Source of the DNA: a virus
Reading direction: 5' to 3' (one strand)
IMG/VR virus record: IMGVR_UViG_3300042895_002322
Location: 1-41,405 of that record
Length of the DNA: 41,405 bases
Of the stretch, positions 1-41,405 are shown in pieces; within the stretch, counting starts at the first letter, position 1, and every line of letters begins with the position of its first letter. Below the pieces are notes generated by a model. It saw only the letters and a list, made by a program, of their open reading frames with translations. It ran no database searches and was not told the DNA's origin. Made by a program: the position numbers and the translations under genes.

Positions 1-1
1 G

Positions 2-1330
2 CAGGGATCTATAATCGAGTCACCCACTTTTGTTGGTACAGGAGAAAACTTCGAGACAATTATTCTCGTCAATACCCTTGATAACAATAGTCCGGGGTTT
101 ATAGCCGATAATAGCTTTACTATATTTGTACAAAGTAATGATGATACCGGTTGGTATGAATGGAAAGAAACCTCGTCACTCTTTCTCGAGCAAGCTGATA
201 CAAAAAGCTATGAAAAGCGTTTAAATGAAAATGGTAACTATGAGTTTAAGTTTGGTAATAATATAACTGGTAAAGCTTTACGCGTAGGTGAGAATATTAA
301 AATCTTTTATATTCAATCTGATGGTGCTATAGGTGAGGTAGGTGCTGGTGTAATATCGAATTATAAATTTAACTTATATAACTCACCTACCTTTAGGGAA
401 ATTGCGCAGGATATATACGCTGATCAAACTAATTTAATATCTCCAGGTAATCTACCGTATTTATACCCTAATAACGCTAACAATTCTTCACCTATTGCAG
501 ATGCAGAAACAGTAGATCAAATTAAAGAGAATGCACCGAAGTTATTCTCATCACAAGATAGATTAGTAACGGGGAATGATTACCAGTCGTATATATCTAA
601 GAATTATAATAATATTGTAAAATCTGTAAGTATTCTCTCTAACGAAGATTTTACATCGCGTTATTTAGCTTATTTCTATAGTGTAGGGTTGAATAAACCA
701 AATGAAGATTGTAGAGTGTTATTTAACCAAGTAAAATTCGCACCATCTACAAACTTTAATAATGTATATATCTTTACAGTTCCAAAAATATCACCTATAT
801 TAAACGATATTACACCTAATTATTTAAACCCTTCGCAGAAACAAATAATAATTAACGAATGCAATCTTAAAAAGGATATTACTCATACTATTGTTTGTAT
901 GGATCCAATTTATAAAGCGTTTACCTTCGGATTACAAATAACAGGTGAGAGTGAATCTATATCTTTGGGTGATAATACATATCTTGTTATTAAAAAAGAC
1001 ATTAATACTAAGACAAATAGTTCAGTCTTAAAAGATCAAGTTATAACTATATACAAGAATTACTTTAATAGTATTAAGCTGGGAGATGTTGTTAATCTAA
1101 GTAAAATAACGGATGATATTCTTAATATAGAAGGTGTTAGGAATATATTTACAAGACGTGTAGATACAGGGTACGAAGCTCAAAAAATAAACTATGTTGT
1201 ATGGAACCCTCTTTACGAGCAGGATGATGTTCTTTTTACATCGCAAAATTATAAAATGCAGAACTTTATGTATGCTTATTTTTATGATATTTCTAATATT
1301 GGTAGTAAAATAATAATCGAAAATGAGTGA
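2..1330 (+). CDS. Baseplate wedge protein, gp6-like (5' end cut by window)
   Basis: The reading frame is open from the first full codon at position 2. It therefore extends well upstream of the internal TTG at 689, which is not a real start. The product would be a structural subunit of the contractile-tail baseplate wedge, like T4 gp6 in the Baseplate_J family. Before residue 190 of the visible part there is ETVDQIKENAPKLFSSQDR followed by LVTGNDYQSYI, the family's characteristic 'NAP..F..Q.R.VT..DY' segment. After it comes the usual alpha/beta C-terminal region, with 'ILNIEGVRNIFTRR' near the end. The stop overlaps the next ATG by 8 nt, so the two genes are translationally coupled. Family assignment is confident; which gp6-like subgroup it belongs to is not. 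Confidence 0.85.
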   Translation, partial: QGSIIESPTFVGTGENFETIILVNTLDNNSPGFIADNSFTIFVQSNDDTGWYEWKETSSLFLEQADTKSYEKRLNENGNYEFKFGNNITGKALRVGENIKIFYIQSDGAIGEVGAGVISNYKFNLYNSPTFREIAQDIYADQTNLISPGNLPYLYPNNANNSSPIADAETVDQIKENAPKLFSSQDRLVTGNDYQSYISKNYNNIVKSVSILSNEDFTSRYLAYFYSVGLNKPNEDCRVLFNQVKFAPSTNFNNVYIFTVPKISPILNDITPNYLNPSQKQIIINECNLKKDITHTIVCMDPIYKAFTFGLQITGESESISLGDNTYLVIKKDINTKTNSSVLKDQVITIYKNYFNSIKLGDVVNLSKITDDILNIEGVRNIFTRRVDTGYEAQKINYVVWNPLYEQDDVLFTSQNYKMQNFMYAYFYDISNIGSKIIIENE

Positions 1331-3431
1331 TATTAATACAGTCTACGCTTACTTTGATACCTATAACTATACAGGTGAACTGTCTACACAGAGTTATGCA
1401 TTGCCGTTTGCGGAGTTTGTTTTTATTCCAAGACTCAATACAACAGATCCTATTTTTTCCACAAAACGATTAATATGGAATTTTGGTGATGGTACTACTA
1501 CTGAGGCTATTACTGCTAGGCATGCATATGCAGAACCAGGGTCTTATAGAGTTTCTTACACACTATATACAGGTGACGGTCAAGGTTATATAAATACCTT
1601 TTACCGTAATGTAGATGTATATGATTTTATACCTGATAGTATAAACATACAATATACAGATACATATAATTTCGAGCTAAGTACTGGTGAGATTGGAGGA
1701 CCTATATATATTACTAACTCTATAGCGAATAGACACCTTAATAGTATATCAGCTAATAAAACTATACAGGCGTTTTGCTCAGGTAGTAATATTAATTACT
1801 TTGATTTGGGGTTAGATAAACAATCATACGGTCATCTATACCCCTTCTCTTCTTTCTATCTCTTCGAGACAGGATTAAATCAATTAACTAATTTTATAGA
1901 GATATCATCGTTTAATACGATTACTACACCAATATATTGCAAGTTATCAGCTAATACTATTGTTACAACTGATTCGCAAGATGTAGCTGCTTATTTTTGC
2001 GGACTAACGGGGTATCAAGATGTCTATTTTAAGAGTGACATCCCAAATGATGAGTTAAATTTATTATTTGGTTATAATGCAGATGAATTTGTGACTTACT
2101 CTAATACATCTACCGTTGGAATGTCTGCTAGGGTAATAGAAAATACAAGCTATGATAGATTGTCTATTACAGCTAATGGTATAACGAGTGAGGGTACAAC
2201 ATCAGAGCTTTACCCTATAGGTAAGAATAAATTCGGTGATGTAAAGATTGGGTTTGTTGTAAGGATCAAGGATATAAATAATTTTACCAATAAAAGCGGA
2301 CCGCTTATTGCCTTAAGCGGTATATCTGTTGGTATAAGGTTACCTAATGGTGATGATATTAATAATTATACAACAACATCTGCTAACTTCGGAAGTCTTG
2401 AGACGCTCAGTAGTGGTGGATTCTTTAAGGGTTATATTATCGTAAATCTTAATGACCCTATTATATATACATCACTTAGCGGCACATATAACGCACCATA
2501 TGCTTTTAAGGATGTAGTTATAACAGTATCTGGACTTTTTAACGGAAATTCTCTCGAAGGTACATCTAACCCATTTAATTTATATACAAAAAACTATTAT
2601 AATGTTACTAAGGTAGGTGAAGATATCGATATGACGCAACAATTTAAAGATGTTGCTATGCAGCCACTATTTTTAGATAATAAAATATTGTTTGATGATT
2701 TTCTAGGTAGTATTGTTGGTAATATATCTTCTAATATAGGTGAATCACTTGGTAAACGAACATACGAAAAAATACAAAACTTTGTTAGTAATAACTCAAC
2801 ATTAGACTATGCTGGAATACAAAGTCTAGTATCGCTAATTAAACAAACAGGTGATGATAGTATTCAATTTAGTAATACTAACTACTTATTTCCTTCTGAA
2901 ATAGGTAGATTAGTTGATCTTTTATCAATAAATTTTAAGAGATTGCAGGGTTCAGCAAATACCTTTAACAAAGACTTTAGAACGTTTGGTTACCAGGGTA
3001 GAGAAATATACGGTAAGAATATAGGCGAAGAGGTTTCTGTTAATTATACTGTAACAGCTGGGGAGGATTTATTAGCTTTTGAAAAATATAGCGGTAAGTT
3101 TACATATTTAAATACTTACTTACCGTTATGTGCGTCTAATATTAGTTTAACTGGTCATAACTACGCTCTTAATACATATAACAATACATGGGGATGGGGA
3201 CTGGTAATACCTGCAGGTACAACCTATAATGATATCAGTAATTACTATCTTTTTTATAACTATATTCCTACAATCGACGGAACAATAACGAATAATATTA
3301 TAAATTATAATGATATTACAAACACATTGAGTAATACTGTAAGTTCTTACACAGAATGGTCGCAACCGGATGGTATTATTTCAAATATACTAACTAATCA
3401 ACTATATACCGGCTTGGATCTATTTAATTAA
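1323..3431 (+). CDS. Virion structural protein with N-terminal PKD domain
   Basis: The 702-residue protein has no recognised homologue overall. Residues about 48-103 form a PKD/Ig-like domain: WNFGDGTTT, then HAYAEPGSYRVSYTL, the usual core of this beta-sandwich fold. The rest is rich in Ser, Thr, Asn and Tyr, as in phage baseplate and fibre proteins. A more helical stretch (about 440-560, with GRLVDLLSINFKRLQG) may be an oligomerisation or docking region. It starts inside the gp6-like stop and lies in the baseplate operon, so a role as baseplate-peripheral or fibre-attachment protein is likely. PKD domains are commonly used for protein or glycan contact. The function is inferred from position and domain only. 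Confidence 0.7.
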   Translation: MSDINTVYAYFDTYNYTGELSTQSYALPFAEFVFIPRLNTTDPIFSTKRLIWNFGDGTTTEAITARHAYAEPGSYRVSYTLYTGDGQGYINTFYRNVDVYDFIPDSINIQYTDTYNFELSTGEIGGPIYITNSIANRHLNSISANKTIQAFCSGSNINYFDLGLDKQSYGHLYPFSSFYLFETGLNQLTNFIEISSFNTITTPIYCKLSANTIVTTDSQDVAAYFCGLTGYQDVYFKSDIPNDELNLLFGYNADEFVTYSNTSTVGMSARVIENTSYDRLSITANGITSEGTTSELYPIGKNKFGDVKIGFVVRIKDINNFTNKSGPLIALSGISVGIRLPNGDDINNYTTTSANFGSLETLSSGGFFKGYIIVNLNDPIIYTSLSGTYNAPYAFKDVVITVSGLFNGNSLEGTSNPFNLYTKNYYNVTKVGEDIDMTQQFKDVAMQPLFLDNKILFDDFLGSIVGNISSNIGESLGKRTYEKIQNFVSNNSTLDYAGIQSLVSLIKQTGDDSIQFSNTNYLFPSEIGRLVDLLSINFKRLQGSANTFNKDFRTFGYQGREIYGKNIGEEVSVNYTVTAGEDLLAFEKYSGKFTYLNTYLPLCASNISLTGHNYALNTYNNTWGWGLVIPAGTTYNDISNYYLFYNYIPTIDGTITNNIINYNDITNTLSNTVSSYTEWSQPDGIISNILTNQLYTGLDLFN

Positions 3432-3445
3432 ATAAATATAATTGA

Positions 3446-6400
3446 ATGAGTAATAAAATTACGTTCGGTACTAGTATATTAAATAATTCCATTACAAATA
3501 GTAATGCTACTATAACTATAGATAACACTCAACCTTTATCTTTCTTAGAGTTTATCAAAAATACCAATGTTGATTACTCACCAGATGAATATAATAACTT
3601 TTATTTGTATTATTTAAAGCAATGGGCTGATATTACCAACACAAAGAATGGGAATACTGCTGTTAGTTTTGTTGAACTATATATAGATTTTCTTAAGAAT
3701 CTGGTACTAACATATTCTACACAACAAGAGTTAAAATTTATGTCAACACTTGATTTTAACGATCCTGTTGATTTAGATATAGCTATACCTATATATGTTG
3801 AAAAAATAAGACAAATTATTATCTTCTACAAAGAAAAAAGAGAAGAGGCAAAATATAGTGTTGATAGAAATAAGATTAAAGGTAGCTCAGCGTCGATTGA
3901 ACGGAGTATTTTTGAGAAGATATATAACTATATTTTCTCTTCCGAGCAGCAACCACAGTATACATCATTAAATTTATCTCTATCATCTATCGTGACAGAG
4001 ATGAAGATAGATATCGAAGAGTTCGTCGATGTTTACGGAAACTATTTTGATCTACCTAGAACAAACACAAGTACTGCTACAGTACGTGATACACAGTATA
4101 GTTCTAATATTAATGATATTGATATTAATTTATTCTTTAAAGAAGTACTACCTGCAGATATATTTGGATCGCAGGTATTTTTACTCGAAATACCACTCGC
4201 TGTTAATTATGCAGTATCTGTAGACCCAATATGTGACCCTACGAATCCACTCAACTTTATAAATGCAGATAATAAATGCGGTATATCACAAGATGAAAGA
4301 GATTCTTTAAAGCGTGAATTAATAAGTAAGTATATAGGAGTCGATTTTTACTATATAACTACTATTAATGATGTCTACGAGTCTGGTAAATTTATTACAG
4401 CTCAGAATCCTTCATCTAATATACCTAACTTACAAGCTGCAGATACAGCTACTATTGAATCGAATGAGGTTAAGTTATTACGTGATATAGGATTATTTTT
4501 TAAACCAGATACGATAGGGCTATTTCAGTTAAATTCTAGTAATTATACCTATAGTGTCGATGAAACAAAACTTGAAACAGGTAAAGTTTATATATTTCCT
4601 GATCCAAATGTATATGGTAATGTATCAGTTAATAGACAGATAGATTACCCATTGGTATTTGTACATGATTATACAAAAGATGCAAGAAATTCTTCTTCTG
4701 GGTTTGCAAGCGGTGATCCGAAAATTAGTAATTACGAGCAAACCTTTACACCTTATTATACAAGACAACAGAATCAAGAAAAAAATACAGCGAGTGAAGA
4801 AAGTTTAAATTTAAATTTTAGCGATCTCTACAACAAAGGATTTATAACAAAAGTTCAATATGATATTTACGGTAATGAATACGCGTTATTTAAAGATGAA
4901 TTCGGACAGACTTTTAAATCTGTTGAGAATATAGAAAGTGATTTAACTATCCTAAATTTAACGTTAGATGGTTATGATTTTTTTGATAGTATAGAAGGAT
5001 ATAATTTTAACTACTCTACAGAAGGTAGTGTTGATGGGTCTATACGATCTGGCTTATCAACCCTTACAGTTAATAATGTTAAGCTACCATTTACGGAACC
5101 ACAATTTACCTTATCAGGCTTCCCTTATACACTATTCTTTAGAGATTTTACACCTTATCAAGAATCAATCATACCAGAGAGAAATATTACATTTAGGTAT
5201 AAAGATGCGGGTGGGTTTACATTTCTTAACAGTGACGCTTTACCTGACCCGATCTTAGCAGATAGTATCTCACCTGCATACCCGTCTTCATCGCAGTATT
5301 ACTATCAGGAGTTAGCTGAAGCAGGCATATCGCAGCTTACACCGTATATAGAAAGAGGTTACATACTTAGCGGTACAAATTATTCTAACTTTACACTAGA
5401 TGGGAGGTATATATTAAGTAGTGAACAATCAGGAATTACTACTAGTAATTTTGACTGTGGTTACTATACAGATATCTCTCAACTAACTAACGATTATGAT
5501 TATGATTATAATTACCCGTATAAGGATGATGTATCAGCTGATAGTCTGACTATTATTAGCTCTATTAGCGGAAATAATACATTTAATACACAAAATTATA
5601 AGCGAAAGCTTAACGGTAAGCTGTATATTAAAAATCAGCGCTACTCTACATCGACTATACTATCAAGTTCTCTTAGTGCAATATTTAGCAAGTATTCCGC
5701 CAGCGTTAAAAATGAGATTTACAATAAAGTAAAAGATTTTGACGTAATATATGATACTATTATTTGCGAAACAGATAGTTATCTTGTTTTTGATAAGATA
5801 AACTATGAAGATAGTACGTTTATAACCCCCGGTACAAAAAATACTTATTTTACACGTTCTTCTTCTAACACTATTAATAAATTCTCTAATAGATTTTTTA
5901 ATGAGAAAGAAAAGACGTTAACGTTTTGCACTATTAATCAATTAGAAGACGGTGGTGGCGCTTACTTAACGACAGAAACAGGTTTACAAACGATAACAAC
6001 AGAATCACCTTTTTCGCCTATTAACTTACAAGCAGAGTTTGAGAGCTTAACAGGAACTAGTCGTAGTATATTACTACCCGCTATATATCAATACCATATA
6101 ATAGATAATACTATAGTACAAGTATTTCCTAATTTAGATGATATTACAAGAAGCGCAACACAATTGTTTAGCATAAGAAACCATATATCTAATATTTTTG
6201 ATGTTAATATCACTAAAATCGATAAACCAGTTGTAACATATAATAGCTTTAACCGTATATACAAATTAACATATACATGCTCAGATAGTAATAATATGGT
6301 ATACGTTTATGATTATAGTTTTAGTATTGACAATGATCTAGTTACATTTCACGACGGTAAATTCTACAAGCCAGGTAAGGTTATTAATACAACAGGATTT

Positions 6401-6481
6401 TATAGTACTTCTATACAGTATGCAACTACCGGCGCATTACAAGGAACTCCTAACATACAGGGTGGTACATTTATATTATGA
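3446..6481 (+). CDS. Large baseplate/tail structural protein (unknown family)
   Basis: This 1011-residue protein has an N-terminal helical part (about 25-190, with KQWADITNTKNG and VEKIRQIIIFYKEKREEAKY) and a long beta-rich remainder. Its length and place downstream of the gp6-like gene recall T4 gp7 (1032 residues), but I see no sequence motif proving that. An aspartate- and tyrosine-rich stretch, DYDYDYNYPYKDD, lies near residue 690. The start is ATG 3446, preceded 7 nt upstream by AATAAATA, a one-mismatch late promoter box. The stop overlaps the next ATG by 4 nt. A structural role is inferred from context, size and composition. Confidence 0.65.
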   Translation: MSNKITFGTSILNNSITNSNATITIDNTQPLSFLEFIKNTNVDYSPDEYNNFYLYYLKQWADITNTKNGNTAVSFVELYIDFLKNLVLTYSTQQELKFMSTLDFNDPVDLDIAIPIYVEKIRQIIIFYKEKREEAKYSVDRNKIKGSSASIERSIFEKIYNYIFSSEQQPQYTSLNLSLSSIVTEMKIDIEEFVDVYGNYFDLPRTNTSTATVRDTQYSSNINDIDINLFFKEVLPADIFGSQVFLLEIPLAVNYAVSVDPICDPTNPLNFINADNKCGISQDERDSLKRELISKYIGVDFYYITTINDVYESGKFITAQNPSSNIPNLQAADTATIESNEVKLLRDIGLFFKPDTIGLFQLNSSNYTYSVDETKLETGKVYIFPDPNVYGNVSVNRQIDYPLVFVHDYTKDARNSSSGFASGDPKISNYEQTFTPYYTRQQNQEKNTASEESLNLNFSDLYNKGFITKVQYDIYGNEYALFKDEFGQTFKSVENIESDLTILNLTLDGYDFFDSIEGYNFNYSTEGSVDGSIRSGLSTLTVNNVKLPFTEPQFTLSGFPYTLFFRDFTPYQESIIPERNITFRYKDAGGFTFLNSDALPDPILADSISPAYPSSSQYYYQELAEAGISQLTPYIERGYILSGTNYSNFTLDGRYILSSEQSGITTSNFDCGYYTDISQLTNDYDYDYNYPYKDDVSADSLTIISSISGNNTFNTQNYKRKLNGKLYIKNQRYSTSTILSSSLSAIFSKYSASVKNEIYNKVKDFDVIYDTIICETDSYLVFDKINYEDSTFITPGTKNTYFTRSSSNTINKFSNRFFNEKEKTLTFCTINQLEDGGGAYLTTETGLQTITTESPFSPINLQAEFESLTGTSRSILLPAIYQYHIIDNTIVQVFPNLDDITRSATQLFSIRNHISNIFDVNITKIDKPVVTYNSFNRIYKLTYTCSDSNNMVYVYDYSFSIDNDLVTFHDGKFYKPGKVINTTGFYSTSIQYATTGALQGTPNIQGGTFIL

Positions 6482-7005
6482 GTAAGAATACTAACATATA
6501 CTTTAATTTATCAGCTGTAGAATCTAGGACTTTTTATAATAATCCTATACTATTAAAAGGTGAGAGTACCGTTAACTACATACTAACTGGTATAAAGGAG
6601 GATAGTTATAATGTTCTTTTTCTAGATATTAATTGGGGAGACGGTTCAGCTCCTTTAACATATACAAAAGATGCTGTATATAACTACCGTGAGCAATCTA
6701 TATTCGACGAAATACTCTACGGAAAGGTTGGTGGGTCTGTATGTGTACAGTATTCGTACCCTTATTCTAATCAAACTAATACTTATAGTTTAAAGTTAAC
6801 ATCAAACTTTGTATTAACATATAATAGTGGTGAAAAGGTCTATTTTTATCAACCGCTACAAATATATCATGGATCGTTTTATGATGATATAGTTGATCTC
6901 GTCGCTATTAATACGCAGATTTTACCCGTATCTGCCAACACAACCTTCGTTAATTTTGAAAGTAAGAATAATGTTCAGGTAATACCTAGTCTACTAACTA
7001 TATAA
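6478..7005 (+). CDS. Small structural protein with PKD-like motif
   Basis: The 175-residue protein has a beta-rich sequence. Residues about 46-60 contain LFLDINWGDGSAPLTY, which resembles the WxFGDG strand-turn of PKD domains and matches the motif in the 702-residue protein upstream. It has no signal peptide or membrane segment. The ATG overlaps the preceding stop (ATGA), so it is translationally coupled to the 1011-residue gene and probably made in similar amounts. It may be a baseplate accessory or fibre-connector protein. No family is recognised, and the PKD relation rests on one short motif. Confidence 0.6.
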   Translation: MSKNTNIYFNLSAVESRTFYNNPILLKGESTVNYILTGIKEDSYNVLFLDINWGDGSAPLTYTKDAVYNYREQSIFDEILYGKVGGSVCVQYSYPYSNQTNTYSLKLTSNFVLTYNSGEKVYFYQPLQIYHGSFYDDIVDLVAINTQILPVSANTTFVNFESKNNVQVIPSLLTI

Positions 7006-7069
7006 ACATATATAATTAAACAGTTAATTAGAGGCTTTCTAACTTGACCGTTGTAATTAAATATTATAT

Positions 7070-10000
7070 ATGAATCTTTCAGCGTATAGCTTATCTGCTA
7101 TAAGTACACCTAGAGCTACCTATATTGATGGAGCTTATGAGTATAAGCAATTCTCTTATACCAACGAACAAGGAATGACTTTTAATCGTATTGATGCTTT
7201 ATCAGGTATACACGATTCTTCTATTAACAATTATACATCTCAGTATTTAACAGACTATAAGAAGCTTGAGGATTTCTTAACAGTAATACAAAAGAAAGAT
7301 AATGTATTAAGAACAATAACTACACCTTTAATATTAAACAATCTTTCTGATATATCTGTACCTAAGGTTCTAAACTTAAATGCTGATCTGGATAATACTA
7401 CGTATCTAACTATTTTAGATAAAGTAGAGTATGATAATCCAGGTAGCTTTTTTGAGTTAAGTATTATTAATGATAAAGTGCTTAGAGTTCTTCATGGTAC
7501 TGGTACAGGGTTTTATATATTAAACAGTCCTATTAGTGGTAATACTCTTGAATTTATGTCATCTGTCTCTGTATATGATAGCGCTAGTGCTATTGAAGGT
7601 ACCGATATATTTAGATATCAATTAGATAGCGATGGCTATTTACAGCTATATAAAGATATAAGTAACGTCTTATATACAGTAGTGTTATCTGGCACTTCGC
7701 TCGTTTTAGATGCGATAGTTAATCCATCCATAAGTCGTGGTGATAAATTATTTAAAATTTATTACAATTATGAAAGTATAGAACCTAAATTACGTTCAAG
7801 TTGGGTTAGCTATAATGTTAATAAGGTAAATTCACTTAAACTAAATACACAAAAAAGTGACTTCGATAAATCGAGTCAGTACCTACTACATACAAATTAT
7901 AATGAGATTAATGATACTTTCGAGTTAAATCATATTGCTCTGGACAATAACAGATCTGAGAGAGGTTATATTAAACGAGGTACAAGCAATACAAGTGGTG
8001 ATGATAATTTACCTGATACAAAATTTAGAGAGTATACGACTTTACGTACGGGTAACGATCAAGAGCGTGGTGATGATCATATTTCACTTACGTATGTATG
8101 GTATGATAAAGATATAAAGGTGTATAGTGGTACAGATACATACTTTACTACACCTTCATCTATATACCCGTACGAGAAGCTTAATATTAACGATACAAAA
8201 TTCACTCATAATGGTAGTATCGCGTCTGTTTCACCACGACTAGCAGATAAGGTATTCAGTCTACGTAATAATAAGACCACCAACTTTAAAAATGGTAGAT
8301 ATTTATGCACTTGGCTTTCAGGGGGTAATAATACAACTGGTATTTGGGTAGATAGATATTACTACCCTGATAGAATTTCAAAAGAAAATGCTCTATCTGC
8401 GTCTCCTTTATTTGCTCCGTCTTTTCTAGATCCTATTGATTCACTAATTTATAGTTCTCCTAGTACAGCTAATTATATTTTTGATAAAAAGAGTGATTTA
8501 ACTCTCGAACCAAATTCAAAATACTATTATTCGAGAGTAGGTGTAGAAGATATACAGAACGCTATTACAAGCGCCTCACCTCTTATAAGTAGCTTTACTA
8601 ATTTTTACACCACTAAAAATGTATTATCTGCTTATGATAGTAGTTCTATTGTATATGATGGTACGAAATATAATAAGTATAATATAAAGAATGATGTAAA
8701 CTGTACATCTCAATTTACTTTCTCTTTCGATATGTTTGTTAGTCCAAATATAGTTAATAATGGGTATTCAATAGCTAACTCTAGTAAACATTTTACAGTA
8801 CTTAGTGATATAAAAATTACACCTTTTATAGTTCTATACCAAGATAAAACAGTTTATATATATAATACTTCCTTTACATTAATTAAAACCGTTGATTTTG
8901 CTACTAATATAAAGGAAGTTATAACTAATAGACCACTTGATGATTTTTTTGTTATATGTAGCGACGGTTTTTGCTACAAAGTTAATGAATTAGGTAATAA
9001 GCTAAAGCGAGAGTATATACCTATAATTTTATATAGAAATTACACACAGGATGATGACTATATTTACTTCTTATTAAATGTTACTGGTGAGGTGTTAAAG
9101 GTAAATAAAAATACATTTAATTATACTACTATATACTCGACACCGTTGAGTTTATATTCAGATCCTAACGATCCGCAGAATAAGCATAGAAGTTTATTAA
9201 TATATAATAATATTCTTTATGGAATACCTGGTGAGAACGTAAAGATAAAAAATACAAATGAAATATATTTTTTATATGGTAACAGGCAGATATGGTATTA
9301 CAACCTTATAACTAATAGAAGTCGTATATTGTTTGATACGACGAGTGCTTTTAACGATTTTAACATAACTCCTGATAATCAGATACTACTGATTACAGAT
9401 AACAACTGGTATCAATATACTACGAACCGTGAATTTGTGTTATCAGGAACCACTACAAATAGTACTGAAGGGAAATATAAAAACATTCATGTAGATATTA
9501 TGAGAGAGTATACACCTAACGGTGTACAAGAATTCTCTACAATCTTAATGTTATCAGGTGGTTTAAATACAGGTAATTTAATGTCATACAATATAGGTAC
9601 TGGTCAAACTTATAATTTAGGTATAAGTGGTGTATACATAGCGGATACAAGCGCTACAAGGAAAAAATATACAATGACTAACTTTAATAATCTACAGGCT
9701 TTAAACAGTAATAGGTTAGCTTTTAATATTACACTTACTAATTACCTTTCCTCGGAGGATATTTTATCTAAAAGTATAGCCGTTGATTTAGGATCTATTG
9801 ATACCGGTTATCATACTTTTACATATAGGTTTGATGCATTACAGGGTAATATTAGTTTGTTTATTGATGGTGTTTTATATCAAAACGAAGTAATTCCACC
9901 TAGCAAGTATAATATTCAACAAATACTTTCTGAAGATTTATATGTTGGAGCTGTCGGTATTACTAATGGTATAGATCTTGCAACTTACTTGAAGCAACCA

Positions 10001-10345
10001 GGGTATTACTTTATTAATAGTAGTTACCCCGTTCGTAATCTTATGATATACAATTACGCTCTCAAGTCTGATGAGATTTTTGCCCTCAGCTTAAAAGATA
10101 GAACAATTGACGAACTCATATTGTCTATACCTTGCGGTCAAAGAAATAATATTGAGGAAATAGAGAGGTTTTTTAAATACGCTCCCGTAACCAGTTCAAA
10201 GAGTATAAATATTTATGTTAAGAATACTGGTATTACTAACACCACCTTTAAAAATAACATTAAGAATGTTATTTATGAGCAAGCAGCATCAACATTACCT
10301 GTAGGTGTTAAGATTAACGATATACAATTTATTGATTTTAAATGA
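7070..10345 (+). CDS. Large fibre/baseplate protein with LamG-like C-terminal domain
   Basis: This 1091-residue protein is probably an adhesin or fibre component. Residues about 890-1010 look like a LamG/concanavalin-type beta-sandwich: an early strand with LAFNITLTNYL, then GYHTFTYRFDALQGNISLF and IDGVLYQNE, the strands and turn typical of that fold. Residues about 580-830 contain repeated beta-strand segments such as ITPFIVLYQDKTVYIYN and NQILLITDNNWYQY, suggesting a beta-propeller. These domains usually bind carbohydrate or a surface protein. The ATG lies 6 nt after ATTAAATA, a degenerate late box, and the 64-nt gap upstream holds no gene. The stop overlaps the next start by 4 nt. Domain calls are by eye. 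Confidence 0.65.
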   Translation: MNLSAYSLSAISTPRATYIDGAYEYKQFSYTNEQGMTFNRIDALSGIHDSSINNYTSQYLTDYKKLEDFLTVIQKKDNVLRTITTPLILNNLSDISVPKVLNLNADLDNTTYLTILDKVEYDNPGSFFELSIINDKVLRVLHGTGTGFYILNSPISGNTLEFMSSVSVYDSASAIEGTDIFRYQLDSDGYLQLYKDISNVLYTVVLSGTSLVLDAIVNPSISRGDKLFKIYYNYESIEPKLRSSWVSYNVNKVNSLKLNTQKSDFDKSSQYLLHTNYNEINDTFELNHIALDNNRSERGYIKRGTSNTSGDDNLPDTKFREYTTLRTGNDQERGDDHISLTYVWYDKDIKVYSGTDTYFTTPSSIYPYEKLNINDTKFTHNGSIASVSPRLADKVFSLRNNKTTNFKNGRYLCTWLSGGNNTTGIWVDRYYYPDRISKENALSASPLFAPSFLDPIDSLIYSSPSTANYIFDKKSDLTLEPNSKYYYSRVGVEDIQNAITSASPLISSFTNFYTTKNVLSAYDSSSIVYDGTKYNKYNIKNDVNCTSQFTFSFDMFVSPNIVNNGYSIANSSKHFTVLSDIKITPFIVLYQDKTVYIYNTSFTLIKTVDFATNIKEVITNRPLDDFFVICSDGFCYKVNELGNKLKREYIPIILYRNYTQDDDYIYFLLNVTGEVLKVNKNTFNYTTIYSTPLSLYSDPNDPQNKHRSLLIYNNILYGIPGENVKIKNTNEIYFLYGNRQIWYYNLITNRSRILFDTTSAFNDFNITPDNQILLITDNNWYQYTTNREFVLSGTTTNSTEGKYKNIHVDIMREYTPNGVQEFSTILMLSGGLNTGNLMSYNIGTGQTYNLGISGVYIADTSATRKKYTMTNFNNLQALNSNRLAFNITLTNYLSSEDILSKSIAVDLGSIDTGYHTFTYRFDALQGNISLFIDGVLYQNEVIPPSKYNIQQILSEDLYVGAVGITNGIDLATYLKQPGYYFINSSYPVRNLMIYNYALKSDEIFALSLKDRTIDELILSIPCGQRNNIEEIERFFKYAPVTSSKSINIYVKNTGITNTTFKNNIKNVIYEQAASTLPVGVKINDIQFIDFK

Positions 10346-12384
10346 TAACCTATAGTGATTATAAGAGATTTTATGCTGAATCAGGATTGTTTACACTTAA
10401 CAGTGTAGACTATACAGGATATGTTGAAGTATTAAGCGGGGTACCATATACAGCCACTGAATTAGATATCACGTCTAAATGTAGTACCTTATCTTCACTG
10501 GTAGGTGTACCACTTGAGAGGCAAAGTACATATAAAACGGATCTACTTTGTTCTGATTTCTTTTTTGATCGAGGTATTAACGATATTGTTGAATTACCTA
10601 TACCTCTCGAAGAAATATTAATTGAAGCTAATGACTTTTTAAATTATAATCTCTTAGAGAGTAAATTAACAAAAATTAAAACTAATACAATATATACGTA
10701 TTCAAGGTGCTTCATGACGGGAGCACTGTTACCTGTTAGTGATAATGTTAAATATGCTGGTGTACTTAGCGCGTCGCAAACGACACTTGATTTGTTTGCG
10801 GGTAGTAATTATAGTACACTACCCTTTGGTAGTACCAACAATTTTCTCGAGTTAGACGGTATACGTGGATTTGCTCCTGTTAACTATTTAGAAGATGATA
10901 GTAAAGCTGTTATATTTGCCTTTACAAGTACAAACCTTATATCTCTTTCATGTAGCGATCAATCTATAGGTGTTATTGAGATTTCACCTTACTATCAAAC
11001 ACAGGTAGCGGAGAATACACTATCTTTTTTCAATATCGGTGGTATAGCTACTATTGGTAAGTTTCTATATGTTACAGATACAGGTAATAATAATATCTTA
11101 AAGTATGATATAGGAGGATATATTGATGGTGATACGGTTCTTTCTAATAAGAGAAACTTAGTAGAAATTATTGGCGGAAAAGGGCTAGCAGTGGATGAGG
11201 TATTGTTCAATGAACCTAAAGAAATAACAGCGGGTAATAATTACATAGCTGTTAATGACTCTAAAAATTATGCTATAAAGGTATTTGATCTAGACTTTAA
11301 CTTTATAGCAGTAATTAATAGTATTAATTTTAAGCGTGAACCTATAGCTGCATTGGAGTATAATAGATTAACTAACTACCTATATGTTTTAACGTATAGT
11401 CAGCAGAAAACTAAACTTTATATTATAAATGACTGCTTCAACGTTGAGGAGTCATATGAGTTACCATTTATATTACAGGTTGGCGAGGTAATTAATAATA
11501 TAAGTTTTTCGTATAACAATAGTAACTTTTTTTATATTAGTACAAACTACGCTATTTATAAATTATTAGTTAATAAGCCCGGTAATAGAAAGGGTGTTTA
11601 TCAGACTAATAAAATTTTATCTAATATTAAGTCTCCTGCATCACAGGTAACCGCTACATATGTAATTTCCGGTGGTCAAACGACTATAGTGCAAGATCCT
11701 AATAGTTTGTGGAATTATGTTGATACTTATTACGACAATGCTAAATTTAACTGGGAAACTAATACGCCATCCATAACGAGTATAGTAACACAAGGTGCAT
11801 CAATTCAAACCACTACAACTACAATACCTGCGAGTTATACTACATCTGTCTATAGCGATGTAATAGTAGGATATAGATTAACACCACAGAGTGATGATAC
11901 CGATAAAGTGTTTTTTATTACGAATAGTAGAATATATTATTTTAAAGAGCCTAATATATATAAGAGTGTATTAAAATTGGATAATTTTGATAGTTACGGC
12001 GCTAATTTTACACTTAATAGTAGTGAGTATATTCAAGGAAGTTCTCTCAATAAAGAGTTCTATAAGGTAATTTATGATAATATTAATTTAAAAAACAACC
12101 TGGTTGGTAGATTTACGGGAGCATATAATAATTTAGATATATTTGTGTTTACAGATTATAACTATAATATAGATTTATCACTGTTACTTAGTGACTCTAT
12201 TGAAGAATATTATATTCATGATAATGAAAAGAATCTAGCAGGTGTGTTTAATAGATTTATTCGTAATATATATGAGCTACAATTAAAAATAATAGCCCTA
12301 ACAGTAACTGATAAGGGTGATGGGATTGTACCTGTTTACAATACTACTACAGGACAGTCTAGTAACACCTTGATAATAGAATAG
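10342..12384 (+). CDS. Structural protein with NHL-like beta-propeller
   Basis: The 680-residue protein has, at about 225-330, segments typical of NHL repeats: IGKFLYVTDTGNNNILKYD, then GGKGLAVDEVLFNEPKEIT, then YIAVNDSKNYAIKVFDLD. Further blade-like strands follow to about 390. NHL propellers are interaction surfaces for protein, RNA or glycan. In a phage tail operon the likely role is in fibre architecture or receptor contact. A helical tail (LAGVFNRFIRNIYELQLKI) near the C-terminus may trimerise or dock. The start overlaps the preceding stop (ATGA). No enzymatic motif is visible. Confidence 0.65.
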   Translation: MITYSDYKRFYAESGLFTLNSVDYTGYVEVLSGVPYTATELDITSKCSTLSSLVGVPLERQSTYKTDLLCSDFFFDRGINDIVELPIPLEEILIEANDFLNYNLLESKLTKIKTNTIYTYSRCFMTGALLPVSDNVKYAGVLSASQTTLDLFAGSNYSTLPFGSTNNFLELDGIRGFAPVNYLEDDSKAVIFAFTSTNLISLSCSDQSIGVIEISPYYQTQVAENTLSFFNIGGIATIGKFLYVTDTGNNNILKYDIGGYIDGDTVLSNKRNLVEIIGGKGLAVDEVLFNEPKEITAGNNYIAVNDSKNYAIKVFDLDFNFIAVINSINFKREPIAALEYNRLTNYLYVLTYSQQKTKLYIINDCFNVEESYELPFILQVGEVINNISFSYNNSNFFYISTNYAIYKLLVNKPGNRKGVYQTNKILSNIKSPASQVTATYVISGGQTTIVQDPNSLWNYVDTYYDNAKFNWETNTPSITSIVTQGASIQTTTTTIPASYTTSVYSDVIVGYRLTPQSDDTDKVFFITNSRIYYFKEPNIYKSVLKLDNFDSYGANFTLNSSEYIQGSSLNKEFYKVIYDNINLKNNLVGRFTGAYNNLDIFVFTDYNYNIDLSLLLSDSIEEYYIHDNEKNLAGVFNRFIRNIYELQLKIIALTVTDKGDGIVPVYNTTTGQSSNTLIIE

Positions 12385-12388
12385 CCGG

Positions 12389-12396
12389 TATAAATA
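12389..12396 (+). promoter_or_regulatory. T4-like late promoter box (TATAAATA)
   Basis: An exact TATAAATA lies in the 19-nt gap after the NHL-protein gene and ends 7 nt before the ATG of the collar fibre. In T4 this octamer is the whole -10 element read by the gp55 sigma factor with gp33 and the sliding clamp. With T4 geometry the transcript would begin at or next to the start codon. Confidence 0.65.
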
Positions 12397-12403
12397 TAAT
12401 AAA

Positions 12404-13096
12404 ATGGCTAGTACTAAGCTTACACAGACAAAAATTAGTGATACCTACGGTGGTGTGTTACATTCTAACGGCGAAGCTTTACCTGTATCAACACTTATAG
12501 ATATCTACGATGGACTGGGTAACAAGTCGTCGCTTAAATTAGGTAGAGCGTGTAATGGTGCAACTGTTTGTGGTCCATTTACATGTGATACATTGACCAC
12601 AACATCGAAGCTTTCTGCTTCAACACAATTTGATATATTAAATTTATTAAATGTATTACACCCTGTAAGCTCTATAATTGTTACCTTTAATGATAGTAAC
12701 CCTGGTACAAGAACTGGCTGGACTGGTACAACCTGGTCGCAGGTAAGTCAAGGGAGATTTTTAGTAGGTGTCGGTAGTGATACTGTTGACGGAGTATTTA
12801 AAACCTTTACAGCTGGAAATAATACAGGCGGTGAATATCAACATCTATTAACCATCCCTGAAATGCCAAATCATAGACATCTTAATGGTACTGCAGATGA
12901 CACACGTGCAGCGGGAAATTCATCTTTCGTATATGGTGAAACTTTTATAGATATGCCCGGTCTTGCAGAAGGTAGACAGGAAACTTCTGCTGGAGGAACA
13001 AGAGTACAAGGATTTACTTCTTACATAGGTAGTAATCAACCTCATAACAATACACCTCCTGGGTTTGGCTTGTATGTATGGCAAAGAACGGCTTAA
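12404..13096 (+). CDS. Short tail fibre-like protein with gp12-type collar C-terminus
   Basis: The 230-residue protein resembles the receptor-binding head of T4 gp12-like short tail fibres. After a short N-terminal segment, residues about 85-120 carry IIVTFNDSNPGTRTGW and then GRFLVGVGSDTVDG. Next come EMPNHRH (about 153-159) and the terminal HNNTPPGFGLYVWQRTA. The paired His motifs (NHRH and QPHNN) are the segment that coordinates metal and shapes the collar domain in this family. At 230 residues it is much shorter than T4 gp12 (527), so the shaft is reduced and it may form a compact cap on a longer fibre. It has its own late promoter box. Confidence 0.8.
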   Translation: MASTKLTQTKISDTYGGVLHSNGEALPVSTLIDIYDGLGNKSSLKLGRACNGATVCGPFTCDTLTTTSKLSASTQFDILNLLNVLHPVSSIIVTFNDSNPGTRTGWTGTTWSQVSQGRFLVGVGSDTVDGVFKTFTAGNNTGGEYQHLLTIPEMPNHRHLNGTADDTRAAGNSSFVYGETFIDMPGLAEGRQETSAGGTRVQGFTSYIGSNQPHNNTPPGFGLYVWQRTA

Positions 13097-13118
13097 TTAA
13101 CTAGATATTTTTAACTTT

Positions 13119-14219
13119 ATGCCTGATATTACAATTATAAAACTTAAGATTAGAAGAGGTACAGACGCACAACGAAAATCTGTCATTCTCGAGCAGAGTG
13201 AATTGGGATATACAACTGATACAAAGCGTGTATTTGTTGGTGATGGTGTTTTACCAGGTGGTAACATTGTTGGTAATGTTACATGGTCTCCTCAGACTCG
13301 GACTAATATTACTAACGCACAAATAGGCGATATCGTGTATGATAATAGTCTACTATACCAATTAACTGGTGTAAATTATAGCTTACCTGATAGTTGGGCT
13401 TTTATAGGTTCAAAAACAGATAATAGCACTTTAACGTATTCTAGCAATCAACTTATTATAAAAGATAACGGTATAACAGGTACTAAATTCTTATCGTCTG
13501 CTGCATCAGGCGGGTTGGTTGCTACTGTAAATAATGGTATATCAGCTAATGTAGATAATATTACTCTAAAAGTAACATCAACAAATGTACTATCGGTAGG
13601 TGTAATTGATCAAAAGCATATCGCTTCTTCTGCACTCGGTAACGGATTACAGGGTGGTAGTGGTACTATAATAGGTGTTAACGCAGATACAGCGTATTTC
13701 GGATACAATAGTACAACACTAACACTTACGGCGTTACCAGTAGGTACAGTAACAGCTTATTCGCTTAGTGCTGATTCTTTCGGAGCTGGTTTAGATATTG
13801 TAGGTGATAAATTACAAGCAACAATTAACGATACGCTTACTACAGATATTCAAAATGTTGGCGGTCAAATAAAACTGGCAAATTTTGGGGGTGCTGGTGA
13901 TTCCGGTAATATATTTAGAAATATAGTATTCGATTCGAAAGGTAGAGCATTATCTTCTTATAATTCTATAATAGATACTTTATCTGCCGGTAATGGTAGT
14001 TATGCAGGGTTTCCTCTACAGACAACAGGTGCAGGAATATCTGCACTATCTGGCTATCGTGGTAATACATTAGTAAATACACTATCTTGGAATTCTAACT
14101 TTACAGCGTCAGTAACAAAGCAACTATCTTCTGCAGGATTTATTACTTTTGAATCTGTTAACTCACAAAACGGTACATCGGTGGATAGATTCGCAATACC
14201 AATCTTTTCTTATAAATAA
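13119..14219 (+). CDS. Tail fibre protein, paralogue of the next gene
   Basis: The 366-residue protein begins with a short N-terminal module (about 6-50: KLKIRRGTDAQRKSVIL, then ELGYTTDTKRVFVGDG). This is the 'RRGT..QR...GELGYT.DTKR.FVGDG' module common at the start of marine phage fibre proteins, thought to attach the fibre to the virion. The rest is a low-complexity Gly/Ser/Thr/Asn beta-rich shaft and tip (GFITFESVNSQNGTSVDRF near the end). The next gene starts with the same module, so the pair arose by duplication with different tips. No late box is visible in the 22-nt gap upstream; it may be expressed with the collar gene. Confidence 0.75.
   Translation: MPDITIIKLKIRRGTDAQRKSVILEQSELGYTTDTKRVFVGDGVLPGGNIVGNVTWSPQTRTNITNAQIGDIVYDNSLLYQLTGVNYSLPDSWAFIGSKTDNSTLTYSSNQLIIKDNGITGTKFLSSAASGGLVATVNNGISANVDNITLKVTSTNVLSVGVIDQKHIASSALGNGLQGGSGTIIGVNADTAYFGYNSTTLTLTALPVGTVTAYSLSADSFGAGLDIVGDKLQATINDTLTTDIQNVGGQIKLANFGGAGDSGNIFRNIVFDSKGRALSSYNSIIDTLSAGNGSYAGFPLQTTGAGISALSGYRGNTLVNTLSWNSNFTASVTKQLSSAGFITFESVNSQNGTSVDRFAIPIFSYK
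14211..14218 (+). promoter_or_regulatory. T4-like late promoter box (TATAAATA)
   Basis: An exact TATAAATA covers the last codons of the preceding fibre gene and ends 14 nt before the next ATG at 14233. This spacing is longer than at the other boxes in the window (5-7 nt) and would leave a short leader. Confidence 0.5.
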
Positions 14220-14232
14220 CTCCCCTTAATCA

Positions 14233-15921
14233 ATGTCAGCTAAAATTGAAATTAATAAAAATACACTACTTAAACTTCTAATTAGACGCGGTACTAATGT
14301 TGACAGACAGAATGTAATATTAACGGAAGGTGAACTAGGTTACACAATAGATACAAAACGCTTATTTGTGGGTGATGGTCAAACACAGGGTGGTATCTCT
14401 ATTGGTAGTACCTATGCAGGTAGCTCAACTGCTGTAACTGATTTTGTTGGAGCTGTTGTAGGTGATTATGCTTTTGATACAGATAATAATAAGTTATATG
14501 TCCACCATTTATCAGGCTCAGCTAGCAATATTAATAACTGGGTCGAGGTGGGAGGTGTGTATACTGCAGCGGATAGTACGGTTGTTGTAAGTAATACTAA
14601 CGGTATAAGAGTAGGTACTTTATCTGCTGGTAATATATCTTCAAATTTACTAGGTAACTCAATATCCCTAGATGGTACAAATAAAATATCACTCAGCAGC
14701 AGTATTAAGACAGATCGCATTACACCTCTAAATAGTACTTATTTGAGTTTACCGCAGAACTTATCTATTAATTCTGTTAATTATAGCTGGCCAACAGGCG
14801 GCGTTGGTTCAGATCTTTATCTTACTTCTGACATATCTGGTAACTTATCGTGGAGCAATGCTGCTACTCCTACGACTGTGTTTGTAGCAGGTACAGCCGG
14901 TCAAATTGCTGTAGGTTCTATTATGCCTTACGTTTCTTCAGCTAATGCACCTGCAGGTTGGTTACTGTGTAACGGTCAATCTGTTGTAGGTGCTAGTTAC
15001 CCTGAACTATCTGCCGTAGTTGGTTACTCCTTTGGGGGTAGTGGTGCTAACTTTAATGTACCTAATTTAATTAACAAAACAATTTACGGTGTTAGTAATT
15101 CGCCTTCTTCATCTACATTAGTTAGTGTTTCATCAGGTACTAATTCAACCTTGAGTGCAACAGGTATGCTTTATATAATAAAAGCTAAACCTGATTATGT
15201 TGTATCTTCCACGTTTACTATTAATAATGGGTTAACAGGTACAGTTAATGGTGTCGATGTTACAGGTAGTGCTATAGGTACTTTATCTGGTAATATTAAG
15301 GTAGGTTTACCAGCGATAATTACAGGTCAAACTATAGTTGGTGGTAGTTCGTTTACTGTAGATACATACGGACGTGTAACCACGGTAGCGAGTACATCTA
15401 GTATAGCATACCCAGCTGGTACTATTACACAAGTAACGGGTACAGATATTTACAACGAAAATTCACCTATTGCGTTCTTAAAACGACCTGTAACAATATA
15501 TTCTGAACCGCAGTCTTCTAGTACTACATCAGTTACTACAACAATTTCTGCATACCCCAAGATAACCTCTTTTACTGCCGCCGGCGCTCGAACTCAGACA
15601 CTATATAATGTATCACCAGCTGCAAAGAATTTAATTGTTGATTGTGAAATTAAAAAATCTGGCCCTGATGGTGGTAATATGGATAGATTTGTTGTATCTG
15701 CTCCTAATGAAAGTCTTCTTACTGGTCCAACTTCACCAGATACATATGAATATCTAGTAGGATCAAGCCGTGCATCTGGTAGTGGTGATAGTATACGTAG
15801 TGGTAGTCAAGTGTTTATACCACTATCTGCTGCGGCCAACGGTAATTTAACATGCGCTTTTAGAATATCACCTTCTAAATATGATGCCATTACAATAAGA
15901 ATTGTTGGTTATACTATATAA
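14233..15921 (+). CDS. Tail fibre protein with tail-collar domain
   Basis: The 562-residue protein starts with the same attachment module as its neighbour (about 12-55: KLLIRRGTNVDRQNVIL, then GELGYTIDTKRLFVGDG). Residues about 228-295 form a phage Tail Collar domain: VGSIMPYVSSANAPAGWLLC followed by NGQSV, then GANFNVPNLINKTIYG. In this family the 'AP.GWLLC.G' and 'F.VPNL' elements are diagnostic. A beta-rich tip follows (about 380-562), with YRVxx-like strands but no known motif; it probably determines host specificity. The Ser/Thr/Gly richness fits a trimeric fibre. Of the structural genes after gp6, this assignment is the clearest. Confidence 0.82.
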   Translation: MSAKIEINKNTLLKLLIRRGTNVDRQNVILTEGELGYTIDTKRLFVGDGQTQGGISIGSTYAGSSTAVTDFVGAVVGDYAFDTDNNKLYVHHLSGSASNINNWVEVGGVYTAADSTVVVSNTNGIRVGTLSAGNISSNLLGNSISLDGTNKISLSSSIKTDRITPLNSTYLSLPQNLSINSVNYSWPTGGVGSDLYLTSDISGNLSWSNAATPTTVFVAGTAGQIAVGSIMPYVSSANAPAGWLLCNGQSVVGASYPELSAVVGYSFGGSGANFNVPNLINKTIYGVSNSPSSSTLVSVSSGTNSTLSATGMLYIIKAKPDYVVSSTFTINNGLTGTVNGVDVTGSAIGTLSGNIKVGLPAIITGQTIVGGSSFTVDTYGRVTTVASTSSIAYPAGTITQVTGTDIYNENSPIAFLKRPVTIYSEPQSSSTTSVTTTISAYPKITSFTAAGARTQTLYNVSPAAKNLIVDCEIKKSGPDGGNMDRFVVSAPNESLLTGPTSPDTYEYLVGSSRASGSGDSIRSGSQVFIPLSAAANGNLTCAFRISPSKYDAITIRIVGYTI

Positions 15922-15924
15922 TTT

Positions 15925-16086
15925 ATGAATGAATTAATTATCGAAGGATTGATCGAGGAAGATATTAAACTTCTTAAAGAAATTGTAGAGTCTTATAAAC
16001 TTTCTGTAAAGGATTATAATAAGGTTATACGCGTGAAGGAATTAAATGATAAGTTAACACAGATATTAAATTATTTTAATGATTAA
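15925..16086 (+). CDS. Small helical protein, 53 residues, unknown
   Basis: An ATG 3 nt after the fibre stop opens a 53-residue frame, MNELIIEGLIEEDIKLLKE and so on, ending in FND. It is charged and almost entirely helix-forming with hydrophobic residues at heptad-like spacing, so a short coiled coil is likely. It could be a fibre chaperone or assembly factor, since such small genes often follow tail fibre genes, but no homologue is recognised. The tight spacing on both sides supports it being real. Confidence 0.5.
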   Translation: MNELIIEGLIEEDIKLLKEIVESYKLSVKDYNKVIRVKELNDKLTQILNYFND

Positions 16087-16094
16087 ATAGTTAT

Positions 16095-16307
16095 GTGGCT
16101 ATTCCAGACAGAGTATTAGCGCTTGGGGAAGAATTTTCAGACTATATACTAATCGATGATTCGCGTAATAGTGTAATTATTAATTTTGAAATGGAATATT
16201 TTGATATATTATATCGTGAATATAAGCGGTTAGGTTATTCTGTAAAGCATGTCACGCGATTTAAATCTAAAGATTCTATGACTTGTGTCTTTACCAAGGA
16301 CTCTTGA
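16095..16307 (+). CDS. Small unknown protein, GTG start
   Basis: The 70-residue protein (VAIPDRVLALGEEFSDYI...) starts at GTG 16095; no ATG or TTG is available in frame before the upstream stop at 16080. ATTAAATA ends 5 nt before the GTG, the same geometry as the late boxes elsewhere. The sequence is acidic in its first half and basic in its second (RFKSKDSM), with no membrane segment. The function is unknown. It lies between fibre and lectin-like genes and probably belongs to the late tail operon. Confidence 0.5.
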   Translation: MAIPDRVLALGEEFSDYILIDDSRNSVIINFEMEYFDILYREYKRLGYSVKHVTRFKSKDSMTCVFTKDS

Positions 16308-16315
16308 TATAAATA
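16308..16315 (+). promoter_or_regulatory. T4-like late promoter box (TATAAATA)
   Basis: An exact TATAAATA overlaps the stop region of the preceding small gene and ends 6 nt before the ATG at 16322. Confidence 0.6.
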
Positions 16316-16321
16316 AACTAT

Positions 16322-17494
16322 ATGGTATACCCTACGTTTACGGTTAATACAAAAGCATTCAATATAGCATCTAACTACGGGTATTCCCCCTATTATGATA
16401 TTGTATGGTCTTTTGATTATGCTATAAGCGGTAACAATAATACTGAAGCTGGGTTTACCGTATTTATAATGGATAATAATTATATATTATCGGGTGGTAA
16501 TTTTAATATTGATCTCGGTTATTCAGGACTTTCTTCTAATAGTGATCAATCAAGCTCTTTAACCCCAGGGGTAAGTGGAGGTATAATTGCTGTAGGATTT
16601 GATACCACGGGATTATTTGCTGTATCAGCGCTTTCTGGAACAAGAGTAATCCGCGATGGTATTGATGAGTCAGCTAGAATTCTTAATAGTGTTAGTATTC
16701 GTGATAAGTGGCCAGCTTATAGTTATAATACAAATAATTACAATGTTGCTCTTTCAAGCTTAGATAGTTCTTTTAAGATTGTTGATGGTGAGCTAAATTA
16801 TAAAACGATTCGTGCAAGACTAGGTAATGTTGGTAGAACATTGTATGTTGATTATAGGAGTACTCCTGACGATGATTTTAAATCCCTACTAGTAAAAGAT
16901 GTAAATTTAGATATTACAAGTAATACTATGTATAAAGTTGGAGCATCTTTTGCGACACCTATAAGTAGTAACGATCCTAATAAAATAGGTACTATATATT
17001 TTAGAAATTTCCATACAGAGGGTAATTTTTTATCTGGTGAGGTAACAACAATAGTAAATACTACTTTGAGTGGGGTAAAAATCTTACCTGTCAGACCTAT
17101 AATTCCAACAATTCCTCCTTCGCGACCACCTATACCTCCATTGGAGGAATTTGTAATACCTATTGTAGATAATAATGCTGTATACAGTATATGCCCCACA
17201 CACACAATAACTTATGCAAGAATAACTTCGGTTGATAGTCTTACAGGTATTACAGAAGATAGATACAACTTTGGATATAGATTGAGCGTATTTGATGGTA
17301 CTAGTGCAATAAATGTGAATTTAACTCGTAAGGATATATTTAATTATGTATCTTCTGACAGTAAGTATAGAATATATAAAGATATGTTTTGTGAGTACTG
17401 GAAATTATCATCTGCAACATCATTATTTTTAAATAATACTAGCTTTGTACCGATTGGTGCATATAGTACAACCATTTCTGCAAAATATATATGA
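16322..17494 (+). CDS. L-type-lectin-like structural protein
   Basis: The 390-residue protein has an N-terminal half (about 20-225) resembling the legume/L-type lectin beta-sandwich. [10 protein letters not shown] is followed by DLGYSGL, then [15 protein letters not shown], matching the family order 'DG.AFVL....LGY.G......AVEFDT'. Later, [15 protein letters not shown] matches the strand that follows. The conserved Asp in GFDT would be a metal-site candidate, though I cannot confirm the calcium and manganese ligands. A proline-rich linker ([18 protein letters not shown], about 259-276) leads to a C-terminal beta domain of about 110 residues. It probably binds glycans at the virion surface. It has its own late box, and its stop overlaps the next ATG by 4 nt. 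Confidence 0.6.
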
Positions 17495-20400
17495 TACATG
17501 ATAATATAAATGTTGATATTAAACTTAAGGGTCAATATAGATTCTCCGTAAAGGATAATGATACTATTGTATATACGTCACCTTGGTGTAATAATACTAT
17601 TTTATCGTGTGGTTTAGTAGATCTTCACTATTACGACATACCTAACATTATTAGTTATTTAGATATAGGGTCGAGTAGTAGTCTGCCCGGTGTATCAGGC
17701 TACGGACTTTCAGGTGTAATAGCTGAAACGGAATTTAAAAACATATATAGAGATATTGTCGAATCGTATCAAGATACGATTTCAAGTAAAGTCTATATTG
17801 CATCTTTTTCTTCTGGTAAAGCTCTAGATAATATTACGATAAATGAATTCGCTATTAAGCGGACTGAAATTAATAGTTTTGCTCGAAATACTCTCACTTC
17901 AACATATAGCTTATGCGCAGGTCAAATAATTAACTTTGAATATAAACTGACAGTTAACTGGTCATCTTATTTTACAGGTAATTTACCTGTAACAGGTAAT
18001 AGTTTAGGTTATATATATACAATACCTATTATATCTACAACATATAATATACCCTACGATAGTTTATATTATAATAATAATATGCTTTTTTTACTAGGCA
18101 ATATATATAATTCTGACGGAAGTTTTCTTAATCGTCTACCTAATATGGGTGATGACTATCCTGTGTTTTTTGATTGGGGTATTGATACATCAACATTTTC
18201 TACATATACACCAAATGAAGTAAGTAGTTCTATAGATAATATATTACGCAGATATACAGTGAATACTTGCTATAGTGGGATAGCTTGCGAACCTAATAGT
18301 GAAGTTCATAGTAATATAAAAACAGCCTTAATTGTAAAAGATGGAGATATAACACAACGAACCAATAAGTTTAACGCTACACGGTTTGTCTTTCCACTTA
18401 CTGTATATAATAGTATAGTTGTGTGTCCCTCCACGTTACCTAGCAACACTTCTCTTAATAATATAACACTCGGCTATAGCTATACATGGGGAGAGTGTGA
18501 TACAACATCGTCGGAGCCACCGCCTACTCTCACTATTAGTAGCGTAGATATAAGCAATACTGACGGTTACCCATCTGAAGATTGTTATGATCCTGCAACA
18601 GGTGAACCGTATGATACAAGAGTTATGTTCAGTGTAACAATGTCAGAAATAGGTTACCCTGGAGAATATGATTTAGTTGTTAGTGTAATGAGTAATTCTT
18701 CTAATTCTGAAGGAACAACTGTAATACAGCCTGGCGAAACTAAAGACTTTACATTGTATGTAAATTGTATACCTAATGAGGTAATCACTATTCAAGCTCA
18801 AGCTACACACAAAATAACTTCTAGTAAGGTAACTAATATTGCTATCGAAACAGCTTACGCACTTAACCTGTGTACTCCTACACCCACACCTACACCAACA
18901 ATAACTCCTACACCAACAGTAACTCCTACTAATACCCCTACTCCAACAGTAACACCAACAGTAACTCCTACTAATACAGTAACACCAACAATAACTCCTA
19001 CTAATACAACTACACCAACTGTAACGCCTACTAATACACCTACACCAACAGTAACGCCTACTAATACACCTACACCAACAGTAACGCCTACAGTAACTCC
19101 TACTAATACACCTACTAATACACCTACACCAACAGTAACGCCTACAGTAACTCCTACTAATACACCTACTAATACACCTACACCAACAGTAACACCTACA
19201 GTAACACCTACAGTAACGCCTACTATAACACCAACAATAACTCCTACTAATACACCTACACCAACAATAACACCAACAATAACACCAACAATAACTCCGA
19301 CTAATACACCTACTAATACAGTAACACCAACAATAACTCCTACTAATACTCCTACTAATACTCCTACTAATACTCCTACTAATACAGTAACACCTACAGT
19401 AACACCTACAGTAACACCTACAGTAACACCAACAATAACTCCTACTAATACACCTACTAATACACCTACACCAACAGTAACCCCTACAGTAACGCCTACA
19501 GTAACTCCTACTAATACTCCTACTAATACAGTAACACCAACAGTAACCCCTACAGTAACCCCTACAGTAACGCCTACAGTAACCCCTACTAATACTCCTA
19601 CACCTACAGTAACACCTACTATTACACTTACACCAACAGTAACGCCTACCCTCTTCCTATCACCGACACCTACCCCAACAATAACACCTACTATTACACT
19701 TACACCAACAGTAACACCTACTAATACACCTACAGTAACGCCTACAGTAACGCCTACAGTGACTCCTACTAATACTCCTACTAATACAGTAACACCTACA
19801 GTAACACCTACTGTAACACCAACAATAACTCCTACTAATACACCTACTAATACTCCTACACCTACAGTAACACCAACAATAACACCAACAATAACTCCTA
19901 CTAATACTCCTACTAATACTCCTACACCAACAATAACACCAACAATAACTCCTACTAATACTCCTACACCAACAATAACACCAACAATAACACCAACAAT
20001 AACTCCTACTAATACTCCTACTAATACTCCTACACCAACAATAACACCAACAATAACTCCTACTAATACTCCTACTAATACTCCTACTAATACTCCTACT
20101 AATACACCTACACCAACAATAACACCAACAATAACTCCTACTAATACTCCTACTAATACTCCTACTAATACACCTACACCAACAATAACACCAACAATAA
20201 CTCCTACTAATACTCCTACACCTACAGTAACACCTACTGTAACACCAACAGTAACACCTACTGGATTAGGTATCGAAACCATCTGCGTCGAGTACACTCA
20301 GGCAACGTATGACCCATATGTTACCACGGAGACGCAATTCAACATGTCTGGGAATGTTGTCATCGGATACACCGGCACAGGTCCTGGAGGCACGTTCACA

Positions 20401-21021
20401 CTCGACTATAACATCTATACATCATATTGGGAGCTGGACGATCCTAATTATGTATCCAGCTATTACTACAACGACGGCTCTTCACCTGATGGTTATTATA
20501 TTCCTGGCGCGTTTCCGCCTTACTACGCCACTGTCACCAGCGGCGCATGCCCAACACCAACACCTACACCAACAGTAACTCCTACACCGGTAACTCCTAC
20601 ACCAACACCAACATCAGTAACTCCTACACCAACACCAACAGTTGGCAGTCTCCCTGAAACAATCTATGTCAGACACTATCAATATCCTGATGGTCCGGAG
20701 ACAGACTTTACGATGACGTGGGTCGTCAACGGCCCGTTTGGTGGGATGATTGGCGCAGCTACGAACGATTATTACGAAGGTAGCTTCTTCAACGGCACTT
20801 ACGACGAGACATTCTGGCTGGCATGGTATCTTAACGCGACCTACGTGGAAACATATTATGATGAAGAATTAGGGGAATATGTGCATGTCTATACACCCGG
20901 ATGGCTTTTCTACTACGGTCCGGGTGTAGGTAGTGAAGATGCAACAAACCCAGCTGGAACGTATGATGATGTATATCAGCAGAATTATCGTATGATCGTC
21001 TCCCTCACTCCGTTTCCTTAA
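17491..21021 (+). CDS. Repeat-rich adhesin-like virion protein
   Basis: This 1176-residue protein is modular. Residues 1 to about 340 are a beta-rich virion domain beginning [17 protein letters not shown], then '[12 protein letters not shown]', a start common in phage structural proteins. Residues about 345-460 look Ig-like ([15 protein letters not shown] to ETAYALNLC). Residues about 462-924 are a (Thr-Pro-Thr-x) tract with x = Val, Ile, Asn or Pro. A domain of about 96 residues follows, then a second short Thr-Pro linker, then a final domain of about 127 residues. The two final domains look distantly related and are much richer in GC than the rest. The tract would act as an extended stalk carrying the binding domains outward. 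It is the last gene before a convergent junction. A fibre or head-decoration adhesin is the best guess. Confidence 0.7.
18874..20262 (+). repeat. Thr-Pro-Thr-x coding tandem repeat (12-nt unit)
   Basis: About 1.39 kb of near-perfect tandem repeat encodes 463 residues of [12 protein letters not shown] and TPTP units. The DNA unit is 12 nt, mainly cctactaatac- and ccaacagtaaca-like, with larger blocks duplicated several times. One interruption near 19651-19675 encodes LFLSPTPTP. Such tracts expand and contract by recombination or slippage. The minus-strand frame through it is an artefact of the repeat. Confidence 0.95.
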
Positions 21022-21125
21022 TTTCAAAACCACCCACTATTACGCGTCCTGAATACCAATAATAAAAAGTCACACCTGATGACCGTCTCTCATGTCTCTA
21101 GCTATTGAACTCAGCCATGGATACT
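20263..21125 (+). other. GC-rich, apparently acquired segment
   Basis: Immediately after the repeat the base composition changes. Two 60-base lines counted by hand (20281-20340 and 20701-20760) are 50% and 57% GC, while two lines from the same gene before the repeat (17881-17940 and 18001-18060) are 37% and 25%. Codons ending in C or G become common. The shift continues past the stop to about 21125 (45% in 21061-21120), then returns to 30%. It covers both C-terminal domains and part of the intergenic region, which suggests recent acquisition with recombination in the repeat. Confidence 0.7.
20551..20640 (+). repeat. Short Thr-Pro linker repeat between C-terminal domains
   Basis: A 30-residue tract ([20 protein letters not shown] and so on) separates the two C-terminal domains. 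It repeats the composition of the main tract but stays in proline-rich TPTP and VTPTP units with no TPTN, so it is a distinct copy. Confidence 0.85.
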
Positions 21126-21158
21126 CCTAGATGACAATTATCATTGCTTTATAGCTAA
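21022..21158. other. Convergent intergenic junction
   Basis: This is the only sizeable gap between the rightward late genes and the leftward block. It holds no gene and no clear GC-rich hairpin followed by a T-run. The only symmetry seen is the imperfect palindrome ATGACAATTATCAT at 21131-21144. The first 100 bases are GC-rich like the preceding segment. Confidence 0.6.
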
Positions 21159-21401
21159 TTAAATATTACCCATCATCGCTTCAACGGTAAGATCATGCTT
21201 CATAGAGTGAAAGCGTTCATCAATATATTTCTGAAATGCAAGAGGTTTGATCCATTCATTGTTATCCTTACCATAGCCAAGCTCATCACATTTATTTGAT
21301 ACCTGCTCAATACCTTCAAGCAAACACGCCCAACGCGTCAGCTCATCGATATCCATATTAATTTCTTTACCGGTTTTAAGTTTAAAGTTAAACGTTCTCA
21401 T
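21159..21401 (-). CDS. Hypothetical protein, 80 residues
   Basis: The protein begins MRTFNFKLKTGKEINMD and contains WACLLEGIEQVSNKCDELGYG and WIKPLAFQKYID. It looks like a small alpha/beta protein: a short N-terminal beta-hairpin, then helices. No motif is recognised. Its start overlaps the last base of the upstream gene's stop, so it is the last gene of a three-gene minus-strand cluster reading from 22160. Since that cluster begins with a late-type box, it may be a late gene. Confidence 0.55.
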   Translation of the reverse strand: MRTFNFKLKTGKEINMDIDELTRWACLLEGIEQVSNKCDELGYGKDNNEWIKPLAFQKYIDERFHSMKHDLTVEAMMGNI

Positions 21402-21820
21402 TATACACTAGTATAAGGAAGTTCCCTTTTCTTTAAAGCATTAAATGCATTCTCAATGTTAAGTGGTTCAGTTAATAAAACAGATTCAAAAGTGGCATTA
21501 ACTCGATACTTACTTGCGCATTTTTCGCAGATAAAAATATTATCTTCGTTAAGTAGTATAGGTGCTTTGGTTGGATTTTGCCCACAAGGGCAGTTTATCT
21601 CTACTGTTTGTGTCTGAAGAAGGTGGTTGAATGCAGACTGTTCACTTTCTAAAAAGATTTGACTCTTTTTATTAGGGTTAAAAAGATAAAAAATTAAAAA
21701 ATGAATAATAAAGGCTGCTGTAACACCTTGCCAAAACCCTATAAAACTTTGCAGTATAAACCCAATACCAAGACTTATTAAACTAGTAAGTATGAGTGAT
21801 ATTCCGATTTTTTTAATCAT
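21401..21820 (-). CDS. Membrane protein with zinc-ribbon-like motif
   Basis: The 139-residue protein has two hydrophobic segments, at about 5-25 (IGISLILTSLISLGIGFIL) and about 29-48 (FWQGVTAAFIIHFLIFYLF). They are separated by a short turn, so it is probably a membrane hairpin. The soluble C-terminal part carries CPCG (about 77-80) and CEKC (about 98-101), a plausible four-cysteine zinc ribbon. It may act as a small membrane anchor in late infection or lysis, but no family is known to me. It lies between two small unknown genes in the same minus-strand cluster. Confidence 0.6.
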   Translation of the reverse strand: MIKKIGISLILTSLISLGIGFILQSFIGFWQGVTAAFIIHFLIFYLFNPNKKSQIFLESEQSAFNHLLQTQTVEINCPCGQNPTKAPILLNEDNIFICEKCASKYRVNATFESVLLTEPLNIENAFNALKKRELPYTSV

Positions 21821-21833
21821 AAGTAATTATAAC

Positions 21834-22160
21834 TTATAATGCTAACTTATCAAGCAATTCAGGAATATTTTGTGTGATTTCTGTACCTATATTGTCAATA
21901 ACCTTATATATAGGTTCTAGATTTTTAGCCTTCACTTGTGAGTTGCTTTCTGCAGTAATAAACATTGCTCTCAGTTCAAGAAGATCAAGATATAGTTTAC
22001 TAATTAACTCGTTTGCTGAATTAAAATTAAACGGAAGAACTTGTGGAGCTTCATGTGTTGCAGCTTCATCTTCATATTTTTTAATCTGAGCAGATACATC
22101 AAAGTCTGCTATAGGCTTTGATGCGACTCCTATATTGTATGGATTTGTTGCAACTGGCAT
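21834..22160 (-). CDS. Hypothetical protein, 108 residues
   Basis: The protein begins MPVATNPYNIGVASKPIADF and continues with a helical, charged region (SAQIKKYEDEAA; ANELISKLYLDLLELRAMF; LEPIYKVIDNIGTEITQNI). It has no cysteine and no membrane segment, and looks like a small coiled-coil protein. It heads the minus-strand cluster. CATAAATA lies 6 nt upstream of its ATG, so it and the plus-strand gene at 22194 form a divergent late pair within 33 nt. A head or tail assembly role is possible but unproven. Confidence 0.55.
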   Translation of the reverse strand: MPVATNPYNIGVASKPIADFDVSAQIKKYEDEAATHEAPQVLPFNFNSANELISKLYLDLLELRAMFITAESNSQVKAKNLEPIYKVIDNIGTEITQNIPELLDKLAL

Positions 22161-22166
22161 TGTATT

Positions 22167-22174
22167 TATTTATG
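22167..22174 (-). promoter_or_regulatory. Late-type promoter box (CATAAATA), minus strand
   Basis: On the minus strand CATAAATA ends 6 nt before the ATG of the gene at 21834-22160. It differs from the T4 octamer only in the first base. It lies back to back with the plus-strand TATAAATA at 22181-22188, giving a divergent late promoter. Confidence 0.5.
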
Positions 22175-22180
22175 CTTTGG

Positions 22181-22188
22181 TATAAATA
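22181..22188 (+). promoter_or_regulatory. T4-like late promoter box (TATAAATA)
   Basis: An exact TATAAATA ends 5 nt before the ATG at 22194. With T4 late-promoter geometry, transcription would start on the A of the ATG. Confidence 0.7.
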
Positions 22189-22193
22189 ATTAT

Positions 22194-22628
22194 ATGACTA
22201 AGTTTGAAAGTAGATTTTTTAGAGCCTTACATGAACAGGACGAAGACAGACAAGCAATGGAGCAATCGCTTGATCAAGGTACAGATCCTGGTAAGTTTGA
22301 TGTTGATCCTTCCGGTGGTAAAGGTGCTAATAGTGAAGTAGCTCAACATACAGCTGCGGCTGTAGAAGCCACTGCTCGTGTACATGCTCAGTATGTAGAA
22401 AAAATTAATGGCTGGTCACAGCGCTTAACAGAATTTAATGAGTTTCTTAACGGTACCGGTGATTCAGTTCAGTCAGCTATTGCAGGAGCTGATGAAGATA
22501 CTATTCTTAAGGATTTAGAAGATCAACAAAGTAGAATTACGCGTGCTGCAACTGAAATTGCAGCTCTTATTCAAAAATTTAATTCTGTAATTACTACAGA
22601 AAATAAGGCTAGCTACAGAGGAGTCTAA
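22194..22628 (+). CDS. Late helical protein, possible capsid-internal or head protein
   Basis: The 144-residue acidic helical protein begins MTKFESRFFRALHEQDEDRQ. The opening resembles the short amphipathic targeting leaders of T4-like head proteins, and residues 12-14 (LHE) match the (L/I)-x-E cleavage rule of the T4 gp21 prohead protease. The remainder has a Gly-rich turn (DPSGGKGANSE) and long helices (VAQHTAAAVEATARVHAQY; QQSRITRAATEIAALIQKF). Its plus orientation inside the replication block, its late box and its terminator show that it is expressed separately from its neighbours, as a late gene. Its 3' end overlaps the primase gene by 20 nt. The head role is inference. Confidence 0.6.
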   Translation: MTKFESRFFRALHEQDEDRQAMEQSLDQGTDPGKFDVDPSGGKGANSEVAQHTAAAVEATARVHAQYVEKINGWSQRLTEFNEFLNGTGDSVQSAIAGADEDTILKDLEDQQSRITRAATEIAALIQKFNSVITTENKASYRGV

Positions 22629-23670
22629 ACTTTTTAATCTCTGAAAGCTTAATAATACCCTCGAGTGATTCGTGGGTATTTTTTTGTATAAATTCTGCTG
22701 ATATCTCATCTATCTTACAATGCATGGCGATATCGTTAAAATCTTTAAATCGTGTACCAAACTTTTCAGGCCATATAAAGACTTTCTCACCATTTAGTAA
22801 TAATGTCTCTGATTTCTTTAGAGATGCATTGTCAATCCACTGACTATCAAGTACCCAAATACGATCTAACCATTTTAGTGTTGTATCTACCTGTTTTTGT
22901 TGCCTTTCAGTAAATGTTGCATTACCCCTCTCTGTAATACCCGCGACAGCTACACTATTTTTAGTAAAAAATGCATTTATTGGCCCTTCAAATATAAAGA
23001 CACTCGATATATCATTAGTAACTTTGTCTATATTAAATAATGTTTTTTCAGCATTAATTCTCGATACATATTTCGGTCTTGTCTTATTATCAGCTGGTAA
23101 TATTGTTCTAGACTGATAGAACTCAATATTACCATGTTCGTTCTTAAACGGCAACACTAGTCTATTCTTATGAACAGGATCTGTTAATGAAAGATAAAGA
23201 TTGTCAGGGCGGTTTACCGCTGTATCTAGACGTCTACTGTGAATTAAGTTTAAACACGCGGAGACGATGGGATTCGCACCGTAAAACTTAAGCTGATAAG
23301 GGTCACTCAGGTTAATAGAGTCTTTTGGTAGTGTCTCTGTCTTAGGTTTAACAATAGGCTCATCAAAGCTAGGCAAAATCTCACGTTCACCTGTATATTC
23401 CTCCACTTCGGAAATAATCTCCGTATCAGTCTTACCGGATACTTGTTTGATCCATGTATATGGCTTACCAGACCACCCACAGTTATGACAGAAGATATTG
23501 TCATTCTTTGGAATGTAATAGCAGCGTTTCTTTTTACCAAATGATGACCCGCTTCCTTCCCTACACAAAGGACATGAACACTGGTATGTGTTGTTATACT
23601 TGTTAGTTTTAGGGTAGTATCCTAATTCGTAAAATTTCTGTACGATATACTCTTCAGGTAAGTTAATCAT
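22609..23670 (-). CDS. DNA primase, DnaG/gp61-like
   Basis: The 353-residue enzyme would synthesise RNA primers on the lagging strand together with the helicase at 28589-29911. Residues 31-64 form a zinc ribbon: CSCPLC and CHNCGWSGKP, giving the CxxC pair at 33/36 and the pair at 61/64. The TOPRIM catalytic region follows: VFIFEGPINAFF (Glu228), WVLDSQWID (about 272-280, acidic DxD-like site) and RFKDFND (about 307-313). The length is close to T4 gp61 (342). It overlaps the upstream nuclease gene by 4 nt, and its last bases hold the opposite-strand terminator. It is expressed with the replication operon. Confidence 0.88.
   Translation of the reverse strand: MINLPEEYIVQKFYELGYYPKTNKYNNTYQCSCPLCREGSGSSFGKKKRCYYIPKNDNIFCHNCGWSGKPYTWIKQVSGKTDTEIISEVEEYTGEREILPSFDEPIVKPKTETLPKDSINLSDPYQLKFYGANPIVSACLNLIHSRRLDTAVNRPDNLYLSLTDPVHKNRLVLPFKNEHGNIEFYQSRTILPADNKTRPKYVSRINAEKTLFNIDKVTNDISSVFIFEGPINAFFTKNSVAVAGITERGNATFTERQQKQVDTTLKWLDRIWVLDSQWIDNASLKKSETLLLNGEKVFIWPEKFGTRFKDFNDIAMHCKIDEISAEFIQKNTHESLEGIIKLSEIKKFRLLCS
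22654..22685 (+). terminator. Intrinsic terminator of the late gene at 22194
   Basis: AATACCC-T-CGA pairs with TCG-T-GGGTATT: ten base pairs with one mismatch and a five-base loop, followed by seven T. It lies 26 nt after the plus-strand stop, inside the 3' end of the primase gene on the other strand, so the same DNA codes for protein and forms a terminator. Confidence 0.85.
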
Positions 23671-24539
23671 GCAAACATTGATAATAGCTTATGCTTAACA
23701 AAAAACAAATTATACCAGTCTTCTTTCTTGGATAAGATAGAGTTAATATCATGCTCTTTACATAAGTCGATAAATTGCTGAAAATCAGGCTCGCAACTCA
23801 TAGCATTTGGCATTTGTTCTTGATAGTATATCAACTCATCACGATTTTCTATTTGCCGATACTTATCTAGGCGAAATAACTCGAGATTGCGTGTAAAAAT
23901 TGAGTATTCTTCGTCTGTGAGTTTAACTGTACCTTCGAGATACTTTTTAACCTTAACCTTACCAAATTTAGGTATTCCTGGTACATTGTCTGATTTATCA
24001 CCTACTAAGCATTTGATAGTCATGAAATTAACCTGTTCACATCCTACATTTTCTACAAAATTAGCCGTATTTGTCTCTTTTTTACGAATTGGATCATATA
24101 CAATAACGCTTTTATTAATTAACTGTAAAAAATCTTTATCAACCGAGATAATAACCTTAGATCCCTCTAAAGACTCGGTCAAATATGCAATAACATCATC
24201 AGCTTCTAGCTTCCGTGGAAAAATAGAAGGAATACCTAAGGTATAAAGAAATTCCTTAATCTTTTCGTTGTTTTGATGTGGCGCTGTGTCAGATGACCTA
24301 TTACCTTTATAATCAGAAAAAAGATCTTTACGATCATTGCGTTGATAATCAGGCTTTTCATCCCAGCAGGCGAGGATCTTATCAGGCTTATAAGTGTTGA
24401 CATAACTTTTAATCGCATTAAGTGTAAAGTAAATATGAAAGTTATTTAATTTTTCTGGATCTTCAAGTCCTACTATCGTTTTAGCCGTCCAGTATGTGCG
24501 ATGGATCGCATTATTCATATCCATTATAAGTGTCTTCAT
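23667..24539 (-). CDS. 5'-3' exonuclease / flap endonuclease (RNase H-like)
   Basis: This 290-residue member of the FEN/PolI 5'-nuclease family would remove lagging-strand RNA primers, as T4 RNase H does. The metal-binding acidic residues are in place: MKTLIMDMNNAIHRTYW at the start (Asp6), ACWDEKPDYQR with the following basic region (arch), LEADDVIAYL, ISVDKDFLQL, and GDKSDNVPGIPKFGKVKV, the helix-hairpin-helix with the last acidic pair. The length fits T4 RNase H (305). It shares 29 nt with the preceding small gene and 4 nt with the primase gene, so coupling is tight. Confidence 0.88.
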   Translation of the reverse strand: MKTLIMDMNNAIHRTYWTAKTIVGLEDPEKLNNFHIYFTLNAIKSYVNTYKPDKILACWDEKPDYQRNDRKDLFSDYKGNRSSDTAPHQNNEKIKEFLYTLGIPSIFPRKLEADDVIAYLTESLEGSKVIISVDKDFLQLINKSVIVYDPIRKKETNTANFVENVGCEQVNFMTIKCLVGDKSDNVPGIPKFGKVKVKKYLEGTVKLTDEEYSIFTRNLELFRLDKYRQIENRDELIYYQEQMPNAMSCEPDFQQFIDLCKEHDINSILSKKEDWYNLFFVKHKLLSMFA

Positions 24540-24783
24540 TTTTACTATACTGTTCTTTACAAATCTTTACAACTTCTTTTGGACCTTGCTCGACGTACTT
24601 AATAATATTAGAGTTCCTTGCTAATTCAAATGATTCTTTAGGTACATTTCGATTTAACATAGTCGGTACTGCAAGAAAATTATAAAACTGTGCTGTTTTT
24701 TCAACAAGTATTAATATCTCACCTGCATATGTACCGCTATGAACTGCGTAAATATGACCTATTTCAGATTTACGACTAAACAT
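24511..24783 (-). CDS. Hypothetical small protein of the replication operon
   Basis: The 90-residue protein begins MFSRKSEIGHIYAVHSGTYA. It is beta-rich in the first two-thirds (GEILILVEKTAQFYNFLAV), compatible with a small SH3-like barrel. A helical, acidic end follows (EVVKICKEQYSKNEDTYNGY). Its 3' end overlaps the nuclease start by 29 nt, and its ATG follows the previous stop with a single-base gap. That arrangement points to a co-translated accessory factor. No function can be given from the sequence. Confidence 0.55.
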   Translation of the reverse strand: MFSRKSEIGHIYAVHSGTYAGEILILVEKTAQFYNFLAVPTMLNRNVPKESFELARNSNIIKYVEQGPKEVVKICKEQYSKNEDTYNGYE

Positions 24784-24784
24784 C

Positions 24785-25099
24785 TCATTCTTCTAGTTGC
24801 GGAATACCTCTCTCAATTAAACTAGTAATAACTACTTCCATTGATGATGTTTTTAACGAGTAATTGCGTGGAAATAGTCTACCACCGTCATTAAACTCAA
24901 ACATCATTTCACCTTTAAAGTCCTTATTTTCATAGCAAGTAATAAACAAGGATGAATTACCCGGATCAACTAGAATAGTCCATTTTCTTGGATCTGCAAT
25001 AGAATAGTTAGTATTAATTTTCCATGTATTAAACTTACAATCTTTTAAACGTTTTACGAAATATGATAATGTGGTAATTTTATTTTTAGCAATCTTCAT
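24785..25099 (-). CDS. Hypothetical protein next to the sliding clamp
   Basis: The 104-residue protein begins MKIAKNKITTLSYFVKRLKD. It has beta segments (KWTILVDPGNSSLFITCYEN; EMMFEFNDGG) and ends with a helix and acidic tail (VVITSLIERGIPQLEE). It overlaps the clamp stop by 4 nt, so it is translated with the clamp. The compact alpha/beta layout with an N-terminal basic helix could bind nucleic acid, but no recognised motif supports a specific call. Confidence 0.55.
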   Translation of the reverse strand: MKIAKNKITTLSYFVKRLKDCKFNTWKINTNYSIADPRKWTILVDPGNSSLFITCYENKDFKGEMMFEFNDGGRLFPRNYSLKTSSMEVVITSLIERGIPQLEE

Positions 25100-25842
25100 T
25101 GTGTTAGTGAGGTTACAATATATTTTAATTTAATGTCATTTGCTTGCATATCAAACACGCAAACACCATACTGTGTATTTACTCCTACATCTATAATATT
25201 TCCAATAGTAGATAAAAGTTTAATATTATCCAAATTAAGGGGTAAGGGATTAAGTACAAAATTAACTTCACCTAGATCCAAACATAATGCATCAGTATTA
25301 TGTCGAGCTCTATCAGTTAACTCCGCTTTTAAGCAGCCATCTTCTGTAAAAAGATATACTTTATTAGTCTCAGTTGCAAATGTACTACCTTTAATAATTG
25401 ATTGTAGGATATCTTTTGTTAACTGAAAACTAATATCATATTTAAAACTATTAACTTTTTCAATATTAATAGTAGGCTTTGCAAGCAACCCGTCTTCGTA
25501 CAAATGATACTTAAACTTAACACGGTTATCTTTATATTCATAGTTATTTGAATTAACATTCAATATCATTTCCTTTACAGAAATGCTATCTATAACGCGA
25601 ATAAGTTTCTTAATGTCAGGTATATTATTTGTACCGTTAAAATTAGCTTCTACCGAATTTAATTCCGCAGACAATATTAGTGTATTGTCTGCGGAAGAGA
25701 CGAGACAGGATAGTTGACCAGGCTCTCCAGCCTGTACATTTACTATCGCTGACTCGTTGATTTTCGATATCGCATCTAGAAACTTTACAAATTCAGGCTG
25801 CTTTAGTACTCTTAGTTCTCTTTTGTCCGCCATGGCTTTCAA
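25096..25842 (-). CDS. DNA polymerase sliding clamp, gp45-like
   Basis: The 248-residue protein fits the trimeric clamp that tethers the phage polymerase and, in T4, also activates late transcription. The pattern matches the two-domain clamp fold. LKQPEFVKFLDAISKINES opens it. It continues with SCLVSSADNTLILSAELNSV and DIKKLIRVIDSI, then the second repeat ISFQLTKDILQSIIKG, AELTDRARHNTDALCLDLG and the final strand IKLKYIV. T4 gp45 is 228 residues. Two starts are possible, ATG 25842 or ATG 25833 (MADKREL). Either overlaps the preceding gene by 41-50 nt. There is no SD at either. Identification is by pattern and neighbourhood. Confidence 0.75.
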   Translation of the reverse strand: MKAMADKRELRVLKQPEFVKFLDAISKINESAIVNVQAGEPGQLSCLVSSADNTLILSAELNSVEANFNGTNNIPDIKKLIRVIDSISVKEMILNVNSNNYEYKDNRVKFKYHLYEDGLLAKPTINIEKVNSFKYDISFQLTKDILQSIIKGSTFATETNKVYLFTEDGCLKAELTDRARHNTDALCLDLGEVNFVLNPLPLNLDNIKLLSTIGNIIDVGVNTQYGVCVFDMQANDIKLKYIVTSLTQ

Positions 25843-26248
25843 GTGTAGTCGCGATTCTAGCTAAGTTCAAGCTAATTTCCTTAAGAACATCAATAATGTC
25901 TACATTATTTGTTACTTCTGTAGGTCTAATAGCTTGCTGAATATGTTTTAACTCTTTAACAGCCTGCTCAACACCAACAATTGGTTCACTGATCGGTAAG
26001 GATTGTGGTGGGATTATAGGTTGTTCGTATACCAATGGTTGCTCAATTGGTTGTTCTATCGGAGCTTGGTGATGCATCTCTGCACGCTGTGTAGGTGCTT
26101 GTAACACTTGCGCAAACGTATTTTGAATGTCTGTACTAATAGGTCTTAGGTTAACCGACTGACCCATAATCATCTGATCAGTTTGCTTTGCAATGCCATG
26201 CATAGTCCCCGCAAACATTAAGAATGCTTGTTTTTCTTCGTCAGTCAT
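25793..26248 (-). CDS. Pro/Gln-rich small protein between gp32 and clamp
   Basis: The start is chosen as the ATG at 26248 (MTDEEKQAFLMFAGTMHGIA) because it lies 1 nt after the gp32 stop. A longer frame upstream would overlap gp32 and reads as its shadow. The 151-residue product has an N-terminal helix, a Pro/Gln/Glu-rich linker (APIEQPIEQPLVYEQPIIPP) and a C-terminal helix (VDIIDVLKEISLNLARIATT) ending in Lys/Arg. This suggests a bridging or adaptor protein. It overlaps the clamp start. Its position recalls small transcription or replication accessories of T4-like phages, but I cannot name it. Confidence 0.6.
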   Translation of the reverse strand: MTDEEKQAFLMFAGTMHGIAKQTDQMIMGQSVNLRPISTDIQNTFAQVLQAPTQRAEMHHQAPIEQPIEQPLVYEQPIIPPQSLPISEPIVGVEQAVKELKHIQQAIRPTEVTNNVDIIDVLKEISLNLARIATTLESHGGQKRTKSTKAA

Positions 26249-26249
26249 A

Positions 26250-27119
26250 TTACAGGTCCTTGAGAAGCTCGTCGATTTCATCATCAATAGAAGTATCATT
26301 AAATTGAGATGATGCCTTAAATGGTGAATTATCTGCATTTTTTTCTTCTTGAGTTGATGGTGTTGAAATTCTAGCTTGCTGAGTATTTACTTCGGGTTCA
26401 GAGGCTTCCGTCTTACAGTAGTAATGTTCATTAAGCATAGCTTTAAGTTCATCATATGACTTAAGACTAAAGACTTTTGTAAGATCAAAAGTGCTATCGT
26501 AGATCTTCTTTTGCTCATCTTCTGTAAGAGCAAGTTTACCTGCTGAAGTAAATCGAGATGATACATAGGTAGGAAACTCTCCTTGATTTTCACACTTAAC
26601 TTTAAAGTTAACACCGGTAGATCCAAGATCGAAAATTCGTGGACCGAACTCTTCTGCATCCTCACCCTCAATAGCCTCCATAATAATTTTATGAAGTTGC
26701 TTACCGTAGCGAAGAATCTTAACTTTGCCGTTGTTATCAGGATTCTGTGAATCATCAACAACATAAACGTTAACAAGATACTTCTCAATACGTTTAATTG
26801 CTTTGACTTTTTCTTTATCGTCTTCTGACCCTGCACGTAGAATCTTGAAGCGTTCTTCAGCGATCGGATCACGTTCACCGAAGGTCATCGGCGATAGAGT
26901 TTGTACGTATTGACCTGTTGCAAATGACGGCCATCCATGATTGTAATAATGGAAGAACGTATTTTTTGGATCCTTAGCGAAGGGCAACAATCTAATAGTA
27001 TAGGTATTGCCTGGTGTAGTCTTCATGATTTCGTTGTAGGTAGCATTACTACCTTCACCTTCATTTTTGACTAGTGCATCCTTGATGGATTGAAACATTG
27101 ATGTATTGAATGAACTCAT
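26250..27119 (-). CDS. Single-stranded DNA-binding protein, gp32-like
   Basis: The 289-residue protein coats single-stranded DNA during replication and recombination. The OB-fold core begins GNTYTIRLLPFAKDP, then FFHYYNHGWPSF, LSPMTFGERDPIAEERF, YLVNVYVVDDSQNPDNNGKV and GPRIFDLGSTGVNFKVK. The C-terminus is acidic (SIDDEIDELLKDL), as in T4 gp32, where this tail recruits other replication proteins. The T4 zinc finger is absent: the ERDPIAEERF region has no CxxC. The basic N-terminal B domain is also short. The leader is unusual (next entry). Neighbours fit T4 (gp59-like gene upstream). Confidence 0.88.
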   Translation of the reverse strand: MSSFNTSMFQSIKDALVKNEGEGSNATYNEIMKTTPGNTYTIRLLPFAKDPKNTFFHYYNHGWPSFATGQYVQTLSPMTFGERDPIAEERFKILRAGSEDDKEKVKAIKRIEKYLVNVYVVDDSQNPDNNGKVKILRYGKQLHKIIMEAIEGEDAEEFGPRIFDLGSTGVNFKVKCENQGEFPTYVSSRFTSAGKLALTEDEQKKIYDSTFDLTKVFSLKSYDELKAMLNEHYYCKTEASEPEVNTQQARISTPSTQEEKNADNSPFKASSQFNDTSIDDEIDELLKDL

Positions 27120-27155
27120 TTTTTATATTTTGGTTGTTAGTTTAATTTTGGTTAT
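27120..27155 (-). promoter_or_regulatory. G-free leader of the gp32-like gene, possible autogenous operator
   Basis: The 36 nt directly before the gp32 ATG contain no G on the mRNA strand, so they can form almost no structure. They include two copies of AACCAAAAT. There is no SD. In T4, gp32 represses its own translation by cooperative binding to an unstructured A/U-rich leader; this leader has the same character. Confidence 0.5.
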
Positions 27156-27161
27156 ACTTTA

Positions 27162-27824
27162 TTATATCTCACTTTTTTTATTTTTCAACAGATATTCTTC
27201 AATAAGTCGAAAAGATTCTCTTATCATTACCTTTAATTTTGCAGATTGTTGGAAATTAATCCGTGTATCATTCAGCAGTTTATTAAAATCAGTAATAAAA
27301 AATTCTAAGAGATCTGGTTCAACTTGTCTAATAATTCTGTCACATTCAAGACCGTGTATAACATAAAAATTTATGCTATGATCACGGAGGTGTTGTAACA
27401 CCAGAGGTGTTGTACCGTTATTTATACTCTTGTATTCAGATAGTGTTAAATTATTCTTAACACAATAACGCATAATAAATGTACAGCATTGCTTACATTT
27501 TATAATATTGTCTTCACTATCCGGAGAAGATGTTTCTTGGTTTCTTTTATATAACGCATAGCACTTAATAGCTTTCGGCGTTGTAAAATATTGTAGATCG
27601 AAGTATTCATTATCACCATAATACTGATACGGTGCTTTAAAAAAATCTGATATAATTACATTTCTATTACTTTGAAATAGTAAGGATAGTTTCTTAAGAA
27701 TAATATAAGTCTTATCGTCAATCTTAGTAAAATCTTGCCTTAATTTAAAGGGCTTATCTTTTGCTGTTCTACTCGCAATTAAATATGCGTTATAAATTTG
27801 TTTTTCTAATTCAGTTAGAGACAT
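27162..27824 (-). CDS. Possible helicase loader, gp59-like
   Basis: The 220-residue protein is basic and largely helical, and very close in length to T4 gp59 (217). Segments fit that family's pattern: IILKKLSLLFQSNRNVIISD, then FFKAPYQYYGDNEYFDLQYF, KAIKCYALYKR, and later TPLVLQHLRDHSINFYVIHG and KLKVMIRESFRLIEEYL. It lies directly upstream of gp32, as gene 59 does in T4. gp59 loads the gp41 helicase onto gp32-coated forks. The residue-level match is weak, so this rests on size, fold pattern and position. Confidence 0.55.
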   Translation of the reverse strand: MSLTELEKQIYNAYLIASRTAKDKPFKLRQDFTKIDDKTYIILKKLSLLFQSNRNVIISDFFKAPYQYYGDNEYFDLQYFTTPKAIKCYALYKRNQETSSPDSEDNIIKCKQCCTFIMRYCVKNNLTLSEYKSINNGTTPLVLQHLRDHSINFYVIHGLECDRIIRQVEPDLLEFFITDFNKLLNDTRINFQQSAKLKVMIRESFRLIEEYLLKNKKSEI

Positions 27825-27836
27825 AGTCTAGCGTTA

Positions 27837-28130
27837 TTATAAATCTATCTTCTGGTTAGAATTAAGCCATTTCGTTATATACTTACTTTTAGTGATCGTA
27901 GGATCATATTCTAAAAATAGTTTAACGATTTCGTAGTTAGAATCAACTCCTAAAAGGTCTTTTAATATACTTCTCAATTTTTCATCCTGTAAAGCGAGTA
28001 TAAACACATTTTGAAAAGATAATTTTTTACCTTTCAAGAGTGTACAAAACGAACAAAAAGAGAGTAATATATGTTCACTTTCTCTATCTATAATACTCTG
28101 TGAAGGATTTACAACAGGTGTTAAATGCAT
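27837..28130 (-). CDS. Hypothetical protein, 97 residues
   Basis: The protein begins MHLTPVVNPSQSIIDRESEH and is helical, with the hydrophobic stretch LLSFCSFCTLL followed by a charged region (FILALQDEKLRSILKDLLG; YEIVKLFLEYDPTITKS). It is too short and lacks a motif to identify. Its start overlaps the previous stop by 10 nt, placing it in the gp41-gp59 part of the replication operon. A small accessory such as a late-transcription co-activator would be possible here, but the sequence gives no proof. Confidence 0.55.
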   Translation of the reverse strand: MHLTPVVNPSQSIIDRESEHILLSFCSFCTLLKGKKLSFQNVFILALQDEKLRSILKDLLGVDSNYEIVKLFLEYDPTITKSKYITKWLNSNQKIDL

Positions 28131-28558
28131 GGTGTTAATTTAGTTGTAAATTTAAGAAACTTTTCTGTAAGTTTACCTTGAGCAATTTCTTTGCTTTCGT
28201 CGATACAATTACCATCACATAATAGTTGAGATAATTTACACAAATTAACATTACAAACTGTTTTATTTGTTTTAATTAATACTTCTTTATCTTTAACTGA
28301 TACAACAATAGCAATAGCTGCACATAACTTTTTAATCATGTGATTAAGCAACTCTTCTTGAAACTCATCTGCAAAACAGCTAATTACAAGATATTCTTGC
28401 AATTCACCTTTAAAGAATTGTGTAGTATTTAGCTGATCTTTATATTTTAAAAAATATAATTTAATATCGTTAAGTTCTTGAACATCAAAATCTCTTTTAC
28501 CATCACGAAAGGCACTAATACTAGCCTTAAGGTTGTCGTTACAAGTAGCTGGTTTCAC
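28121..28558 (-). CDS. Cysteine-rich hypothetical protein, GTG start
   Basis: The 145-residue protein has eight cysteines, clustered in its second half (TVCNVNLCKLSQLLCDGNCI), which could bind a metal. The start is GTG 28558. TGTAAATA, one base from the late octamer, ends 6 nt upstream. The N-terminal half is helical and charged (KASISAFRDGKRDFDVQELN; LKYKDQLNTTQFFKGELQEY). It lies between the helicase gene and a small unknown gene, with a 10-nt overlap to the latter. The role is unknown. Confidence 0.55.
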   Translation of the reverse strand: MKPATCNDNLKASISAFRDGKRDFDVQELNDIKLYFLKYKDQLNTTQFFKGELQEYLVISCFADEFQEELLNHMIKKLCAAIAIVVSVKDKEVLIKTNKTVCNVNLCKLSQLLCDGNCIDESKEIAQGKLTEKFLKFTTKLTPCI

Positions 28559-28588
28559 TACTCGTATTTACAAATAGTTGCTACATAA

Positions 28589-29911
28589 TCAACTTCCAAA
28601 GGATTGTAGCATATTATACGAGCTGTCTTCTGTAGAACTAATACTATCTTCTGCTTGCGTAATAGTAAGTGTAGTATAATCGATTCTCATAGCTTGAGTA
28701 TGACCTCTTGGTCCATACCTATTCTTCATCATACCTAATCGAATAATACCTAGTTCTCTATCTTCTTCGTTCTGATAAATCGATACAATAACATCAGCAG
28801 TAGCTGCTAGACCAACAGATTCAGAGATCGTAGTAAGATCTGGGTTAGCAGAACTAAAGCCAGATCGATTTAACTGAGTTGCAGATATAATCGGACAATT
28901 AAACACATAAGTCATAGCACGAACTTGCTCAGTAACATTTTTAATGCGTTCGTATGAGTTAGAACCTACAGTAGAATGTAGTAGATTGAGATAATCTAAT
29001 ACAATAGCATCAATCTTAATACCTTGATCAACGATCTTTTTAATAAATGCCTTTAACTGATTAGGGGTAACTGTACTAGGGGGAAATTCTTTAATAAAAA
29101 TACGGCCTTTACCTTCATCCTCTTGTTCTTTTAGTGCTTGTCGTAGTGAGTGCGAGTTAATTGCTAGTTCTTTTAGTGGAATCTTACTAACATTAGTACA
29201 AATACGACGAGCGTACAGTAGTTCTGACATTTCTAAAGTAATAAGAAGTACATTCTTTCCTTGATTAGCAATATTTGTAGCAATATTACCTAGAAAGATA
29301 GATTTACCGATATTAGTCTCACCGGCAAATACATAAAGTGCACGACCATTCTCTTGAAACCCGCCATTCAATGCATCATCGAACCACTCCCATGTACTAG
29401 GAATAGCTTTTTGAATACTCGTTAGATCTTCTACAATAATATCTACATCACGATACAAATCAAGACCTCTATCGGTTACAAGGTTAATATTACATGAAGT
29501 CTCAAATTTATTAAGAATATCTGAAGTATCGATTGAACCTTTAGCAATATCACTCGCTACTTCAAGCATTGTATGGTATACAGATTTTTCTTTAATAAAT
29601 CTCTCTGTATTATCATACAATTCACTATTATCTATGTTCTTATCAATGTCCTTAAACGACTCAACAAGCTGTTTAAATGAATCTTTATGCTCTTCTGTAG
29701 TAAGATACGTCTTAACTTCGGTTAGCGTTGGTAGCTTTTCACGTTTAGCATAAAAATCGTTAATAATCTCAAATATTTTTGCAATATTTTTAGATTTAAA
29801 ATACTTAGGCTTAACGTAATCAACAATAGAAGCTAAATACGTAGAGTCACACAAAGAACGATAGCAAAGTATCTTCTCGAAATAATCATTATCAAGGTCA
29901 AGGTTACTCAC
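28589..29911 (-). CDS. Replicative DNA helicase, DnaB/gp41-like
   Basis: The 440-residue hexameric 5'-3' helicase unwinds the fork and partners the primase. An N-terminal helical domain (about 1-150) precedes the RecA-like core: STWEWFDDALNGGF, Walker A GETNIGKS (197-204), LLITLEMSELLYARR (motif H1a), Walker B with DAIVLDYLNLL (about 301-311), PIISATQLNRSGF (motif H3), and KNRYGPRGH with its arginine near the C-terminus. The length is near T4 gp41 (475). The start is GTG 29911, since no ATG is available at that end. The C-terminal tail after the core is short and Ser-rich. Confidence 0.9.
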   Translation of the reverse strand: MSNLDLDNDYFEKILCYRSLCDSTYLASIVDYVKPKYFKSKNIAKIFEIINDFYAKREKLPTLTEVKTYLTTEEHKDSFKQLVESFKDIDKNIDNSELYDNTERFIKEKSVYHTMLEVASDIAKGSIDTSDILNKFETSCNINLVTDRGLDLYRDVDIIVEDLTSIQKAIPSTWEWFDDALNGGFQENGRALYVFAGETNIGKSIFLGNIATNIANQGKNVLLITLEMSELLYARRICTNVSKIPLKELAINSHSLRQALKEQEDEGKGRIFIKEFPPSTVTPNQLKAFIKKIVDQGIKIDAIVLDYLNLLHSTVGSNSYERIKNVTEQVRAMTYVFNCPIISATQLNRSGFSSANPDLTTISESVGLAATADVIVSIYQNEEDRELGIIRLGMMKNRYGPRGHTQAMRIDYTTLTITQAEDSISSTEDSSYNMLQSFGS

Positions 29912-29945
29912 AATATAATACTAATATAGTTCCCTACAATTACAA

Positions 29946-30605
29946 TCACAGTTTACCTTTCCACTTGTTTAGGAACCATTTTTGACCCTCATTAAACTCA
30001 GGAGTGAATTCCCTTAATCCTGGTGATGCATGAGTAATCATGATATCTGATACGCCGATTTTTAATTTTTCCTTATGGCAGCTCAAAGAAAAATCCAAAT
30101 CATAGTGGTGAAATCCGGCTGGGTTAGATTCATCAAATCTAACTTTCTCAAATACTTTACGACTCATTGCCATAAACACACCATCAATTAGAACAACCCG
30201 TTGAGGGTAAGGTCCAAAAGCAGTCATTGATTTTTGTTTTTCATTACCATGCGATACAGCGCCGTGAAGCTTTCCGCCACCAAATCCGCCACCCATTAAA
30301 TGCCATAATGCTGGTTCCTCTAGTTTACATTCTGTTGTACCCGCTACACCGATTAAATCAAACTGTTTAAACAGTGTAGGTAATTTATATGATAGGTCAG
30401 ATTCAATAATAATATCATCATGACAGAGTATTAAATATTCTGCCTTTTCCTGTATTGCGAAATCAATAGCCTTATTATAAATGACAGGTAGGGGTTGTGT
30501 ATTATTTTCCTTGAAGAAGAATTTCTTGCGCATAGAGCGATCACTATATAATAATGTATCTTTCTTTGATCCTTTTGTTGCTGTAAAATAAAATGTATTT
30601 TTCAT
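29946..30605 (-). CDS. Family 2-like glycosyltransferase (GT-A fold)
   Basis: The 219-residue protein has a nucleotide-sugar-binding half: PVIYNKAIDFAIQEKAEYLI, then LCHDDIIIESD with HDD as the DxD-type metal site (about 61-63). This is followed by VLIDGVFMAMSRKVFEKVRF and the acceptor-side FHHYDLDFSLSCHK, where the acidic DxD pair is typical of GT2 catalytic bases. It would transfer a sugar, but the substrate (DNA base, protein or envelope glycan) cannot be read. It overlaps the amidotransferase stop by 4 nt, so these two are co-translated. Confidence 0.75.
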   Translation of the reverse strand: MKNTFYFTATKGSKKDTLLYSDRSMRKKFFFKENNTQPLPVIYNKAIDFAIQEKAEYLILCHDDIIIESDLSYKLPTLFKQFDLIGVAGTTECKLEEPALWHLMGGGFGGGKLHGAVSHGNEKQKSMTAFGPYPQRVVLIDGVFMAMSRKVFEKVRFDESNPAGFHHYDLDFSLSCHKEKLKIGVSDIMITHASPGLREFTPEFNEGQKWFLNKWKGKL

Positions 30606-31267
30606 AAAAATAAAAACGGTGAGTTAGTTTCAAATGTATCAACGAGAGTCCATGTTTTAAAGTCTTTAAGCATCATGATAACACCTTCCGGTAATAACCT
30701 GAAACCTTCACCTCCAAGTGTAGATATATCACCATTATCATTATAGTGTAATACTGATCCCTGCCTTATAATATAAGTATCGTTCGAATCTGTATCAATT
30801 ATACATAGTGCAAACGTACCTCTAAGCTTACTCAGTACTTTTTTAATAATACCAGGTGCTGAACATTCACCATTACACTCTTCAGTAAAGAATTGTAAAA
30901 GATTAGGAATAACAGACGTATCCACTTCATTCACATCCCAAGGTGTATATTGGGCTTTTAGTTCTTTATGATTTGTTAATACACCGTTATGTACGACAGA
31001 CCATGATAACGATTCAAACGGGTGAGATGTATCGTATGACCAAGAACGAGCTGCAGATGTTGGAGCTTGTACATGGCCTATATAATAGTCACACCGCTCG
31101 TCTAATTCAATTTGGTTAAAATCGAGTGTACCTTGTTTTTTAATAATTTGCTGCTCATTACCATCATACAGACAGAGAACTCCACTAGCAAAATTACCAC
31201 GAGGTAGATTACCATCGTATAATACTTCAAATTTTGATACATTGTTAGATCCTACGATTGCGCAAAT
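30602..31267 (-). CDS. Class II (Ntn) glutamine amidotransferase, non-ATG start
   Basis: The frame continues far upstream of the first GTG (30934). It encodes an intact amidotransferase domain of 221 residues that would release ammonia from glutamine. It opens CAIVGSNNVSKFEVLYDG, with the catalytic N-terminal cysteine. GHVQAPTSAARSW follows, then SVVHNGVLTNHKEL (HNG oxyanion loop) and VDTSVI (glutamine-binding Asp). The canonical arginine of 'HTRWAT' is Gln here. There is no ATG, GTG or TTG before the cysteine after the in-frame TGA at 31271-31273. The only codons between are CTT and ATT, and ATT (31265-31267) would place Cys at position 2 as usual. AAAGGAG lies about 14 nt upstream. No synthetase domain is attached. 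Confidence 0.75.
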   Translation of the reverse strand: MCAIVGSNNVSKFEVLYDGNLPRGNFASGVLCLYDGNEQQIIKKQGTLDFNQIELDERCDYYIGHVQAPTSAARSWSYDTSHPFESLSWSVVHNGVLTNHKELKAQYTPWDVNEVDTSVIPNLLQFFTEECNGECSAPGIIKKVLSKLRGTFALCIIDTDSNDTYIIRQGSVLHYNDNGDISTLGGEGFRLLPEGVIMMLKDFKTWTLVDTFETNSPFLFL

Positions 31268-31301
31268 AAGTCAGCTTCTCACTCCTTTCATATATATTTT
31301 A

Positions 31302-31619
31302 TTATAAATAATCTCGTCTCTCCTTTGGCATTCTCCAGAAAAAATCGATTTGACCGGTTAAGTTATTTTTAGCTAATGCATAAGATGGATATTCAATACC
31401 ATCAGGCATCATATACCAGGATTTACGTTCTTTTTTGACTTTTTCAATACCTAAGTTTTTTAGTGTGTTAGATCCAAGACCTTTTATTTTAAAGAGGTCG
31501 TTGTTCGAACGAAAAGGTTGCATTGCTACAATACGTTCCGCTACTCGTTTACCTATTCCGGGTAGATTACATATACCCGTATAAGACATTTCGTTAAAAT
31601 CTTCCCAATTTAATTGCAT
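31302..31619 (-). CDS. Helix-hairpin-helix DNA-binding protein
   Basis: The 105-residue protein has a double HhH unit of ComEA type at about 14-60: YTGICNLPGIGKRVAERIVA followed by FRSNNDLFKIKGLGSNTLKN. The GIG and GLG hairpins are intact, so it should contact the DNA backbone without sequence specificity. The C-terminal 45 residues (KSWYMMPDGIEYPSYALAKN) are a separate, unrecognised aromatic-rich segment. It lies divergent from the late gene at 31639 and just upstream of the amidotransferase gene. A nucleic-acid-linked role in repair or DNA modification is plausible. Confidence 0.75.
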   Translation of the reverse strand: MQLNWEDFNEMSYTGICNLPGIGKRVAERIVAMQPFRSNNDLFKIKGLGSNTLKNLGIEKVKKERKSWYMMPDGIEYPSYALAKNNLTGQIDFFWRMPKERRDYL

Positions 31620-31623
31620 CTTC

Positions 31624-31631
31624 TATAAATA
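31624..31631 (+). promoter_or_regulatory. T4-like late promoter box (TATAAATA)
   Basis: An exact TATAAATA ends 7 nt before the ATG at 31639, in the 19-nt gap between two divergent genes. Confidence 0.7.
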
Positions 31632-31638
31632 AGTATAT

Positions 31639-32745
31639 ATGAGTTCTTTTACTAATCTACTCTCAAGATTATCTTTTATTAACGAAGCTGTTTCACCGCT
31701 CGATACACTTATTCCTGGCTTTCAAAAACAAGCAAGAGGATTAGCTGCAGCAAAGGGAGCATCTGCTAGCACACGTGAGGGAAAGTTAGCATTATTAACT
31801 ATTCTATACGATCTTGATATTATTGACGATTCCGTTGTAAGAATGTTTAAGAATGACCCATCTGTTAGTAGATTAGTTGCGTATTTTGAGCAAAATGGTA
31901 TTGCAAAGGCTATTAAAGCTCGTAAAGATGATATCCAGAATTATATTAAAGATAAGTTAGAAGATAAAATTAGCTTTACAACTGGTAACAGAACGGATGC
32001 TGCAATGCAACGTATGGAAGTTAATAAATTAAATACAGAACTTAAGGCTGCTAAGAAGGTAGCTCGTATCGAACGTAAAAAGGATACCGCCGCTGCAATG
32101 AGTGCTGTTAGTCAGGTAGTTGATAACTATGCTGATTTGGTTGGATCAATACAGGGGTCATATAGCGAGGACTATATGATCGAACTTGTTGCTGATAAAA
32201 GTAGTGATCTTGGCGATATTAACAATATTGTTAATTATCTCAAGCAGTTCGTTAAAGAGTCTGATATAGACGTGGAAGGAAGAAGTATAGATGCGACATT
32301 CTCAAAAGATTCTAAACTAGGTAAAATTATAACTCGTCTTGGTGCTGAAAAAGTAGAGTCACAGATTTCAGACGATCTAGAAAAATACGGTGGTGTTGGT
32401 GTTGTTATTCATACACCTGATATACAAGCTAAACCTAATATGAACGGTAATATAGGTCAAGAAGAAGAAGAGGGGTACGAAGAAGAAGCTGAAGATGAAG
32501 AAGGTTTTACTACTACAGTAGAAAGATTAGAAGAGTTTGGAATATCTACCCCGAGGTATACTAATGGCAAAATACCCGATATAAAAAATAGTAATACAGT
32601 GACGGAGGGATCAGTTCTTAACTATATGTCTGAACAAAGAGTTTACTCATCTCCAAAGCCGATCGTTGAATCAATAAGCTTTAGAGACAAGTTTAAACCA
32701 CAAACTTCTAAGCAGTTAGCTGAATTAAAAAGTTACGGAATGTAA
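31639..32745 (+). CDS. Late protein, possible prohead/core component
   Basis: The 368-residue protein begins MSSFTNLLSRLSFINEA. That is an amphipathic leader ending in I-N-E, which fits the (I/L)-x-E rule of T4 gp21 processing and resembles T4 capsid-targeting leaders. The middle is helical and basic (KLNTELKAAKKVARIERKK). Next comes a highly acidic stretch (GQEEEEGYEEEAEDEEGF, about 274-291) and a C-terminal region with SFRDKFKPQTSKQLAELKSY. Acidic, helical, late-expressed proteins of this kind often belong to the head core. Its 3' end overlaps the queC stop by 13 nt. Apart from the leader, the assignment is contextual. Confidence 0.6.
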   Translation: MSSFTNLLSRLSFINEAVSPLDTLIPGFQKQARGLAAAKGASASTREGKLALLTILYDLDIIDDSVVRMFKNDPSVSRLVAYFEQNGIAKAIKARKDDIQNYIKDKLEDKISFTTGNRTDAAMQRMEVNKLNTELKAAKKVARIERKKDTAAAMSAVSQVVDNYADLVGSIQGSYSEDYMIELVADKSSDLGDINNIVNYLKQFVKESDIDVEGRSIDATFSKDSKLGKIITRLGAEKVESQISDDLEKYGGVGVVIHTPDIQAKPNMNGNIGQEEEEGYEEEAEDEEGFTTTVERLEEFGISTPRYTNGKIPDIKNSNTVTEGSVLNYMSEQRVYSSPKPIVESISFRDKFKPQTSKQLAELKSYGM

Positions 32746-33482
32746 TTACATCCTTTGGCTTCGTAAATCCCGTCAAGCTTTTCCTGTTGCAGATACTTAA
32801 TGGGATCTCTGTAATTTGCTGAAATAAACCCAGCTAATCTTAAACTACTCGCTGGAGTTGTAGCATCTGCTAAACCATCTTCTCTATTACTATAACATGT
32901 CCATGTGTCTCCGAAGTTTACTCCTAATTCTACACCCTGCCTTACGATATCAGCCTTTGACAGGGAGAGCAATGGAGCTCCCACGCGGATTCTATGTTGT
33001 CTGTTAAGTGATATTAGTTCATTCATCTTGTCAACGAACGAAAAATCTCCGTCCCAGTAGCCGGCTAGAGAGTCAACTTGTGCGGCACCATACCACACTT
33101 CATCTGCTTTTAGACTCTCTGCATAAGCACAGCAGATCGTAACAAACATCTGATTTCTAAACGGTACATATGATACAGGTTGCGCATCACCTGCAATTTT
33201 ACTAATATCTGGGTTATCAATCCCTTCATTAGTAAGAGATGAGGTAGGTGAGATATCTTTTAAATATGTTACATCTAATGTCTTGTTTGTGACAGTAATA
33301 TTAGGATATTTTTCCTTTATAAGTTGATACTGAACCCCCATACACTCTAATTCCCTACTATGTCTCTGACCGTAATCAAATGTTACTGTATGAATTTCAC
33401 TATAACCTTGAGCTGCTGCCATGTATAGTAATACTGTACTATCCGCTCCTCCACTAAATGCTAAAACTAATTTTTTACTCAT
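32733..33482 (-). CDS. queC: QueC-like 7-cyano-7-deazaguanine synthase, zinc site altered
   Basis: The 249-residue protein is a PP-loop ATPase of the QueC family. It has KLVLAFSGGADSTVLLYMAA (ATP-binding SGGxDS), TFDYGQRHSREL, SYVPFRNQMFVTICCAYAES and VRQGVELGVNFGDTWTCYSN. Classical QueC turns carboxy-deazaguanine into preQ0 with ammonia and ATP. In bacterial QueC the C-terminal 'C..GG...CG.C.SC.LR..GF' ligates zinc. Here only the first cysteine (TWTC) remains. The other three positions read A-T-T-P-A-S-S before LRLAGF. The substrate or step may therefore differ. It lies about 1.5 kb from the class II amidotransferase on the same strand, which matters for the Gat-QueC idea. Confidence 0.85.
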   Translation of the reverse strand: MSKKLVLAFSGGADSTVLLYMAAAQGYSEIHTVTFDYGQRHSRELECMGVQYQLIKEKYPNITVTNKTLDVTYLKDISPTSSLTNEGIDNPDISKIAGDAQPVSYVPFRNQMFVTICCAYAESLKADEVWYGAAQVDSLAGYWDGDFSFVDKMNELISLNRQHRIRVGAPLLSLSKADIVRQGVELGVNFGDTWTCYSNREDGLADATTPASSLRLAGFISANYRDPIKYLQQEKLDGIYEAKGCNYIP

Positions 33483-33499
33483 GATTTTTTAAAAGTTGG

Positions 33500-33515
33500 T
33501 TATTATTAATAATAA
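33500..33515. promoter_or_regulatory. 16-bp perfect palindrome in divergent intergenic region
   Basis: TTATTATTAATAATAA is a perfect palindrome in the 56-bp space between the divergent queC and GIY-YIG genes. It is 17 nt from the queC start codon and 10 nt from the late box of the other gene. It may be an operator, but being pure A/T it could arise by chance. Confidence 0.3.
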
Positions 33516-33525
33516 AGTCGGTTAC

Positions 33526-33533
33526 TATAAATA
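33526..33533 (+). promoter_or_regulatory. T4-like late promoter box (TATAAATA)
   Basis: An exact TATAAATA ends 5 nt before the ATG of the GIY-YIG gene at 33539. T4 also drives its intron-borne GIY-YIG endonuclease I-TevI from a late promoter. Confidence 0.65.
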
Positions 33534-33538
33534 CTAGT

Positions 33539-34165
33539 ATGAATAAGTATTATGTTTATATGTATATTGATCCTGAAACTCGTAAACCGTTTTATATCGG
33601 TAAAGGTACAGCTTCTAGAGCTTGGGCGTTTACCGGTCACGATCATAATAAATGGCTAACTATAAAAATCAATACAATACGCGATAAAGGTTATAAAAGT
33701 AAGGATTTTGTTATTATTATGGATGATAATTTACTTGAATCAGAAGCTTTTGAACAAGAAAAATTACTTATCGAGCAGTATGGTAAGAAAATGGATGGTG
33801 GTATTTTGTTTAATATTAACGATGGGGGCGTACAGCCACCATCACAAAAAGGTAAGACGTGGAAGTTATCTGAGCAATCTATTATTAATATGAAAGCTAG
33901 TTGGACACCGGAACGTAGAGAGAAAAATAGTATTAAATTTAAAACAATTGAACGAACAGCAGATTGGTGTGCTAAAATATCTGCTGGTAAGCGAAAAGCA
34001 GTATTTGATCAAATAGTATTTGAGCAATATGTATTATCTAATTATAAATTAAAAGATATCATAGATATGATGAACATTACCTATGATATCTTTAGAGATC
34101 GCGCGCTTTTAACTTATAACACTGTTAAGTTTAGAGATATAAAGAAATTAATTAATATCCTCTAA
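33539..34165 (+). CDS. GIY-YIG homing endonuclease (free-standing)
   Basis: The 208-residue protein has the GIY-YIG nuclease core at residues about 3-90: YYVYMYIDPETRKPFYIGKG (the second element is FYIG), SRAW with the catalytic-type Arg, and EQEKLLIEQYGKK with the metal-binding Glu. A Gly-Asn-rich turn (FNINDGG) follows. Residues about 108-125 (GKTWKLSEQSIINMKASW) resemble the NUMOD3 DNA-binding repeat found beside GIY-YIG nucleases. It would cut a related site lacking this gene and copy itself by recombination. It sits alone, on the opposite strand to its neighbours, between queC and uvsX, with a late promoter. Its end overlaps the uvsX end by 18 nt. Confidence 0.85.
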   Translation: MNKYYVYMYIDPETRKPFYIGKGTASRAWAFTGHDHNKWLTIKINTIRDKGYKSKDFVIIMDDNLLESEAFEQEKLLIEQYGKKMDGGILFNINDGGVQPPSQKGKTWKLSEQSIINMKASWTPERREKNSIKFKTIERTADWCAKISAGKRKAVFDQIVFEQYVLSNYKLKDIIDMMNITYDIFRDRALLTYNTVKFRDIKKLINIL

Positions 34166-35245
34166 TACTTCATCAGGTACTGTTACTTCATCATTAGAGT
34201 AAGACCAGTTTTTCTTAATTTTTACTTCTAAGAGCGGTATAATAGTTTTTTCCCACAAATCAATGTCTTTTCTAAAATTACGATAATATCCAAGCTTAGT
34301 ACCATCTTCTAGTGTATATGTAGCTCCACTTTGAACAACAATACCATGTCCAACTGCGAGGTCGAGTAGACCGTAGTAGCGATCTAAACCTGTAGAGAAT
34401 GATAAGAACATTTCACCTTCAAGGTACTGTTTAATAAATCGATTCTTACGTGTAAGAGCTCTGATAATAATGCCTGAGTAATTCTTTTGACCAACAGCAA
34501 GTTTTGTATCCGTTGTTTTACCACCATCATCTTTAACGGGCTTACGAGCTAGCTGAACTGTAACAGATGGAAGATAAACGCATGCTTTACCTCCTGGCAT
34601 ATTTTTTTCAATTGATGGAAACATTGCTGTAGGATCATCATATACATGGTTTGTAAGTAAAATTGTTGTCTGTGTAATAGATCCAAGATTAGTACATGTT
34701 TGTAATAGGGTTTTCATTGCACGAGCTTTAGAGCCCATATCGGAGCTAGTACTTTCCTTACCCATACGAGAGTGTTCGAGTTCTGATTGAAGATTACCAA
34801 GTGAATCGATAGCTACAATAAATCTACCTTGAAGCTTTTTTTCTTGAACCGATGTTAAGAACTTATACAGTGCGTTTCGTGTTTGTTCAATACTAACACA
34901 CGGTACATATTTGACTTTAGATACATCTAACCCAATACGAGTAGCTCCTTCCGCGTCAATAGCATTTTCTGTATCGAAAATAACAGGAATAAGTCCTTCT
35001 TTTTGAGCATTAGCAAGAATCTTTTGTACAAACAATGACTTACCTGTCATAGACTCACCTGCAAGCATTACAACACGACCTTTAGGAATGCCGCCGTAAA
35101 CAGATCCCGAAATAATTGCGTTAAGCACATAACTTCCTGTATCAATCCAACTATCTACTCTACTCAGTGTGCTATCTGAGAGATAAGTAGCAAAGGGATT
35201 AACCTCATCAATACTATCTAAGGCACTTTTAACATCTTTATCCAT
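34148..35245 (-). CDS. uvsX: UvsX/RecA-like recombinase
   Basis: The 365-residue recombinase catalyses strand exchange for recombination-dependent replication and repair. The RecA core shows GSVYGGIPKGRVVMLAGE with Walker A GESMTGKS (63-70), VIFDTENAIDAEGATRIGLD, Walker B-like IVAIDSLGNLQSE, and ILLTNHVYDDPT. The C-terminus is acidic (DDEVTVPDEVLEDI-like), a common regulatory feature. T4 UvsX is 390 residues. A sigma70-type promoter directly upstream and an intrinsic terminator just before it separate this gene from the one upstream. The 3' end overlaps the GIY-YIG gene. Confidence 0.92.
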   Translation of the reverse strand: MDKDVKSALDSIDEVNPFATYLSDSTLSRVDSWIDTGSYVLNAIISGSVYGGIPKGRVVMLAGESMTGKSLFVQKILANAQKEGLIPVIFDTENAIDAEGATRIGLDVSKVKYVPCVSIEQTRNALYKFLTSVQEKKLQGRFIVAIDSLGNLQSELEHSRMGKESTSSDMGSKARAMKTLLQTCTNLGSITQTTILLTNHVYDDPTAMFPSIEKNMPGGKACVYLPSVTVQLARKPVKDDGGKTTDTKLAVGQKNYSGIIIRALTRKNRFIKQYLEGEMFLSFSTGLDRYYGLLDLAVGHGIVVQSGATYTLEDGTKLGYYRNFRKDIDLWEKTIIPLLEVKIKKNWSYSNDEVTVPDEVLEDIN

Positions 35246-35251
35246 ATAGAT

Positions 35252-35279
35252 ATTATAGATACAGCGCTCTATAAATCAA
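35252..35279 (-). promoter_or_regulatory. Sigma70-like early promoter for uvsX
   Basis: On the minus strand TTGATT (-35, 4 of 6 matches) and TATAAT (-10, exact) are 16 nt apart. The -10 ends 6 nt before the uvsX ATG, so transcription would start at or very near the start codon. It follows a terminator, which supports a separate transcript. Confidence 0.6.
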
Positions 35280-35282
35280 GAC

Positions 35283-35329
35283 AAAAAAATACCCCCGGAA
35301 TTACGCATGCAAGCAGAGGCGCCGGGGGT
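35283..35329 (-). terminator. Intrinsic terminator upstream of uvsX
   Basis: ACCCCCGG (35291-35298) pairs with CCGGGGGT (35322-35329) around a 23-nt loop. Read on the minus strand, the right arm is followed by TATTTTTTTG. It lies 18 nt after the stop of the gene at 35347-35694 and ends its transcript. On the plus strand only a short T-run follows. Confidence 0.85.
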
Positions 35330-35346
35330 TTGCTAAATTTATTTAA

Positions 35347-35694
35347 TCAGTCTTCAAATAATCTAATAACTTCTGCATCACCTTGAGCGGGTTGCTGTGG
35401 AGCAGGAGTATTAATACCGTTATACTGTAGAATAATCTTACTATCAAGTTCTACAGAAGATTGTACGATACTAGCTCTATTAAATGTCCAATGATTGGAT
35501 GTACGTGAACCAGGTGCGAGGAATTCCATAAAGATATAGGGAATAGATTGAACTTGAAGTTGGCCTGTTTGTGGATTCGGTTGAACGTGAATAATGACAG
35601 GATTATCTAGAGTTAACGTTGTAGCAGTCTGTTCAACTTCTACTCCAATAACTGTACGGCCGATATGATCAATAATTGTTGTAATCTTACTCAT
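35347..35694 (-). CDS. Small beta-rich protein, possible Sm-like fold
   Basis: The 115-residue protein begins MSKITTIIDHIGRTVIGVEV. Beta strands follow (TTLTLDNPVIIHVQPN; QVQSIPYIFMEFL; SSVELDSKIILQYNG). The order of a short helix followed by a 'GR.V.G.....T...L.NP' strand pattern resembles small Sm/Hfq-like folds, but no RNA-binding signature is visible. It has a Pro/Gln-rich tail (TPAPQQPAQGDAEV) and an acidic end. Its own downstream terminator suggests it and the preceding gene form a short transcript. No name can be given. Confidence 0.55.
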   Translation of the reverse strand: MSKITTIIDHIGRTVIGVEVEQTATTLTLDNPVIIHVQPNPQTGQLQVQSIPYIFMEFLAPGSRTSNHWTFNRASIVQSSVELDSKIILQYNGINTPAPQQPAQGDAEVIRLFED

Positions 35695-35718
35695 GATATT
35701 TATTGTATATTGAGAATA

Positions 35719-35961
35719 TTACTTTTCAACTTTTTTGTTAGTATTAATAAGTGATTTGTTTACTTCTTCTCTCCATGCTAGTAATCCGCGACGCATACTC
35801 TCTACGTCAGGTTGATTATTAACACCTGAACCATCATCATGTCCCATCATAATATCCGATACAATGCGTAGTATTGCTTCAATACCTCTTGCTTTACCAC
35901 GCCAAAAAGCAGGGTGTGAGCGTCTTGTATCGTCAAGTTCAGGTTGGTCTAAGTATTCCAT
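35719..35961 (-). CDS. Hypothetical protein, 80 residues
   Basis: The protein begins MEYLDQPELDDTRRSHPAFW and has two helices (GKARGIEAILRIVSDIMMG; VESMRRGLLAWREEVNKSL) around a Gly-Asp turn, ending in a Lys-rich tail (NTNKKVEK). It is helical and basic at the end. A possible sigma70-type promoter lies just upstream, with the -10 six nt before the ATG. It sits between polymerase and the Sm-like gene. The function is unknown. Confidence 0.55.
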   Translation of the reverse strand: MEYLDQPELDDTRRSHPAFWRGKARGIEAILRIVSDIMMGHDDGSGVNNQPDVESMRRGLLAWREEVNKSLINTNKKVEK

Positions 35962-35967
35962 ATTAAT

Positions 35968-35997
35968 AGTATATAGTTGTTAATTTTTATTTTGCAA
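35968..35997 (-). promoter_or_regulatory. Possible sigma70-like promoter after polB
   Basis: On the minus strand TTGCAA and TATACT lie 18 nt apart, and the -10 ends 6 nt before the ATG at 35961. This is weaker than the uvsX promoter, but the -10-to-ATG distance is the same. Confidence 0.35.
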
Positions 35998-36002
35998 CTA
36001 GA

Positions 36003-39000
36003 TTAGAATCCAAATAAATCATCAAGTTCTGTTTGCACATTATCAGTTGGCTTTCTAATACGCCAATTTACAGAGTCATAAAAACGTTCAATCGAATTAA
36101 ACAAGATCTTTTCAAACATCAGTACATAGTCGATTTTAAATAGATTTCTAAACTCAGCATTATAATCATACTTGAAGCCGATAGTTGTAATACCATATTT
36201 GTTTTGCTTTTCTACATATAGATATCTAATTTTATCACCAGAGGTAATAGTTTCACTTTTACCGTCAATCTTTGACATAATTAAATTATGGTAGTATGCT
36301 GACTTAACGTGAATAGGCATACCTTTAGCTACTAAAAACTCTTTACACTGTGATGCATATTTTTCATAACCTTTTACACCCATAACAAACGCAATTTCTT
36401 CCGGTGAGAGACTCTTAAACACATCAAACGTTTCATTAAGTAGTTTATTAGTCTGATTTTGAGATTGTGTTAACAACATTGTCTCGATAATCTTCTTAGC
36501 GTATGGTTTAATAGCATTAGGCATCGTAGTACGTACAACTTCCACACCTACATACTTAAACTTATCAACCTTTAGACCTTCATCATCAAGAATATGCATT
36601 ACATAACGCTTTTTCTGCAAAAATACCGCAACATCTGCAATACACTCACGTTTAAACACGAATCTACTATCTTTCGTGAGCAAATTCTTTTTAGCCCATA
36701 AAGTAATACCTATATTAAGATAATCTTCAAGATCATTTACGGTTTTATAAAATTTTTCCGATATAACCTCACCATCCTTAAGAGGAACCTTGTCCTTTAT
36801 GCATCCTAATGAAAAGTAGCACGAGTCTGTATCAGAGTATACCCAACTCTCATTAAGAGTATGTGAATCCGTCACATTAAAGTTAGTAGTAAGATAGTTT
36901 TGTAGTAGTTTACCGGCTTGTTTGATAACAGCTTGACCAGTTAGCGTTACAGACGATGCAATATCATCATCGCCAATAGGAGCTTGCTTATTACCCATAT
37001 ATCCATAACAACTATTAACAAGAATCTTAATAACCATTTGTTTAGTATTAAGTCTTTCTACTTCAAACTGTATCTTTTCATAGTCAGCGTCAGACTTGTT
37101 AAGTGTTTGTAGCTTTTTACGAACTTTAAATAGTTCTTCCTTAATAATAACACGTTCTTTGTAATAGTGATCGAGGAATTCAGGAATAATACCCTGCTTC
37201 TTTTGTGTAAATAGGAAGCCTGCTTTAGTTATAGCTAATTCTTCTTGCTTAATAAAGGAACTAAACTTTTCTTTAGTTAAATTAAACGATTTACCTGATA
37301 TATGATGTACAATAAAGTTATTATCATCAGTCTTCTCTATCTTACCCACCTTTGTTTCAGGAGATAAATTAAGTGCAATCATAACATTCGGATATAGTGA
37401 GTTAGCATCGAAAGATACAACGTTTTCTTTAAAGCCATGCTTAGGTTCAGCTACATAGGCGCCAGGATTTTTACCTTCTGCTTGAGGTCTTACAAAAGTT
37501 GAAATAACTTCCTTACGCTTACGCGCTTTAATAGTAAGCGCACCATTAATGACAGAAATAGTACCCATAGCACCTTCAAGAGTAGTTAAACCTACATAAG
37601 AAAGCATACGTAAAAGCGAAACATACTGTAACTTTTCTTCAAGTTTAACAAGTAGATTAACATCTTGAATGTTATATTTAACAAATGTATCCCAATCCGT
37701 TTCAGATAAAGTAGCGAGGTTAATATCACCATAATCTACCTTACGTTCATTAAGTTCCACCTCACCGATTGCATCTAGTTTATAAGATTCTCTTAGTCTT
37801 AAGCAAAATCGCTTGTAAATATCAAGATAGTCAATGCAGGCTACACCACTAATATAGTAACGCTTGACTTCTCTACCAAACTTACCTCTCATAGTACGGT
37901 CATATACTTGACCTACAGGTGAAAGTCGATTTACATACTCTTGACCAAGTAACCTTTCTATACGGTTAATAATATAAGGAATATCAAACCCCTCACAATT
38001 GTGTGTATGTATACCGTTACATAAGAATGTATGTGTTTCTGTTGTTATATCGTACATTTGCACCTCTCTACCTGTCTTGGTAATAGGTAATATCCTAACT
38101 ACATATTCATCAGCACCACCATACATCCATTGTATTTTATTAGACGCAGTATTTTTAATAGTTCGATATTTTAAATTGCTTAGTTTGGTTTTTCTATGTG
38201 TATGTCTGATATATAAATTTTCTAAAAATTTCTGATTTATATTATTACTATTTACAGTAATATAATTCTTATGCAAACGCGATTGAACACCATTCCATAG
38301 TAGTAATTCTTGAAGGTCATTTAAAAATTTATATTTAGTGCAGTCGTAATTACATAAAGAAATACCATTCTGCTCAATCCAGCCATCACCGTCGATCATA
38401 CCACTAAAAAATGCCTTGAATTGAGAATAAGATAATCTAGATAGTAGTTCTACATCTGGTTGCTTAGAGTCACTTTTGTTATAAATTAAATTGTGCAATA
38501 CACGAGCTTTATTATTATTACATATCTGCTTGGTATATGAAATAAACTCTCTATTATTAAACCTGGTTATACACTCAGTAAATGGTTTTAGATTTTTGTT
38601 ATGCTCTTTTGCAAACGCTGCTGTATAACTTGCGATTAAATCGCTATATTTACTTGTCAACCTATAACACTGCTTACTCTTATCATATGTACCATCTGTA
38701 AATATAAATCCCATTAGTTGTAGTATCTCTAAAGATATACTCTCCTTTTTTCTTATAATAAAATTATCACAAACACGTCGCGTTGTAGTAAAGTTAAAAA
38801 TATAACTATCCTGATCCTCATCAACTATGACGTCTCTAAGTGCTGGCACGCTTTCTACAAATTCTTGATAGTTTAAGTCACTATTATTATTAATACCTAG
38901 ATGTTTGACAGCATAGAAATCATAAACAACTTGATCACGCTCAATATCTGCTACACTTAATTCTACAATATTTTTAGTTAAGGTTTTAAAATTTTTATAA

Positions 39001-39791
39001 TCTGTCTTTTTTCTTCTATAAACCATAAATCTATGATCTTTAGAGCACAGAACACTACTACCATGCTCCGTCTTAATCTCGTACTCAGACTTTATACCTG
39101 TATTCATAAAGTTATTTATACAAATACCATGTCTTTTAAGAGGCTTATTCTCGAAGTTATTCGATAAATCCTTAATTTTAACTATACGATCCCGTAACCA
39201 TACATGTTGATTTTCTTCTATACAGTTCCAACCACTAAGAATATCAGGGTAGTCGGATTCTATATACTCGATAAATTTAATAAACAGAGACCGCTCATTT
39301 TTGCAGTGATAGTATACTACATTATCAGCAGTATTTGTATATGGAGCTAACCCAAAAGTATTAAACTTCTTTGTAGTTGTATCATAGCATGTAATAACAT
39401 TTACAGGGTGAGTAGGGTCTTCTGTATTCGGAAAGCTGCTAGGTGAAAAAGTTTCGATGTCAAAAAATACAACCTTTAGTGGGTGCTGAGTAAACTCAGG
39501 CGTTTCATTCTCACGCCAAAACGTCTCTAGCAAGTATTGCTGAACTGTTGGAATATTCTCAAACAACCTACGATTACCGGAATCAGCAATGTACTTAGTT
39601 CGATCGTATTGTGTATTAAATGAGCGCTTTTTAACCTTTGTACCGTAAATAGATACCTTATCTCCGTCAGGTGATTCGAGATACAAATAAGGATTAAACG
39701 TTACATCACGAGTGACACGTCTACCTTCATCATCCCAGGTAAAAAGCTTGATTGATTGATTTCGACTATTATATACTGCGTTTCGATACAT
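36003..39791 (-). CDS. DNA polymerase family B, gp43-like, interrupted by an intein
   Basis: The 1262-residue precursor gives an 853-residue polymerase after intein removal (T4 gp43: 898). Proofreading motifs are VVFFDIETFSP (ExoI, about 107), SGWN joined to CEGFDIPYIINRI (ExoII, split by the intein) and YNIQDVNLLVKLEEKL (ExoIII). Polymerase motifs are VVSFDANSLYPNVMIALNLS (motif A), KQMVIKILVNSCYGYMGNKQ (motif B) and YSDTDSCYFS (motif C). The C-terminus ends in TELDDLFGF, which fits a clamp-binding peptide. It replicates the phage genome with the clamp. A strong hairpin abuts the start codon. Confidence 0.93.
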   Translation of the reverse strand: MYRNAVYNSRNQSIKLFTWDDEGRRVTRDVTFNPYLYLESPDGDKVSIYGTKVKKRSFNTQYDRTKYIADSGNRRLFENIPTVQQYLLETFWRENETPEFTQHPLKVVFFDIETFSPSSFPNTEDPTHPVNVITCYDTTTKKFNTFGLAPYTNTADNVVYYHCKNERSLFIKFIEYIESDYPDILSGWNCIEENQHVWLRDRIVKIKDLSNNFENKPLKRHGICINNFMNTGIKSEYEIKTEHGSSVLCSKDHRFMVYRRKKTDYKNFKTLTKNIVELSVADIERDQVVYDFYAVKHLGINNNSDLNYQEFVESVPALRDVIVDEDQDSYIFNFTTTRRVCDNFIIRKKESISLEILQLMGFIFTDGTYDKSKQCYRLTSKYSDLIASYTAAFAKEHNKNLKPFTECITRFNNREFISYTKQICNNNKARVLHNLIYNKSDSKQPDVELLSRLSYSQFKAFFSGMIDGDGWIEQNGISLCNYDCTKYKFLNDLQELLLWNGVQSRLHKNYITVNSNNINQKFLENLYIRHTHRKTKLSNLKYRTIKNTASNKIQWMYGGADEYVVRILPITKTGREVQMYDITTETHTFLCNGIHTHNCEGFDIPYIINRIERLLGQEYVNRLSPVGQVYDRTMRGKFGREVKRYYISGVACIDYLDIYKRFCLRLRESYKLDAIGEVELNERKVDYGDINLATLSETDWDTFVKYNIQDVNLLVKLEEKLQYVSLLRMLSYVGLTTLEGAMGTISVINGALTIKARKRKEVISTFVRPQAEGKNPGAYVAEPKHGFKENVVSFDANSLYPNVMIALNLSPETKVGKIEKTDDNNFIVHHISGKSFNLTKEKFSSFIKQEELAITKAGFLFTQKKQGIIPEFLDHYYKERVIIKEELFKVRKKLQTLNKSDADYEKIQFEVERLNTKQMVIKILVNSCYGYMGNKQAPIGDDDIASSVTLTGQAVIKQAGKLLQNYLTTNFNVTDSHTLNESWVYSDTDSCYFSLGCIKDKVPLKDGEVISEKFYKTVNDLEDYLNIGITLWAKKNLLTKDSRFVFKRECIADVAVFLQKKRYVMHILDDEGLKVDKFKYVGVEVVRTTMPNAIKPYAKKIIETMLLTQSQNQTNKLLNETFDVFKSLSPEEIAFVMGVKGYEKYASQCKEFLVAKGMPIHVKSAYYHNLIMSKIDGKSETITSGDKIRYLYVEKQNKYGITTIGFKYDYNAEFRNLFKIDYVLMFEKILFNSIERFYDSVNWRIRKPTDNVQTELDDLFGF
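37998..39224 (-). mobile_element. LAGLIDADG intein in the polB ExoII motif
   Basis: Residues 190-598 (409 residues) of the polymerase precursor form an intein between SGWN and CEGFD. It starts with Cys190 and ends HTHN598, followed by Cys599 as the +1 nucleophile. Block B is CSKDHRFMV (His253), and block F is QMYDITTETHTFL. The homing endonuclease has LQLMGFIFTDGTYD (about 357-370) and FFSGMIDGDGWIE (about 461-473), both LAGLIDADG helices with their catalytic aspartates. It therefore looks active for splicing and for cutting empty sites. Confidence 0.92.
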
Positions 39792-39821
39792 TCTCTACTA
39801 TAGTATAAATTATAGTAGAGA
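39792..39821 (-). promoter_or_regulatory. Hairpin directly before the polB start codon, candidate translational operator
   Basis: On the mRNA strand TCTCTACTATA and TATAGTAGAGA form a perfect 11-bp stem with an 8-nt loop (AUUUAUAC). The last base of the stem touches the AUG. No T-run follows, so it is not a terminator. In T4, gp43 binds a hairpin with an 8-nt loop that overlaps its own ribosome-binding site and represses translation. This structure is in the same place. Confidence 0.7.
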
Positions 39822-39832
39822 GTTATCAACGT

Positions 39833-41044
39833 TTATGGGTTCCAACGCTTAAGATATTTTCGTTCTGTTGATCCGTATGGCGTATTAAGTACCTCAAGAT
39901 GACATCCAATATTTTCATCTAATTCAAGAAAGCGTTGTGATCCTATATGTCTAAAGATTTCAACATTTCTATAATATGCAGCTTTATTTTTTAAAAGAGC
40001 TTCAAGCTTTTGTTCAAGTTCAGGTCCTGTTTTAAATTTAAGATCGGATGGCGCATCTTTATATGTTTCCATATCTTGTACAAGACAAGGAAGACCTAAT
40101 ACACACGCTTCGATAAATTTAATATCGGATTTTGAATTATTAAATGAATTATCTTGAAGCGGTGCAATCATTACTTGTGCACCAAGGTTTGCAATAAAAG
40201 CTGGATATTTATTAAGAGATTGCCAAGGATGAAATTCAATTTTACCGCTTTGGACGTGAGGAGTTAAAGCTGGTGGAAAGGCGCCAACAAATACCCATTG
40301 ATATTTGTCAATGGTGTTACGTACAACATCAAGAACATGCGAAAAATCATCTATACCACCATTTTTGTTATCGACATCATAATGTGCTCCTGATCCAGTA
40401 TATAATACTCTGGGCTTCTTTTTATTTTTATCGTAGTTGTTCCAAATTTGTTGTTTGTTGTAATAATGACCCATCCAGTGGTAAGGTACAAAGTTAGGTA
40501 TAACAGTAATTTCCTTTTTACCTGTACGTTCTTGATAAAGCTTGCGCATATAGTCACAGGTGACGGTGACTTCATCACACATATTAATAATATCTATACA
40601 GTTATTACGAATTTCATCGTTATCAAATGCAAATTTAAATTTATTATAATCAGGAATATCCTCTCTAAATACAACATCGTCAACCTCATAAACTATTTTA
40701 AATCCATGATCTTGTTGCACAGTCTTAAGATACTTGATAAATTCTTTTTGATCATTTGATGCTTGTCGTTGTACTTTAACGCACTTAACACCAGTATACC
40801 AGCGTGGATCAAAAATCATTGCTGTTTGTGATTGCGAACAGCCATAGCCCTCCGAATTAATAAGTAATTCAGGCCAGAGTATTCTCCAAAATCCACAGCC
40901 TGAATAATCCGCTAGATAATTAACATATCTCGGAAGAGACAACTCCCTTGGTTGCTCTGCACTTGGTCGAGTATGTACTATATTATTAATGAATGGTTCT
41001 ACTACAGCATTAACAAAAGGGCTGACGAATGGTTGTACGTGCAT
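39833..41044 (-). CDS. Family 4-like glycosyltransferase (GT-B fold)
   Basis: The 403-residue protein has the GT-B layout. Within the N-terminal domain are KIVYEVDDVVFREDIP and CDEVTVTCDYMRKLY, then EITVIPNFVP at the inter-domain boundary. The C-terminal domain has KPRVLYTGSGAHYDV, WVFVGAFPP and PLQDNSFNNSKSDIKFIEA, which carries the conserved E of the 'E..A.G.P' motif (ACVLGLPCLV). Sugar donor and acceptor are unknown; DNA bases, tail proteins or host glycans are all possible. It lies upstream of polB in the replication block, with a palindrome over its start. Confidence 0.8.
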   Translation of the reverse strand: MHVQPFVSPFVNAVVEPFINNIVHTRPSAEQPRELSLPRYVNYLADYSGCGFWRILWPELLINSEGYGCSQSQTAMIFDPRWYTGVKCVKVQRQASNDQKEFIKYLKTVQQDHGFKIVYEVDDVVFREDIPDYNKFKFAFDNDEIRNNCIDIINMCDEVTVTCDYMRKLYQERTGKKEITVIPNFVPYHWMGHYYNKQQIWNNYDKNKKKPRVLYTGSGAHYDVDNKNGGIDDFSHVLDVVRNTIDKYQWVFVGAFPPALTPHVQSGKIEFHPWQSLNKYPAFIANLGAQVMIAPLQDNSFNNSKSDIKFIEACVLGLPCLVQDMETYKDAPSDLKFKTGPELEQKLEALLKNKAAYYRNVEIFRHIGSQRFLELDENIGCHLEVLNTPYGSTERKYLKRWNP

Positions 41045-41060
41045 GTAAACATATTTACAT
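41043..41060 (-). promoter_or_regulatory. Inverted repeat over the glycosyltransferase start
   Basis: ATGTAAA and TTTACAT (7 bp, 4-nt loop) span the ATG of the glycosyltransferase gene and the gap up to the gp46 stop. Within it, TGTAAATA ends 7 nt before the ATG, the same variant box seen before 28558. It may be an RNA hairpin that controls translation, or a promoter box. Confidence 0.4.
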
Positions 41061-41405
41061 TAGTATTCAGAATATTCCACACGTCTTGTTATGCCTTCTC
41101 GCTTTTCTAGAAAAATAATATCACCTGTAACAGCTTTTAGGGTTTCATGGCGATGGCTTATAATAATAACACATTCATCTAATGAATCTACTCGTTCGCG
41201 AAGTATTTCTGTAATGAGCTCTATACCTTTATCGTCAAACGAGCTATCAAAAAGCTCATCATATATCACGGTGTTATAGCTTACACCGCCCTGTAACCTT
41301 CTAATATCTGAAAACGCAAATAAACATGCAAGATCAATAGATTTGCGCTCTGCACCTGAAAAATTAAAGTACGAACATATCTTATTCTTATCATTTACAA
41401 TTTCT
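41060..41405 (-). CDS. Recombination endonuclease subunit gp46-like (5' part outside window)
   Basis: The frame is open to the window end, so the GTG at 41269 is not the true start. The visible C-terminal part is an SbcC/Rad50-type ABC ATPase. It has CSYFNFSGAERKSIDLACLF (signature, FSGAE in place of LSGGE), then TVIYDELFDSSFD (Walker B and D-loop) and CVIIISHRHE (H-loop). gp46 works with gp47 to resect DNA ends for recombination-dependent replication, in line with UvsX here. At least 114 residues are visible; the true protein is several hundred longer. Confidence 0.85.
   Translation of the reverse strand, partial: EIVNDKNKICSYFNFSGAERKSIDLACLFAFSDIRRLQGGVSYNTVIYDELFDSSFDDKGIELITEILRERVDSLDECVIIISHRHETLKAVTGDIIFLEKREGITRRVEYSEY

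Follow-up and report, generated by a model that had tools for sequence, protein, structure and literature searches.

The Gat and queC genes

The stretch of DNA that was analyzed (hereafter, the window) comprises all 41,405 nucleotides of IMG/VR record IMGVR_UViG_3300042895_002322, and its source is an uncultured T4-like phage. It encodes a class II glutamine amidotransferase (Gat) and a QueC-family protein as separate genes, 1.46 kb apart, with two other genes between them. The features of this locus are:

29946-30605, minus strand: glycosyltransferase-like gene (Glyco_tranf_2_5, E 1.2e-12), whose ATG overlaps the Gat stop at 30602-30605
30602-31267, minus strand: stand-alone Gat, 221 aa, catalytic Cys at residue 2 (Pfam GATase_6/GATase_7; viral relatives)
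31058-31075, minus strand: HVQAPT motif of Gat, with Q replacing the R of E. coli GlmS and PurF (alignments)
31265-31267, minus strand: putative Gat start codon ATT, directly 5' of the catalytic Cys codon TGC (TGA upstream; codons of relatives)
31302-31619, minus strand: helix-hairpin-helix (HhH) protein, lying between the pair, immediately 5' of Gat (HHH_3, E 1.1e-08)
31639-32745, plus strand: gene between Gat and queC, no assigned family (coordinates)
32733-33482, minus strand: queC, 249 aa (PF06508, E 3.1e-49)
32832-32897, minus strand: former zinc loop of QueC, with Cys 1 retained and the other three replaced, CYSNREDGLADATTPASSLRLA (alignments)
33048-33059, minus strand: YWDG motif of QueC, canonically YPDC (alignments; YWD in Gat-linked viral QueC)

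The original prediction had described a stand-alone class II Gat and a separate QueC in this order around the HhH and plus-strand genes. Both the Pfam matches and the layout bear it out, although the label "late" for the plus-strand gene found no support. That gene, which shares 13 bp with queC where their 3' ends overlap, matched no family above cut-off in a Pfam-type profile scan; the HhH gene has homologs in seven of the eight long relatives. As had been noted, the window contains no match to FolE or QueD, nor to DpdA2 of the type found in phage nt-1. A radical SAM search missed the QueE-like genes that PHROGs detected on two other records (G001 and G002), and it therefore says little about QueE in the window.

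Gat matched both GATase_6 (E 4.2e-10, over the cut-off) and GATase_7 (E 2.2e-07), and it carries the class II amidotransferase signature: a Cys after the initiator (here inferred to be ATT), HNG, and an Asp. Cys2, HNG, and D116 were invariant among the 12 clade members aligned. The reading frame contains a TGA whose first base lies 6 nt 5' of the ATT, and no ATG, GTG, or TTG occurs between that TGA and the catalytic TGC; for these reasons, the open reading frame listing gives just 30602-30934 for this gene. When 31 rows of relatives were merged into 21 contigs, the codon preceding TGC was ATT in eight, representing three sequence lineages, and ATG in 13. The L011/L036 lineage, one of the three with ATT, lacks a stop in its upstream frame and has a GTG in it, which makes GTG a possible start in that lineage; the window gene apparently starts at ATT. 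An arginine in GlmS and PurF holds the carboxylate of glutamine, and its replacement by Q, in the window Gat as in the stand-alone relatives aligned, leaves the amide donor uncertain. Relative to the window, dN/dS was 0.065-0.148 for Gat in six of eight pairs (the other two were saturated) and 0.10-0.16 for queC in all eight; these values suggest purifying selection on both genes.

An altered zinc loop in QueC

The QueC protein scored 167.8 bits against PF06508 (cut-off 22) and narrowly missed the equivalog cut-off of TIGR00364 (144.1 vs 150.3). Its PDB sequence matches were 2pg3 and 3bl5, and 3bl5 was also the best match of the predicted fold (E 1e-09; model pLDDT 63). Retained motifs include the PP-loop SGGADS, YGQRHSRE, VPFRN, and the CY of the zinc loop. 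The available part of PMC13329287 gives the essential QueC residues as the tyrosines of YxQxHxxE, YPDC, and the zinc loop, together with the arginine of VPxRN; all four are present here, with YPDC reading YWDG.

QueC has lost three of its four zinc cysteines (CYSNREDGLADATTPASSLR), as originally proposed, and the same is true of all 11 clade members aligned. Among the best 80 of 135 viral Gat loci, the zinc site C(x)8CxxCxxC was missing from all 30 that are window-like. The further suggestion that this loss marks a changed catalytic step fared poorly: the four cysteines are kept in each of four fused Gat-QueC proteins of the type found in phage 9g and in the pairs of the KVP40 type, while the motif is missing from 26 of 80 phage QueC loci that lack this Gat.

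Pathway genes on linked contigs

The original prediction had advised searching beyond the window for the remaining pathway genes, and these were found on a contig joined to a near-identical copy of the locus. Contig G013 matches the window (30085-41405) at 99.1-99.4% in its first and last blocks, and 107 exact bases are common to G013 and the end of G024, which has the same IMG/VR sample number. G024 encodes QueE, QueD, FolE, QueF, a DpdA-like protein, a formyltransferase, a kinase, and a phosphoribosyltransferase (PRTase); FolE was assigned on G024 itself and the other families via G002 proteins that are 69-99% identical. Because the window, G013, and G024 are separate records, the linkage is to a near-identical phage. 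FolE and QueD were present in five of the 12 records first searched, these being five of the six longest, and the overlapping G024 and G013 place FolE, QueD, QueE, and QueC in one phage.

QueF has two domains (QueF_N, E 2.2e-33, and QueF, E 4.8e-21, both on G002), and the G024 protein carries ESKSHKLY and SNCRVTSQPDWGD; ESKSxK and a catalytic Cys are the nitrile-reductase motifs of QueF. The gene lies near that for the DpdA-like protein in G002, G022, G023, G024, and G025, and the formyltransferase gene is beside the latter on the contig of the near-identical phage.

The DpdA-like gene (G024:14900-15742; the G002 copy is 95% identical) was named from its context, the annotation of one relative, and short motifs. 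The G002 protein is 47% identical to a protein of Flavobacterium phage immuto annotated as DpdA. It is matched by 26 phage records, and in all five of the phages fetched (immuto, CP220, phiST, Youna2, and MA9V-3) genes for preQ0 lie beside the DpdA-like gene or elsewhere in the phage. An hhalign comparison with DpdA2 gave E 0.00039 over 47 columns at a probability of only 35.5%, and that with DpdA1 gave no support; in the poor structure model (pLDDT 45), DpdA chain 7ui4 tied with unrelated barrels. TGT (PF01702) was found in none of 21 records searched and nt-1 DpdA2 in none of 12. The transglycosylase presumably belongs to the DpdA3 subfamily.

Recurrence of the pair in viruses

Among the best 80 of 135 viral loci with this Gat, many of them near copies, 69 had a QueC on the same strand within the fetched stretch, and YWD stood in place of the canonical YPD in all 68 readable Gat-linked QueC proteins. 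Phages KVP40 (KVP40.0125), nt-1 (VPFG_00173), and pf16 (gp77) resemble the window in combining a class II HVQAPT Gat with a YWD-type QueC, at about 25% identity to the window for Gat and, in KVP40 and nt-1, 32-35% for QueC. They differ in that Gat and QueC are adjacent, QueC has four zinc cysteines, and DpdA2 takes the place of the DpdA-like family. Gat lies directly 3' of QueC, with a one-base overlap, in KVP40 and nt-1, and 3' of it across gaps of 11 bp in pf16 and 32 bp in Vibrio phage 2.275; other pathway genes are nearby in all four. These include FolE, QueD, and DpdA2 in KVP40 and nt-1 (KVP40 names from the available part of PMC8056088) and a DpdA2-like gene in pf16. The KVP40 genes listed in that part of PMC8056088 are KVP40.0120, folE, 0124, 0284, 0122, and 0123, with 0125 (Gat) absent; similarly, the accessible text of PMC6884629 credits nt-1 with ArcS and does not mention the Gat gene.

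A profile built from the window clade scored four named stand-alone phage Gats at 36-49 bits, E. coli PurF at 24, and GlmS at 21. Fused phage Gat-QueC proteins scored 4-30 bits, as a group no better than PurF and GlmS, which gives no support for a specific relationship between the fused and the stand-alone Gat. The fused proteins of 9g-type phages (JenP2, PaMx25, and PSTCR4) and of Crenarchaeota share the Gat and QueC domains, and in phages the 7-deazaguanine pathway, with the window; unlike it, they are single polypeptides, and the phage ones keep the zinc cysteines, read YPDN (three of four), and have Arg in the Gat motif.

Two other phages resemble the window phage in the DpdA-like cassette. 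Phage immuto has the gene order of G024 (DpdA, formyltransferase, kinase, QueF), along with FolE, QueD, QueE, and PRTase, and its QueC also lacks the zinc motif; it differs in that QueC has YPDC, no Gat was found, and a family A DNA polymerase adjoins the cassette. As this is the same cassette, Gat is not required for that pathway in general. Firehammervirus CP220 encodes a protein 46% identical to the G002 DpdA-like protein, followed by a kinase, but neither Gat nor PRTase was found, and its QueC has FPDC and the zinc motif.

Proposed role of Gat and QueC

A 7-deazaguanine DNA-modification pathway in this phage, as the original prediction supposed, is well supported by gene content, conservation, contig linkage, and the recurrent pairing of Gat with QueC: FolE, QueD, QueE, QueF, and the DpdA-like gene are all on G024. 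The archaeosine-type product that it proposed is not supported. The two-domain QueF and the formyltransferase beside the DpdA-like gene, ordered as in immuto, point to preQ1 or formyl-preQ1, and the replacement for guanine is probably of the preQ1 type.

We lean toward the reading that Gat and QueC are subunits or partners of a glutamine-dependent preQ0 synthase serving such a pathway. The scheme that we infer, including the physical partnership, the donor, every chemical step, and the end product, would run as follows. FolE, QueD, and QueE of the phage would make 7-carboxy-7-deazaguanine (CDG), which QueC, with ATP and ammonia freed by Gat from an amide donor, would convert through the amide to preQ0. 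QueF would reduce preQ0 to preQ1, a DpdA-type transglycosylase would exchange guanine in phage DNA for preQ1, and the formyltransferase may formylate the inserted base. The end product, dPreQ1 or formyl-dPreQ1, would hide the phage DNA from restriction. Further points stand against this reading. In the window clade, two genes lie between Gat and QueC, and Gat overlaps a glycosyltransferase gene. In nt-1, the one phage with such a pair for which mass spectrometry was available, the main modified base is dPreQ0 (0.11% of G; dADG and dG+ were lower; PMC6884629, available part).

That the pair is instead a split archaeosine synthase, in which QueC makes preQ0 and the two proteins then aminate the nitrile to yield dG+ as in 9g, we rate as unlikely. 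The two are fused in JenP2, PaMx25, and PSTCR4, and the 9g product is dG+. According to the accessible text of PMC6884629, 9g Gat-QueC together with DpdA inserts dG+ into plasmid DNA of E. coli, also when the host lacks queC, and nt-1, with its stand-alone Gat, has a little dG+. The same text reports that 9g Gat-QueC failed to restore queuosine in a queC mutant. Moreover, preQ0 and preQ1, rather than G+, would be the substrates of the QueF and formyltransferase of this phage; all four fused Gats have N-x-RAEPT where the stand-alone group has H-x-QAPT; and the fused QueC parts read YPDN in three of four and YWD in none.

Campylobacter phages are reported to have 7-amido-7-deazaguanine (dADG) replacing G, and most of the Campylobacter phage records that the DpdA-like protein matched encode proteins with 44-46% identity to it. 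Gat and QueC might likewise stop at the amide, with QueF otherwise employed or using host preQ0, a reading in keeping with the altered YPDC and zinc loop and with the dADG in nt-1 DNA (PMC6884629, same part). We consider it quite improbable: the QueF encoded near the DpdA-like gene would need preQ0, and CP220, with its FPDC, its zinc motif, and no such Gat found, indicates that the Campylobacter case is a different enzyme. It seems no more probable that Gat is an amino-sugar enzyme acting with the product of the overlapping glycosyltransferase gene while QueC uses free ammonia alone. GlmS was the best NCBIfam and PDB match of Gat, but at 221 aa Gat is too short to include a sugar isomerase domain, and the profile scan matched none; GlmS also scored below the stand-alone phage Gats with the clade profile, most KVP40-like loci among the best 80 of 135 have Gat adjoining QueC, and in KVP40 and nt-1 Gat comes directly after QueC, with no annotated glycosyltransferase in the fetched stretch. 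Finally, QueC-fold proteins have been repurposed in defense (PMC13329287, available part), and the zinc loss is a divergence that might accompany protein deazaguanylation or another non-DNA role, as for Cap9 or QatC. Such a role is highly doubtful here, since QatC lacks YxQxHxxE and VPxRN (same source), both of which the window QueC has; no CD-NTase or Qat partner family was found among the ten window proteins scanned, and the near-identical phage has FolE, QueD, QueE, QueF, and the DpdA-like gene.

Returning to the preQ0 synthase, we also entertain, as a rather unlikely extension, that H-x-QAPT Gat and YWD QueC form a virus-specific two-subunit enzyme that is neither QueC nor Gat-QueC and whose amide donor is possibly not free glutamine. 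In the window's T4-like clade this enzyme would operate with no zinc site and would feed large-scale replacement of G by formylated preQ1, with the displaced guanine recycled by the phages' own XGPRT-like PRTase and kinase.

The H-x-QAPT Gat and YWD QueC provide a two-gene signature of a recurring phage form of the preQ0 step, and Gat might account for the mixed dPreQ0, dADG, and dG+ of nt-1. The preferred reading also predicts that a set of uncultured T4-like phages have preQ1-type modified genomes, and the clade supplies natural zinc-site-free QueC proteins for enzymology.

The QueC and Gat genes

The viral record comprises 41,405 bases (33.6% G+C) and carries T4-type replication genes, such as that for a DnaB-like helicase; one relative, G002, also encodes a Gp23-type capsid protein. 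Both domains of the original prediction were found, at the coordinates it had proposed:

30602-31267, minus strand: stand-alone class II glutamine amidotransferase (Gat), matching GATase_6 and GATase_7
32733-33482, minus strand: QueC, 167.8 bits to PF06508 in a profile search

QueC retains the motifs SGGADS, YGQRHSRE, and VPFRN, together with the first Cys-Tyr of the zinc loop. That loop reads CYSNREDGLADATTPASSLR rather than the canonical C(x)8CxxCxxC, confirming the predicted loss of zinc ligands, and all 11 aligned QueC proteins of the clade (i.e., the window and its T4-like phage relatives) share it. The Cys2 and HNG residues of Gat are invariant among 12 clade members, and purifying selection appears to act on QueC as well as on Gat. 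At two other viral loci (L016:2810-2893 and L010:6292-6384), the final 28-31 residues of QueC are matched again by a short segment downstream of the full gene, resembling a duplicated C-terminal piece.

The Gat reading frame contains no ATG, GTG, or TTG upstream of the catalytic TGC codon, which is immediately preceded by ATT, with an in-frame TGA just upstream. Across 21 relative contigs the codon before this TGC is ATT in eight and ATG in 13; thus, the ATT cannot be put down to an isolated assembly error. Gat appears to start at this ATT, a choice that we favor because the cysteine then remains residue 2, while translation may instead enter the frame by frameshifting or by reading through the TGA just upstream. 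Three sequence lineages carry the ATT, and in one of these an upstream in-frame GTG is a possible start. In two related lineages (L011 and L017), a short hydrophobic open reading frame terminates in AAGGAGTGA or GAGGAGTGA just 5' of Gat (compare window positions 31262-31300), positioned as if coupled to Gat translation.

The chief doubts about the role of Gat come from its sequence: (i) glutamine replaces the arginine of GlmS and PurF in the window and in the aligned stand-alone relatives, and (ii) the clade Gat profile, which scored fused Gat-QueC proteins at 4-30 bits versus 24 for E. coli PurF and 21 for GlmS, gives the fusions no apparent preference over these two enzymes.

Elsewhere in the window, DNA polymerase B (36003-39791) is 1262 aa long, compared with 855 aa in relatives G001 and G002, and contains a putative intein, ending in HTHNC. 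A large protein (17491-21021) contains a long PT-rich low-complexity repeat.

Recurrence of the pair

Relatives of Gat were gathered from IMG/VR with an eight-sequence alignment, and the analysis was restricted to the best 80 of 135 loci; many are close copies, and the loci are not independent. QueC was present within the retrieved flanks (up to 4 kb per side) at 69 of these 80 loci, on the same strand in every case, which upholds the proposal of a split Gat/QueC pair. Among the 11 loci lacking QueC, seven have at most 2.6 kb of upstream sequence and L177 has 3.5 kb; L188 lacks QueC despite full flanks, and L208 and L209 encode another amidotransferase type (HNRLAT), with no QueC within 4 kb. 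All 68 readable Gat-linked QueC proteins have YWD in place of YPD, the 69th being truncated.

In our grouping, the paired loci fell into a window-like group (30 loci), in which QueC lies 1.0-2.7 kb from Gat and the zinc motif is absent throughout (0/30), and a KVP40/pf16-like group (39 loci), in which the distance is at most 1.2 kb and mostly a few bases. The four QueC cysteines are present at every locus of the latter group, 38 by pattern and one (L197, with a longer loop) by reading. Gat directly follows QueC in the named phages KVP40, nt-1, pf16, and Vibrio phage 2.275, where the QueC motif is YWDC or YWDT.

The control set was the best 80 of at least 577 confirmed QueC loci from a search with a YPDC-type alignment; as one of its two patterns was [YF]PDCR, the absence of YWD there is partly by construction. 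A window-type Gat was found at none of these 80 loci, an absence that, unlike that of YWD, is not built in by the pattern. In a bacterial and archaeal genome collection, a single eight-residue pattern gave 20 matches to Gat, none of which was confirmed. A match in Campylobacter phage A11a was rejected as a stand-alone Gat, its open frame being 652 aa.

The original prediction had taken the zinc loss as a sign of an altered step, and as fitting the Gat-QueC step. Neither idea was supported: the cysteines are kept in all four 9g-type fusions examined, as in the KVP40/pf16-like pairs, and the motif is missing from 26 of the 80 control loci, which have no window-type Gat. We therefore rejected zinc loss as the mark of a Gat partner. 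Flavobacterium phage immuto likewise has a QueC without the zinc motif, yet no Gat was found in it. The 26 zinc-less QueC proteins (among loci L230-L309) comprise at least two sequence types, TDYNG...NPAS.LRAKGY and SHTSYDG..PP...HATLLRAKGF.

The split Gat gene of KVP40 (KVP40.0125) is itself in public records, its entry noting a PF00310 match. A literature search covering the main text, in part, of PMC6884629, PMC8056088, and PMC13329287 turned up no account of phages in which an unfused Gat is paired with QueC.

Pathway genes in a near-identical phage

As the original prediction stated, no FolE, QueD, or DpdA was found in the window. FolE and QueD are encoded by its longer relatives (5/12 records), and a QueE-like radical SAM protein is present in G001 and G002 (phrog_2076), with homologues in G003, G004, and G006. 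Contig G013 (IMG/VR 3300044530_001172) matches window positions 30085-41405, at 99.1-99.4% in the first and last blocks, and continues for 6.2 kb past the right-hand end of the window. The initial 107 bases of G013 are exactly the last 107 of G024 (3300044530_001484, 59.5 kb), in shared orientation, and the joined ends adjoin on the syntenic relative G002. The link is thus to a near-identical phage, the window being a separate record. On G024, FolE, QueD, and QueE were all found, and DpdA is represented by a DpdA-like candidate only. Families were assigned via the G002 proteins, which are 69-99% identical to those of G024; FolE was assigned on G024 itself as well.

Genes on G024, with counterparts in G002 and Campylobacter phage CP220 (L112)
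7639-8079: phosphoribosyltransferase (PRTase)
NrdB and NrdA: encoded on G024
14900-15742: DpdA-like protein
15739-16296: formyltransferase
16290-16883: kinase (G002 31231-31824, phrog_2107; L112 6819-7361)
16890-17840: QueF, two domains
49876-50661: QueE
51439-52080: QueD (G002 70912-71580)
52989-53657: FolE

QueF, whose two domains carry the motifs ESKSHKLY and SNCRVTSQPDWGD, looks like a nitrile reductase. QueD usually has HGH, and reads HGY in G024 and in all five relatives (G001, G002, G003, G004, and G006), such that one metal ligand may be changed.

The DpdA-like protein

The candidate was found by reading the open reading frame two genes from QueF. Its G002 version matches 26 phage records (15 Campylobacter, five Cellulophaga, four Flavobacterium, one Chryseobacterium, and one Weizmannia). 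The immuto homologue, annotated as a DNA guanine transglycosylase, precedes genes for a formyltransferase, a thymidylate-kinase-like protein, and QueF, the order seen in G024 and G002, save for one small open reading frame after the immuto homologue. In phiST, Youna2, and MA9V-3 the homologue lies near FolE, accompanied in phiST and Youna2 by QueD and QueE. Downstream of the DpdA-like gene, the window's phage, immuto, and CP220 each encode a small nucleotide kinase.

The conserved motifs of the DpdA-like protein (LDN, HxLG, and S-x-D) are similar to patches in DpdA1 and DpdA2 that read DSG and SxD. Profile comparison to DpdA1 and DpdA2 was weak, and a DpdA1-DpdA2 control comparison failed as well. 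With a low-confidence predicted model (pLDDT 45), Foldseek returned no matches at E <= 0.001; DpdA 7ui4 aligned over 183 residues with Z 5.9 and rmsd 4.8, other barrels doing equally well, and sequence and profile searches of the PDB gave nothing significant. Searches with PF01702 (0/21) and nt-1 DpdA2 (0/12 records) were negative, and home-made DpdA1/DpdA2 profiles over nine contigs yielded no candidate, the best match (E 0.0078, a 98-aa open reading frame) being taken as chance. As DpdA1 and DpdA2 profiles barely detect each other, such misses are not evidence of DpdA absence, and we dropped the conclusion that the genome lacks DpdA.

Cui et al. (2023) reportedly describe a DpdA3 subfamily that permits complete guanine replacement, and reportedly predict a dPreQ1 formyltransferase. 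Assignment of our candidate to DpdA3 is a lead only. Campylobacter phage CP220 gp056 (L112:6001-6777), annotated as hypothetical, is 46% identical to the G002 protein; modification via dGTP has instead been proposed for Campylobacter phages (as cited in PMC6884629).

Proposed base modification

Archaeosine was the base originally expected, and the fused Gat-QueC of phage 9g, with DpdA, does yield its DNA form, dG+; that protein failed to restore queuosine in a delta-queC strain (Hutinet et al., PMC6884629, main text in part), and a G+-making Gat-QueC therefore need not feed QueF. A phage retaining QueF would presumably require free preQ0, which is our main argument, albeit an indirect one, against archaeosine; with QueF and a formyltransferase in the near-identical phage, the archaeosine reading is weakened and unsupported. 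Incorporation at the nucleotide level by a PRTase was also considered, the DpdA-like gene making this route unnecessary. The PRTase was present in 2/12 records of the first search and in G022, G024, and G026. It is XGPRT-like and lies near ribonucleotide reductase genes (G024:7639-8079 and G002:22762-23235) or QueE (G006:33797-34231); as a milder guess, it could salvage guanine freed by base exchange.

We favor Gat and QueC as a putative two-part preQ0 synthase serving a preQ1-type DNA base. FolE, QueD, and QueE would produce 7-carboxy-7-deazaguanine, which QueC, using ammonia derived from Gat, would convert to preQ0; QueF would then reduce preQ0 to preQ1, the DpdA-like enzyme would insert preQ1 in phage DNA, and the formyltransferase may cap the inserted base.
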